Positions 1 to 49,022 of a stretch of 49,022 nucleotides of DNA are shown here, piece by piece. The notes below the pieces were generated by a model. The model ran no database searches. It had not been told where the DNA came from and saw nothing but the letters and a program-made list of their open reading frames with translations. The translations under genes were made by a program, and so were the position numbers. Source of the stretch: Gemmatimonadota bacterium (GTDB lineage Bacteria; JBHIER01; G020348925); contig CP070758.1 of the NCBI GenBank assembly GCA_020348925.1, positions 3,056,904 through 3,105,925 of the forward strand. Direction: 5' to 3'. The stretch's first letter is position 1, and the number at the start of each line of letters is the position of its first letter.

Positions 1-119
1 CGAAGTGAAGAGAGATGAGGTGATTATGAGGAACGGACTCTAAGTTGTGAGACAGATTCCTTTCAGTTTCTTATACCTGCTTTCGATTCTCATGCCATCT
101 GGTGCCCTCAACCGCCTTC
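1..119. other. intergenic/edge sequence
   Basis: Short stretch downstream of the leftmost minus-strand gene. I see no open frame, clear terminator hairpin or RNA gene in it. Confidence 0.4.
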
Positions 120-1667
120 TCATTCATTGATCCCCATCTTCTTGAGCATCTTGCTCAGTCCTAGGCGGCTGATGCCAAGCTTTTCAGCGGCTTTGGTTTT
201 GTTTCCGTTGGATTTTTCCAACGCCTTCAGGACCATACGTCGTTTGACCTGATTCAAAGCGTCATTCAGGGTTCCTGTTTCCCCCGGAATGATGGCGTCG
301 TGCATTTCAAGAAATTGTCCGGGTAAGTGTTCGGGTCTGATCATCTCATCTTCCTCTGCAGCCAGAGCCACCGCCCTCTCCACGACGTTTTCAAGTTCTC
401 GGACATTCCCGGGCCAGTTGTACCCTTCCAGCAGATTCATGGCCTCCGAAGTAAAACGGCTGGTCTGTTTCCCGGACGTTTGTCGAAAATGTGTCAGGAA
501 GTGATAAGCCAACATGGAAATATCCTCTTTTCGGTGACGCAGAGGGGGCATTTCAACAGCAACCACGTTCAGACGGTAGTAAAGGTCCTCGCGAAATTTC
601 TGTTCCTGAACAAGATTGAGTAGGTCGGAGCTGCTGGCCGAAATAATTCGTACGTCAACCTTCGTGGTGGTTGTCGCCCCTACCGGTCGGATCTCCTTCT
701 CCTGAAAGGCCCTGAGCAGTTTGCCCTGGACAGGCAAGGCCATGTTTGAAATCTCGTCCAAAAAGAGTGTTCCCCCGTTGGCCTCCTCGAACAGACCGAT
801 CTTGTCTTTGACGGCGCCGGTGAAGGCCCCTTTGATATAACCGAAGAGTTCACTTTCCAGCAGATTTTCCGGAAGCGCCCCGCAGTCCACGGCCACGAAT
901 CGTTTGTCCTTTCGCGGGCCGTTGTAGTGGATAGCCTTGGCCACTAACTCCTTGCCGGTGCCGCTTTGCCCATAGATGATGATATTTGCTTCACTTGAGA
1001 CGATCCGTTCCAAGAGGGTATAGACCTTCTGCATCGGTCCGCTTTGACCGATGAGCTCTCCGAACTGGTAGCGCTTCTCCACCTCTTTTTTTAAATGGAC
1101 ATTTTCCTGTGACAATTTCTGACATAAACGGGCGTTCTCCAGTACTTGTGCCGACTGTGAAGAAAGGATAGATACGAGCCTGACATCCTCTGGCGAAAAA
1201 GTTTTTTCCTGCTTGTGGCTCAAATTAATAGCTCCGATAACCTTATCTTTTGCCACAAGCGGTACACTGAGGGCCGCTTTGACAGGAAATTCCTTGCCTT
1301 TGAATCCCGGGAATCTCTGATCGTCGGTCAGTTTGTCGATGACGAGCGGTTCTTTATTGTGGACAATCCAGCCTGTAAGCTGTGAATCGATCATGTGGGC
1401 GAGGGAGTGATCTTTGGGAGGAATTCCTCTGAGAAGCGTCGTCATGCCCCCGGGGGTCTGGTCATCGACAACAAAAATAGAACCTTGCTCCGCCCCGGTC
1501 AGAGAGATGGCTTCCTCCGCAATAATTTTCAAAATTTTGTTAACATCTCCTGTGGAGGCAATTGCTCGCGAGACCCGGTTCAGGGCTTCAAGCTCCTTGA
1601 CCCTACGATTCAGGCGATCGAATTCTTTCTTCACGTCATGGTTTTCACGGATGTTCGTCTTGCGCAT
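120..1667 (-). CDS. sigma54-dependent transcriptional activator, GAF-AAA+-Fis architecture
   Basis: Bacterial enhancer-binding protein that would remodel sigma54-RNA polymerase using ATP. With the ATG at 1667 it is 515 aa: N-terminal coiled coil (about 10-30), GAF sensor domain (about 35-180), a second short coiled coil, then the AAA+ domain with Walker A GQSGTGKE (233-240), an intact GAFTGA loop (280-285) that contacts sigma54, and Walker B LFLDE (301-305). A Fis-type helix-turn-helix ends the protein (about 470-515). The frame is open 38 codons further upstream into the kinase gene, but that extension is low-complexity and unlike the family; the start at 1667 directly precedes the coiled coil, with a weak GGGGG-type ribosome site. 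It lies 73 bp downstream of the kinase gene on the same strand and is probably co-transcribed. The GAF ligand is unknown and no response-regulator receiver domain is present, so the input could be a small molecule or the kinase. Confidence 0.9.
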   Translation of the reverse strand: MRKTNIRENHDVKKEFDRLNRRVKELEALNRVSRAIASTGDVNKILKIIAEEAISLTGAEQGSIFVVDDQTPGGMTTLLRGIPPKDHSLAHMIDSQLTGWIVHNKEPLVIDKLTDDQRFPGFKGKEFPVKAALSVPLVAKDKVIGAINLSHKQEKTFSPEDVRLVSILSSQSAQVLENARLCQKLSQENVHLKKEVEKRYQFGELIGQSGPMQKVYTLLERIVSSEANIIIYGQSGTGKELVAKAIHYNGPRKDKRFVAVDCGALPENLLESELFGYIKGAFTGAVKDKIGLFEEANGGTLFLDEISNMALPVQGKLLRAFQEKEIRPVGATTTTKVDVRIISASSSDLLNLVQEQKFREDLYYRLNVVAVEMPPLRHRKEDISMLAYHFLTHFRQTSGKQTSRFTSEAMNLLEGYNWPGNVRELENVVERAVALAAEEDEMIRPEHLPGQFLEMHDAIIPGETGTLNDALNQVKRRMVLKALEKSNGNKTKAAEKLGISRLGLSKMLKKMGINE

Positions 1668-1740
1668 TTTGTGCCCCCGCTTTTCATCGTAATTTCTATG
1701 GCGTAGTGAGCCGTTGCAACCCTCCAAGTTACGATCACTT

Positions 1741-4737
1741 TCACCGTTCTCCTGACAAGTTCGCCAATCGTTCCTTGGCATCGATCAATTCCGGGAGATC
1801 CTCGTCCGCATCCTTCCAGATTTCAAGGAACGTCATGTACTGATCGATGGCCTTGTTGAACCAGCCTTTTGCTTCGTACAATTGAGCCAGCCTGTAGTGG
1901 TATTTGGGATGAATGAGAAATTGCTCTTTACTCTTTGGATGAAACGTAATCAATCGTTCGTATTCGGTGATGGCCTTGTCCAACTCTCCTTGTTGTCGAT
2001 AAGCACGTGCCAGTATGTCCCTGAGGAAGGGTGCGTTATAGGGTATTAGATATCGGCTGAGCATATCAGGTGTTTCCCAAGGAGGTACCTTCTCCCACAC
2101 GGCGACGGCTTTATCGAGGGAGTCTTCCGCAAGCAAGATCTCTCCTTTTAAGACGTTGTAATAGAATGTTATCCAATCCTTATGCGATGGATCTATTTCA
2201 GGAAGAAGAGATTTCATCTCAGCCAATCTGGACTTTGCAGAATCGGTCTGTCCATCCTTCAAGTCCACCAGCCCAAGGTAGAAGCTAAACTCTACCGTAT
2301 AAAATGGTGCGGATGGTGATGCTGTGTATGGAAGGGGGTGCTCTACCATAAAATCATACCAGAGGCTGAAATGTCTTCGGCCAAGTTCAAGCTCTCCATG
2401 ATCATAATAAATCCACCCCTTCATCCAGTCCGCAACAACTTTCCTCCACTCATTCCCTACCGCTTGTGCCAGGTCAGAGGCCTCATCAAGCGTGGAGAGG
2501 GATCTCTCAAGGTTACCGAACCAGTAGTAGTAAAGCCCTTTCCACCAACACCCTTCGGCCCTTATGCCGGGGGATGGGGCAACATTAATGTACTGGTCAA
2601 TCCAGTTCATGGCCTCGGAGTAGTTTCCCTTGAGAGCACAGATGTATCCTATCTTCCAATAAGAACGAAAAAAATCAGGTTTTACCTCCAAGGCTTCTTT
2701 GTATTTCGCTATCGCTTCTTCAGGCCTTCCCATTTGAAGCAATATGTCAGCCATTGAATCGAACGGATTGGCGTCCCCAGGGGAGATCGATGCATACCTT
2801 TCGAAATATTCGATAGCCTTTTCGAAATTCCCCATGTCAGCATATGCGAAAGCAAGTTGATTAAGGGCAAATCCATATTTGGGATCGAGCTCCAGCGCTC
2901 TGGTGTACTTTTCTATGGCTTCATAGAACAAGTTTTTGCTGTGGTAATATAAAGCCAAATTGAAGTAAACTCGTTTCTCTCTGGGGTATTTCTCGGCCAT
3001 CTGTTGGAAGATACGTAATCCTGTCTCCGGATTGCTCTCCATTGTCCATGCATATGTTGCTTCTATATAAAGTTTCTCTTTGTCCGTTGCTCTCTGTGAA
3101 TAGGTCTTCGCTTTCTCAAAGGCCTCGTTTCTCGCTTTCACGTCCCCCAACATGCCATAAGTCCAGGCAAGGTGCAGGTAGGCCACAGCAAAGGACGGAT
3201 CGAGTTGGACAGCTTTTTCAAGGAATTGGCGGGCTTCAGCATAGTAGAGTTTTTCCAAATCTTCTCTCCCTCTCAGAAAATAATTATACGCATCCAATGA
3301 GGTCGTCGTGACTTCCCGAATCGGCCGTTGCGTTTCTACTATCCGGTGGTCTGATATGCCCACACCGCGAGATATCTCACTGCTCAACTCGTCAATCTGG
3401 CTTCTCAGTATGCTGGCCTCTCCTTTCCCCTTCGTGCTGGCACTCTTCAGAAGTCTCTTCGTTTCGACATCCAAAACTTTCACATCAGTCGCAAACATAT
3501 CCCCTGCTTTGACGAAACTGCCCAGGACAATGGCATCCACACCATCCATGCGACAGAGCTCGATGCCCAGATCCCTGTCAATGATCTCCATATCCTCCTT
3601 TCCCATTTTCTTGAGAAGATCACGCATCCGTTCCCAGGTGCTTACCTGTAAATATGGCGACTGCTCAAGGCTCGTAATTAAGAGGTTTGGAATTGCTTTT
3701 CGCAGATGGTCGTATGCTTGATCTCCGGTCTGATTCTCGAAGCTTATTACTGCAATGGATGTCGGCTCTGCCACAGACCTCTGTTGAAAAAGAAGAGATC
3801 TGAGTATAAAAAATCCTGGAAAAAGTAAGAAGACTATTATTACTGTTATTGAGATTTTCGTGAGTTGCCTCTTTCTTATTTCTTGTTCAGCAAGAGTTCG
3901 GGAGCGAACCTCACCAGGGATTAATAGCTCATTCCTGAGAACATTCAGATCCTTGTGAAGCTCATCCGCACTCTGGTACCGTTTCTCCTTGTCCTTCCTC
4001 AAAGCTTTTGATGTAATCTGTTCTAATCCGTGAGGTACGTGCGGAGCAACTTTATGAACCGGCTCGGGCTTTTGATGGACAACGGAATAGAGAACAGCCA
4101 AATCATTGTCCCCGGTAAAAGGGAGTCGGCCGGTGAGCATTTCATACAATACAGTACCAAGGGAAAAAATGTCCGAGCGGTGATCGGCTTCCTCACAACG
4201 AGCCTGTTCCGGGGACATATAGGCCGGTGTACCCATGATTGTTCCCTCTCTGGTCACCAGGCTGCTGTCTTTGAATTTGGCCAGGCCGAAGTCGGTGATT
4301 TTCACCTGGCCTGTTTTCGTGATCATGATGTTCGAGGATTTTATATCCCGGTGAATGATTCCTTTTGAATGGGCGGCGGCAAGGCCTTCGGTTATCTGGA
4401 TAGCGAGATTCAGAGTCTCTTCTGTTGGTAGCGGACCGCCCTGGGTCTTTTCTTTCAGGCTGTGCCCTTCGATATAGGCCATAACGATGAACCACTCACC
4501 GTCGTCCTCTTCGATTTCGTAAATAGTGGCGATGTTGGGATGATCGAGGGCAGAAGCCGCCTGGGCCTCGTGGAAGAAACGATTCTTGATCTCCGTATCC
4601 TTTGTGAGCTGGGCTGGTAGAAACTTGAGGGCGACGATTCGATGCAATCTCTTATCTTCGGCTTTGTAGACAACTCCCATGCCGCCTTCGCCAATTTTCT
4701 CCAGGATGTGGTAGTGAGATATCGTCTTGCCGATCAT
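1741..4737 (-). CDS. membrane Ser/Thr protein kinase with TolB-like domain and TPR repeats
   Basis: A 998-aa Hanks-type kinase. The catalytic domain (about 9-270) has the glycine loop GEGGMG (16-21), ATP lysine K38, catalytic loop HRDIKSSN with D131, DFG at 149-151 and the activation segment GTPAYMSPEQ; all key residues are present, so it should be active. One transmembrane helix follows (about 294-312). Next is a TolB/FlgO-like domain (about 324-450, starting IAVISFENQTGD) and then a long array of tetratricopeptide repeats (about 480-990), so the kinase is cytoplasmic and the repeats probably lie outside the membrane. The ATG at 4737 is preceded by GAGGA at good spacing. The architecture is common in KSB1, Zixibacteria, Acidobacteria and relatives. 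The kinase gene precedes the sigma54 activator, which suggests one signalling unit; substrates are unknown. Confidence 0.92.
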   Translation of the reverse strand: MIGKTISHYHILEKIGEGGMGVVYKAEDKRLHRIVALKFLPAQLTKDTEIKNRFFHEAQAASALDHPNIATIYEIEEDDGEWFIVMAYIEGHSLKEKTQGGPLPTEETLNLAIQITEGLAAAHSKGIIHRDIKSSNIMITKTGQVKITDFGLAKFKDSSLVTREGTIMGTPAYMSPEQARCEEADHRSDIFSLGTVLYEMLTGRLPFTGDNDLAVLYSVVHQKPEPVHKVAPHVPHGLEQITSKALRKDKEKRYQSADELHKDLNVLRNELLIPGEVRSRTLAEQEIRKRQLTKISITVIIVFLLFPGFFILRSLLFQQRSVAEPTSIAVISFENQTGDQAYDHLRKAIPNLLITSLEQSPYLQVSTWERMRDLLKKMGKEDMEIIDRDLGIELCRMDGVDAIVLGSFVKAGDMFATDVKVLDVETKRLLKSASTKGKGEASILRSQIDELSSEISRGVGISDHRIVETQRPIREVTTTSLDAYNYFLRGREDLEKLYYAEARQFLEKAVQLDPSFAVAYLHLAWTYGMLGDVKARNEAFEKAKTYSQRATDKEKLYIEATYAWTMESNPETGLRIFQQMAEKYPREKRVYFNLALYYHSKNLFYEAIEKYTRALELDPKYGFALNQLAFAYADMGNFEKAIEYFERYASISPGDANPFDSMADILLQMGRPEEAIAKYKEALEVKPDFFRSYWKIGYICALKGNYSEAMNWIDQYINVAPSPGIRAEGCWWKGLYYYWFGNLERSLSTLDEASDLAQAVGNEWRKVVADWMKGWIYYDHGELELGRRHFSLWYDFMVEHPLPYTASPSAPFYTVEFSFYLGLVDLKDGQTDSAKSRLAEMKSLLPEIDPSHKDWITFYYNVLKGEILLAEDSLDKAVAVWEKVPPWETPDMLSRYLIPYNAPFLRDILARAYRQQGELDKAITEYERLITFHPKSKEQFLIHPKYHYRLAQLYEAKGWFNKAIDQYMTFLEIWKDADEDLPELIDAKERLANLSGER

Positions 4738-5055
4738 CGAACAATCCTCGTGTGTGATAAATAATATTTGTAAGAATACATAAATTCGATTTCAATTTCA
4801 AGATTTTTTCACGTCAGGAAATGCAAGATTCCAATTTTGTGACGTACATAAAAGATGAAGTATTTTGACGTACGAAAGGAAAGCGGACTTTGGAAGGAAA
4901 AATATTTCACTGAGATGACAAAAAGGTCGACATTTATTATTGCTTATTTTTTAAAATTTTATTATATTTCGAATCTTTTAAACAACCGGCTGGACCGCGC
5001 GTCTATACTTGAAGAGTAAGGGGATCTTATTGTTAACTTCAACCTCTCGGAAACG
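4738..5055. promoter_or_regulatory. divergent AT-rich regulatory region with three TGACGT boxes
   Basis: 318 bp between the leftward kinase operon and the rightward redox operon. On the minus strand TTGAAA (4796-4801) and TATTCT (4773-4778) are 17 bp apart and fit a sigma70-type promoter for the kinase. On the plus strand TTGCTT (4940-4945) and TATATT (4963-4968), also 17 bp apart, are a weaker candidate for the redox operon. Between them the hexamer TGACGT occurs three times: inverted at 4811-4816 (ACGTCA) and direct at 4840-4845 and 4866-4871, the last two extended to TGACGTAC. These could be operator sites for a shared regulator. No RNA gene or small open frame is convincing here. Confidence 0.45.
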
Positions 5056-5532
5056 ATGAACATGGAAACAGAAAAGATCGAGAAGATTTTGGAGGAGAAC
5101 GGCTACGATCGGGCAGGTCTCATTCCGATTCTTCAAGATGTGCAGACAGAGTTCAATTATCTGCCCCAGGAAGCACTTTCATATGTGGCGGAAAAACTGG
5201 AAATCCCGCTTATTGATGTCTACTGTGTGGCTTCATTTTTCAAGTCCTTCAGTTTAAAACCGAGGGGCGAACACCTCGTCACGGTGTGTCTTGGCACAGC
5301 CTGTCATGTCAAAAGAGCATCCTCAGTTCTGGATGAAATCGAGAAGAGACTGGGAATACGGCCTGGGGAGAATACTGAGGATATGCAGTTTACACTTGAG
5401 ACGGTGAACTGCCTCGGGGCGTGCGCCCTGGCTCCTATTGTCGTGGTCGATGGCGATTACTATGGGCAAACAACCACGAAAAAAATCGATTCGATACTGA
5501 AGACATACAAGAGGGGTGACAAGAAGGAGTAG
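5056..5532 (+). CDS. nuoE: NuoE/HydC-family [2Fe-2S] subunit of an NADH-dependent flavin/iron-sulfur complex
   Basis: 158 aa, the usual length for the thioredoxin-fold 24-kDa subunit family (NuoE, HydC, HndA). An N-terminal helical part is followed by the cluster-binding half with CLGTACHVK and CLGACALAP, which supply the four cysteine ligands of one [2Fe-2S] centre. In this family the subunit sits next to the FMN-carrying NuoF/HydB subunit and tunes electron flow from NADH. The first ATG (5056) and the ATG at 5062 are both possible; neither has a strong Shine-Dalgarno sequence. The gene opens the redox operon and is followed after 5 bp by the zinc-ribbon gene. No quinone-linked or membrane Nuo subunits are nearby, so the symbol is a family name and does not mean respiratory complex I. 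Confidence 0.9.
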   Translation: MNMETEKIEKILEENGYDRAGLIPILQDVQTEFNYLPQEALSYVAEKLEIPLIDVYCVASFFKSFSLKPRGEHLVTVCLGTACHVKRASSVLDEIEKRLGIRPGENTEDMQFTLETVNCLGACALAPIVVVDGDYYGQTTTKKIDSILKTYKRGDKKE

Positions 5533-5537
5533 GAACA

Positions 5538-5930
5538 ATGATCCAGGTCAATGTGGAATGCCCCCGCTGTCGCACCAGCCTTATGGATCCCGAACACAAG
5601 ATCGATGATCATGACAGCATTTTCGTCGTCATCGAGTTTCAGAATAAACGAGGGTGGCTGCGTTTGAGCTCGTTGTATGGCAGTTATACCATAGAAAGTG
5701 AATACGAGATCCCGCCCGACACCGTGACCAGATTCTTCTGTCCCCACTGCCAATCCGAGTTGAAGAGCACCAGAACGTGTGAAGCGTGCGGTACACCCAT
5801 GGTCGCGATGCATTTCAAGGACGGCGGCCACGTGCAGATCTGTTCCCGGCGCGGGTGTAGACACCATCTCGTTGAATTCAGGGAATTGGAAACAGAGCTC
5901 AGAGCGTTTTATGATCGTTATTCCAACTAA
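5538..5930 (+). CDS. small zinc-ribbon protein of the redox operon, function unknown
   Basis: 130 aa with four cysteine pairs: CPRC near the N-terminus, CPHC and CEAC in the middle, and CSRRGC followed by HH near the end. The pairs look like two zinc ribbons rather than Fe-S sites. No catalytic motif, signal peptide or membrane segment is seen. The start ATG has an AAGGAG site that overlaps the end of the NuoE-like gene, so translation is probably coupled. Its place between NuoE-like and NuoF-like genes suggests a structural or maturation role in the complex, but this rests only on position. Confidence 0.75.
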   Translation: MIQVNVECPRCRTSLMDPEHKIDDHDSIFVVIEFQNKRGWLRLSSLYGSYTIESEYEIPPDTVTRFFCPHCQSELKSTRTCEACGTPMVAMHFKDGGHVQICSRRGCRHHLVEFRELETELRAFYDRYSN

Positions 5931-5969
5931 TAAAAGCACGGTTAACTTAATGAAGGGATGGAGGGGAAC

Positions 5970-6353
5970 ATGCCAAAACTGAAGTTAGAGGATTTGAAAA
6001 AGATCAGGGAAAAGGTCAAACAAACCACTGTTCTGCGCGAAGGTGGGGGAAGGGCCAAGGTGACGGTTCACATGGGTACATGCGGCATAGCTGCTGGAGC
6101 GCGAGACATTATGGATACTCTGCTGAAAGAAATCGAGGCTCAAGATGTGAAAGACGTTATCGTGACCGCTTCCGGATGCGCAGGGCTGTGCAGTCGGGAA
6201 CCCATGGCTACCGTGGAGGTGCTGGGAAAACCGCCCGTGAAATATGTCGATTTGACACGGGAAAAGATCACCCGAATCTTCAACGAACATGTTTTGAACG
6301 GCAATGTCGTGACTGAGTTTGCGCTTGCCGTCGGCAGTGAGCGGACTGTGTAG
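5970..6353 (+). CDS. (2Fe-2S) thioredoxin-like ferredoxin domain protein
   Basis: About 127 aa from the ATG at 5970, chosen because GGAGGGG lies 5 nt upstream; the in-frame ATG at 5958 overlaps that site and is unlikely. The protein has an N-terminal helix (LKLEDLKKIREKV), then a thioredoxin-like [2Fe-2S] fold with cysteines in HMGTCGIAAGA and in GCAGLCSREP. This is the family found free-standing or as the N-terminal domain of HydB/HndB subunits of NAD(P)-linked bifurcating enzymes. It probably carries electrons beside the NuoF::GltD protein, whose own N-terminus has a related domain. A decayed copy of its C-terminal coding end lies downstream at 6429-6464. Confidence 0.88.
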   Translation: MPKLKLEDLKKIREKVKQTTVLREGGGRAKVTVHMGTCGIAAGARDIMDTLLKEIEAQDVKDVIVTASGCAGLCSREPMATVEVLGKPPVKYVDLTREKITRIFNEHVLNGNVVTEFALAVGSERTV

Positions 6354-6428
6354 CGTGTGCGTATGATATCCACGGTGAACAGACTTTTGAAAAGTGCGTA
6401 TTTGGAGAAGTAGAATTATTGCCGATAG

Positions 6429-6464
6429 TTCACCCTTGCAGTGGGAAGTGAACGGACTGTATAA
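6429..6464 (+). pseudogene. remnant of a second copy of the 3-prime end of the [2Fe-2S] gene
   Basis: Codons 6429-6464 read F-T-L-A-V-G-S-E-R-T-V-stop. The real C-terminus of the preceding gene (6318-6353) reads F-A-L-A-V-G-S-E-R-T-V-stop. Most of the base differences fall at third codon positions, which is the pattern of a copy that diverged under coding selection before it was broken. Immediately upstream the frame is closed by TAG (6426-6428) and I could not trace the similarity further. The rest of the 141-bp gap (6354-6494) holds only the ribosome site of the next gene. Confidence 0.6.
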
Positions 6465-6494
6465 AGGTAATCGGTCTTATCAAGGGAGATTGAA

Positions 6495-9400
6495 TTGAAA
6501 GCCTATCGAACACATTTACTGGTTTGTGCAGGAACGGGCTGCGTCTCGAATCATTCGTTTGATATTAAAGCCGCTCTGGAACAAGAGATCAAAAAGCAAA
6601 AGCTTGAAAACGAGATAGTGGTGATAACGACAGGATGCAACGGATTCTGCGAACGGGGACCGATTGTCTTTGTCCAGCAAGAAGGAATCTATTATCAGAT
6701 GTTGAAGCTTGAGGACATACCCTTTTTAGTCGAGGAGCATTTTGTTAAACATCGACCTGTTGAAAAGCTCATGTACATTCCACCTGATGAGGAAAAACTC
6801 ATTCCGACAATGAGTGAGATCGATTTCTTCAAACATCAGCGGTTGATCGTGCTGAAAAACAGAGGACGCATCGATCCTGAAAGCATTGATGAGTACATCG
6901 CCTTCGGTGGATACGAATCCTTGGCCAAGGCGTTGCTGCTTCTGACGCCGGAAGAGATCATTGATGAGATAAAAACATCCGGCCTGCGGGGTAGGGGAGG
7001 TGGGGGGTTTCCTACCGGTATCAAATGGGAATTAACCCGGAAGGCACCGGGAAACATTAAGTACATAATTTGCAATGCAGACGAAGGCGATCCCGGAGCT
7101 TTTATGGATCGAAGTATTCTCGAAGCCGATCCTCACGCCGTCCTGGAAGGCATGGCCATTGGTGCTTATGCCATCGGTGCAACAAAGGGGTTTGTGTATG
7201 TCCGGAATGAATATCCCCTGGCCGTCGATCGAATTAAACTGGCCATTCGGCAGGCCGAGGACTACGGCCTTCTCGGAGAGCGAATCTTCGATACGGATTT
7301 TAGTTTCAAAGTGAATGTGGTCCGGGGTGCCGGAGCCTTTGTGTGCGGCGAGGAGACGGCCCTCATGGCTTCTGTAGAAGGGAAAATCGGTCGGCCGAGA
7401 CAACGCCCCCCCTTTCCCGCTCAAAAAGGTCTGTGGGGAAAGCCGACGAATATCAATAATGTTGAGACCTGGGCCAATGTTCCGGTTATTATCGACCGGA
7501 GCGGAACATGGTTCTCGGAAATAGGCACTGAAAACAGTAAAGGTACCAAGATATTCTCGTTGGTGGGCAAAGTGAATAACACCGGTTTGGTGGAAGTGCC
7601 CATGGGCATTACCCTCCGGCAAATTATTTTCGATATAGGCGGAGGTGTCCAAAAGGAGAAAGCGTTCAAAACAGTACAGATTGGTGGGCCGTCAGGAGGG
7701 TGTATACCCAAAGAGCATCTGGATATGGCCGTCGACTATGATGAGCTCAAGAAGGTGGGGGCCATGATGGGATCAGGTGGTCTTATTGTTATGGACGAGG
7801 ACACCTGTATGGTTGACGTCGCGAAATATTTTACACGTTTTCTGTACGACGAGTCGTGTGGAAAATGTCTGTCCTGCCGCGACGGATTGAAGCGCATGCA
7901 AGAGATTCTGAGGGACATTACGGAGGGCAGGGCAACTGAAGCCGACCTCGGTCTGTTGGAAGATCTCGCTTATGTTGTCAAAGATGCGTCCATGTGCGGA
8001 TTGGGACAGACGGCGGCCAATCCGGTGTTGAGTTCTCTGAGGCATTTCAGAGATGAGTACGAAGCCCACATAAAATACAAAAGATGCCCTGCTGCTGTGT
8101 GTAAAGAGATCATCTCTTCACCGTGTCAACATATCTGTCCCATAGGAACAGAAGCTCCGATTTATATAGCTCTGATAGCCCATGGGAAATATGAAGACGC
8201 TTTGAATATTATATGGAAGGATAATCCTCTTCCCTCTGTCTGTGGGCGGGTATGCCATCACCCGTGTGAATCAAAATGTCGGGCTGGTGAGGGAGGCGAC
8301 CCGATCGCCATACGCACCCTGAAGCGATTCGCAACGGATTATGCCTTAAAAACCGGAATTGAACCCGACATACAACGGCAGCCGAAAAGGGAAGAAAAAG
8401 TGGCCATCGTCGGTTCAGGCCCGGCAGGATTGACGGCCGGCTATTTTCTTGCCTTAAAAGGATATGAAGTTACAATCTTTGAGGCTCTACCGGTGGCGGG
8501 TGGTATGCTTGCAGTGGGCATACCGGAACACAGGTTGCCGAAAGAGATCCTCAAAGCTGATCTTGATCAGATTCAGAAAGCCGGAGTTCGAATTGAAACA
8601 AATGTCGCCTTGGGACGGGACGTCACTTTGGAAGATCTTCACAAACAGGGTTATGCATCCATCTTTCTGGCTACCGGTGCGCATAAGAGTTTCAAGCTGG
8701 GCATTCCCGGTGAGGAGGCCGACGGGGTCTTCCCTTCCATGCGTTTCTTGACGGACATCAATCTTGGGAGAGACGTTGAGGTCGGCAAACGGGTTGGTGT
8801 TATCGGTGGTGGCAACGCCGCCCTCGACGCTGCCAGAGTTGCTCTGAGGCTCGAAGGGTGCGAGGAAGTCTCCATCATCTATAGGAGAACACGAGCCGAA
8901 ATGCCCGCCTATGAAGAAGAGATCGTGAAGGCGATTGAGGAAGGCATCGATATCCAATTTCTCGCTGCTCCGACAAAAGTGCTCACTGAAAACGGTCGGC
9001 TCGTTGGCATAGAATGTGTTCGCATGGAATTGGGGGCAATGGATGAGAGTGGACGACGAAGACCGATCCCCGTTCAGGGGTCTGAATTTTCGTTGCAGCT
9101 CGATACGCTCATTGCTGCTATTGGGGAACAGCCCGATCTTTCCTTCGCAACTGACAAAGAGAGTTTTGATGTATCACCATGGAACACTATCATCGTTGAC
9201 TCCGAGACCTTGGCAACCAATCAAGAGGGTCTTTGGGCCGGAGGCGATGTGGTTACGGGTCCTGGTACGGTCGTTGAAGCTATCGCTGTGGGCAAGCGGG
9301 CGGCCGATTCCATTGACACATATTTACGGGGGGAACAATTCATACGAACATACACCGTGACGAGACCCTCAGTTTCTGTCACACCTGTTGAACTGACGGA

Positions 9401-9611
9401 CGAAGAGATCGCCGAGACCCAACGACCTGAAATGCCCTGTTTGCTCGTTGAAGAAAGGTCTAAAAATTTTAAAGAGGTCGAATTGGGATACGGAGAAAAG
9501 ATGGCAGTGAAGGAGGCACGGCGATGTCTCCGGTGTGATCTCGATGTGAAAACAGAAACTGAAGTAGATCAGGATGGTGAGGTATTCGAAAAGGAAAAGG
9601 TTCATGCCTAA
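6495..9611 (+). CDS. NuoF::GltD fusion, NADH/NADPH flavoprotein with Fe-S centres
   Basis: 1038 aa, start codon TTG with GGGAG about 6 nt upstream. Part 1 (about 1-110) is a thioredoxin-like [2Fe-2S] domain, cysteines 11, 16, 48 and 52. Part 2 (about 125-530) is NuoF/HydB: FMN/NADH motifs GLRGRGGGGFPTG (about 164-176) and GAGAFVCGEETAL (about 280), and the [4Fe-4S] set C455, C458, C461, C501. Part 3 (about 540-1000) is GltD/NfnB-like: an N-terminal cysteine-rich domain of the type that holds two [4Fe-4S] clusters, the FAD motif VGSGPAGLTAG (about 637), and a second Rossmann site VIGGGNAALDAAR followed by YRRTRAEMP, the usual NADPH-binding pattern. The protein should thus join an NADH/FMN site to an NADPH/FAD site in one chain. 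These modules are separate subunits in many bifurcating enzymes. The stop overlaps the start of the next gene by 8 bp. Confidence 0.9.
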   Translation: MKAYRTHLLVCAGTGCVSNHSFDIKAALEQEIKKQKLENEIVVITTGCNGFCERGPIVFVQQEGIYYQMLKLEDIPFLVEEHFVKHRPVEKLMYIPPDEEKLIPTMSEIDFFKHQRLIVLKNRGRIDPESIDEYIAFGGYESLAKALLLLTPEEIIDEIKTSGLRGRGGGGFPTGIKWELTRKAPGNIKYIICNADEGDPGAFMDRSILEADPHAVLEGMAIGAYAIGATKGFVYVRNEYPLAVDRIKLAIRQAEDYGLLGERIFDTDFSFKVNVVRGAGAFVCGEETALMASVEGKIGRPRQRPPFPAQKGLWGKPTNINNVETWANVPVIIDRSGTWFSEIGTENSKGTKIFSLVGKVNNTGLVEVPMGITLRQIIFDIGGGVQKEKAFKTVQIGGPSGGCIPKEHLDMAVDYDELKKVGAMMGSGGLIVMDEDTCMVDVAKYFTRFLYDESCGKCLSCRDGLKRMQEILRDITEGRATEADLGLLEDLAYVVKDASMCGLGQTAANPVLSSLRHFRDEYEAHIKYKRCPAAVCKEIISSPCQHICPIGTEAPIYIALIAHGKYEDALNIIWKDNPLPSVCGRVCHHPCESKCRAGEGGDPIAIRTLKRFATDYALKTGIEPDIQRQPKREEKVAIVGSGPAGLTAGYFLALKGYEVTIFEALPVAGGMLAVGIPEHRLPKEILKADLDQIQKAGVRIETNVALGRDVTLEDLHKQGYASIFLATGAHKSFKLGIPGEEADGVFPSMRFLTDINLGRDVEVGKRVGVIGGGNAALDAARVALRLEGCEEVSIIYRRTRAEMPAYEEEIVKAIEEGIDIQFLAAPTKVLTENGRLVGIECVRMELGAMDESGRRRPIPVQGSEFSLQLDTLIAAIGEQPDLSFATDKESFDVSPWNTIIVDSETLATNQEGLWAGGDVVTGPGTVVEAIAVGKRAADSIDTYLRGEQFIRTYTVTRPSVSVTPVELTDEEIAETQRPEMPCLLVEERSKNFKEVELGYGEKMAVKEARRCLRCDLDVKTETEVDQDGEVFEKEKVHA

Positions 9612-10320
9612 GGTAACAATCAACGGCTTAGAATTCGAGGCTGAGAAAGGTTCAACCCTCTTGGAAGTGGCGGACTTTTTAGGAATTGAAATACCGACTC
9701 TGTGTTACCATGAAGGTTTGAGTCCTTACGGGGCCTGTCGGCTGTGCGTTGTCGAGATAGGAGTGGGTGAAAATACTCGGCTTGTGACTTCCTGTACGTA
9801 TCCTGTTCAGGAAGGATTGAATATTCGAACACATTCCGAACGAGTTGTGCGAACTCGAAAGATGCTCATAGAGCTCCTCTTGGCAACCTGTCCGAGTTCC
9901 AAAGTCATTCAGGATCTTGCGTCGAAATTCGGCGTGACACAGGTTCGATTCAAACAGGAACATAACGACTGTATTTTATGTGGTCTGTGCGTACGAATGT
10001 GTGCTGAGCAGATGGATGGTAAGGCTATCGGCCTCGTGGGCCGGGGTGATGATTTGAAAATCACGACACCTTTTGATATCAAATCGGAGCAGTGTCGCCT
10101 GTGCGGCGGGTGTATGTACATCTGTCCGGCCTGTCAGCTTCGATGTCAGGGGCCTGACGTGGAGGAAGCTGTCTGCAATGCCTGCCTCAACCTGGAACCC
10201 CCCTGTCTGGAATCCTGGGACGATGCCATGTGCTACATGGATCCGTGTGTAGCCTGTGAAGTGGAATATTCGAGAAAACCGAAGGTGAAAAAAGAGAAAA
10301 CCTCGAAAGAACAATCATAA
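9604..10320 (+). CDS. HoxU/NuoG-N-terminal-like iron-sulfur protein without H-cluster
   Basis: 238 aa from the ATG at 9604, which overlaps the previous gene; an earlier in-frame start at 9574 lies inside that gene. The N-terminus (about 1-80) is a plant-type [2Fe-2S] ferredoxin domain (CYHEGLSPYGACRLC plus a later Cys). The next part resembles the linker of NuoG/HydA, and two ferredoxin-like clusters follow (CILCGLCVRMC and CRLCGGCMYICPAC). The C-terminus adds further cysteines (CNACLNLEPPC). It matches the N-terminal electron-wire domains of HydA, NuoG and HoxU but stops before any hydrogenase or molybdopterin catalytic domain. It probably carries electrons between the NuoF/GltD flavins and the GltB-like subunit or a soluble ferredoxin. 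Confidence 0.85.
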   Translation: MPKVTINGLEFEAEKGSTLLEVADFLGIEIPTLCYHEGLSPYGACRLCVVEIGVGENTRLVTSCTYPVQEGLNIRTHSERVVRTRKMLIELLLATCPSSKVIQDLASKFGVTQVRFKQEHNDCILCGLCVRMCAEQMDGKAIGLVGRGDDLKITTPFDIKSEQCRLCGGCMYICPACQLRCQGPDVEEAVCNACLNLEPPCLESWDDAMCYMDPCVACEVEYSRKPKVKKEKTSKEQS

Positions 10321-10361
10321 TACTTTCGACAAGAACAACCTGATTTTCAAGGAGGAACAGA

Positions 10362-11945
10362 ATGTCGTTTACGACGATCAATCGTTCAGCTGCGACACTG
10401 ACGAAAAATAGAACCGAGGGTTCCATTAGTCCTTTTTCCGGTATGTGCGTGACCTGTGTTGATGGTTGCGTGGGGATGTGTGAGATCGGGAAGTCGGCTT
10501 ACCGGGGCAGTGAGGTCATTTATCCGCAACCCTTCGGTCTCATCACCACGGCATCGGAGAAAGACTATCCCATCGATTATTCCCATTTCACCATTCTTGG
10601 GACGGCTGTGGGAGCGGTTGGTGTGGCCCAGGATAGCGATGTGGCTATTTTTCCCAATGTGAGTTTGGAATCGACCTTTGGGAGTGATAAGGGCATTAAA
10701 TTTAGACTTCCCATCATGATCCCGGGTCTGGGATCGACCAATGTTGCCAAGAACAATTGGGAGGGGTTGGCCATCGGAACGGCTCTGGCCGGCACGGGCC
10801 TCACGATTGGTGAGAACGTCGTCGGTATGGACCCCGAGTCCGAGATAAAAGGTGGTAAAGTCGTCAAGGCTCCGGATCTGTCCTGGCGGATAAAACTTTT
10901 CAAAGACTGGCAGCGTGATGGATACGGGATGATAGTCGTGCAAGCCAATGTCGAGGATACCCGGCTCGGCGTGCAGGAGTATGCCATCAGTGAACTCGGC
11001 GTGGAGACTGTTGAGCTTAAGTGGGGGCAGGGAGCCAAGGATATCGGCGGTGAGGTCAAGATCAAGAATTTGGAAAAGGCACAGCTTCTCTATAAACGCG
11101 GCTATGTCGTTCTGCCCGATCCCACGAATCCCGACGTGATCAAAGCTTTCGAACATGGAACCTTCAAGGAGTTCGAACGGCATTCGCGTGTGGGTATGGT
11201 GACCGAAGAGGATTTCCTGAAGCGGGTTGAGGAGCTGAGGGCGGCCGGGGCAAAATATGTGTTTTTGAAAACCGGCGCTTACAGACCTGCCGATCTGGCC
11301 CGCGCAGTGAAGTTCTCGTCGAAAGCCAAGATTGACCTCCTGACCGTTGACGGAGCCGGTGGGGGTACCGGCATGAGCCCCTGGCGGATGATGAACGAGT
11401 GGGGTATTCCCGGGGTAGAGATCCATTCGCTTGCGTATAAGTATACACATCAATTGGCTCAAAAGGGGGAGTATGTCCCGGCGCTCGCCTTCGCCGGCGG
11501 GTTCACTTTCGAGGATCAGATATACAAGGCGATAGCTTTGGGCGCCCCGTACGTAAAACTTGTGGGAATGGCCCGTGGTCCTCTTGCTGCGGCCATGGTC
11601 GGCAAGACCATCGGGAAACGTATCAACGAGGGCCAGCTTCCCGTTTACGTGGAGCGGTTCGGGGATTCGAAGGATGAAGTCTTTGTCACCTCTGCGGAGT
11701 TGCGGAAGGAGCTCGGTCCTGAGAAATTCGAGGAGTTGCCCACAGCGGCCATCGGTCTGTACACGTATTATGAGCGGCTCGCTCAGGGATTGCAGCAGCT
11801 CATGTGCGGCAATCGCAAGTTTGCCCTGGAGTATATCAGCCGGGAAGATATAGCGTCCCTGACGAAAGAGGCCGCCGACGTGAGCGGTATCACCTACATA
11901 ACGGACGTCGATCAGAAAGAGGTGGAGAAGATCCTTGCCAGCTAA
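10362..11945 (+). CDS. FMN-binding glutamate synthase family protein (GltB central domain only)
   Basis: 527 aa with AAGGAGG well placed before the ATG. The TIM-barrel FMN domain of glutamate synthase is recognisable from about residue 90 on: LPIMIPGLGS near the start, DGAGGGTGMSPW, and the phosphate-site region ALAFAGGFTFEDQIYKAIALGAPYVKLV. The N-terminal glutaminase (GATase type 2) domain of classic GltB is absent and there is no C-terminal beta-helix. The cysteine motif for the [3Fe-4S] cluster that normally follows the barrel is also missing: GMARGPLAAAMVG occupies that place. Instead an N-terminal motif CVTCVDGCVGMC (about residues 28-39) could hold a cluster. Classic GltB makes glutamate from 2-oxoglutarate and glutamine; this form cannot hydrolyse glutamine itself. 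It stands between the iron-sulfur subunits and glutamate dehydrogenase. Confidence 0.85.
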   Translation: MSFTTINRSAATLTKNRTEGSISPFSGMCVTCVDGCVGMCEIGKSAYRGSEVIYPQPFGLITTASEKDYPIDYSHFTILGTAVGAVGVAQDSDVAIFPNVSLESTFGSDKGIKFRLPIMIPGLGSTNVAKNNWEGLAIGTALAGTGLTIGENVVGMDPESEIKGGKVVKAPDLSWRIKLFKDWQRDGYGMIVVQANVEDTRLGVQEYAISELGVETVELKWGQGAKDIGGEVKIKNLEKAQLLYKRGYVVLPDPTNPDVIKAFEHGTFKEFERHSRVGMVTEEDFLKRVEELRAAGAKYVFLKTGAYRPADLARAVKFSSKAKIDLLTVDGAGGGTGMSPWRMMNEWGIPGVEIHSLAYKYTHQLAQKGEYVPALAFAGGFTFEDQIYKAIALGAPYVKLVGMARGPLAAAMVGKTIGKRINEGQLPVYVERFGDSKDEVFVTSAELRKELGPEKFEELPTAAIGLYTYYERLAQGLQQLMCGNRKFALEYISREDIASLTKEAADVSGITYITDVDQKEVEKILAS

Positions 11946-11979
11946 TATCACCTGTCAAACGGTATAGAGGGTAGAGGAT

Positions 11980-13224
11980 ATGGACAAGACCTCTGTGGCA
12001 CACATAGCCCGAATGCAGCTTGAAAAGGCGGCTCGGGCTATGAATTTATCTGAGGATCTTGTGACGGTTTTGAAGTGCCCCAAGCGGATTCTTCAGGTGA
12101 CCTTTCCCGTCAAGCGGGATGACGGGACGGTCACGTGTTTCACCGGATACCGCTGTCAGTACAATGATGCCAGGGGTCCGACCAAAGGTGGGGTGCGATA
12201 CCACCCCAATGTCTCGGCAGACGAGGTCATTGCTCTGGCCGCCTGGATGACGTGGAAATGCGCCCTGGTCGATCTGCCCTATGGTGGGGCCAAGGGGGGA
12301 GTCGTATGCGACCCGACGCACTTGTCCGAAGGGGAGATGGAGCGGTTGACGCGGCGGTATACGACCGAGATCATGCCCATTCTCGGACCCCATTCCGACA
12401 TTCCCGCCCCCGATGTCTTCACCACATCCAAAACCATGGCCTGGATGATGGATACCTACAGCATGTTTACAGGCCACACGGAACCGAGCGTCGTCACCGG
12501 GAAACCGGAGGCGCTCGGAGGTTCCTTGGGGCGGAAGGAGGCCACAGGCAGGGGTGTAGCCATCATTACCCGAGAACTTTTTACGAAGCTGAAACGCTCC
12601 TTGGAGGGTGCCACTGTGGCCGTTCAGGGGTTCGGAAATGTCGGGGGGTACGCCGCGTTCTTTCTGTCGGAAATGGGGGCGAAAATTATCGCAGTGTCCG
12701 ATTCCTCCGGGGGCTTCGTCAATCCTGATGGGTTCAACGTTCCCGAACTTATGCGCTGTGTCGACGAGCACACGTGTCTGGCTCCATACCCCGGTGAAAA
12801 AATGGATAAGGATGAGGTGCTGTACAAGGACGTCGATGTGCTCATTCCGGCAGCTCTGGAAAACCAGATCCGCGGGGACAACGCCCCGAGGGTTCAGGCG
12901 AAGATCATTGTGGAAGGAGCCAACGGTCCCACGGCACCGGAGGCCGATGAAGTTTTGGAATCAAAGGGTGTCCATGTCGTGCCCGACATCATGGCCAATT
13001 CGGGTGGTGTCATCGTCAGCCATTTGGAATGGGTGCAGGCCATGACTGGGTTGTACATGGGTGAAGATGAGGTCAATGGGCGTTTAGAGGGTCGACTCGT
13101 GCGGAGTTTTGAAGCCGTGTGGCGTAAGGCGCATGAGTTGCGCGTCTCCCTGAGAACGGCGGCATATATCGTGGCGCTGGAGCGAATTGCCGAAGTCCAT
13201 CGGTACCGAGGGCTGTTTCCGTAA
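11980..13224 (+). CDS. gdhA: glutamate dehydrogenase (Glu/Leu/Phe/Val dehydrogenase family)
   Basis: 414 aa, the normal size of hexameric bacterial/archaeal GDH. It interconverts glutamate and 2-oxoglutarate plus ammonium with NAD(P)H. Substrate residues are in place: KGGVRYHP (K69), MTWKCALVDLPYGGAKGG (K93 and catalytic K105) and PAPDVFT (D145). The cofactor domain has GFGNVG, and the residue after strand 2 is in VSDSSGG, giving no safe call on NAD versus NADP. AGAGGAT precedes the ATG. The gene follows the GltB-like gene after 34 bp, so in this operon nitrogen assimilation or glutamate oxidation is tied to the redox complex. Confidence 0.95.
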   Translation: MDKTSVAHIARMQLEKAARAMNLSEDLVTVLKCPKRILQVTFPVKRDDGTVTCFTGYRCQYNDARGPTKGGVRYHPNVSADEVIALAAWMTWKCALVDLPYGGAKGGVVCDPTHLSEGEMERLTRRYTTEIMPILGPHSDIPAPDVFTTSKTMAWMMDTYSMFTGHTEPSVVTGKPEALGGSLGRKEATGRGVAIITRELFTKLKRSLEGATVAVQGFGNVGGYAAFFLSEMGAKIIAVSDSSGGFVNPDGFNVPELMRCVDEHTCLAPYPGEKMDKDEVLYKDVDVLIPAALENQIRGDNAPRVQAKIIVEGANGPTAPEADEVLESKGVHVVPDIMANSGGVIVSHLEWVQAMTGLYMGEDEVNGRLEGRLVRSFEAVWRKAHELRVSLRTAAYIVALERIAEVHRYRGLFP

Positions 13225-13315
13225 ATGGAACTCTATCGGTCTGGGAGGTTTTTCCCTCAGATAATTGATACGATCCAAACAAACGTTTTCACTTTCGAAC
13301 AAAAGGGAGGAGACA

Positions 13316-14659
13316 GTGGCTGAGAAAAAGATGACCGAAGAAGAATTGCTGGCCAAGGCGTACAAACCGGCCGAGGATGCCATGCGACTGCACCCTTTTT
13401 ACCGGGGGAAGATCGAAGTCATTCCGAAGTGCCGCATTCGTGATTTTGACGACTTTGCCATCTGGTATACACCTGGGGTGGCTGAGCCGTGCAGAGACAT
13501 CCACGAGCATCCGGAGAGAGTTCTGGAACATACGAGCAAGTGGAATATGGTGGCTGTGATCACCGACGGCACCCGTGTCCTGGGTTTGGGGGACATCGGG
13601 CCTGAAGGTGGCCTGCCCGTCATGGAGGGAAAAGCGCTGCTGTACAAATATCTCGGCGGTGTCGATGCCTTTCCTCTGTGTGTGGATACGAAAGACCCGG
13701 ATGAGATAATCGATCTCGTTCTCAAATTACAGCCCAGTTTCGGTGGGATCAATCTTGAGGACATCTCGCACCCGAAATGTTTTTACATTTTGGACACGTT
13801 GCGGGAGAAGGCCCGCATACCCATCTGGCACGACGACCAGCAGGGGACAGCCGCCGTGACCTGTGCGGGGCTCATCAATGCTCTGAAATTGACCGATCGC
13901 AAGATCGGTGAGGTGAAGGTGGCCATGATCGGGGCTGGCGCTTCCAATATTGCCATTGCCAGAATGATTATTACAATGGGTGTTGACCCGAAAAAAGTGA
14001 TCATGTCCGACAGCAGGGGCATACTTCATAAAGGCCGAACCGAGTTACAGGAGAAGTTCAAAGAGAAGTGGCATATGTGCGAGATTTCCAACGAGGAGCA
14101 GGTTGAAGGTGGACCGGCTGAGGCGATGAAGGGCGCGGATGTGCTGATTGCTCTGTCCACACCGGGGCCGGATACAGTCAAGAAGGAATGGGTCGCCAGT
14201 ATGGCCAAAGATCCGATTGTCTTCGTCTGCGCCAATCCCATACCTGAGATATGGCCGTGGGAAGCGAAAGAGGCCGGCGCTGCCATCGTCGCCACGGGTC
14301 GGTCCGACTTTCCCAATCAGGTCAATAACTCCCTGGGATTCCCCGGCATCTTTCGTGGAACGCTGGATGTCATGGCCACGACGATCACCGATGAGATGTG
14401 CATCGCGGCGGCGACGGAGTTGGCCAAGGTGGCCGAGGATAAGGGGCTGCGTGAAGATTATCTGGTTCCGACCATGGACGAATGGGAGGTCTTCCCGAGG
14501 GAGGCTGTGGCTGTCGGACAGAAGGCCATTGAACAGGGTGTGGCCCGTCGGAAGCTGTCACCGGAGCAAGCCTTTACTATTGCCGGGGACATTATTCAGC
14601 ACTCGCGCGAAGAGATCCAATGCCTGATGAAGGAGGGATTCATCAAGATGGGCGACTGA
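13316..14659 (+). CDS. malic enzyme, short bacterial form
   Basis: 447 aa from the GTG at 13316, which has GGGAGGA about 5 nt upstream; the upstream in-frame ATG at 13265 lacks a ribosome site and adds an atypical extension. The enzyme decarboxylates malate to pyruvate with NAD(P)+. Visible motifs: the N-terminal YTPGVAEPC with tyrosine and, further on, the lysine of MEGKALLYK; metal-binding NLEDIS and DDQQGTAAVT; the dinucleotide site GAGASNIAIARMI; and the C-terminal NPIPEIWP and SDFPNQVNN. It is the last gene of the redox operon. No phosphotransacetylase-like domain is attached. With glutamate dehydrogenase it would move carbon between C4 and C3 acids while feeding NAD(P)H to the complex. 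Confidence 0.93.
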   Translation: MAEKKMTEEELLAKAYKPAEDAMRLHPFYRGKIEVIPKCRIRDFDDFAIWYTPGVAEPCRDIHEHPERVLEHTSKWNMVAVITDGTRVLGLGDIGPEGGLPVMEGKALLYKYLGGVDAFPLCVDTKDPDEIIDLVLKLQPSFGGINLEDISHPKCFYILDTLREKARIPIWHDDQQGTAAVTCAGLINALKLTDRKIGEVKVAMIGAGASNIAIARMIITMGVDPKKVIMSDSRGILHKGRTELQEKFKEKWHMCEISNEEQVEGGPAEAMKGADVLIALSTPGPDTVKKEWVASMAKDPIVFVCANPIPEIWPWEAKEAGAAIVATGRSDFPNQVNNSLGFPGIFRGTLDVMATTITDEMCIAAATELAKVAEDKGLREDYLVPTMDEWEVFPREAVAVGQKAIEQGVARRKLSPEQAFTIAGDIIQHSREEIQCLMKEGFIKMGD

Positions 14660-14718
14660 GGGATTCCCAGCAAACTGAGAAATGTTGTGAAAGAGAATGA
14701 GATTTCCAACGAGAGGTC

Positions 14719-14746
14719 TTGACACGGCGTTCGAGAAGACTATATT
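14719..14746 (+). promoter_or_regulatory. sigma70-type promoter of the riboflavin operon
   Basis: TTGACA (14719-14724) and TATATT (14741-14746) are 16 bp apart, 11 of 12 consensus bases. Transcription would begin near 14753, about 12 nt before the FMN riboswitch, which is the expected arrangement. Confidence 0.7.
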
Positions 14747-14764
14747 GTAGAAAAATTATTGCAA

Positions 14765-14875
14765 CCTTCGGGGTGAGGTGAGATTCCTCAACCGGCGGTG
14801 AAAGCCCGCGAGCCATACCATATGGCAGAACCAGTGAAATTCTGGTGCCGACGGTACAGTCCGGAAGGGAGAAGG
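14765..14875 (+). ncRNA. FMN riboswitch (RFN element)
   Basis: The conserved RFN sequence blocks are present: CCTTCGGGG at the 5-prime side, ACCGGCGGTGAAAGCCCGCG, the arm CCAGTGAAATTCTGG, GCCGACGGTACAGTCCGGA and the closing GGGAGAAGG. The terminal helix P1 forms from CCTTC (14765-14769) and GAAGG (14871-14875). It senses FMN and should switch off the downstream riboflavin genes when FMN is plentiful. Confidence 0.97.
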
Positions 14876-14904
14876 TCCGTTTTAAAAACGTTTTATCCCA
14901 TGAG

Positions 14905-14934
14905 CCCCGATAGGTTGTGATCGGGGTTTTTTTT
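14905..14934 (+). terminator. intrinsic terminator, expression platform of the FMN riboswitch
   Basis: Stem CCCCGAT (14905-14911) with ATCGGGG (14920-14926), loop AGGTTGTG, followed directly by eight T (14927-14934). It lies about 30 nt after the aptamer. The T tract touches the ribD ATG at 14935, and the GGGG of the right arm is also the only Shine-Dalgarno-like sequence for that start. Confidence 0.9.
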
Positions 14935-16029
14935 ATGGTGCGACGGAACGATGCACATTTTATGGAGCGGGCTCTCAAACTGGCCGACAAAGGCAGGGGT
15001 CAGACGAGCCCAAATCCCATGGTGGGGGCGGTGGTTGTCCGGGCGGGTCGCATTGTGGGTGAGGGCTATCATGAAGGGGCGGGCTTACCGCACGCTGAGG
15101 TGCATGCCCTGAACCAGGCTGGGACGAAGGCGAAGGGAGCGACGCTCTATGTGAATCTCGAACCGTGTTGCCATGCGGGTCGGACACCACCCTGTACGAA
15201 GGCGATTCTGACAGCGGGCATAGAGAGGGTCGTGTGCGCTGTGGAGGATCCGAATCCGATAGTGTCCGGCCGTGGAGTTCAACACTTGCGCGGAGCCGGG
15301 ATAACCGTCGCGGTCGGTTGTCTGGAGCACGAGGCAGAGAGATTGAATGAAATCTATTTCCATTACATGCGTACAGGTGTTCCCTTTGTGAGTCTGAAGA
15401 TCGCCCAAACACTTGATGGTCGCATTGCGGCCTCGAATGGGAGTTCGCGGTGGATATCCGGAGAGGCATCGAGACGGTATGGACATGTCTTGCGTGCGCA
15501 GCACGATGCCGTATTGGTCGGCGCCAAGACTGTGGTCCAGGACGATCCTGAGTTGACCGTCCGGCACGTCCAGGGGAAAAATCCGATTCGAATCATACTT
15601 GCCCGTACGCTGGGCATACCCCTGGACTCGAGAGTGGTCAACGACGGCGGCGAGGGGCGAACGAGAGTGGTGACGTCCGTCGATGGGGATCCTTCGACGA
15701 TCGAAGCTTTGCAGAGCAAGGGGGTAGGGATTTGGAGTCTTCCCCTGAACGAGGCGGGGCGTTTCGATCTCACAGCGCTGTTGAAAAAGGCGGCCGAGGA
15801 GGACATCACCAGCCTTTTGGTCGAGGGTGGTTGTGAGGTGTTCTCGACGTTCCTGCGAGCCCGGTTGGTTGACAAGGTTTACATCTTCGTTGCTCCGACC
15901 ATCTTGGGTTCAGGGCTTCCATCTATAGGGGATATCGGCATCGGGACGCTCGAGAATGGACTGCATCTTCGAGACGTCGAAGTCCGGCGCAGCGGTCAGG
16001 ATGTGCTCATGACCGGTTATTTGAATTGA
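14935..16029 (+). CDS. ribD: bifunctional riboflavin deaminase-reductase RibD
   Basis: 364 aa from the ATG at 14935. It carries out deamination of the GTP-derived pyrimidine and then NADPH-dependent reduction of its ribosyl chain. The deaminase domain (about 1-145) has zinc ligand H53 and catalytic E55 in HAEVHAL and zinc ligands C78 and C87 in EPCCHAGRTPPC. The reductase domain (about 147-364) starts SLKIAQTLDGRIA, with SRWISG and a DPxLTVR segment (DDPELTVR). A GTG at 14917 is in frame but lies in the terminator stem and is rejected; an ATG at 14962 is the fallback. First gene of the riboflavin operon, under the FMN riboswitch. Confidence 0.95.
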   Translation: MVRRNDAHFMERALKLADKGRGQTSPNPMVGAVVVRAGRIVGEGYHEGAGLPHAEVHALNQAGTKAKGATLYVNLEPCCHAGRTPPCTKAILTAGIERVVCAVEDPNPIVSGRGVQHLRGAGITVAVGCLEHEAERLNEIYFHYMRTGVPFVSLKIAQTLDGRIAASNGSSRWISGEASRRYGHVLRAQHDAVLVGAKTVVQDDPELTVRHVQGKNPIRIILARTLGIPLDSRVVNDGGEGRTRVVTSVDGDPSTIEALQSKGVGIWSLPLNEAGRFDLTALLKKAAEEDITSLLVEGGCEVFSTFLRARLVDKVYIFVAPTILGSGLPSIGDIGIGTLENGLHLRDVEVRRSGQDVLMTGYLN

Positions 16030-16039
16030 CGGTATCAGG

Positions 16040-16672
16040 ATGTTTACCGGGATTATTGAAGAGTTGGGGATCGTTCAAAAAATCGTGCGTGGTGGAGGGG
16101 GGTTGACACTGACAATTCATGCCTCCCAAATCATCGATGACCTGGCCATCGGCCACAGTCTGTCGGTGAACGGTGTCTGTCTGACCGTTACGAGTATTGA
16201 GGGTCAGAGTTTCGGCCTTGAAGCGGTTGAGGGGACTGTCCGTACGACGACACTGGGCAAAGCTCGGGTGGGGGACAGGGTGAATCTTGAGCGAGCCGTG
16301 AGACCTTCGGATCGGATGGGTGGCCATATTGTGACCGGTCATGTGGATGGGATCGGGATCATTCGTTCGAAAGAAGAGAAAGAGAGGAGTGTCATTTTTA
16401 CTATCGAAGTTCCAAATGAAATTTCCCGATACATTGTTCTCAAGGGTTCAGTGGCCGTTGACGGGGTGAGTTTGACCGTGACGGATAGTCGAGATGCACA
16501 CATTGTGCTTTCAATTATACCCCACACAGCGAAGGGTACTACTTTTGGTTTCCGAACGGTTGGTCATGAGGTGAATATCGAGGTGGATCCTATTGGGAAA
16601 TATGTCGAAAAGTTTCTTGGACCGAGCAGGGGGATCCTTGATGAAACGCGGTTGAAGGAAATGGGCTATTGA
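16040..16672 (+). CDS. ribE: riboflavin synthase, alpha subunit
   Basis: 210 aa. It dismutates two molecules of 6,7-dimethyl-8-ribityllumazine into riboflavin and a pyrimidine that is recycled by RibH. The start MFTGIIEELG is diagnostic, and two lumazine-binding repeats are seen (about 1-95 and 96-195) with SVNGVCLTV in the first and AVDGVSLTV in the second. GGHIVTGHVDG opens the second barrel. It follows ribD by 10 bp. The length and both repeats are complete. Confidence 0.96.
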   Translation: MFTGIIEELGIVQKIVRGGGGLTLTIHASQIIDDLAIGHSLSVNGVCLTVTSIEGQSFGLEAVEGTVRTTTLGKARVGDRVNLERAVRPSDRMGGHIVTGHVDGIGIIRSKEEKERSVIFTIEVPNEISRYIVLKGSVAVDGVSLTVTDSRDAHIVLSIIPHTAKGTTFGFRTVGHEVNIEVDPIGKYVEKFLGPSRGILDETRLKEMGY

Positions 16673-16681
16673 GGAGATGTT

Positions 16682-17887
16682 ATGTCGTACTTTCATGTGA
16701 TTTCTGAGGCGATATCGGATATTCGGGAGGGTAAGATTCTTATTGTCGTCGATGATGAGGATCGGGAGAACGAAGGCGATTTTATCATGGCCGCGGAGAA
16801 AGTCACGCCGGAGGCGGTGAATTTTATGGCCATGTTCGGGCGCGGTCTTATCTGTGTTCCTATGGAGGGCAGTCGTCTCGATGCCTTGGATCTGCATCCC
16901 ATGGTGAACGAGAATACGGCTAAGATGGGAACCATGTTCACTGTGTCCGCTGATGCGGTGGAGAACACGACGACAGGTATTTCGGCGCACGATCGCGCCG
17001 AAACCATTCGAGTTCTCGTGGACCCCCGTTCGCAGCCCGGAGATTTGGCCAGACCCGGCCACGTTTTTCCTCTGAGGGCCATGGACGGGGGTGTCTTGCG
17101 GCGAGCGGGTCATACTGAGGCCGTGGTCGATTTGGCCAGATTGGCCGGTTTTTCCCCGGCAGGGGTGTTGTGCGAGATTATGGATGAGGATGGTACCATG
17201 GCCAGAGTGCCGCGGCTTCACCGCATCGCGCAAGAGCATGGTCTCAAGATGATTACGATCGCAGATTTGATTAAATATCGCCGCCGCACCGAAGTGCTCG
17301 TACAGAAGATCGCAGTGACTCGGCTTCCGAGTAAATTCGGACAGTTCGATCTCCATATGTACGAGAGCAAAATTACGGGGAGTCACCACATTGCTCTTGT
17401 CAAAGGGGATGTGGCTCAGTGCGAGAATGTGCTCGTTCGGGTGCATTCGCAGTGTCTCACAGGCGATGTCTTCCGGTCCATGCGCTGCGATTGTGGAAGC
17501 CAGTTGGAATACGCCCTGAGGAGAATTGAGGAAGAAGGGTGTGGGGTTGTTCTCTACATGCGTCAGGAGGGCAGGGGTATCGGGTTGGCGAACAAGATCC
17601 GGGCCTACGAGCTGCAGGATGAGGGCAAAGATACGGTGGAGGCGAACGAAGCGCTCGGCTTTCCCGCGGACCTGAGAGACTATGGCATCGGTGCCCAGAT
17701 TTTAGCCGATCTCGGGTTGTCGACCATTCGCATTATGACCAACAATCCCTACAAAGTTGTCGGATTGGAAGCGTATGGATTGACCATCATGGAACGGGTG
17801 CCCGTTGAAATTCCCGCCAATGATATGAACAAACGTTATTTGCAGACCAAGAAGGATAAACTGGGTCATCTCCTCTCCCTTGGGTAG
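16682..17887 (+). CDS. ribBA: bifunctional RibBA: 3,4-DHBP synthase and GTP cyclohydrolase II
   Basis: 401 aa, both halves complete. The N-terminal DHBP synthase half (about 1-200) makes dihydroxybutanone phosphate from ribulose 5-phosphate and has [33 protein letters not shown] and [12 protein letters not shown]. The C-terminal GTP cyclohydrolase II half (about 205-401) has the zinc site [18 protein letters not shown], the catalytic RQEGRGIGL and NPYKVVGLE. It starts about 10 bp after ribE. GTP cyclohydrolase II commits GTP to flavin synthesis, so the gene placed after the riboswitch gives feedback on both precursors. Confidence 0.97.
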
Positions 17888-17938
17888 GAACGCGGTTCCT
17901 GCGGTGTGTGAGATCCTGTTGGTAAAGGAGGTTCGGAA

Positions 17939-18400
17939 ATGAAAGAGATCAAAGGTCAGCTTACTGCGGCAGAGAGAACGTTCGGAATTGTCGTCAGTCG
18001 TTTCAACGAGTTTCTTACCTCACAATTATTGGAAGGGTGTTTGGACTGTTTGAGACGCCACGCAGCGGACGAGAACAAGATTGAGATCGTTTGGGTACCA
18101 GGATCCTTTGAGATACCCTATGCCGCACGGAAAATGGCTGAGAGCGCAAAGTACGATGCCGTCATCTGCTTGGGAGCTGTTGTCCGGGGCTCAACGCCTC
18201 ACTTCGAATATATTGCGGCTGAAGTGGCGAAGGGAGTGGCCCAGACGGCCCTTGTCACAGGTGTGCCCACGATATTCGGTGTCGTAACGGCCGATACCCT
18301 GGAACAGGCCATTGAGCGGGCCGGCACGAAGGCCGGCAACAAAGGGTGGGATGCGGCGCTGAGCGCCGTGGAAATGGCCGATCTTTTCACGCAAATGTGA
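17939..18400 (+). CDS. ribH: 6,7-dimethyl-8-ribityllumazine synthase
   Basis: 153 aa, normal length. It condenses the RibD-pathway pyrimidine with dihydroxybutanone phosphate and usually forms 60-subunit shells or pentamers. Motifs: [15 protein letters not shown], the substrate loop [28 protein letters not shown] with the catalytic histidine, and NKGWDAA near the end. AAAGGAGG before the ATG is a near-perfect ribosome site. Last gene of the riboflavin operon. Confidence 0.97.
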
Positions 18401-18407
18401 GGCCGAT

Positions 18408-18427
18408 TCAACCATCGGTTGAGTTTT
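18408..18427 (+). terminator. weak terminator-like hairpin after ribH
   Basis: TCAACC (18408-18413) and GGTTGA (18417-18422) form a 6-bp stem with a 3-nt loop followed by GTTTT. It may partly separate ribH from nusB; the T run is short. The rest of the 151-bp gap to nusB holds no obvious element. Confidence 0.35.
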
Positions 18428-18551
18428 CACTTGCTTTTACTGGTGATAAAACCTTTATTTAGAACGAAATGGCGGTGAATGCTCCATTTTCCGATGTTGA
18501 AATGAGCTCGCATGGAGTGGAGGGAGTGTTCGTCTGAGAGGCAGGGGTACT

Positions 18552-19007
18552 ATGGGACACAGACGTATGGCCAGAGAGTTGGCACTGCACGCGCTCTATT
18601 CGGTCGAAATGACGGGGGATCCAGTGGACACTGTCCTCAAGGATGTTTCCCGGTGGCGGAAATACTCGCGCGAGGCGCTGCTGTATGCGACGCGATTGAC
18701 AACGAATGTTTCCGAGCATCTGACTGAATGTGACCGTCTGATTGAGGAGACGGTGCGACATTGGGAGTTGTCGCGAATTGCTCTCCTCGATCGCATTATT
18801 TTGAGGATGGGAATTTGTGAGCTCCTCTTGGAAGGCGATGTCCCCTCCAGGGTGGCCATTGATGAAGCCATCGAATTGGCCAAAAAGTACAGTACTGAAA
18901 AATCGGGAGGTTTCGTCAACGGAATATTGGATACCATTCACAAGAAACACATGTCTCATGTGTCCCAGGAGAAGAACAAGATTTCTTCTGAGACAACGTT
19001 CACTTAA
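18552..19007 (+). CDS. nusB: transcription antitermination protein NusB
   Basis: 151 aa all-helical NusB fold. It binds boxA RNA with ribosomal protein S10 and aids rRNA transcription. MGHRRMARELALHALYSVE at the start and ILRMGICELLLEGDVPSRV with NEAIELAKKYS-like sequence (DEAIELAKKYSTEKSGGFVNGILD) at the end are typical. AGGGG precedes the ATG. Placement after ribH is a common gene order in bacteria. Confidence 0.94.
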   Translation: MGHRRMARELALHALYSVEMTGDPVDTVLKDVSRWRKYSREALLYATRLTTNVSEHLTECDRLIEETVRHWELSRIALLDRIILRMGICELLLEGDVPSRVAIDEAIELAKKYSTEKSGGFVNGILDTIHKKHMSHVSQEKNKISSETTFT

Positions 19008-19009
19008 AG

Positions 19010-19735
19010 ATGCGATACGGAATTATTTCGGATATACACGGGAATCGAGAGGCGTTGGACGTGGCCGTGCGATATCTCGAATCGGTCGGAGTGGATACGT
19101 TTATCTGTGTGGGTGACATCGTAGGCTATGGGGCCGACCCGACGCAATGTCTGGATACAGTGAAAGGATTGACCGATGCCGTGGTGGCCGGGAACCACGA
19201 TCATGCTGCGGTGGGGCGGTCGGATATCGAGAATTTCAACCAACATGCAAAAATGGCTGTCTTATGGACATCCGAGCAACTGAGTGGAGAGAACAAGGAC
19301 TATCTTGGGTCACTCCCCATGATGCTGCAGCTCGATGATGCCCTCATCGTCCATTCGACGCCCTTCCAACCTGAAAAATGGTACTATCTTTTGACCCATT
19401 TTCAGTTCGTGGCAGCGTTTCAACAGTTTACGGAGCGAATCTGTTTTATCGGCCATTCCCACCAACCCGTTGTTTTTGAAAAAGGGAAACAGCACACAGG
19501 GCCTTTGCAGGGGGCGACCTTTTCCCTGTCGGATGGGTCGCGATATATCATTAACGTCGGGAGTGTCGGTCAGCCTCGCGACAACGATCCCCGTTTGTCC
19601 TGCTGCATATACGATAGCAGTGCGATGACTGTTGAATTGATCCGTTTGGAGTACGACGTCACGTTGGCCCAGGACAAGATTCGGAAAGCGGGCCTGCCTG
19701 AATATCTGGCCCAACGGTTGGCTCATGGCGAATAA
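19010..19735 (+). CDS. calcineurin-like metallophosphoesterase (YfcE/DevT-like family)
   Basis: 241 aa with all five blocks of the dinuclear metal site: SDIHGN at the N-terminus, GDIVGYGADP, GNHDHA, VHSTP and GHSHQP. The GDIVGYGxxP variant is typical of a family annotated as metallophosphatase or phosphodiesterase of unknown substrate. The start is 2 bp after the nusB stop, so the two are translationally coupled. Cytoplasmic, no signal peptide. Confidence 0.88.
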   Translation: MRYGIISDIHGNREALDVAVRYLESVGVDTFICVGDIVGYGADPTQCLDTVKGLTDAVVAGNHDHAAVGRSDIENFNQHAKMAVLWTSEQLSGENKDYLGSLPMMLQLDDALIVHSTPFQPEKWYYLLTHFQFVAAFQQFTERICFIGHSHQPVVFEKGKQHTGPLQGATFSLSDGSRYIINVGSVGQPRDNDPRLSCCIYDSSAMTVELIRLEYDVTLAQDKIRKAGLPEYLAQRLAHGE

Positions 19736-19786
19736 TCGGTGAGGCGTTCCGGCCGTCTGAGAGCCGGGAGAAGGGAAACGTTCGGT

Positions 19787-22700
19787 ATGATTGACAGAAT
19801 TGTCACCAAGATTTTTGGGACGAAGCATCAACGAGACGTGAATAAGATAAAGCCTCTCGTCGAGGAGATTCATGGCCATGTCGAGAGGTTCAGACATCTC
19901 TCCGATGAGGACTTGCGAGGCAAGACCCGTGACTTTCAGAACAGGATCGAGGCTCATGTTGGTCACGTCAGGGCCGAGATCCAGAGTTTAAAGAACCAAC
20001 TTCAGAACCTTTCGATTCAAACCGACGAAGAGTTAAACCTTGAAACCATTCGAGGCGAGATTGACCGCCTTGAGGAGGAAGAGCTCGCTCTGTCAGATGA
20101 GATTCTTGATGAACTCCTCCCCGAGGCTTTCGCCACTGTTCAGGAAACCTGTCGGCGTATGATGGGCAAGTCATGGAAGGTCTGTGATCAAGACATCACA
20201 TGGGGGATGGTTCCTTTTGATGTCCAGCTGATCGGGGCTATTGTGCTTCATCAGGGAAAAATTGCCGAAATGGCGACCGGCGAAGGGAAAACCCTGGTGG
20301 CGACCATGCCGCTCTATCTGAACGCGTTGACGGGGAGAGGTGTTCATCTCGTCACGGTGAACGACTATCTCGCTCGTCGAGACCGGGAGTGGATGGGTCC
20401 CATATACGAGTTTCTCGGACTGACGGTGGGTTGTATTCAAAACGAAATGAATCCAGAACAGCGCAAGAGAGAGTATGGGTGCGACATCACTTACGGCACG
20501 AACAATGAATTCGGTTTTGATTATCTTCGGGACAATATGGCCGTTCGAGCGGAGGATCGGGTGCAGAGGGGCCACCACTACGCTATTGTCGATGAGGTGG
20601 ATTCTGTCCTCATCGACGAAGCCCGAACGCCGCTCATTATCTCTGGGCCGGTATCGGAGTCCACCCACCACTTCCGCGAGATGAAGCCAATGGTCGAAAA
20701 ACTTGTTCGCAGTCAGAGTCGGCTGGTGAATGAAATTGTGGTCCGGGCCGATAGGCTGCTCAAGGACGGGCAGGAGTACGAAGCCGGCATTGAGCTTCTT
20801 CGGGCTCACAGGGGATCCCCCAAGCATAATCGCCTGACGAAGCTGCTCCACGAGCCCGGCACCAAGAAACTCATGACTCGGGTGGAGATGGACTATATGA
20901 GGGACAAACGGATGGGTGAGATTGATGAGGAACTCTATTACAGCATCGATGAACGGGGCAACACCATTGATCTCACGGAGAAAGGGCGCGAGACCCTCTC
21001 ACCCCGCGATCCCGAATTTTTCGTACTCCCAGATTTGGCGGAGGAGCTCTCTCGCATCGAGGGTGACGAGTCACTCTCGTCCGAGGAACGCGGGAAGCAG
21101 CACCAGAACGTTCACAAGATCTACGCCGAGCGAAGCGAAAAAATCCATAATATTCAACAGTTGCTCAAGGCCTATTCCCTCTTTGAAAAGGATGTCGAGT
21201 ATGTTGTGGATCAGGGGCGCGTGATGATCGTGGACGAGTTTACCGGACGGCTCATGCCGGGGAGACGTTACTCCGATGGGCTCCATGAGGCCATTGAAGC
21301 CAAGGAGGGAGTGACCATCGAACGGGAGACTCAAACTCTGGCGACCATCACGCTTCAGAACTATTTTCGTCTCTATGACAAATTGGCCGGAATGACGGGA
21401 ACGGCTGAAACCGAGGCACCGGAATTCTATGAGATTTACAAGCTGGATGTGGTTGTCATCCCGACGAATGAATCCATCCGGCGACCCGATTATGAGGACA
21501 GAATCTTCAGGACGCGACGGGAGAAATACAATGCCGTCGTCAATGAGATCGAGGAATGGCACAGAATCGGTCGCCCCATATTGGTTGGAACAGTAAGCGT
21601 TGAGGTGTCCGAGACCTTGAGCCGGATGTTGAAACGAAAGGGTATTCTTCATTCGGTGTTGAATGCCAAGCATCATCAGAAGGAGGCCGAAATCATCGCT
21701 CACGCCGGAGAACGCGGATCGGTGACACTGGCGACCAATATGGCCGGTCGAGGGACGGATATCAAACTCGGTCCGGGTGTGGTCAAACATCCCAACTGCG
21801 CTCTTGTCGATCCAAACCCCGGGGAGGAGGTCTGCCCGTATCTGAATGAATACCGATGCCACGAGCGCGTGCCGTGCGGCCTTCATATCATCGGCACGGA
21901 GCGGCACGAAGCGCGCCGGATAGATCGTCAGCTGCGTGGGCGGAGCGGTCGCCAGGGCGATCCGGGATCCTCCCGATTCTACCTCTCCCTGGAAGATGAT
22001 CTCATGCGCCTCTTCGGCTCTGAGCGAATCTCCGGAGTGATGGATCGATTGGGCATCGAGGACGGGGATGTTATTACGCATCCTATGGTCACGCGGGCCA
22101 TCGAGCGGGCACAAAAGCGGGTTGAGGCGTATAACTTTGATATCCGGAAACATCTTCTCGAATATGATGATGTCATGAACCAGCAGCGGACGGTGATTTA
22201 CGACCTCCGGGGCCACGCTCTCGAAGGTGAGGATCTTCGAGAAGAATATCAGACCATGCTTCGCGACGTCGTGGCTCAAAAAGTCTTTCAGTACGCGGGT
22301 GATGAACATCCCGATCAATGGGATCTCAACGGACTTCGGGAGGATGTCGGTCGAACCCTGCTCGTTACCGTGCCTCTTTCCGGAGAGGAGCGGTCATCCC
22401 TGAAGTCCGAGGATCTCCAAGAGCAAATTGAAACATTGGCACAGGATTATTATACACAGAAGGAAAAGGCCCTTGAGCCTGAGATGATGCGACAGTTGGA
22501 GCGCATGGCAATGCTGAAGGTGATCGATGAACGGTGGAAGGAACATCTGTATGAGATGGACCAGTTGAAGGAGGGGATAGGACTTCGTGCCTACGGACAG
22601 AAAAATCCTCTCATTGAATATAAGCAGGAGGGATATCGGATGTTCGTCGATCTCTTGGATCGGATTCATGAGGAGGCCGTGAGTTTGGTCTTCAAGGCCC

Positions 22701-22942
22701 AGTTGGTTCGGGAGCCGGTGCCGGATTCACGCCTCGGGAGAACGCCACTACGGGCTGTCCACGATACAGGGGAGGGTCTGAGCTACCGAAGATCCCCGGT
22801 TCCTGCAGAACTCCACCGGCGAGAAGCCGAAATGCCGAGGATCGGGAAGCGCGAACCGGTTCGGGTTGGCCAGAAAGTGGGGCGGAATGATCCTTGCCCT
22901 TGCGGCAGCGGCAAGAAGTACAAAAAGTGTTGCGGCAGATAG
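19787..22942 (+). CDS. secA: preprotein translocase ATPase SecA
   Basis: 1051 aa from the ATG at 19787 (AAGGGA about 12 nt upstream; an earlier GTG frame extension lacks family similarity). SecA drives proteins through SecYEG. Walker A MATGEGKT is at about 162-169 and DEVDSVLIDEARTPLI carries the Walker B site. VDEFTGRLMPGRRYSDGLHEAIEAKEGV, TNMAGRGTDI and GRSGRQGDPGSS are all present. The C-terminus ends in the zinc-binding SEC-C motif NDPCPCGSGKKYKKCCG. Walker A sits about 60 residues later than in E. coli because of a charged helical insertion (about 55-110), a trait I know from Bacteroidetes/Chlorobi SecA. An extra four-cysteine stretch lies just before LHIIGTERHE (see findings). Confidence 0.97.
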   Translation: MIDRIVTKIFGTKHQRDVNKIKPLVEEIHGHVERFRHLSDEDLRGKTRDFQNRIEAHVGHVRAEIQSLKNQLQNLSIQTDEELNLETIRGEIDRLEEEELALSDEILDELLPEAFATVQETCRRMMGKSWKVCDQDITWGMVPFDVQLIGAIVLHQGKIAEMATGEGKTLVATMPLYLNALTGRGVHLVTVNDYLARRDREWMGPIYEFLGLTVGCIQNEMNPEQRKREYGCDITYGTNNEFGFDYLRDNMAVRAEDRVQRGHHYAIVDEVDSVLIDEARTPLIISGPVSESTHHFREMKPMVEKLVRSQSRLVNEIVVRADRLLKDGQEYEAGIELLRAHRGSPKHNRLTKLLHEPGTKKLMTRVEMDYMRDKRMGEIDEELYYSIDERGNTIDLTEKGRETLSPRDPEFFVLPDLAEELSRIEGDESLSSEERGKQHQNVHKIYAERSEKIHNIQQLLKAYSLFEKDVEYVVDQGRVMIVDEFTGRLMPGRRYSDGLHEAIEAKEGVTIERETQTLATITLQNYFRLYDKLAGMTGTAETEAPEFYEIYKLDVVVIPTNESIRRPDYEDRIFRTRREKYNAVVNEIEEWHRIGRPILVGTVSVEVSETLSRMLKRKGILHSVLNAKHHQKEAEIIAHAGERGSVTLATNMAGRGTDIKLGPGVVKHPNCALVDPNPGEEVCPYLNEYRCHERVPCGLHIIGTERHEARRIDRQLRGRSGRQGDPGSSRFYLSLEDDLMRLFGSERISGVMDRLGIEDGDVITHPMVTRAIERAQKRVEAYNFDIRKHLLEYDDVMNQQRTVIYDLRGHALEGEDLREEYQTMLRDVVAQKVFQYAGDEHPDQWDLNGLREDVGRTLLVTVPLSGEERSSLKSEDLQEQIETLAQDYYTQKEKALEPEMMRQLERMAMLKVIDERWKEHLYEMDQLKEGIGLRAYGQKNPLIEYKQEGYRMFVDLLDRIHEEAVSLVFKAQLVREPVPDSRLGRTPLRAVHDTGEGLSYRRSPVPAELHRREAEMPRIGKREPVRVGQKVGRNDPCPCGSGKKYKKCCGR

Positions 22943-22955
22943 CGATACTTTTTTT
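22922..22955 (+). terminator. intrinsic terminator overlapping the secA stop codon
   Basis: AAAAAGTGTTGC (22922-22933) pairs with GCGATACTTTTT (from 22942) with two G-U wobbles around an 8-nt loop, and the right arm runs into seven T. The stem includes the last SecA codons, so the SEC-C coding end doubles as half of the terminator. Confidence 0.65.
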
Positions 22956-23040
22956 AAAGACCAAGGGAAATGTGCAGGCCTGGTCTGACGTGATGAACTG
23001 GGATGAGTACACTTCTTGAGAGACGGGACTTTTTTTGTGT

Positions 23041-23589
23041 ATGCCTGAGACGTTGAAATTCAGAGTGGTGTTCAAAATTCTGAAGCTGTGGCTCAAATTG
23101 CAGCACGAGGATCGGATGATCCATGTCAACAAGATCCTTGATGATGCTGAGAGCATCATGGTCTGTTTCCCGGATGGCTTTGAGGATGGGGTTGGTGCCC
23201 ATAAAGTTCTGCCCTATATTCGAGAACGGTTCCCGAAGGGGAAGATAACGGTTTTCGTTTCACGCATTAATCTGGAAAAGGTGCGCAAGAGCCCGTACAT
23301 CGACAACTTCATCTCTCTCTCAGAAAAGGATTTCAATTTGAGTTCACTACCGGCAAGAGATCTCATAAACAGGGTCAAATGGATGGGATTTGATGTGGCC
23401 CTCGACTTAAATCACTCCTTTCATCTACCCACTGCGTATCTGTGCTATCGGAGCGGTGCGAAGCTTCGAATTGGGCTCAGCAATCGAGACGCGGCTCCGT
23501 TTTTCAACTTCGAGATTGTCTCCATGCAAGACGAGAAAGCAAAAAAAGATCCGCTCATCAGTATCATCAGAGTCTTGCAAATAGTATAA
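23041..23589 (+). CDS. half-length GT9 (heptosyltransferase-like) protein, N-terminal domain only
   Basis: 182 aa from the ATG at 23041; TTG at 23035 is also in frame and neither has a good ribosome site. The sequence resembles the N-terminal Rossmann domain of glycosyltransferase family 9: IMVCFPDG, GAHKVLPYIRERFPKGKITVFV, MGFDVALDLNHSFHLPTAYLCYRSGAKLRIGLSN. The C-terminal nucleotide-sugar binding domain, with the HDSGPMHLA motif, is missing, and the frame ends where that half should begin. It could be a truncated gene or a dedicated single-domain protein. A complete GT9 gene follows 343 bp downstream. Confidence 0.6.
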   Translation: MPETLKFRVVFKILKLWLKLQHEDRMIHVNKILDDAESIMVCFPDGFEDGVGAHKVLPYIRERFPKGKITVFVSRINLEKVRKSPYIDNFISLSEKDFNLSSLPARDLINRVKWMGFDVALDLNHSFHLPTAYLCYRSGAKLRIGLSNRDAAPFFNFEIVSMQDEKAKKDPLISIIRVLQIV

Positions 23590-23932
23590 CTGCGGTTATG
23601 ATAAAAATTCTTGAAACCTGAAGTCTGCCCGGAGCAAAGCGGCAGCTCTTATTCCTGCGGACGCAGAGCCTGCCTCGCAGGTATTCCGGAGAATCTCCCC
23701 GAGGGGTGCAACAGACGCTCTCGTCAGTTGATTTATGAAGAATCCAAGTGTCAAGACCTGAAAGATATTGCACACTTTTGCCTGAGTACTCTCTTTCGTG
23801 AGTTCGGTGATGTATTTTTATGTGTTCCAGAATGTCTGCAAATAAGAAAGAAGCCCAACCATTCACTGCCGCTGCGAGCGAAGCGAAGCACTGTCCCTGG
23901 TTCTCAAGTGAGATGGCGGAGTCTGGATCATA
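23590..23932 (+). other. hairpin-rich noncoding gap between two GT9 genes
   Basis: 343 bp without a convincing gene. A run of short perfect hairpins occupies 23654-23706: CCTGC/GCAGG (23669-23681), GGAG/CTCC (23688-23698), CCCC/GGGG (23697-23706) and CTGCG/CGCAG (23655-23666). Further on GCGAGCGAAGCGAAGC (about 23876-23889) resembles a short repeat I know from other bacterial genomes. Frames of about 100 codons exist on both strands, but their proteins are cysteine- and arginine-rich with no family resemblance and no GT9 C-terminal motif. Confidence 0.4.
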
Positions 23933-25015
23933 ATGAAGATTACTGTCGTGCGTCTGAGTTCTCTCGGTGATACCGTTTTAATCACCCCGATTCTGAGGGC
24001 TCTTAAAAATCGATTTCCGGATGCACACATTTCTGTGTTGGTGAAAAAGGAGTACACACCAGTTTTTTTTGAAAGTCCGCACGTTGATGAGCTGATTGCA
24101 TTGGATGTTCAGGGTCCGCATCGCGGAGTGGGTGGTCTGCTGCGATTGACAAAAGAGCTCAGAGCGCACGAGTCCGATCTCTTTCTTGACCTCCATCGGA
24201 ACCTCCGCAGCCGGTGGATCACAGTCGGGATCAAGGCAAAGAGAAAAATGGCCTACAACAAGAGACACTGGTCGCGCTGGGCACTCGTCCATGCGAAATG
24301 GTTGCCCATGGAAACCCGTCATACCGTTGATCTTTATTTTGATGCATTGCGTCCACTGGGAATTGAATCGAGACAGAGAGTGCCCGAAATTTTCCTGAAG
24401 GACGAGGAGATCTTCGCAGCCAAGAAAGTATTGGCCAACGCGGGCATCGTCGAGGGGAGGGAGATCATTGGGATACACGTCGGTGCTCGGAGTGAGGTGA
24501 AGCGCTGGCACCCGGTCCGTTTTGCACACATCGCCGATGCGTTCCAGGAGCAAGGGTGGCAGACAGTGCTCTTCGCCGGAGAAGCTGACCGACAGTTTTT
24601 GAAGGAAGTCTGCGCCGCCATGCACGCCAAACCTCCGGTTTTCATTCAACCCTCACTTCGTCGACTGATGGCGCTGATTGACCGGTGTTCCGTCTTTGTG
24701 TGTCACGACTCGGGACCGATGCATCTGGCTGTTGCTCGAAAGGTTCCTGTCGTGGCCCTGTTCGGGCCGACACATCCGAAACTCGGATTCTGGCCTCTGG
24801 GAGAAGGAGACATCGGCTTGACGGCCAATGTGGAATGCAGTCCGTGCAGTCTGCACGGCACGAGGCCGTGCCGAAAAAAACTGAAGGAATGTATGGAGTA
24901 TATTTCGGAAGATCGTGTCTGTGAGGCCGTCGTTCATTCATTACGGAATCCAGGGGAGGAGATCCATGTCAGAGCGGAAAGAAGCCCTGTTCTACAAAAG
25001 GCGAGACGACGGTAA
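23933..25015 (+). CDS. glycosyltransferase family 9 protein (ADP-heptose:LPS heptosyltransferase-like)
   Basis: 360 aa, the full family length. GT9 enzymes add heptose to lipopolysaccharide inner core from ADP-heptose at the inner membrane. N-terminal Rossmann: MKITVVRLSSLGDTVLITPIL with the conserved SSLGD turn, then a FLDLHRNLRSR loop. C-terminal domain: GIHVGARSEVKRWHP and CHDSGPMHLAVARKVPVVALFGPTHP, the nucleotide-sugar site. A later CSPCSLHGTRPCRKKLKECM stretch is the usual cysteine-rich GT9 end. The presence of this gene suggests an outer membrane. Its 3-prime end overlaps the next gene by 50 bp. Confidence 0.9.
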   Translation: MKITVVRLSSLGDTVLITPILRALKNRFPDAHISVLVKKEYTPVFFESPHVDELIALDVQGPHRGVGGLLRLTKELRAHESDLFLDLHRNLRSRWITVGIKAKRKMAYNKRHWSRWALVHAKWLPMETRHTVDLYFDALRPLGIESRQRVPEIFLKDEEIFAAKKVLANAGIVEGREIIGIHVGARSEVKRWHPVRFAHIADAFQEQGWQTVLFAGEADRQFLKEVCAAMHAKPPVFIQPSLRRLMALIDRCSVFVCHDSGPMHLAVARKVPVVALFGPTHPKLGFWPLGEGDIGLTANVECSPCSLHGTRPCRKKLKECMEYISEDRVCEAVVHSLRNPGEEIHVRAERSPVLQKARRR

Positions 25016-25964
25016 GATAGATTGTCTGCTGTGCCCCCGTGGATGCCGCCTGGCTGAGGGGGAGGTTGGAGCCTGCCTGGGCCGCAAGCATGAAAACGGA
25101 ATCCTGTATGCTGACAATTATGCGAGAACGGTCTCCATGGCCGTTGATCCGATTGAAAAAAAGCCCTTGTATCATTTCTACCCCGGAAAACAAATACTTT
25201 CCATTGCGCCCAATGGATGTAATTTCGCTTGCTCCTACTGCCAGAATTGGGAAATATCCCAGACGGTTGTCCCGACGAGAGAGCTCTCTCCACATCAAGC
25301 CGTCGAGGCGGCCCGGAGGGTTCGTTCCGTCGGCATTGCCTATACGTACACGGAGCCCCTGGTGTGGTACGAATACCTCCTCGATACGGGTACCCTGATA
25401 CACAAGGCCGGTATGGTCAACGTCCTTGTGACAAACGGCTATATCAATGAGGAGCCGCTCCTGAAACTGTTACCAATTATTGATGCCCTGAACATTGATG
25501 TCAAATCCCAGGCGGACTCCTTTTATCGGTCCCACTGTAAGGGTCGGCTCGAACCGGTGCTGAGAACCGCTCGCATCGCAAAGAGGAGCGGGTGTCATGT
25601 CGAAGTGACCAACCTTCTCATTCCCGGATTGAATGATGCCGACGAAGACATCGAGAGCATGGTCGAATGGGTAAGCGATCTGGGAGTTGATACGCCTCTT
25701 CACTTTTCTCGCTATTTTCCCCATTACAAGTGTGATCTCCCTCCTACGTCGGCGGAGACTTTGCAAAAAGCTTACGCCAAGGCGAAAGAACGACTCCGCT
25801 ATGTCTACATAGGAAATATTTCTGTGGACGGGGCCAGCAACACCTATTGCTTCAACTGCGGCTCCCTCCTGATTTCTCGGCAAGGCTATACCGTCCACGC
25901 AGCGCATCTGAAAATGGACAGGTGTGCTGTCTGTGGTGCCCACGCTGATTTCAGAGGTGTGTGA
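24966..25964 (+). CDS. amrS: AmmeMemoRadiSam system radical SAM enzyme (AmrS, PflA-like)
   Basis: 332 aa from the ATG at 24966, chosen for GGGAGGAG a few bases upstream; the in-frame ATG at 24915 lies deeper within the GT9 gene. N-terminal cysteines 20, 23, 27 and 37 form the CLLCPRGCRLAEGEVGAC motif of this family, and the radical SAM cluster motif is CNFACSYC (C85, C89, C92). YTYTEPLVW and NIDVKS match the pyruvate formate-lyase activase-like core. The C-terminal end has two more cysteine pairs (CFNCG, CAVCG). The MEMO and AMMECR1 partners named in the system are not in this window. The substrate is not established. Confidence 0.88.
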   Translation: MSERKEALFYKRRDDGKIDCLLCPRGCRLAEGEVGACLGRKHENGILYADNYARTVSMAVDPIEKKPLYHFYPGKQILSIAPNGCNFACSYCQNWEISQTVVPTRELSPHQAVEAARRVRSVGIAYTYTEPLVWYEYLLDTGTLIHKAGMVNVLVTNGYINEEPLLKLLPIIDALNIDVKSQADSFYRSHCKGRLEPVLRTARIAKRSGCHVEVTNLLIPGLNDADEDIESMVEWVSDLGVDTPLHFSRYFPHYKCDLPPTSAETLQKAYAKAKERLRYVYIGNISVDGASNTYCFNCGSLLISRQGYTVHAAHLKMDRCAVCGAHADFRGV

Positions 25965-25970
25965 ATTTCA

Positions 25971-26378
25971 TTGTCCCCCGCAACAAACCGTTTGAACAGG
26001 AAGACACATATCCTTACGCTCGGGGATAAGCTCCTCATGGGGGCACTCTTGATTTTCGGATTGGTGTGTCTTTTCGTCTTCCCGGGAAAACGGTCGGTCG
26101 GGACATACGGCCTCATTGAATCGGGGGGGAATATGATCCGTCGCGTGGATCTCTCGTTGGACCAGGAAGTGTCGGTGTTCGGACCACTGGGTGCAACGGT
26201 TGTTGAGGTGAAGAACGGTCAGATTCGGGTGAAACAATCACCGTGTCCTCATCAATTCTGCGTGAACATGGGATTCAAGGAGAAAGACGGGGATGTTATC
26301 GCCTGCATTCCGAATAGGGTCGTCGTGCACGTTGAGGGGAGCCAAAAGGCCGGGACAGTTAACGGAGTGACACGGTAG
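25971..26378 (+). CDS. NusG domain II-containing membrane-anchored protein
   Basis: 135 aa, start TTG at 25971 (the frame closes at the preceding stop 25962-25964, so the only other choice is the ATG at 26037, inside the membrane helix). A transmembrane helix at about 20-38 is followed by a small beta domain of the NusG-KOW/domain II type with SPCPHQFCVNMG, a conserved cysteine motif. Such proteins are commonly encoded next to Gx-transporter/HepS-I genes, as here. Function unknown, probably a partner of that membrane protein. Confidence 0.82.
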   Translation: MSPATNRLNRKTHILTLGDKLLMGALLIFGLVCLFVFPGKRSVGTYGLIESGGNMIRRVDLSLDQEVSVFGPLGATVVEVKNGQIRVKQSPCPHQFCVNMGFKEKDGDVIACIPNRVVVHVEGSQKAGTVNGVTR

Positions 26379-26379
26379 G

Positions 26380-26949
26380 GTGAAGAAGGATGTGGCCTTG
26401 GATGCCAGGAAAATAGTCCGTATCGCCTTTCTTGTAACGGTGGGTTTGGCTCTTTTTGTTCTGGAGACGGCTGTGCCGAGACCATTACCCTGGTTGCGAG
26501 TGGGCTTGGCCAACAGTGCAACACTCCTGGCTCTCTTTCTCTTGGGGGTCAGAGAAGCCTTCGTTGTTGCCCTGGTGAGGTCCGTATTGGGTTCGTTCAT
26601 CGTCGGGGGCCTTTTCAATCCGTCTTTTGTATTCTCCTTCTTTGGAGGCCTGGCAAGCGTGAGCGTCATGGCCATTGTTTACGCATATTTCAGGGGGATA
26701 TTCAGCGTTGTCGGTATCAGCGTTTGGGGAGCCTTCGTTCACAATATCGTCCAGCTTACAATGGCGCTGTTTCTCTTTGTTCGTCGATGGGAGCTGCTTT
26801 TTCTGTTGCCGTATTTCGTTTTTTCCACAGTGGCCACAGGTTTTTTGACGGGGATTCTTATTTTTTTCCTTCTCAAGCGTATCGCTGGGGCGGAGCATGT
26901 TCGTGTCCCCTTCTCAGGTGCAGAAATCGAAGAGGATCAATTTGTTTAA
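26380..26949 (+). CDS. Gx transporter family / heptaprenyl diphosphate synthase component I-like membrane protein
   Basis: 189 aa, start GTG one base after the previous stop, so translation is coupled. It has about five hydrophobic helices and the conserved pattern VGLANSATLLALFLLG, LVRSVLGSFIVGGLFNPSF, FSFFGGLAS and GAFVHNIVQL. The family was once named heptaprenyl synthase component I, but its ECF-transporter-like S-component look suggests a membrane uptake role, possibly for a lipid or cofactor precursor. The pairing with NusG domain II protein is conserved in many anaerobes. The substrate cannot be told from sequence. Confidence 0.85.
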   Translation: MKKDVALDARKIVRIAFLVTVGLALFVLETAVPRPLPWLRVGLANSATLLALFLLGVREAFVVALVRSVLGSFIVGGLFNPSFVFSFFGGLASVSVMAIVYAYFRGIFSVVGISVWGAFVHNIVQLTMALFLFVRRWELLFLLPYFVFSTVATGFLTGILIFFLLKRIAGAEHVRVPFSGAEIEEDQFV

Positions 26950-26984
26950 GATCTTAAAATCTATAAATTTTATAATAATTTTGG

Positions 26985-27013
26985 TTGACACAAAAAGATT
27001 TTTATGTTATTTT
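26985..27013 (+). promoter_or_regulatory. sigma70-type promoter of valS
   Basis: A perfect TTGACA (26985-26990) and TATTTT (27008-27013) at 17 bp spacing, in an AT-rich gap. The start of transcription would be near 27020, leaving a leader of only about 25 nt, too short for a T-box. Confidence 0.7.
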
Positions 27014-27044
27014 GCACTGTGAATATAATTATTGGAGGAGCTCT

Positions 27045-29717
27045 ATGGAGGGCAAAAAGCTGGCCACTCGCTATGACCCGAAAAACGTCGAGGAGAAACG
27101 ATATTCCCTGTGGGAACAACAGGGGCTGTTTCATGCTGAAGTCAACCCGGGAAAAGTTCCTTTTTGTGTAGTCATACCGCCCCCGAATGTAACGGGAAGT
27201 CTGACCATGGGGCATGTCATGGACAATACCCCTCAGGATATCATTGTGAGATGGCGGAGAATGCAAGGTTTTGAGACGCTGTGGGTTCCTGGGACCGATC
27301 ATGCTGGCATCGCGACGCAAAATGTGGTCGAAAGACAACTGGCCACAGAGGGTCAATCGAGACATGACCTGGGGCGCGAACAGTTTTTAGAGCACGTCTG
27401 GGCATGGAAAAAGAGTTACGGCGGTCGCATTACCCAACAACTGAAGCGTTTGGGATGTTCCTGTGATTGGCAACGGGAACGCTTTACCATGGACGAGGGA
27501 TTGTCCGCCGCCGTCCAGGAGGCCTTCATCCGTCTTTTCGAGAAGGGGCTCATCTACAGGGGCAAGTACATCATCAACTGGTGCCCTCGGTGTCAAACAG
27601 CGCTCTCCGACGAGGAAGTGGAGCATAAGGAGATGCACGGCAATCTGTGGTACATCAGGTATCCGGTGGTGCAAGGCGAAGAACACATCGTGGTCGCCAC
27701 AACTCGCCCTGAAACCATGTTAGGAGATACGGCCGTCGCTGTCAATCCGAAGGACGACCGGTACCGGCATCTTGGGAGCAGACGGATCCTTCTTCCGATT
27801 GTGAACAGAGAAATTCCGGTCATTCAGGATGATTTCGTCGATCCTGAGTTCGGCACCGGTATCGTGAAAGTGACACCGGCCCACGATCCGAATGATTTCG
27901 AGTTGGGCAGGAACCACAACCTGGAATCGGTGGTCGTCATGAACGAAAATGGGACGATGAATGAGAATGCGGGTGCGAGATACGCAGGGATGGACCGGTT
28001 CGAATGTCGAGAGGTGCTGGTCGAGGATCTCCAGAAGCAGGAGCTTCTGGAAAAGATTGAAACCCATATCCATTCTGTCGGCCATTGCTACCGCTGTCAC
28101 ACGATGGTTGAACCGTATCTCTCGGACCAGTGGTTCGTTAAGATGAAACCCCTGGCCGAGCCGGCCCTACAAGCCGTCCGGGATGGTCGTATTCGCTTCT
28201 TCCCGTCGCGATGGGCGTCTGTCTACCTTGACTGGATGGAGAACATCCGGGATTGGTGTATCTCGCGCCAAATCTGGTGGGGGCATCGTATTCCGGTGTG
28301 GTATTGCCAAAAGTGTCCTGAGGTACTGGCCGCACGGGGTGTCCCCCAGAGTTGTCCGCGGTGCGGAGGATCAGATCTGAGACAGGATGAGGATGTCTTG
28401 GACACGTGGTTTTCATCTTGGCTGTGGCCGTTCTCGACATTGGGTTGGCCGGACGACACTCCTGAATTGAAGTACTTCTATCCGATCTCTTTTCAAAATT
28501 CCGGTTACGATATTATCTTTTTCTGGGTGGCGCGCATGATTATGGCTGGGTTTGAATTTATGGGCCACCTTCCTTTCCCTGAGATATACATCCACGGCAT
28601 GGTCAAGGACGAACGGGGGAGGTGGATGAGCAAATCCCTGGGGAATTCGCCAGATCCTTTAGAAATTATTGAGAAATTCGGAGCCGATGCCGTCAGGTTC
28701 TCCATGGTGCTTATTACGGCTCAAGGACAGGATGCCTTCTTCTCGGAGGAGAAAGTGGTCATCGGTCGGAATTTTGCCAATAAGATATGGAACGCCTCCC
28801 GTTTGATACTCATGAACTCCGAGGATTTCAAGCCCGACGGCCCGGAACCCGAAGAGTTGTCATTGACATTGTCCGACAGGTGGATCCTGAGTCGACTGCA
28901 CCGAACGGTTGGGAACGTCACAGAGTCCTTGACCCAATACCGATTCAACGAAGCGGCACAAATTCTCTATGACTTCGTCTGGCACCAGTATTGTGATTGG
29001 TATTTGGAACTCATCAAACCGAGGCTCTACGGGCAGGATGAACAAGAGCGAAGAACCGTTCAGTATATTGCACTTGTTGTGCTTGACGGATTTTTACGAT
29101 TACTGCATCCCTTTATGCCCTTCATCACTGAGGAGATCTGGCAGGAGGTGAAGGATCGAGTGAAGCATCAAGGACAAAGCATCGTCATCGCCCCCTGGCC
29201 GCAGGCGGAGGGGCGCCGCCTCGATGCAGCGGTTGAGCGGGAAATGGAAACGGTGCAAAAGGTTGTTGTGGCCATCCGGAATATGAGAGGTGACATGAAT
29301 ATTCCTCCGGGTCAACAGGTGCGGATTCTGATCTCCGGTGACGGCCAGAGAGATCTTGAAACCATTGAACACTGCAAGGAGTACGTGCTGCATCTGGCCA
29401 AGGTGGAGAACCTTGATATCGGCCGCGGGGTGAAGAGACCGAAGAATGCTTGCAGTGCTGTCGTCGGTGAGCTCGAAGTTTTCCTCCCTCTTGAGGGTGT
29501 TATCAATCTGGAAGTGGAGCGGAAACGTCTGGAGCTCGAGATTGACCGAATATCCGGCCAATTGGAAAATGCGGAAAAGAAGTTGCAGGATGAGAATTTC
29601 GTGCACCGGGCGCCGCAGGAGGTTGTCGATCGAGAGCGTCTGAAGCGAGAGGACTACGAGACCAGTCTCAAAAAATTGCACAGAAATCTGGAGATCCTGA
29701 CGGTCTCAAAAAACTGA
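27045..29717 (+). CDS. valS: valyl-tRNA synthetase
   Basis: 890 aa from the ATG at 27045, with GGAGGAG about 5 nt upstream. Class I synthetase that charges tRNA-Val with editing. PPPNVTGSLTMGH (about 45-57) is the HIGH region, WMSKSLGN at about 526-533 the KMSKS loop. The editing domain is shown by TTRPETMLGDTAVAVNP, and GTDHAGIATQ follows the HIGH region. Two zinc-type cysteine sets (CPRC in WCPRCQTALSD; SCPRCGGSD) are present. The C-terminal ValS coiled coil (about 820-885, VERKRLELEIDRISG onward) is complete. The first His of HIGH is Thr and the first Lys of KMSKS is Trp. Confidence 0.96.
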   Translation: MEGKKLATRYDPKNVEEKRYSLWEQQGLFHAEVNPGKVPFCVVIPPPNVTGSLTMGHVMDNTPQDIIVRWRRMQGFETLWVPGTDHAGIATQNVVERQLATEGQSRHDLGREQFLEHVWAWKKSYGGRITQQLKRLGCSCDWQRERFTMDEGLSAAVQEAFIRLFEKGLIYRGKYIINWCPRCQTALSDEEVEHKEMHGNLWYIRYPVVQGEEHIVVATTRPETMLGDTAVAVNPKDDRYRHLGSRRILLPIVNREIPVIQDDFVDPEFGTGIVKVTPAHDPNDFELGRNHNLESVVVMNENGTMNENAGARYAGMDRFECREVLVEDLQKQELLEKIETHIHSVGHCYRCHTMVEPYLSDQWFVKMKPLAEPALQAVRDGRIRFFPSRWASVYLDWMENIRDWCISRQIWWGHRIPVWYCQKCPEVLAARGVPQSCPRCGGSDLRQDEDVLDTWFSSWLWPFSTLGWPDDTPELKYFYPISFQNSGYDIIFFWVARMIMAGFEFMGHLPFPEIYIHGMVKDERGRWMSKSLGNSPDPLEIIEKFGADAVRFSMVLITAQGQDAFFSEEKVVIGRNFANKIWNASRLILMNSEDFKPDGPEPEELSLTLSDRWILSRLHRTVGNVTESLTQYRFNEAAQILYDFVWHQYCDWYLELIKPRLYGQDEQERRTVQYIALVVLDGFLRLLHPFMPFITEEIWQEVKDRVKHQGQSIVIAPWPQAEGRRLDAAVEREMETVQKVVVAIRNMRGDMNIPPGQQVRILISGDGQRDLETIEHCKEYVLHLAKVENLDIGRGVKRPKNACSAVVGELEVFLPLEGVINLEVERKRLELEIDRISGQLENAEKKLQDENFVHRAPQEVVDRERLKREDYETSLKKLHRNLEILTVSKN

Positions 29718-29729
29718 GGAATTGAACCC

Positions 29730-31112
29730 ATGATGAAAAAGATGAAGAACATACAGAGAGCGTCCTGGAGTTTGTGGTTTCTGTGCGTCGTATTTGCGAC
29801 CCCTATCTGGGGAGAACCTCAGAGGGATATCGCCGTTACCATATACAATAACAATTTGGCCTTGGTCAGGGATGTCCGACCCCTTTCGATAGAGAGGGGT
29901 ATCGTCGAGGTCAAATTTACCGACGTTGCCTCCCAAATAGACCCAACCTCCGTGCACTTTACGTCCCTGACGGCACCGGAGAGCGTTACGATTTTGGAAC
30001 AGAATTACGAGTATGATCTTGTGAGTCCCAGCAAGATTTTGGAAAAGTATATCGATAAGAGCATCCGGGTCTTCACTGAAGGCGATAAGGTTTTCGAAGG
30101 GATATTGCTCAGTTCCCAGGAGACGCATATCGTCCTTTCGGATCCAGATGGCGGGATCAGAACCCTTCAGGGCACATCTGTTCTGCATATCGAATATCCG
30201 GCGCTCCCGGAGGGATTCATCACCCGCCCGACACTGCTTTGGTTGTTACAAAACGATCGGGCGGGTCGGCATCAGACCGAAGTGAGTTATTTGACGCGCG
30301 GAGTAAACTGGCACGCCGAGTATGTCGCTGTTGTCAATCAGAACGACACACAGCTTGACCTGGGGGGGTGGGTATCGATCGAGAATACATCAGGGGCGAC
30401 TTACGAAGATGCGAAGCTGAAACTCATTGCTGGTGATGTTCACAGGGTAGAGGAGAGGAAACCCACGCCCCTCTACCGGGCCAAAGCCGATCTGGCTGTT
30501 TCAGCAGCTCCCCAATTCGAGGAGAAAGCGTTCTTCGAATATCATATGTATACCCTACAACGACGAGCAACCATCAAAGATAAGCAGATTAAACAGATGT
30601 CCCTTTTCCCGAACGCCCGGGTCGAAGTGACCAAGATCTTCACTTACGATGGAAGGCAGGACGACAAGAAGGTTCGGGTCAACTTGGAATTTCAGAACAG
30701 CTCAGAGGCTGGCTTAGGCCTTCCGCTGCCGAAAGGGAAAGTCCGGGTCTACAAGCAGGATGAGGACGAATCGCTTCAGTTCATCGGTGAAGATCTCATC
30801 GATCACACGCCGAAAGATGAACGGGTCAGGGTTTATCTGGGGAATGCTTTTGATGTCGTCGGAGAGCGAAGTGTTCAAGAGCACGAAAGAATCAGTGATC
30901 GAGTCCGGGAGGAGGAAGTGGAGGTGAAACTGAGAAACCACAAGGATGATGCTATTACGATTATTGTCGTGGAACATCTCTACGGTGATTGGAAAATATT
31001 GATCAGTTCTCATGAATATCGAAAAAAGGATGCAAGGACCATTGAATTTGATGTCCCTGTTCCCAAAGATTCTGAATCCATTGTGACATATAGGGTAAGA
31101 TACACGTGGTAG
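29730..31112 (+). CDS. exported DUF4139 domain protein
   Basis: 460 aa with a signal peptide (about 1-28, ending near WGEPQRD). The mature part starts VTIYNNNLALVRDVRPLSIERG, and the central part with TRGVNWHAEYVAVVNQ matches the DUF4139 family of secreted beta-rich proteins; C-terminal YRVRYTW ends a Mucoidy-inhibitor-A-like domain. It starts 12 bp after valS and may be read through from it, although the functions are unrelated. No enzyme motif is recognisable. It lies just before the giant surface proteins and may be exported with them. Confidence 0.82.
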   Translation: MMKKMKNIQRASWSLWFLCVVFATPIWGEPQRDIAVTIYNNNLALVRDVRPLSIERGIVEVKFTDVASQIDPTSVHFTSLTAPESVTILEQNYEYDLVSPSKILEKYIDKSIRVFTEGDKVFEGILLSSQETHIVLSDPDGGIRTLQGTSVLHIEYPALPEGFITRPTLLWLLQNDRAGRHQTEVSYLTRGVNWHAEYVAVVNQNDTQLDLGGWVSIENTSGATYEDAKLKLIAGDVHRVEERKPTPLYRAKADLAVSAAPQFEEKAFFEYHMYTLQRRATIKDKQIKQMSLFPNARVEVTKIFTYDGRQDDKKVRVNLEFQNSSEAGLGLPLPKGKVRVYKQDEDESLQFIGEDLIDHTPKDERVRVYLGNAFDVVGERSVQEHERISDRVREEEVEVKLRNHKDDAITIIVVEHLYGDWKILISSHEYRKKDARTIEFDVPVPKDSESIVTYRVRYTW

Positions 31113-31192
31113 GTATGTGCCCTATGGATTTTTCGAATACTTTTTTGAATCGCTTTTCACTGCTGCAAAAAAGAAAGGAGTTTAAGAGTATT

Positions 31193-34100
31193 ATGGTACG
31201 AAGGATATGTTTCGGGGGTCTCCTCCTTTTGTTTCTCATCCCTTTTCGATCTCTCTGCGCTCAAGAAGCGACGTTGACGGTCCTGCCCGGATCAGGTGAG
31301 CGCGGTACGTCGGGAAATGGGGTTGAGATCGCCTTGGAAAATGACGGAAATCTGCAGCGTATTTTTTTCAATATACAGTTTGATCCGAACATTCTCACTG
31401 TCACTTCAGCGCAACCAGGTCCGCGCATTGACCTTGAAGTTGGTCTGGGATTTAACTGGAGCAGGCCGGAGTCAGGGACCGTCCGGGTTGCTCTCACCAC
31501 TGTTTCCGGGGTGCTCGTACCTCCCGGTGATGGAGTCATTGCGACCGTCTACTTCGAGGTTTCAGAGGATGCTCCTGTTGAACCCTCTCCGCTGACACTG
31601 TCTGGGGTCACGTTGTATGAAAGCGTGAGTCAGCTTGTGCCTGCGACTCTGGTGAACGGGCTCTTTTCGGTCTTCCTGTCCCCTCATCTTGGTGTGTCAG
31701 AAGATGGGCACGATTTCGGGGGTGTCTTAGTCGGTTCCTCAAATACGTGGACCCTGACGGTTTCAAATGCTGGCACTGATACACTGTTCGTGGACGGCTT
31801 GACGTCGTCCCACTCGGAATTTGACCTTGAGCTTCCGAGCTTTCCACAAGTTCTGATGCCGGACGAGAGTTTTGACGTCATTGTCACATTTACGCCCACC
31901 GAGATGGCCGCGGTGGCCGGATCCCTGCTGATCTTGAGTAACGATCCTGACGACACCGAATTCGCACTGCCTCTTTCGGGTGAAGGAATTTTACCGGATA
32001 TCGCCCTGTCACACAGTAGTTACGACTTCGGCAACGTTCCCTTGGCTTCGGCAGTCGAGTGGATATTCACCATTTACAACGAAGGCACAGCTCCGCTGCT
32101 CGTAACGGATGTTTCGACCGATCACCCGGCCTTTTCCGTCCTCTCACCGAACTTCCCTCAGCTTATCGGTGAGGGCGACAGTCTCGAAGTGACCGTCGCC
32201 TTTCAAAGCGAGACAGAGGGAGCGGAATCGGCAACGCTGACTGTGCGCAGCGCGGATCCTGATGAGGGCACACTCAGGATCTCACTGTCGGCTGAGGCGG
32301 TGAAGATGCCGGATATTGAAGTGGCGGACACAAGCCATGATTTTGGGCAGCTGCTCGTCCAAACTTCCTCCGAGTGGGTGTTGGGGATCACGAATGCCGG
32401 GAGTGAGCAATTGATCATTTCTCGCATTGAGTTCGACAGTGCCGATTTTCTCGTGATCTCACACGCCTTCCCGCAGTTTTTACCGGCTGGTGAGCGGCTT
32501 GATATCACCATCATGTTTACCCCTTCGGTGGTGGGGATCATATCGGCCCAGGCGACGATTGTGAGCGACGATCCTGATGAGGAGAATGTGATTGTATCCC
32601 TCTCCGGAGAAGGTGTTGCTCCAGATATCGCCCTCTCGGCGGCAGGTCATGATTTCGGTGGGGTGATCGTCGGCGACTCCGAAGAATGGGTTCTGACCAT
32701 CTCAAACGATGGGAGCGGGCCGTTAACGGTCAATTCGGTATCTTCAGACCATTCGGACTTCAGCGTGACATCGCCTTCATTTCCCCAGATGGTGGCCATA
32801 GGCGAAAACATTGACGTTACGATCACTTTTGAACCGACGGGACAGGGGACAGAATCGGCCACGCTCACGGTCTCCAGTAATGATCCCGATGAACCATCAG
32901 TGAGGCTTTCACTGGACGGCGAAGCGCTGGTTCCGGATTTGGAGGTATCAGCTCTCAGCTACGATTTTGGGGATGTTCTTATTGACAGTCTGTCCGTCTT
33001 GACGTTGGTCTTGACAAACGTCGGAACAGGCCCTGTAACGATTGCGGAAGTAGAAACGGGACATCCGGATGTGAGTGTCGCGTCCCCTTCCTTCCCTCGA
33101 ACCATTGAGGTTGGGAATTCTGTAAACCTCATACTTCATTACGTCCCAACCAGTCGGGGCTCGTTGGCGACCCAGTTGATCATTCGCTCGAACGATCCCA
33201 GTGAAGGGACGATGACTCTTGAACTCACCGGGATCGGAGCTCCCCCCATAACTCTATTGATCGAAAGGATAACGGGTGAACCCGGGGAACACAATCTGAC
33301 GATTCCGATAACTCTGGACAATGTCGTCCCTGTCGCCCACGCTGAATTTTCGATCCACTATGATTCGGCGATTTTGACCGTGACGGATGTGACACAATCT
33401 GGGCGAGGGGCCGACATGGGAACGTTCAGTTGGAGCGAGATTCATCCTGGCCAGATCGTTGTCCTTCTGTCCGATTTTAGCGGCCAGGTCATTCCTTATG
33501 GGATCGGTCCTATCGCGGAGCTGAGCGTGACGGTGTCGGAGTTGGCTCCACCGCGGACGATTTTTTTCACGTTCGCAGGGTTGGCATTTTTCGATGCATT
33601 CGGTCTGCCCTTCGAATCGAGGGCCCTCGATGGTCTCTTCACAGTCCTGGTCGAAGAGATTGCACTGCCGATCACTGCATATGACTTCGGGGAGGTCGGT
33701 GTGGCTCTTGCGGAAAGCTGGCCGATGCTGATCCAGAATGTGGGAACTCAGGAGCTCATCATCGACAGCACGATCTCGGACAATCCCGATTTCACCGTTA
33801 CGAGCCCTGTTTTTCCCGTGAGTATCCCTCCCTCTGGGAATATCGCGGTGACGGTCGTTTTCACCCCTTCAACTCTGGGCGAGAGAGTGGGCCACCTGAC
33901 CATCGCGAATAGCGATCCGGATGAGGGACAGGCTGTGGTCACGCTGAGGGGTGAAGGAACGGCGGTGGCTGTTCTGGAAGTTGGCGGTGGGTCGGGGGAG
34001 GCAGGGAGCACCGGCAACCTGATCGAAGTTCTTCTTCATAACAAGAGGGACGTCTTCGGATTTGAGTGTGTCCTGACGTTCGATGCGGAGAAACTTTCGG

Positions 34101-36544
34101 TGGCGCAGGTTGTCCCCACCGACCGGTCCGAACCCCTGGGTCTTTTCAGCTGGACAACGCCGACGTCAGGACAGGTACGAATCGTGATTACGAGTATCGG
34201 TGGCGCTTTCATACCTCCTGGTGATGGATCGGTCGCCGATGTGTCCGTCAGTGTGGCTCAGGGTGCTGTGGTGGGCGAGGTTTCGATTTTTGTGAGTGGT
34301 GTGCAGGCCTTTGACTCGGACGGTGATCCCCTTGTATCATCGGGCATCGGCGGATCGTTCATGATAACCGGTGCGGATATTGACCTGAGTGAGATGAGCC
34401 ATGCCTTCGGGAATGTGGCCGTGGGCGACTCGGGATTGTGGCGGATGCTTCTGTTCAATGTGGGAACGTCCCCCTTAACCCTGAGTGGTATGACGAGCGA
34501 CAACCCGGCCTTCACTGTCACTGGACCGGAGTTTCCCCACATCATTCCCGCCGGTGATAGCCTGGGTGTGAATGTTTTCTTTGTTCCGACCGAGCCGGGA
34601 GCGGTGGTGGGGAGTTTGGTCGTGGCCAACAATGATCCCGATGAAAGTATCCTGACCGTTCTTCTCACGGGTACCGGGACCGTCCCGGATATCTCCGTCC
34701 CTGTTCGGGAGTATTCGTTCGGGAGCGTCGGTCTGGGTCAGTCACAGGAATGGCTCTTGACCCTTTTAAATCGGGGTTTGAGCGACTTGAGGATTTTTGG
34801 AATTTCGACGGACAGATCCGAATTCGAGGTGGCCTGGCCGAGAGATTTTCCTCAGATCGTGATTCCTGGAGGGAGTCTTGGCGCGATCATCCGTTTTGTT
34901 CCGATCGATACAGGTCTGACCACAGGCACGCTGGAGGTGCGAAGCAATGATCCCGATGAACCGTCGTTGCTCATACAGCTCTCCGGTGAAAGCGAGGCTC
35001 TGGTTCCTGATATTGTGATCTCCTCGGGAGATCATGATTTCGGCAGCGTGGCTGTGGGGGGTTCGGCGGACTGGGTTTTTACGATTTCCAACGCTGGAAT
35101 GATGGCTTTAACCGTTCAGTCCGTCGCTCCCAGGACAGCGGAATTCTCAATCGTGTCGCCCCTATTTCCTCGGAGCGTCCAACCTGGAATGAGTATTTCG
35201 GTCGTCGTTCTCTTTTCGCCATCGTCCTTCGGTCCCCAGCAGGATACTCTGACGATCACGAGCGATGATCCCGATGAGGATAGGATAACCCTGCCGGTGC
35301 GCGGGAGTGGGGTATCGGAGACGATTCCAGAGATCACACTCTCGGCCTACAGCCATGATTTCGGGCGCATAGCTGTCGGGCAGACCTTGGATTGGGAGCT
35401 GAGTATTTCGAACGAGGGCACGGACGATCTGACCGTCACGTCGGTTCAATCGAGTCTGTCGGAGTTTTCCGTTGTCTCTCCTCCGTTCCCCCAAACGGTC
35501 CCGCCTGGTGGCATGGTCCCAGTGCTCGTTCGGTTTGCACCGCTGTCCGTGGGAGATAAGGACGGAGTCCTTACGATTTCGAGCAATGACCCGGACGAGG
35601 ATACGATCACCGTTCACATCAGTGGTGAGGGGCTGCCTGCGACCTCAACGCCCAGCATTGCCGTTTCTGCAACCGAGTATAATTTCGGACTCGTACGCGT
35701 CGGGCAGGAGTCCCGGTGGTCCTTTGAAATTTCCAATCCGGGTCTGGCCGACTTGGTTGTGTCTTCTGCTCAGTCGGATCATGCGGACTTTCAGGTCATC
35801 TCACCCGCTTTTCCTGTCACAATCGTCCCCAGCGGTCAGAGGACAGTGGAGGTTGTCTTTGCCCCCTCATCCGAAGGATTGAAAGCAGGAGCGCTTGCCA
35901 TATCGAGCAATGATCCTGACAATCTTAAAATCTATGTTCTTGTGAGTGGCACCGGGCAACGCGTCGTGGGCGTCCAACTCCTCAGTTTCCTATCGCTCTA
36001 TGAGAAGGGGCGGGTGATCGTAACCTGGACCACATCTTCTGATGCCGATCAGACCGAATTTCGCCTGTACCGAAAACGGGACGTCGATCGTCACGCTCAA
36101 GAACTGGCAGTGCAGGGAACGATGACCGGGTCGAATCCTTATCGGTACGTGGATCAGGATGTGGAGCATGAAGGTCTCTATGAGTACCTGCTTGCGTTGG
36201 TCGACGATGGAGGAGAGGAATTGCTTCTCGGTCGCACTTCGACGAATATCGATCACCTCGAACCCTGCGGAATGTCACTTGATCAAAATTATCCCACTCC
36301 CTTCAATCCCGAAACGAAAATAGGGTACACGGTAGCCCGTGGGGGATGGGTCACCCTCGCTGTGTACGACGTGCTCGGACGGCGGGTGAAAACGTTGGTG
36401 GCGCAATCCCAGAAGGCGGGGTATTATTCGGTCGCATGGCAGGGCGACGATGATGACGGTCGGACTGTGCACAGCGGGATTTATATCGCACAATTGGAGA
36501 TCGGAGATCACGTGGAATCGATGAAAATGATGTTTCTCAAGTAA
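31193..36544 (+). CDS. giant secreted protein with cohesin-like and ASH domains and T9SS sorting domain
   Basis: 1783 aa from the ATG at 31193, where a signal peptide (FGGLLLLFLIPFRSLCAQ) starts; AAAGGAG lies about 12 nt upstream. Domain order: cohesin-like 1 (about 31262-31675), five ASH/choice-of-anchor D repeats of about 100 aa, cohesin-like 2 (about 33239-33655), one ASH, cohesin-like 3 (about 33967-34375), five more ASH repeats, a fibronectin-like segment (VTWTTSSDADQTEFRLYRK), and a C-terminal sorting domain (SLDQNYPTPFNPETKIGY to the end). ASH repeats are Ig-like folds known from hydin and ASPM and from bacterial surface proteins. Each has a [SAxxxx]-[HY]DFG core, an NDPDE turn and a GxG end. 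The sorting domain suggests type IX-like export to the surface. Confidence 0.9.
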   Translation: MVRRICFGGLLLLFLIPFRSLCAQEATLTVLPGSGERGTSGNGVEIALENDGNLQRIFFNIQFDPNILTVTSAQPGPRIDLEVGLGFNWSRPESGTVRVALTTVSGVLVPPGDGVIATVYFEVSEDAPVEPSPLTLSGVTLYESVSQLVPATLVNGLFSVFLSPHLGVSEDGHDFGGVLVGSSNTWTLTVSNAGTDTLFVDGLTSSHSEFDLELPSFPQVLMPDESFDVIVTFTPTEMAAVAGSLLILSNDPDDTEFALPLSGEGILPDIALSHSSYDFGNVPLASAVEWIFTIYNEGTAPLLVTDVSTDHPAFSVLSPNFPQLIGEGDSLEVTVAFQSETEGAESATLTVRSADPDEGTLRISLSAEAVKMPDIEVADTSHDFGQLLVQTSSEWVLGITNAGSEQLIISRIEFDSADFLVISHAFPQFLPAGERLDITIMFTPSVVGIISAQATIVSDDPDEENVIVSLSGEGVAPDIALSAAGHDFGGVIVGDSEEWVLTISNDGSGPLTVNSVSSDHSDFSVTSPSFPQMVAIGENIDVTITFEPTGQGTESATLTVSSNDPDEPSVRLSLDGEALVPDLEVSALSYDFGDVLIDSLSVLTLVLTNVGTGPVTIAEVETGHPDVSVASPSFPRTIEVGNSVNLILHYVPTSRGSLATQLIIRSNDPSEGTMTLELTGIGAPPITLLIERITGEPGEHNLTIPITLDNVVPVAHAEFSIHYDSAILTVTDVTQSGRGADMGTFSWSEIHPGQIVVLLSDFSGQVIPYGIGPIAELSVTVSELAPPRTIFFTFAGLAFFDAFGLPFESRALDGLFTVLVEEIALPITAYDFGEVGVALAESWPMLIQNVGTQELIIDSTISDNPDFTVTSPVFPVSIPPSGNIAVTVVFTPSTLGERVGHLTIANSDPDEGQAVVTLRGEGTAVAVLEVGGGSGEAGSTGNLIEVLLHNKRDVFGFECVLTFDAEKLSVAQVVPTDRSEPLGLFSWTTPTSGQVRIVITSIGGAFIPPGDGSVADVSVSVAQGAVVGEVSIFVSGVQAFDSDGDPLVSSGIGGSFMITGADIDLSEMSHAFGNVAVGDSGLWRMLLFNVGTSPLTLSGMTSDNPAFTVTGPEFPHIIPAGDSLGVNVFFVPTEPGAVVGSLVVANNDPDESILTVLLTGTGTVPDISVPVREYSFGSVGLGQSQEWLLTLLNRGLSDLRIFGISTDRSEFEVAWPRDFPQIVIPGGSLGAIIRFVPIDTGLTTGTLEVRSNDPDEPSLLIQLSGESEALVPDIVISSGDHDFGSVAVGGSADWVFTISNAGMMALTVQSVAPRTAEFSIVSPLFPRSVQPGMSISVVVLFSPSSFGPQQDTLTITSDDPDEDRITLPVRGSGVSETIPEITLSAYSHDFGRIAVGQTLDWELSISNEGTDDLTVTSVQSSLSEFSVVSPPFPQTVPPGGMVPVLVRFAPLSVGDKDGVLTISSNDPDEDTITVHISGEGLPATSTPSIAVSATEYNFGLVRVGQESRWSFEISNPGLADLVVSSAQSDHADFQVISPAFPVTIVPSGQRTVEVVFAPSSEGLKAGALAISSNDPDNLKIYVLVSGTGQRVVGVQLLSFLSLYEKGRVIVTWTTSSDADQTEFRLYRKRDVDRHAQELAVQGTMTGSNPYRYVDQDVEHEGLYEYLLALVDDGGEELLLGRTSTNIDHLEPCGMSLDQNYPTPFNPETKIGYTVARGGWVTLAVYDVLGRRVKTLVAQSQKAGYYSVAWQGDDDDGRTVHSGIYIAQLEIGDHVESMKMMFLK

Positions 36545-36957
36545 GTGATACCGGAAATTTTTTGCCGAAATTTGGACGGGCAGCCGGACTGTCCGGGTGG
36601 AAAAGGGAGGTTCAATCATTCTCAGAGCGAAATGACAAATTAATTTTTTTTCATTTTTCTATTGACAAAGTGCATTAAAAATAGTAAAATTATAACTTTG
36701 TACATATAATGGTATTTTTGTCGCTCACTGTTTTCTAATAATCGACCAGTACACGAATGACGGTATGCTTGAGAGAGAGAAAACATAATGGAACATACGG
36801 TCGGAACACAGGGATCAACTTCATGGGAGGTGAGCGTCCCTAGACGGTGTCATTATTGATGAAAAAAATTCGATTTCAGGAAGGCAATACAGATAAAAAG
36901 TGCTTTCTCAATATGAGTTTATAATGTTTCACCCTTCTTAAAATGGGAGTATTCATC
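36545..36957 (+). other. 413-bp leader between the two giant genes
   Basis: Right after the stop a palindrome CCGGAC-T-GTCCGG (36584-36596) stands without a following T run, so it is a poor terminator. A strong promoter is at 36662-36690 (separate entry), giving a leader of about 260 nt. A modest hairpin GGGA/TCCC lies at about 36824-36839. I recognise no known riboswitch. A 23-codon frame (36788-36859) has only a weak GAGAG site. Confidence 0.5.
36662..36690 (+). promoter_or_regulatory. sigma70-type promoter of the second giant gene
   Basis: TTGACA (36662-36667) and TAAAAT (36685-36690) are 17 bp apart and match 11 of 12 consensus bases in an AT-rich setting. A second TATAAT at 36705-36710 has no matching -35 box. 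Confidence 0.75.
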
Positions 36958-39900
36958 ATGATACGAAAGAGTACATTGTATCTCTTCGCACCTCTGTTTT
37001 TTATGGTACTATGGGTGGGAATTGGTTACGCTCAGGACCCGACCCCTCTCCCTGAAATCCATATTGTCGAGATGAGCCATGATTACGGCTACGCGAAAGT
37101 CGGACATATTCAGGAGTGGGTGATGCGTGTCGCAAATCGCGGATTGGGTCAGTTGATCGTTGCCGACATTGTATCGAACAACCCGGACTTTTTCATCACC
37201 GACCCTGAGAGTTTTCCCCAGGATGTGAGCTATTCGGGGGGGAGAAATCCTGATTCTCTGTTTGTGACTGTAGCATTCTCGCCGTCCCTTTACGGAGCGA
37301 TTGAGGGTACTCTCACCGTCATCAGTAACGATACTGATGAGGGCACGTTGCACGTAGCCCTCGGCGGTATCGGGGCGAGTCCTGAGATTGAGGTTTCTCA
37401 TGTCAGTCACGACTTCGGGGATGTTCTTCTGGGCGATTTTTCATCGTGGATTTTTACCCTGTACAACGGCGGTCCTGTTGATCTCTATGTCTCGAATGTT
37501 TTCTCAAATGATCTTGATTTCATTGTCTCCGATTCCTTTCCAAACACGATTCCCACTGGCGATTCGCTTGACGTGACAGTCATCTTTGAACCATCGGTTG
37601 AGGGAGGCGCCTTCGCAACGTTGACGATTCAAAGTGATGATGTCAATAATCAAATTCTTTTCATAAACGTGGTGGGTGTCGGAACGGTCCCACAACCGGA
37701 TATCGTACTGTCGAGTACCTTTCATAATTACGGCAGTTTTTTGATCGGGGAATCACTCGGATGGCAATTGAACATATCCAACACGGGCCTGGCTGCATTG
37801 ACGGTTCACTCGATCCATTCGGATCACGGCGATTTTTCGATTGTATCACCGGCGTTCCCGCAAACAATACTCTCTGGAGGAGACATGGATGTCGAGGTCT
37901 CCTTTACCCCTTCCACGGTAGGAGCAATTGTGGGGACGTTGGATGTGAGCAGTAATGATCCGGATGAGGGGTTGCTCGAAATTGTCGTGGTGGGAAGTGG
38001 TATTGCCGGGCCTTCGCCTGATATCGAAGTGTCTCTGCCCAGCTATAATTTTGGGTCCGTCGTTGTCGGAAGCACTCGCGTCGTGGAGGTCTGCGTGTCC
38101 AATCTGGGGACGGCGTATCTTGTTGTCGACAGTATCGTCTCCAACATGCCTGCTTTTTCGGCTGACCCGACGCTGTTTACTGTGAGTCCGGGGGGCTCGG
38201 ATTGTTTTTCGATGAGATTTACACCGAACGCTTTGGGTATTATCTCAGGGATTGTCACCATCCACAGTAACGATCCTGATGAAAGTCAAGTGAACATATT
38301 TGTGAACGGCACTGGGGTCCCTGTATCTGAGCCTGATATTCAACTCTCTGCCGGCAGTCACCAGTACGGGGAAGTTCTGGTTGGAACATCTTCACTCTGG
38401 ACGCTCACTATAACCAACGTGGGTATTCTCGATCTGACCGTTTTCTCAATCACCTCGAATCACGCGAATTTCACGGTCATTTCACCCGTTTTTCCCCAGA
38501 CAGTATCGTCGGGTCAGGATCTCAATGTGACGGTCGCTTTTCAGCCAACGTCCGAGGGTCCAAAATCGGCCACGCTGACGATTTACACCAATGATTCTGA
38601 TGAAGAGATTCTGACCGTACCCCTGAATGGCAACGGCGTTCTGATTGCTGAGGCGGATATCGAGCTGTCCGAAGACAGCCATGGTTTCGGCAATGTGGAA
38701 GTGGGCAGTTCTGCCAACTGGACCCTGACGATTACGAATGTGGGTGCCATGCCTCTGACCGTCAACTCGGTCGTTTCGGATCGGAATGATTTTACGGTTG
38801 TTTCCCCTGCGTTTCCTCAAATACTGGGGGCAGGCGGTCACGTCGATGTTGTAATAAACTTCTCACCGTTGAGTGTGGGGGCAAAGCCCGGAGTGCTGAC
38901 CATCACGAGCGATGATCCTGATGAAGGCACTCGCACGGTTCTCCTGAGCGGAACGGGTCTGCCGATATCAGGCGAAGGCCCTGATATTTCAATTTCGGCC
39001 AACAGCTACGATTACGGAACCGTCGTGATGGGCACGTCGGAGGACTGGATTGTGCAGATATACAACATGGGCGTGGCCGATTTGGTGGTGAGTTCAATTA
39101 CGTCGAATAATGCTGATTTTGATGTGGTCTATCCACCCTTTCCTCAGACCATTCCTCCCTCCGGACACGTGGGTGTTGTTCTATCCTTCTCCCCATCGTC
39201 AGCGACCTACATCACAGGTACCCTGACCATATTTTCCAACGATCCTGATGAGGGGACCGTTTCTGTCTATTTGAGCGGGTCGGGCATACCGGGGGAGGGG
39301 CCTGACATTGAGCTCCTGACGGTCTTGGATTTTGGTGGGGTCATCCTCGGAAATACGGCCGATAGAACGTTGACGGTGTGCAATGTGGGAAGCGATCCAC
39401 TCGTCCTGTTCTCAATGGATGCTGACTTAGGCGTATTTGGCATTGCTTTGCCGACTTTCCCCGATACCATCCCCGCGACAGGATGTGTTGAGGTGACGGT
39501 CACATTCACACCGGACAGCCCTGAACCCGTTCTCGGCCATCTGACGATTTCCAGCAACGATCCGGATGAGGGTGTCCTGTCCGTGACGCTCACCGGTCGG
39601 GGTATTTCGGAGGGTGTCGGGGATATCCAGTTGTCGGCCTTACAACACGATTACCGTTTTGTCATGTTGGAGAGTTCGGCGGATTGGGTGTTGGATATTG
39701 AGAACATGGGCTCGACAACCTTAACCATCCAGTCGATCACTTCGGACAACAGCGATTTTGTGATCACAACCCCGGCTTCCTTCCCACAGCTTGTTTCTCC
39801 GGGACATCATCTGATCGTTGTGGTCACGTTTACCCCCTCATCTCTCGGTGCCATCACCGGGATGTTGTCCGTTCAGAGCAATGATCCTGACGAAAGCCTC

Positions 39901-42900
39901 ATTGAAGTTGCTCTCAGTGGTCGAGGCGTCATCGCGCCACTTCCGGATATTGAGGTGTCGGAGTCGACGTATGATTTTGGAGAGGTTATCGTGGGCACCA
40001 CCACCGAATGGTCTATGCTCATTTACAATCGGGGCAGCGATTCTTTAATCGTCTATTCGGCGACCCCGGGACATTCTGATTTCAATGTTCTTTCTCCCAT
40101 ATTTCCCCAGAAGATCGCCCCCGACGATTCATTGACCGTTACAGTTGCCTTCACACCCTCTTCCGCAGGGGTGGTGATCGGCAACCTCGTCATCGTGAAT
40201 GATGATCCTGATGAGGACGAATGGACGCTATCGGTTGCAGTGCGTGGCACGGGAATTCTTGTTCCTGATATATCCTTGTCCAAGATCCGGCATGACTTCG
40301 GTGATGTTTCCATCGGCCACTTCGGCGACTGGGAACTCCTGATTTACAACTTCGGCTCTGTGAATCTCAGCGTCGATGACGTCTCTTCGAATCACGGCGA
40401 TTTCACCGTCACGTTTCCAACATTTCCCCAGGAGATACCACCGGGAGAACACCTTCATGTCGTGGTCACATTTGTGCCGACATCCGAGGGCTTGATTACC
40501 GGAACATTGACGGTGCACAATGACGATCCGGATGAGAGCCTCTTAACGGTGACACTTCTGGGAACCGGAATCGTGGTTCCCACGCCTGACATAAATTTCT
40601 CCACAATCACGGTCGATTTTGGGAGCATTGCCATCGGCGAATCGACTGAGAGAACATTTACCATATACAACGTGGGTACGGCCGATCTGACACTCTTCGC
40701 CGTTGTCTCGGAGCATCAGGACTTTACGATCACGGAGCCAGCATTTCCCGTTGTGCTTGGGCCTTCGCACAGTCTTGAGGTTACTGTGGGCTTTGCTCCC
40801 CTGGCAGAGGGAATGAAAAACGGCAGTCTCACCGTGAACAGCAGTGATCCGGATGAGGGAAGCGTATCGGTCTTTGTTTCGGGTGTGGCCCTGCCGCTGG
40901 GAACGTGGTCGTTGGCCCTCACTCTTCAGAGCAGCAATATTGTTGTTGCCCCGGTGACTTTAGGTGTCGGAGCTCATCCGGACGGTTCGATCTGCTTCAA
41001 TCCCGATCTTGATACGCCCAGTCCACCCCCAGCACCCAGCACTCCTTTCGATGCATATATCCCGTGCATCGGCCTGTTCACCCGGCTGGCGACGGATATC
41101 CAGAGTTCTGACAGCACAACGCTGGTGTGGACCATCAATACCCACGGAACGGGAGGCGTGATCAGCTGGAATCCGCAAAATTTGCCCTCAGGCGGTATCT
41201 TCACTCTCAATAATGTTGTCGATATGAGATACCGCACTTCCATGGACTTCTTCAGCGGCGCACAACTGACACTTGTCTATACAAGATTGGAACCGGGGGT
41301 GAATGTCTCTGTGACCGACCACGACTTTGGAGAGGTGAAGCTGGGCAAGTCACGGGATTGGGTGTTTACTGTCCGAAGCGTTGGAGATGTTTCGCTGGTG
41401 CTCAGTGATGTCCTTTCCGACAACCAAGATTTTGAGGTTTCCTATCCGCTCCAGTTCCCTCAAGCCGTTTCGATGGGGGAGAGTTTGGATGTTGTCGTCA
41501 CATTTCGACCGTCTGTTGTTGGGCCGAGATCGGGCGTCTTAACCCTGGTCACGAACGACCTTGGCGAACCCATGGTTCCCCTGACCGTTATCGGCACCGG
41601 TGTCTATCCCGGTGCGTGGCAGATTCCGCTGATTCTGCAGAGCACCAATCTGGGCATTGCGCCGACAACCCTCGTCTGTGGTGTCGACCCCGAGGCGGGC
41701 AACGACTTCGATTCGCAGGTGGATCAGCCGAGTCCTCCCCCTGTGCCAGGAGTGGAATTCGAGGCCTATTTTCCGGCAACCGGACTCTTCCCGCGCTTAT
41801 CCACGGATATTCGGAGTTCGTATGATCTCATCGTGACATGGCACATCGTCACGGCCGGGACCGGTGGAACGATCACCTGGAATCCTCTCACCTTGCCCCC
41901 TGACGGCAGCTTCACTATGAACGAGACCATGAACATGAGATTCGTTAATTCCCTCACGTTTCAGAGCAGTGATACCCTGACCATTGTCTATCGGGTCGAG
42001 GCCATTCCGGAAATGACCTGCTCGGTTCTGTTGCAAGGCTATTACACCATGGGAAACCGGGACAGCGTCGTCATCGAGCTCAGGGATTCCAGAATTTCTA
42101 TCGCCCACAGCTTCAAGGTGTTCCCGGATCAAGAGGGGTTGGTCCAGCTGCCGGTTCCTGAGGGAAGCTACTATGTCCTCGTGGACCACCGCAACCATTT
42201 GCCGGTCATGACCAATGCCCGCTATTCTTTTGCGCCGGGTATGGTCACCATCGACTTTACGTCACCGGGAGTCGCCTACAAACCAGAGCCCGGTTCGCCG
42301 GATCCTGTCTATACAGAGAACGATGGCAGAAGATCGTTACGAGGAGGGGATGCCAACGGTGATGGTGTGGTCAATATACTCGATTTCGCCCTTTTCGCCA
42401 GAGCGAATGGAAGCACCGAGAGCCCCCCGTCGTCCAATTGGGACAGGAGAGCCGATTTCGATGGAACCAGAGTCATCAACATCTTCGATTTTCAAGTCTT
42501 CGGACTGAATAATGGGATGGTGACCTACGTCCCCTACTGGTCACCACCCTCGAGTAGGGGAACAGCCTATCCCGGTCCTTCAGCGAAAGCCACGGACGAA
42601 GACCCTGTGGATTTTTCCTTCAGTGCGAACACCAATAATCCGAGCCAAGGGGATGCCATCGCGGTCGATGTCGTCCTGACTCCGACCAGCGAGCTTACGA
42701 TTTTTGGGATTGACGCCTATGTGCAGTACGACCCGGATGTTTTTGAGATCCCCGTTATCGAGGACTATCTCACGCCCGCGGCCACTTACGGCTGGGCTTT
42801 TGAACACGTCAACATGAAATATGATACGAGTGCGGTTATCGAGACGCTCTACGCCGTGCAATACAGCAAGGGGACGACCTCAGGTCCGGGCTGGCTTCTC

Positions 42901-43377
42901 AACATGGAAGGTGTGCCGTACCGCCTGACATTACGGGTCAAGGACGATGCGCCGGGTGGTGAGACCGAAATATCCTTCCGGCCGCAATTTGCCAATGTGC
43001 TGGATGATCAACTGCAACCAATTCCTGTGAATGTAAGCAGCTATACTTTTACGATCACTGTGACAGGTGTCTTCGATCCGTCTTCTCCGGTTCTCCCCTC
43101 GGAGTATACCTTGTCTCAGAACTATCCCAATCCTTTCAATCCTGAGACGGAGATTCAGTACGCCTTGCCTGAGGCTGGATTTGTGCGATTGGATGTTTAC
43201 AATATTTTGGGTCAGAAAATCGTGACACTCGTGGAGGAGGAGCAGGAGGCCGGATATAAGTCTGTCACGTGGAGCGGTCAGGATGAGAGGAACCTTGACC
43301 TCTCAAGCGGCATCTACTTTTACACCTTGAGGGTTGGCCGTTTCACGGATACAAGGAAAATGATTCTGACAAAATAG
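36958..43377 (+). CDS. giant secreted ASH protein with dockerin, cohesin-like and T9SS sorting domains
   Basis: 2139 aa from the ATG at 36958 (GGGAG 8 nt upstream; the in-frame ATG at 36943 contains that site). A signal peptide is followed by twelve ASH domains (starts such as PEIEVSHVSHDFGDV), then an unnamed domain (40900-41295), a thirteenth ASH domain, a second copy of the unnamed domain (41611-42000), a beta-rich linker, and a type I dockerin (42346-42519: DANGDGVVNILDFALFARAN and ADFDGTRVINIFDFQVFGLN, both with calcium-loop residues). Then comes a cohesin-like domain (about 42601-43065), and the sorting domain (LSQNYPNPFNPETEIQYALP to the end). The neighbour at 31193 has cohesin-like domains, so the two may bind each other. 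Export by SecA followed by a type IX-like system is inferred from the sorting domain only. Confidence 0.9.
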   Translation: MIRKSTLYLFAPLFFMVLWVGIGYAQDPTPLPEIHIVEMSHDYGYAKVGHIQEWVMRVANRGLGQLIVADIVSNNPDFFITDPESFPQDVSYSGGRNPDSLFVTVAFSPSLYGAIEGTLTVISNDTDEGTLHVALGGIGASPEIEVSHVSHDFGDVLLGDFSSWIFTLYNGGPVDLYVSNVFSNDLDFIVSDSFPNTIPTGDSLDVTVIFEPSVEGGAFATLTIQSDDVNNQILFINVVGVGTVPQPDIVLSSTFHNYGSFLIGESLGWQLNISNTGLAALTVHSIHSDHGDFSIVSPAFPQTILSGGDMDVEVSFTPSTVGAIVGTLDVSSNDPDEGLLEIVVVGSGIAGPSPDIEVSLPSYNFGSVVVGSTRVVEVCVSNLGTAYLVVDSIVSNMPAFSADPTLFTVSPGGSDCFSMRFTPNALGIISGIVTIHSNDPDESQVNIFVNGTGVPVSEPDIQLSAGSHQYGEVLVGTSSLWTLTITNVGILDLTVFSITSNHANFTVISPVFPQTVSSGQDLNVTVAFQPTSEGPKSATLTIYTNDSDEEILTVPLNGNGVLIAEADIELSEDSHGFGNVEVGSSANWTLTITNVGAMPLTVNSVVSDRNDFTVVSPAFPQILGAGGHVDVVINFSPLSVGAKPGVLTITSDDPDEGTRTVLLSGTGLPISGEGPDISISANSYDYGTVVMGTSEDWIVQIYNMGVADLVVSSITSNNADFDVVYPPFPQTIPPSGHVGVVLSFSPSSATYITGTLTIFSNDPDEGTVSVYLSGSGIPGEGPDIELLTVLDFGGVILGNTADRTLTVCNVGSDPLVLFSMDADLGVFGIALPTFPDTIPATGCVEVTVTFTPDSPEPVLGHLTISSNDPDEGVLSVTLTGRGISEGVGDIQLSALQHDYRFVMLESSADWVLDIENMGSTTLTIQSITSDNSDFVITTPASFPQLVSPGHHLIVVVTFTPSSLGAITGMLSVQSNDPDESLIEVALSGRGVIAPLPDIEVSESTYDFGEVIVGTTTEWSMLIYNRGSDSLIVYSATPGHSDFNVLSPIFPQKIAPDDSLTVTVAFTPSSAGVVIGNLVIVNDDPDEDEWTLSVAVRGTGILVPDISLSKIRHDFGDVSIGHFGDWELLIYNFGSVNLSVDDVSSNHGDFTVTFPTFPQEIPPGEHLHVVVTFVPTSEGLITGTLTVHNDDPDESLLTVTLLGTGIVVPTPDINFSTITVDFGSIAIGESTERTFTIYNVGTADLTLFAVVSEHQDFTITEPAFPVVLGPSHSLEVTVGFAPLAEGMKNGSLTVNSSDPDEGSVSVFVSGVALPLGTWSLALTLQSSNIVVAPVTLGVGAHPDGSICFNPDLDTPSPPPAPSTPFDAYIPCIGLFTRLATDIQSSDSTTLVWTINTHGTGGVISWNPQNLPSGGIFTLNNVVDMRYRTSMDFFSGAQLTLVYTRLEPGVNVSVTDHDFGEVKLGKSRDWVFTVRSVGDVSLVLSDVLSDNQDFEVSYPLQFPQAVSMGESLDVVVTFRPSVVGPRSGVLTLVTNDLGEPMVPLTVIGTGVYPGAWQIPLILQSTNLGIAPTTLVCGVDPEAGNDFDSQVDQPSPPPVPGVEFEAYFPATGLFPRLSTDIRSSYDLIVTWHIVTAGTGGTITWNPLTLPPDGSFTMNETMNMRFVNSLTFQSSDTLTIVYRVEAIPEMTCSVLLQGYYTMGNRDSVVIELRDSRISIAHSFKVFPDQEGLVQLPVPEGSYYVLVDHRNHLPVMTNARYSFAPGMVTIDFTSPGVAYKPEPGSPDPVYTENDGRRSLRGGDANGDGVVNILDFALFARANGSTESPPSSNWDRRADFDGTRVINIFDFQVFGLNNGMVTYVPYWSPPSSRGTAYPGPSAKATDEDPVDFSFSANTNNPSQGDAIAVDVVLTPTSELTIFGIDAYVQYDPDVFEIPVIEDYLTPAATYGWAFEHVNMKYDTSAVIETLYAVQYSKGTTSGPGWLLNMEGVPYRLTLRVKDDAPGGETEISFRPQFANVLDDQLQPIPVNVSSYTFTITVTGVFDPSSPVLPSEYTLSQNYPNPFNPETEIQYALPEAGFVRLDVYNILGQKIVTLVEEEQEAGYKSVTWSGQDERNLDLSSGIYFYTLRVGRFTDTRKMILTK

Positions 43378-43406
43378 GTAGGAAAGAGGTATAGAGAGAA
43401 TCCCAT

Positions 43407-43429
43407 GGATACTCTCGGGTATCCTTTTT
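43407..43429 (+). terminator. intrinsic terminator after the second giant gene
   Basis: GGATAC (43407-43412) and GTATCC (43419-43424) form a perfect 6-bp stem with loop TCTCGG, followed by five T. Confidence 0.75.
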
Positions 43430-43485
43430 GTCAAATGTATTCATGTTGAAACACCGGAGGTACTGGGCTTCAATTCGATGCTGAC

Positions 43486-43516
43486 GAAATAATTGCTGAG
43501 AGGGGCAAATTATTTC
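43486..43516 (+). repeat. perfect inverted repeat upstream of the vWA gene
   Basis: GAAATAATT (43486-43494) and AATTATTTC (43508-43516) pair perfectly; inner GC/GC pairs extend the stem past one unpaired A, leaving an 8-nt loop. There is no T run, so it is not a terminator. It may be an operator or an RNA element. Confidence 0.5.
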
Positions 43517-43590
43517 AAAAACATGGGTATCACGAGAACCGCTCTTTCACACGTTGAGCCGGCGGTGATTCGTACGTGTGTAATAATTGT

Positions 43591-43614
43591 GTCATATAAT
43601 AGCGATTATATGAC
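43591..43614 (+). promoter_or_regulatory. 10-bp perfect palindrome overlapping a TATAAT box and abutting the ribosome site
   Basis: GTCATATAAT (43591-43600) and ATTATATGAC (43605-43614) are exact inverted copies separated by AGCG. The left arm contains a consensus -10 box TATAAT (43595-43600); no good -35 is seen, which is common for activated promoters. GGAGGT follows at 43615-43620 and the vWA gene starts at 43626. Confidence 0.55.
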
Positions 43615-43625
43615 GGAGGTATAAT

Positions 43626-46600
43626 ATGAGACAACTGCGCGCTGACAATCAGAGAAAAGTATTATTCTTTCTTCTGGGTATCGGTATATTCATTGGAGGT
43701 TTCGTTTCTTCCTCTCCGGCCAATGATGCTGTCATTGGTGTGAGCAAAGAGATAAGTCCAGGTCAAATCTATGAAGAAGCGTGTTACGAAATTCCGAACG
43801 TTGCAACGGTTACCCTCGATCTTGAGGGAATTTGTCCGAGGGGCAAACCTGCGGATATTATGCTCGTGATCGACATCTCGTCAACGATGCTGAACGACTC
43901 CCGTATTGACAGTGCGAGATCTGCCGCGAAAGCATTTGTCGATTTGATGAGGGATGTGGATTGGGCAGGTTTGGTGGCGTTCGGCGACAATGCTACCCTG
44001 GAATTGGGTCTGACCGCCATGGATGGAGCCGGAAAAACTCTCCTGAAGGGGGCTATCGACGGGCTTTTGGTCGGGGGGTTCACCAATATTGGGGATGCCA
44101 TACGTGTTGCCAATCATGAGATAGCCGATATCGGAAGAGGGGGGGATACACTGGGGGTCCAGATTCTCCTTTCCGACGGATTGCCCAACAGACCGCTCGG
44201 TCTTCCCAATCCTCCGGGGCCTCAAGGATATGCAATTATGGCGGCAGACAGTGCTCGAATGTTGGGGATTCAGATCGAGACAATCGGTTTGGCCCTGGAA
44301 AGTTTTCCTTTCGGGATACAATTGCTTCAAGATATTGCCGACACGACCGGAGGGCACTATCACGACTCGCCGACACCTGACTCCCTGCGCAGTATTTTTA
44401 TCAATATCGCCCAACCGGAAGACTGCAATCCACTAACAAATATAACGATTACGGATGTTCTTCAGCCCCATATTCATTTTGAGGGGAATTCTTCGATCGC
44501 GCCCAATGCCATTATCCCCAATTCTGAGGACGGAACGACAAGGTTGGTATGGGCTCTTGCGACACTGGATGTGGAGGAGACGTGGACCGTCTCTTTCGAT
44601 GTGAGCTCCGAAATGGTTGGTACGAACATATTGTCGAATGTAACGGAGAGCTCAAAGGTCTCGTACTCGACCAACGGCAGCATACGGGATACCCTCTTCC
44701 CAGTTGTGACGTTGAACGTGGATCCCTGCCCTCTGCCCTTCATCGAGGTGACGAAAACCGATGAGGATGTCAATGGTGATATTTTGGAGCCTGGAGACGC
44801 CCTTCTCTATACGATCGTCCTGTCCAACACGGGTACTCTCGATCAAGGGGATAACGACGGAAACGAGTTTGAGGATGTACTGCCAGCCCATACCATCTAT
44901 GACGGGACCTATGTGCCGACCGCATCCTCAGGAGTGGTCTCTTACAATGCAGGAATGAATCGCATAGACTGGAACGGTACGGTGCCCGCCGGCGGGAGCG
45001 TGACCATCACCTTCCGAGTTCTGCTGGATTCTCCCTTGGACAACGGGACGATCATCTCGAATCAGGGGACTGCATACTGGGACAGCGACGGCAATGAAGT
45101 CAATGATGCCGAGGAGCCCTCCGATGATCCGGACACACCGGAGGATGACGATCCGACGGAGGCAGAAGTGGTATCCGCTCCGCTGCTCAACATCACAAAG
45201 ACGAGTTCCCCGGATCCTGTGGAAGCGGGAGGGACATTGACGTACACCATAACGGTGGAGAATGTGGGCAACGCGGCTGCGACAGGGGTGACGGTGGTGG
45301 ATAATTATGATGAGAGTAAGTTTATGGTGACGGATGCGGATGGGGGAGCCGTAGGAGGCGGTCAGATTGTGTGGGATGGAGGTCTGGTGATTCCGGCCGG
45401 GGGAAAGCTTGAGTTTACGGTCATTGGGGAGGTGGCCTCGCCGTTGCCGGATGGGACGGAGATAGGAAATGCGGTGAGTGTGGTCCACGACGGGGGAGAG
45501 GTACCACCTGTGGAGATCCGCACGGAGGTGGAGAGTGCGCCGGAGCTGGTCATCACCAAGGTGGATGCGCCTGACCCTGTTGAGGCGGGTGGTACGTTGA
45601 CCTACACGATACGGGTGGAGAATGTGGGCAACGCGGATGCGACGGGTGTGACAGTGACGGACGATTATGATGAGAGTGTTTTTAGCGTGACCGATCCTGA
45701 TGGAGGGGTTGTGGGGAGCGGAGAGATTGTGTGGGATGGGGGGTTGGTGATACCGGCGGGCGGATTTTTGGAGTTTACGGTGGTGGGCGATGTGGCCTCG
45801 CCGCTGGCGGACGGGACGACGTTTGACAACACGGTGAGTGTGACCTACAGCGAGGGGACGGTGCCGCCGGAGACGATCAGTACGGAGGTGGAGAGTGCGC
45901 CGGCGCTGGTCATCACGAAGGAGGACGATCCAGATCCGGTGGATGCTGGCGGCGTGTTGACCTACACGATAACGATAGAGAACACCGGCAACGCTGATGC
46001 GACGGGAGTGACGCTGACAGATGATTATGATGAGAGTGTTTTTAGCGTGACCGATCCTGATGGAGGGGTTGTGGGGAGCGGGGAGATTGTGTGGGATGGC
46101 GGATTGACAATACCTGCGGGAGGGTCGATCTCCTTTACGGTGGTAGGCGATGTGGCCTGGCCGCTGGAGAACGGAACGACGTTTGACAACACGGTGAGCC
46201 TGACCTACAACGAGGGGACGGTGCCGCCGGAGACGATCAATACGACGGTCACCAGCGCACCAATAATTACTGCGACGAAAACAGATATAGATGTCAATGG
46301 TGGCGATTTGGAGCCCGGAGATGATCTGGACTATAAGGTGACGATCAAGAACACAGGCAATGAAAAGGCAGAGGGACTGACGTATATTGATGAGATCCCT
46401 GCCCATACACATGACCTCTCGTTTGCATTCGGGGTTTTGCCGGATCTGGGAACGACGAACGAATCCACCCCGGAGGAAGTCATCATCTCCGGGATAACGG
46501 TGAATGTCGAGGATTCCGTCATCATTGTCTTCAGGGTGACAGTGGACGATACTGTCGGGGCGGATGTGGATGAAATATCGAATCAAGGGGTGGTCACGAA

Positions 46601-49022
46601 TATTCCCCGTGCCGAGGATGAGCTCACGGACGATCCTGACGTCCCGGGTGCCCACGATCCCACCGTGACCCCTTTGGTTGCAAGTGCATTTATTGAGGCC
46701 TACATGGAAGTTGAAGTTGTTGGCGGTGGCGATCTTGTGCCAGGAGGTCTCCTGAGATATACGATCACCATTGTGAACATTGGCAATCGGGGTGCTGCGA
46801 ATCTCGATTACACCAATCCTATACCTGAGTACACGAGCTATGTCGATGGCAGCCTGGTGGCAAGCGCAGGGACTCTTACGGCAGGCGATCCGATTCGGGT
46901 CGTAGGTTTTTACAGTCAGCCCGGTGTCGACATCGAGATCGCTTATGAGGTGGTGGTGGACAGTCAGGTCCCCGCGGGTGTCGATGAGATTGTGAACCAG
47001 GGTCTGGTGGAAAATGTTCCCAATCCAGGTACTGAACCGACCGATTATCCGGTCACGCCTGACGACGATGATCCGACGATCGTCCCGTTGATGGCAGCTC
47101 CCCTTATCGAGGTGACTAAGGTCGATGTTGACGTCAACGGCGGCCTCTTCGTCCAAGGAGATGTTCTTCAATATGTGGTGACAATTACCAATGATGGCAA
47201 TCAGCATGCTGGAGATCTGACCTTCCTTGATCAGAGGCCGGAACACACGCACAGTTTGACGATATTGAGTTATCCTCCGGATGCTTCGGATGCCTTCTCA
47301 GGACCGGATGAGGTGATTATTTCCGGAATCGATGTCGCTGCCGGAGATTTTGTGACCATCGTCTTTCAGGTTACCCTGGACGATGTTATCCCGGTGGGTG
47401 TGATGGAGATTGCGAACCAGGGTTTTGTGGAGAATATTGTCTCTGACGACGCAGGACCTGTTGATGAGCCGACAGACGACCCTGCGACACCGCTTCGGGA
47501 CGATGATCCGACCATCACCCCAATCGGGGCTCACATATTCTGTATTGATTACACCGACGGCACGCCTGAAGATTTTCTCATGGGTGATCCGAGAGATCCG
47601 GACCCGTCGAACGATCTCTATGCCGTGGGATTTTACAATCCTTTTGCTGCCGCGAGGCTGGTCTCAGTCGCCTTTCAGTGGTATGATCCCGGCAGTGTCG
47701 TTTTGCGGGTCTACCTGGGTTCTGAGGAAACCTGTCCTGAGTGCGGCTCCTTGGCACCTGGGGTGAACCCACTGGGCGACCTTATTCGTGAGATCGGGGG
47801 CGGTGATTTTGTCGGGAACTGGCAGTGGGAGGAGGTGGATATTGAAGAGTGTGTTATTATACCGCCCAAACGCTGCTTCTATCTGGTGTGGCAGATCCAA
47901 TCGAGCGGAAAGCCCAGAATACTGGGTGATGCCGGTCACACCGAGTCCCATTCGTGGTACTATAACTTTGAGCGTGGTGAATGGAAATGCTTTCCCGGCT
48001 ATGAGTATATGGCCAGAGTGTGCCTCGACTATATGCCGGACTGTGTGGAGATCCGTGAACCGGATATCACCTGGTCGCATCCGTACCGGGATGGGTATCC
48101 GTGTGTGTGCGATGACTACACGGTCGAGGCGGTCTTTCACAATGATTGTCCTGAGGACAGGTCCCTGAGTGTCTCCTTTTTCGAGGCACCCTGGGGTCTC
48201 TTTATGGCACCGCCTATTGGCATGGGCGCCTATTGTATAAAGGATGTGGCCGTACCGGGCCGAGGTTCGGGAACGGCTTTATGCGAATGTGAGTATCATC
48301 ACGATCCAGATCTGCACAATTGGTGGGCCCGCAATATTGTAGTGGCCTGGAGTGGTAAGGAGTGGGATGAGGTGGGGGAGTTCTGCCTGGGGGATGTGAC
48401 GCGATTCGCTCGACGGTGCCGGATGACAATCTGGCCGGACGGGCCGTGGGACAAGGAGCCTGTCAGATGGGGGCTGGCGCCCATCACCATACCTGTGCAC
48501 AACGAGCATACCGAGGAGATGCGGTTCGAGCTTTCGGTCGTCGATCTGCCGGACTATTGGCGAGCCTTTTTAAGTTGGACGCAGGGGACGTTGTCTCCGG
48601 CTGAAACGCGAAATGTGTATTTAACAGTATTTCCCGATGGCCCGGAGCCGACTGAGCCCGTTGTTCTTACGGTGAAGGCGTTCAAGTGCAACGGGGAGTG
48701 GGGTGAGGTCGAGATCGAGTTCATGCCGTATCCGAAGCACTTCTACCTCGGACCTGATGATCGGCCTGTCCAACCGGTGCATGTGGAGCGGCTGCAGTGG
48801 AGCCCGCGGTATCCGTGCGAGAACATGCCGTACGATGTTTGGGTGACGGTGGTCAACGACGGGCCCAACAGCGCCTATCCCAAGATCAGCTTCGGTCTGG
48901 CGGAGTGGGGTTTCTTCTTCCCGTCCATTGAGGGTTCTGTGTACGACACGGTCCTGTGGGGCGGCATCGGAGGGTTTGCCCGTCAGGTGGTGGCCCCGTA
49001 TCATTACCAGACGCCGTGGTTC
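43626..49022 (+). CDS. giant secreted von Willebrand A / DUF11-repeat protein, 3-prime end beyond window
   Basis: At least 1799 codons, open to the window end. The ATG is placed by GGAGGT 5 nt upstream. Signal peptide about 1-33. The vWA domain (about 77-255) has the metal-binding DISST (83-87, with Thr in the last position of the usual DxSxS), GGFTNIGDAI and LLSDGLPN, so it probably still binds a metal. A series of DUF11-type beta domains follows (motifs VTKTDxDVNG, GDxLxYTIxxxNTGN, PAGGxxxFTVxG), including three almost identical 120-aa copies encoded by 45181-46260. After about residue 1300 the chain changes to a cysteine- and tryptophan-rich part with no recognised family. An adhesion or surface-structure role is likely by analogy with such proteins; the sorting domain expected at the end is not in view. 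Confidence 0.88.
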   Translation, partial: MRQLRADNQRKVLFFLLGIGIFIGGFVSSSPANDAVIGVSKEISPGQIYEEACYEIPNVATVTLDLEGICPRGKPADIMLVIDISSTMLNDSRIDSARSAAKAFVDLMRDVDWAGLVAFGDNATLELGLTAMDGAGKTLLKGAIDGLLVGGFTNIGDAIRVANHEIADIGRGGDTLGVQILLSDGLPNRPLGLPNPPGPQGYAIMAADSARMLGIQIETIGLALESFPFGIQLLQDIADTTGGHYHDSPTPDSLRSIFINIAQPEDCNPLTNITITDVLQPHIHFEGNSSIAPNAIIPNSEDGTTRLVWALATLDVEETWTVSFDVSSEMVGTNILSNVTESSKVSYSTNGSIRDTLFPVVTLNVDPCPLPFIEVTKTDEDVNGDILEPGDALLYTIVLSNTGTLDQGDNDGNEFEDVLPAHTIYDGTYVPTASSGVVSYNAGMNRIDWNGTVPAGGSVTITFRVLLDSPLDNGTIISNQGTAYWDSDGNEVNDAEEPSDDPDTPEDDDPTEAEVVSAPLLNITKTSSPDPVEAGGTLTYTITVENVGNAAATGVTVVDNYDESKFMVTDADGGAVGGGQIVWDGGLVIPAGGKLEFTVIGEVASPLPDGTEIGNAVSVVHDGGEVPPVEIRTEVESAPELVITKVDAPDPVEAGGTLTYTIRVENVGNADATGVTVTDDYDESVFSVTDPDGGVVGSGEIVWDGGLVIPAGGFLEFTVVGDVASPLADGTTFDNTVSVTYSEGTVPPETISTEVESAPALVITKEDDPDPVDAGGVLTYTITIENTGNADATGVTLTDDYDESVFSVTDPDGGVVGSGEIVWDGGLTIPAGGSISFTVVGDVAWPLENGTTFDNTVSLTYNEGTVPPETINTTVTSAPIITATKTDIDVNGGDLEPGDDLDYKVTIKNTGNEKAEGLTYIDEIPAHTHDLSFAFGVLPDLGTTNESTPEEVIISGITVNVEDSVIIVFRVTVDDTVGADVDEISNQGVVTNIPRAEDELTDDPDVPGAHDPTVTPLVASAFIEAYMEVEVVGGGDLVPGGLLRYTITIVNIGNRGAANLDYTNPIPEYTSYVDGSLVASAGTLTAGDPIRVVGFYSQPGVDIEIAYEVVVDSQVPAGVDEIVNQGLVENVPNPGTEPTDYPVTPDDDDPTIVPLMAAPLIEVTKVDVDVNGGLFVQGDVLQYVVTITNDGNQHAGDLTFLDQRPEHTHSLTILSYPPDASDAFSGPDEVIISGIDVAAGDFVTIVFQVTLDDVIPVGVMEIANQGFVENIVSDDAGPVDEPTDDPATPLRDDDPTITPIGAHIFCIDYTDGTPEDFLMGDPRDPDPSNDLYAVGFYNPFAAARLVSVAFQWYDPGSVVLRVYLGSEETCPECGSLAPGVNPLGDLIREIGGGDFVGNWQWEEVDIEECVIIPPKRCFYLVWQIQSSGKPRILGDAGHTESHSWYYNFERGEWKCFPGYEYMARVCLDYMPDCVEIREPDITWSHPYRDGYPCVCDDYTVEAVFHNDCPEDRSLSVSFFEAPWGLFMAPPIGMGAYCIKDVAVPGRGSGTALCECEYHHDPDLHNWWARNIVVAWSGKEWDEVGEFCLGDVTRFARRCRMTIWPDGPWDKEPVRWGLAPITIPVHNEHTEEMRFELSVVDLPDYWRAFLSWTQGTLSPAETRNVYLTVFPDGPEPTEPVVLTVKAFKCNGEWGEVEIEFMPYPKHFYLGPDDRPVQPVHVERLQWSPRYPCENMPYDVWVTVVNDGPNSAYPKISFGLAEWGFFFPSIEGSVYDTVLWGGIGGFARQVVAPYHYQTPWF
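45181..46260 (+). repeat. three tandem 360-bp repeats inside the vWA/DUF11 gene
   Basis: Three in-frame copies with a period of exactly 360 bp (120 codons): 45181-45540, 45541-45900 and 45901-46260. Copies 2 and 3 are nearly identical over blocks such as 45661-45720 versus 46021-46080, where I count one difference in 60 bases. Copy 1 is more diverged. This points to recent duplication or gene conversion. Confidence 0.85.

Follow-up and report, generated by a model that had tools for sequence, protein, structure and literature searches.

Cohesins and dockerins are domains that snap together, and machines for digesting cellulose are built from them; large cohesin–dockerin systems are regarded as plant-fiber machines of Gram-positive anaerobes. 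Pseudobacteroides (Bacteroides) cellulosolvens has 78 cohesins, 31 scaffoldins and 212 dockerin ORFs, and 197 of the 212 are putative carbohydrate-degrading proteins (PMC5590126). Candidatus Stygibacter (Cloacimonadota) has a cellulosome-like complex with a single 3,755-aa scaffoldin bearing CBM2/CBM3 and a few dockerin enzymes; its dockerins are found on S8 and C25 peptidases and on GH18/GH57 (PMC8542988). Non-cellulosomal cohesin–dockerin proteins are known from Archaeoglobus fulgidus and ANME archaea, where the ANME scaffolds carry up to about five cohesins and the common cargo is ABC-transporter binding proteins (PMC9012536). In a literature search covering mainly open-access papers, no account of such a system turned up for either Zixibacteria or Latescibacteria.

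The 5.04 Mb genome of the uncultured bacterium studied here, in which type IX secretion system (T9SS) machinery is present, resembles P. cellulosolvens in its multi-cohesin scaffoldins, its roughly 200 dockerin-bearing proteins and its dockerin-carrying scaffoldins. It differs in cohesin number (125–135 cohesin-like domains with our own profile, or 73 by the Pfam cut-off, compared with 78) and in its dockerin proteins (190 in the stretches examined); the cargo consists largely of peptidases and β-propellers, and the tails in this system are of the T9SS type. A T9SS-type C-terminal domain on the scaffoldin and dockerins on peptidases are shared with Candidatus Stygibacter, but here there are 77 cohesin and 190 dockerin proteins and no CBM among the families reported for the cohesin-only proteins that were scanned. 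As in A. fulgidus and ANME archaea, the system appears non-cellulolytic and a cohesin and a dockerin can lie within one protein, and the top PDB match of the genome's cohesin profile is an A. fulgidus cohesin (2xdh, 3.3e-15); the scale here is much larger, however, and the secretion route is T9SS.

Genome-wide cohesin and dockerin counts

PF00963 (cohesin) matches 81 times genome-wide, with 73 of these above the cut-off, compared with 0–13 in 27 other T9SS-tail genomes and 0–10 across 110 Zixibacteria; a search of the phylum returned this genome alone. A search for further dockerins returned at least 148 PF00404 matches, with 150 of 525 candidates scored. When our own profiles were run over targeted stretches totaling 0.98 Mb, they found 125–135 cohesin-like domains and about 185 dockerins (125 and 181, respectively, at ≥40 bits) and no matches on reversed sequence. 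The cohesin profile is more generous than Pfam, and the dockerin counts are lower bounds because 20 of 89 forward-strand EF loops, from a partial list, fall outside these stretches. Strict EF-loop motifs number 271 here and at most 42 in other genomes, with none for the reversed-pattern control. The system would be at least as large as the largest described cellulosome system, with a cohesin count that depends on the profile used.

In the main dockerin family both calcium loops are conserved. Positions 10–11, which are specificity determinants in dockerins (PMC8063739), are hydrophobic in both repeats of 132 of 149 dockerins, giving a symmetric code. About 180 dockerins share this one recognition code, and the dockerin and cohesin of the second protein described below are outliers. 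A Cys–Cys staple is also predicted for a C-terminal dockerin.

Protein 1 and its three cohesins

The locus lies in a 49,022-nucleotide stretch of DNA, the whole of which is referred to here as the window, and comprises two large genes on the same strand. The features of protein 1 are as follows:

31193–36544, + strand: protein 1, a non-catalytic, scaffoldin-like surface protein (ORF list, translation, Pfam scan)
31193–31264, + strand: probable Sec signal peptide (judged from the translation)
31295–31651, + strand: cohesin 1 (Pfam and own profile; 73 bits with the profile trained without the window)
31682–33241, + strand: HYDIN/ASH/DUF1573-type Ig-like repeat array, limits approximate (PF22544)
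33272–33616, + strand: cohesin 2 (window-free profile, structure model)
33992–34333, + strand: cohesin 3 (Pfam, own profile, window-free profile)
34358–35965, + strand: second Ig-like repeat array, limits approximate (Pfam scan)
36272–36541, + strand: C-terminal T9SS-type sorting/FlgD_ig tail (PF13860, 33.4 bits; SprA in genome)

The reading frame begins with a GTG at 31106, and the ATG at 31193 is the likely start (MVRRICFGGLLLLFLIPFRSLCAQ). PF22544 scores 379 bits in 11 stretches across the protein. We read the matches to HYDIN, Cep192 and CFAP as reflecting the broad ASH-type Ig superfamily and no kinship with cilia.

The first-pass annotation had described three cohesin-like domains in protein 1, and these are true cohesins. 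PF00963 matches in three stretches with 87.6 bits (cut-off 24.1), and the window-free profile gives 73, 89 and 87 bits for the three domains and no matches to reversed ORFs. In the predicted structure, cohesin 2 folds as a cohesin with a pLDDT of 95, and the model appears to have the nine-stranded jelly roll typical of the fold. Its TM scores are 0.86–0.89 to the dockerin-bound type I cohesins 6kge, 6kgf and 6kgc, and 0.79–0.89 across CaCohA2 (6kgc/6kge), CcCoh (2vn5) and CtCoh (1ohz), with which it shares a common fold. Identity to the dockerin-complexed type I cohesins is ∼19–24%; at ∼20%, published contact residues map onto these cohesins too unreliably, and an 8-3-6-5 dockerin-binding face with its contacts is putative here. 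The protein 1 cohesins belong to the main family, for which the ∼180 main-family dockerins would be the natural partners.

Divergent modules of protein 2

The gene for protein 2 follows after an intergenic gap of 398 bases. Its features are as follows:

36943–43377, + strand: protein 2, a giant surface protein that is built on an Ig-like array, ends in a T9SS tail and has a dockerin and a cohesin that are both divergent (ORF list, translation, Pfam scan)
37051–40992, + strand: HYDIN/ASH-type Ig-like repeat array, limits approximate (PF22544, 380 bits, 12 stretches)
42346–42510, + strand: divergent dockerin, residues 1802–1851 (PF00404, phmmer, genome's own profile)
42631–43029, + strand: divergent cohesin-fold domain (PF00963, 25.2 bits; Foldseek matches to cohesins)
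43105–43374, + strand: T9SS sorting tail, SQNYPNPFNPETEIQY...TRKMILTK (PF18962, 26.1 bits, cut-off 27)

A dockerin at this position had been called canonical and two-repeat. The position holds, and the closest PDB matches are dockerins (phmmer 6.9e-5 to 2y3n_B), but "canonical" is too strong because the PF00404 score is below threshold (22.5 bits, cut-off 22.9) and the second calcium loop is non-canonical. Loop 1, DANGDGVVNILD, is a canonical DxNxDGxxxxxD calcium loop and, for recognition, retains the I-L pair found in the main family. Loop 2, DFDGTRVINIFD, is degenerate, with T and R replacing the usual D/N and G, and FALFARANG stands in place of the helix residues VVNxILG. The genome's own dockerin profile gives it 17 bits, compared with 60–97 for most others, which places it among the genome's most divergent dockerins.

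The cohesin-like domain of protein 2 passes the PF00963 cut-off (25.2 bits, cut-off 24.1), but the window-free profile gives it no more than 14.5 bits. In an AlphaFold2 model of the contiguous dockerin–cohesin stretch (pLDDT 64 overall), the cohesin half matches cohesin structures in Foldseek, with a TM by target of ≤0.78, and support for the fold is weaker than for cohesin 2 of protein 1. The dockerin and linker have pLDDT values below about 60, too low for reading contact between the two domains from the model. We found no paralogue of this dockerin–cohesin unit in the genome, and a named-genome search returned no orthologue, the matches to the C-terminal query being dominated by the T9SS tail.

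These properties bear on the earlier proposal that the protein 2 dockerin pairs with one of the protein 1 cohesins, or with the cohesin in another copy of protein 2 to form chains. The adjacent same-strand genes with complementary modules, the retained I-L pair and the recurrence of cohesin–dockerin tandem units in the genome all speak for this arrangement. However, the dockerin is highly divergent in its score, its second loop and its helix, the genes are separated by the 398-base gap, the genome holds nearly 200 better dockerins and protein 1 would have main-family partners. We therefore regard direct docking of protein 2 as improbable.

Proposed division of labor between scaffolds and cargo

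Among families at E ≤1e-8, the 25 cohesin-only proteins scanned show only Ig-like and other structural domains and, in most, T9SS tails, with neither an enzyme domain nor a CBM. Of the 61 proteins with a C-terminal dockerin, some carry M14, M28 or M1 peptidases, and the only glycoside hydrolases in this set are one GH31 and one GH99 (E ≤1e-22). Proteins with both a cohesin and a dockerin carry S8, C1, M64, M6 and M1 domains and alkaline phosphatase, and 35 proteins have two to six cohesins each. SprA is present with 708 bits; this, together with the C-terminal sorting tails, marks both proteins of the locus as likely T9SS cargo on sequence grounds, with the tail of protein 2 just under the cut-off.

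The counts and architecture resemble those of the largest cellulosomes, protein 1 is a non-catalytic scaffoldin with several (three) cohesins, and a GH31 and a GH99 do carry dockerins. A genuine cellulosome, in a cellulolytic bacterium not yet cultured, is nevertheless very improbable, being largely refuted by the missing GH9 and the make-up of the cargo. GH9 is absent from the genome in a search whose positive control rang, leaving no dockerin-bearing cellulase of that family, and no cellulose-binding module was found in the Pfam scan of protein 1 or in the reported families of the 25 cohesin-only proteins. The GH48 search gave no matches, but we do not claim absence because its positive control was likewise silent. 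The earlier observation that no glycoside hydrolase lies nearby holds for the window ORFs scanned.

The dockerin- and cohesin-like domains could also be calcium-stabilized stalks beside the sorting tail that form no docking pair. The order dockerin, cohesin-like domain, T9SS tail recurs in this genome and also occurs in Zixibacteria (L134) as well as in Marinimicrobia (L084), the post-dockerin cohesins are a partly separate subfamily with lower scores, and some genomes are cohesin-rich and EF-loop-poor (10 and 1 in G025). Against this reading, the enzyme-free multi-cohesin proteins and the dockerins at enzyme C termini fit docking, the recognition code is conserved and symmetric, and cohesin counts correlate with EF-loop counts over the set of 27 genomes (rho 0.56, p 0.003). 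We regard spacers as a rather unlikely reading.

We favor, with moderate confidence, the interpretation that protein 1 is one of the scaffoldins in a non-cellulosomal cohesin–dockerin system that spans the genome. A non-cellulosomal surface scaffold, as the first-pass annotation proposed, is well supported and on a far larger scale than first envisaged. We infer binding, dockerin–cohesin partner choice, surface location and function within this scaffold model; its domains, folds, counts, architecture, cargo families and SprA are observed. Protein 1 would be exported in two steps, through Sec and the type IX system in turn, its C-terminal tail would anchor it at the surface and its Ig-like arrays would space the three cohesins out from the cell. 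Secreted enzymes with the main dockerin type are predicted to plug into such cohesins via their calcium-loop helices and the symmetric hydrophobic code. This cargo would comprise metallo-, serine and cysteine peptidases, phosphatases, esterase and β-lactamase folds, and β-propeller and lectin proteins, and the outcome may be a surface complex that degrades mainly proteins and other non-cellulose polymers. Protein 2 would be a related surface protein, also built on an Ig-like array, in which both the dockerin and the cohesin have diverged. The evidence fits a largely proteolytic surface scaffold, but some findings count against the model: 102 of the 190 dockerin proteins terminate at the dockerin without a T9SS tail, many of the cargo domains lack a known substrate, and our cohesin counts are more generous than those of Pfam.

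We offer as distinctly speculative the idea that this is the largest known cohesin–dockerin network, a surface proteolytic machine in a non-cellulolytic lineage, whose tail-less dockerin enzymes cross the outer membrane carried by cohesin scaffolds that assemble in the periplasm and bear T9SS tails. If the scaffold interpretation is correct, the plug-and-socket design has been scaled up independently of cellulose in a deep and almost unsampled didermal lineage, with peptidase cargo, type IX tails and at least as many cohesins as the known large systems. The genome would then pose the testable question of how dockerin enzymes without tails get to the surface, and it would supply many new orthogonal module pairs.

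Cohesins and dockerin of the neighbouring giant proteins

The two neighbouring giant proteins, both probably surface proteins, are organised as follows.

Window 31193-36544: protein 1, 1,783 aa counted from the likely ATG
Window 36943-43377: protein 2, mainly an Ig array of protein 1's type, then a dockerin, a cohesin-fold domain and a T9SS tail
Protein 2, residues 1802-1856: dockerin
Protein 2, residues 1897-2029: cohesin-fold domain

Protein 1 comprises a signal peptide, three cohesins, two HYDIN/ASH-type Ig repeat arrays and a C-terminal FlgD/T9SS-type tail. The first-pass annotation had called the three domains cohesin-like, and they are indeed cohesins: PF00963 matches three stretches of the protein (87.6 bits), and a cohesin profile trained on the remainder of the genome, with the window excluded, assigns them 73, 89 and 87 bits, gives no score on the protein 1 Ig repeats and has zero matches on reversed ORFs. 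The AlphaFold2 model of cohesin 2 (pLDDT 95) resembles type I cohesins from dockerin complexes (6kge, 6kgf and 6kgc; Foldseek TM 0.86-0.89) and the non-cellulosomal A. fulgidus cohesin 2xdh (TM 0.81-0.83).

Both modules of protein 2 are divergent. A canonical dockerin and a cohesin-like domain had been described here; both are present, but "canonical" overstates the case because the dockerin falls 0.4 bits short of the Pfam cut-off and, although loop 1 is canonical, loop 2 (DFDGTRVINIFD) departs from the usual residues at its positions 5 and 6. The two helices each carry FxxF in place of VVNxILG, and the genome's own dockerin profile gives 17 bits, compared with 60-97 for most dockerins of the genome. 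The closest solved structures are dockerins (2y3n_B, 6.9e-5). The cohesin scores 25.2 bits on Pfam, over the cut-off, and only 14.5 bits with the window-free profile; it does not have the TxR...M..F stretch shared by many members of the family, and its half of the predicted model resembles cohesins with a TM of up to 0.78 by target (Foldseek). No paralogue of the dockerin-cohesin unit occurs elsewhere in the genome. The modules of protein 2 may have turned structural, or the protein may have a partner of its own.

The other scanned window genes are housekeeping genes (sigma-54 regulator, protein kinase, glutamate dehydrogenase, riboflavin genes, SecA and valyl-tRNA synthetase), and a DUF4139 protein adjoins the pair upstream. 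No glycoside hydrolase was found in the scanned rest of the window, in agreement with the earlier remark that none lies nearby. Downstream, a third giant protein (43626-49022, its end reaching masked bases past the window) carries a VWA domain and DUF11 repeats and has a cohesin score of 21.5 bits, under the Pfam cut-off of 24.1. A promoter-like TTGACA-17-TAAAAT (11/12) at 36662-36690, between the genes for proteins 1 and 2, would allow their separate transcription; the number of such sites is not significant, since two were observed and 1.7 are expected in shuffles.

Genome-wide modules and dockerin recognition

The genome is a single contig of 5.04 Mb and is 96% complete. It has 81 PF00963 matches, 73 of them above cut-off, and 271 occurrences of a strict EF-loop DNA motif, the reversed motif having none. 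The search for further dockerins proposed in the first-pass annotation returned at least 148 PF00404 matches after scoring of 150 of the 525 candidates. With our own profiles, applied to 0.98 Mb around matches, we counted 125 cohesins and 181 dockerins at ≥40 bits (134 and 187 at 25 bits), spread over 77 cohesin and 190 dockerin proteins, 35 having both; the dockerin count is a minimum because some EF-loop matches fall outside the sequence read.

Repeat positions 10-11 are specificity determinants of dockerins (PMC8063739). In this genome they are mainly V/I-L in both repeats, and because all four positions are hydrophobic in 132 of 149 dockerins, the sequences suggest a single dominant specificity that is symmetric. 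About two thirds of the main-family dockerins also pair a Cys at loop 2 position 2 with one just past the last helix:

G000:C1:296775-296912 (source genome): example of a cysteine-paired dockerin

Both cysteines occur in 101 of the 149, the first only in 10, the second only in 0 and neither in 38, and since the second never appears without the first, the pair may form a disulphide staple. The protein 2 dockerin has neither. Cohesins group by position into those of scaffolds, those preceding a dockerin and those following one. The 30 that follow a dockerin form a separate cohesin-like subfamily between dockerin and T9SS tail, with conserved residues of its own, and may be a partner of the dockerin similar to an X-module.

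Cargo and proposed surface scaffold

The 25 cohesin-only proteins scanned contain HYDIN/ASH Ig, DUF11, PKD and other structural domains and T9SS tails, and no enzyme family at E≤1e-8. Among 61 dockerin-terminated proteins we found peptidases (M14, M28, M20 and M1), beta-propellers, lectin-like domains, phosphoesterases and beta-lactamase folds, the only glycoside hydrolases among strong matches being one GH31 and one GH99. Proteins with both modules carry peptidases S8, C1, M64, M6 and M1 and alkaline phosphatases. GH9 was not found in the genome by a search whose control worked. Structural multi-cohesin proteins and dockerin-tagged enzymes are thus divided as scaffoldin and cargo, and much of the cargo is proteolytic. 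The 102 proteins ending at a dockerin have no T9SS tail; a crude hydrophobicity test indicated Sec signal peptides in 55 of 71 dockerin-terminated proteins of ≥350 aa. The T9SS translocon SprA is present.

Protein 1 is most likely a surface scaffoldin for dockerin-tagged enzymes. It would be one among many T9SS-tailed scaffoldins by which secreted, dockerin-bearing enzymes are kept at the cell surface. The analysis shows the domains, their folds and counts and the cargo; binding, partner choice, localisation and function are inferences. A role of the dockerin-cohesin-tail units as spacers is a serious rival because a Zixibacteria locus (L134) and a Marinimicrobia locus (L084) also have a cohesin-dockerin-cohesin order followed by a T9SS tail.

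Relation to known systems

With modest support, an RpoB tree places the genome, the sole representative of its phylum in the set searched, close to Zixibacteria and Gemmatimonadota. Cohesin matches number 0 to 13 and EF loops 0 to 42 in 27 further genomes that encode similar T9SS tails, and cohesins 0 to 10 in 110 Zixibacteria. The second-richest genome sampled, AlinenSedimentsCore2_bin-0496 (42 strict EF loops, 7 cohesins), may have the same system on a smaller scale.

For the largest cellulosome system described so far, 78 cohesins, 31 scaffoldins and 212 dockerin ORFs are reported (PMC5590126). The genome studied here has a similar number of dockerins; its cohesins are more numerous by our own profile and about equal in number by the Pfam cut-off alone. 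A T9SS-linked cellulosome-like complex with peptidases has been proposed for Cloacimonadota (PMC8542988), and non-cellulosomal cohesin-dockerin systems are known from archaea (PMC9012536). The kind of system is already known, and what is new is its scale, cargo and lineage.
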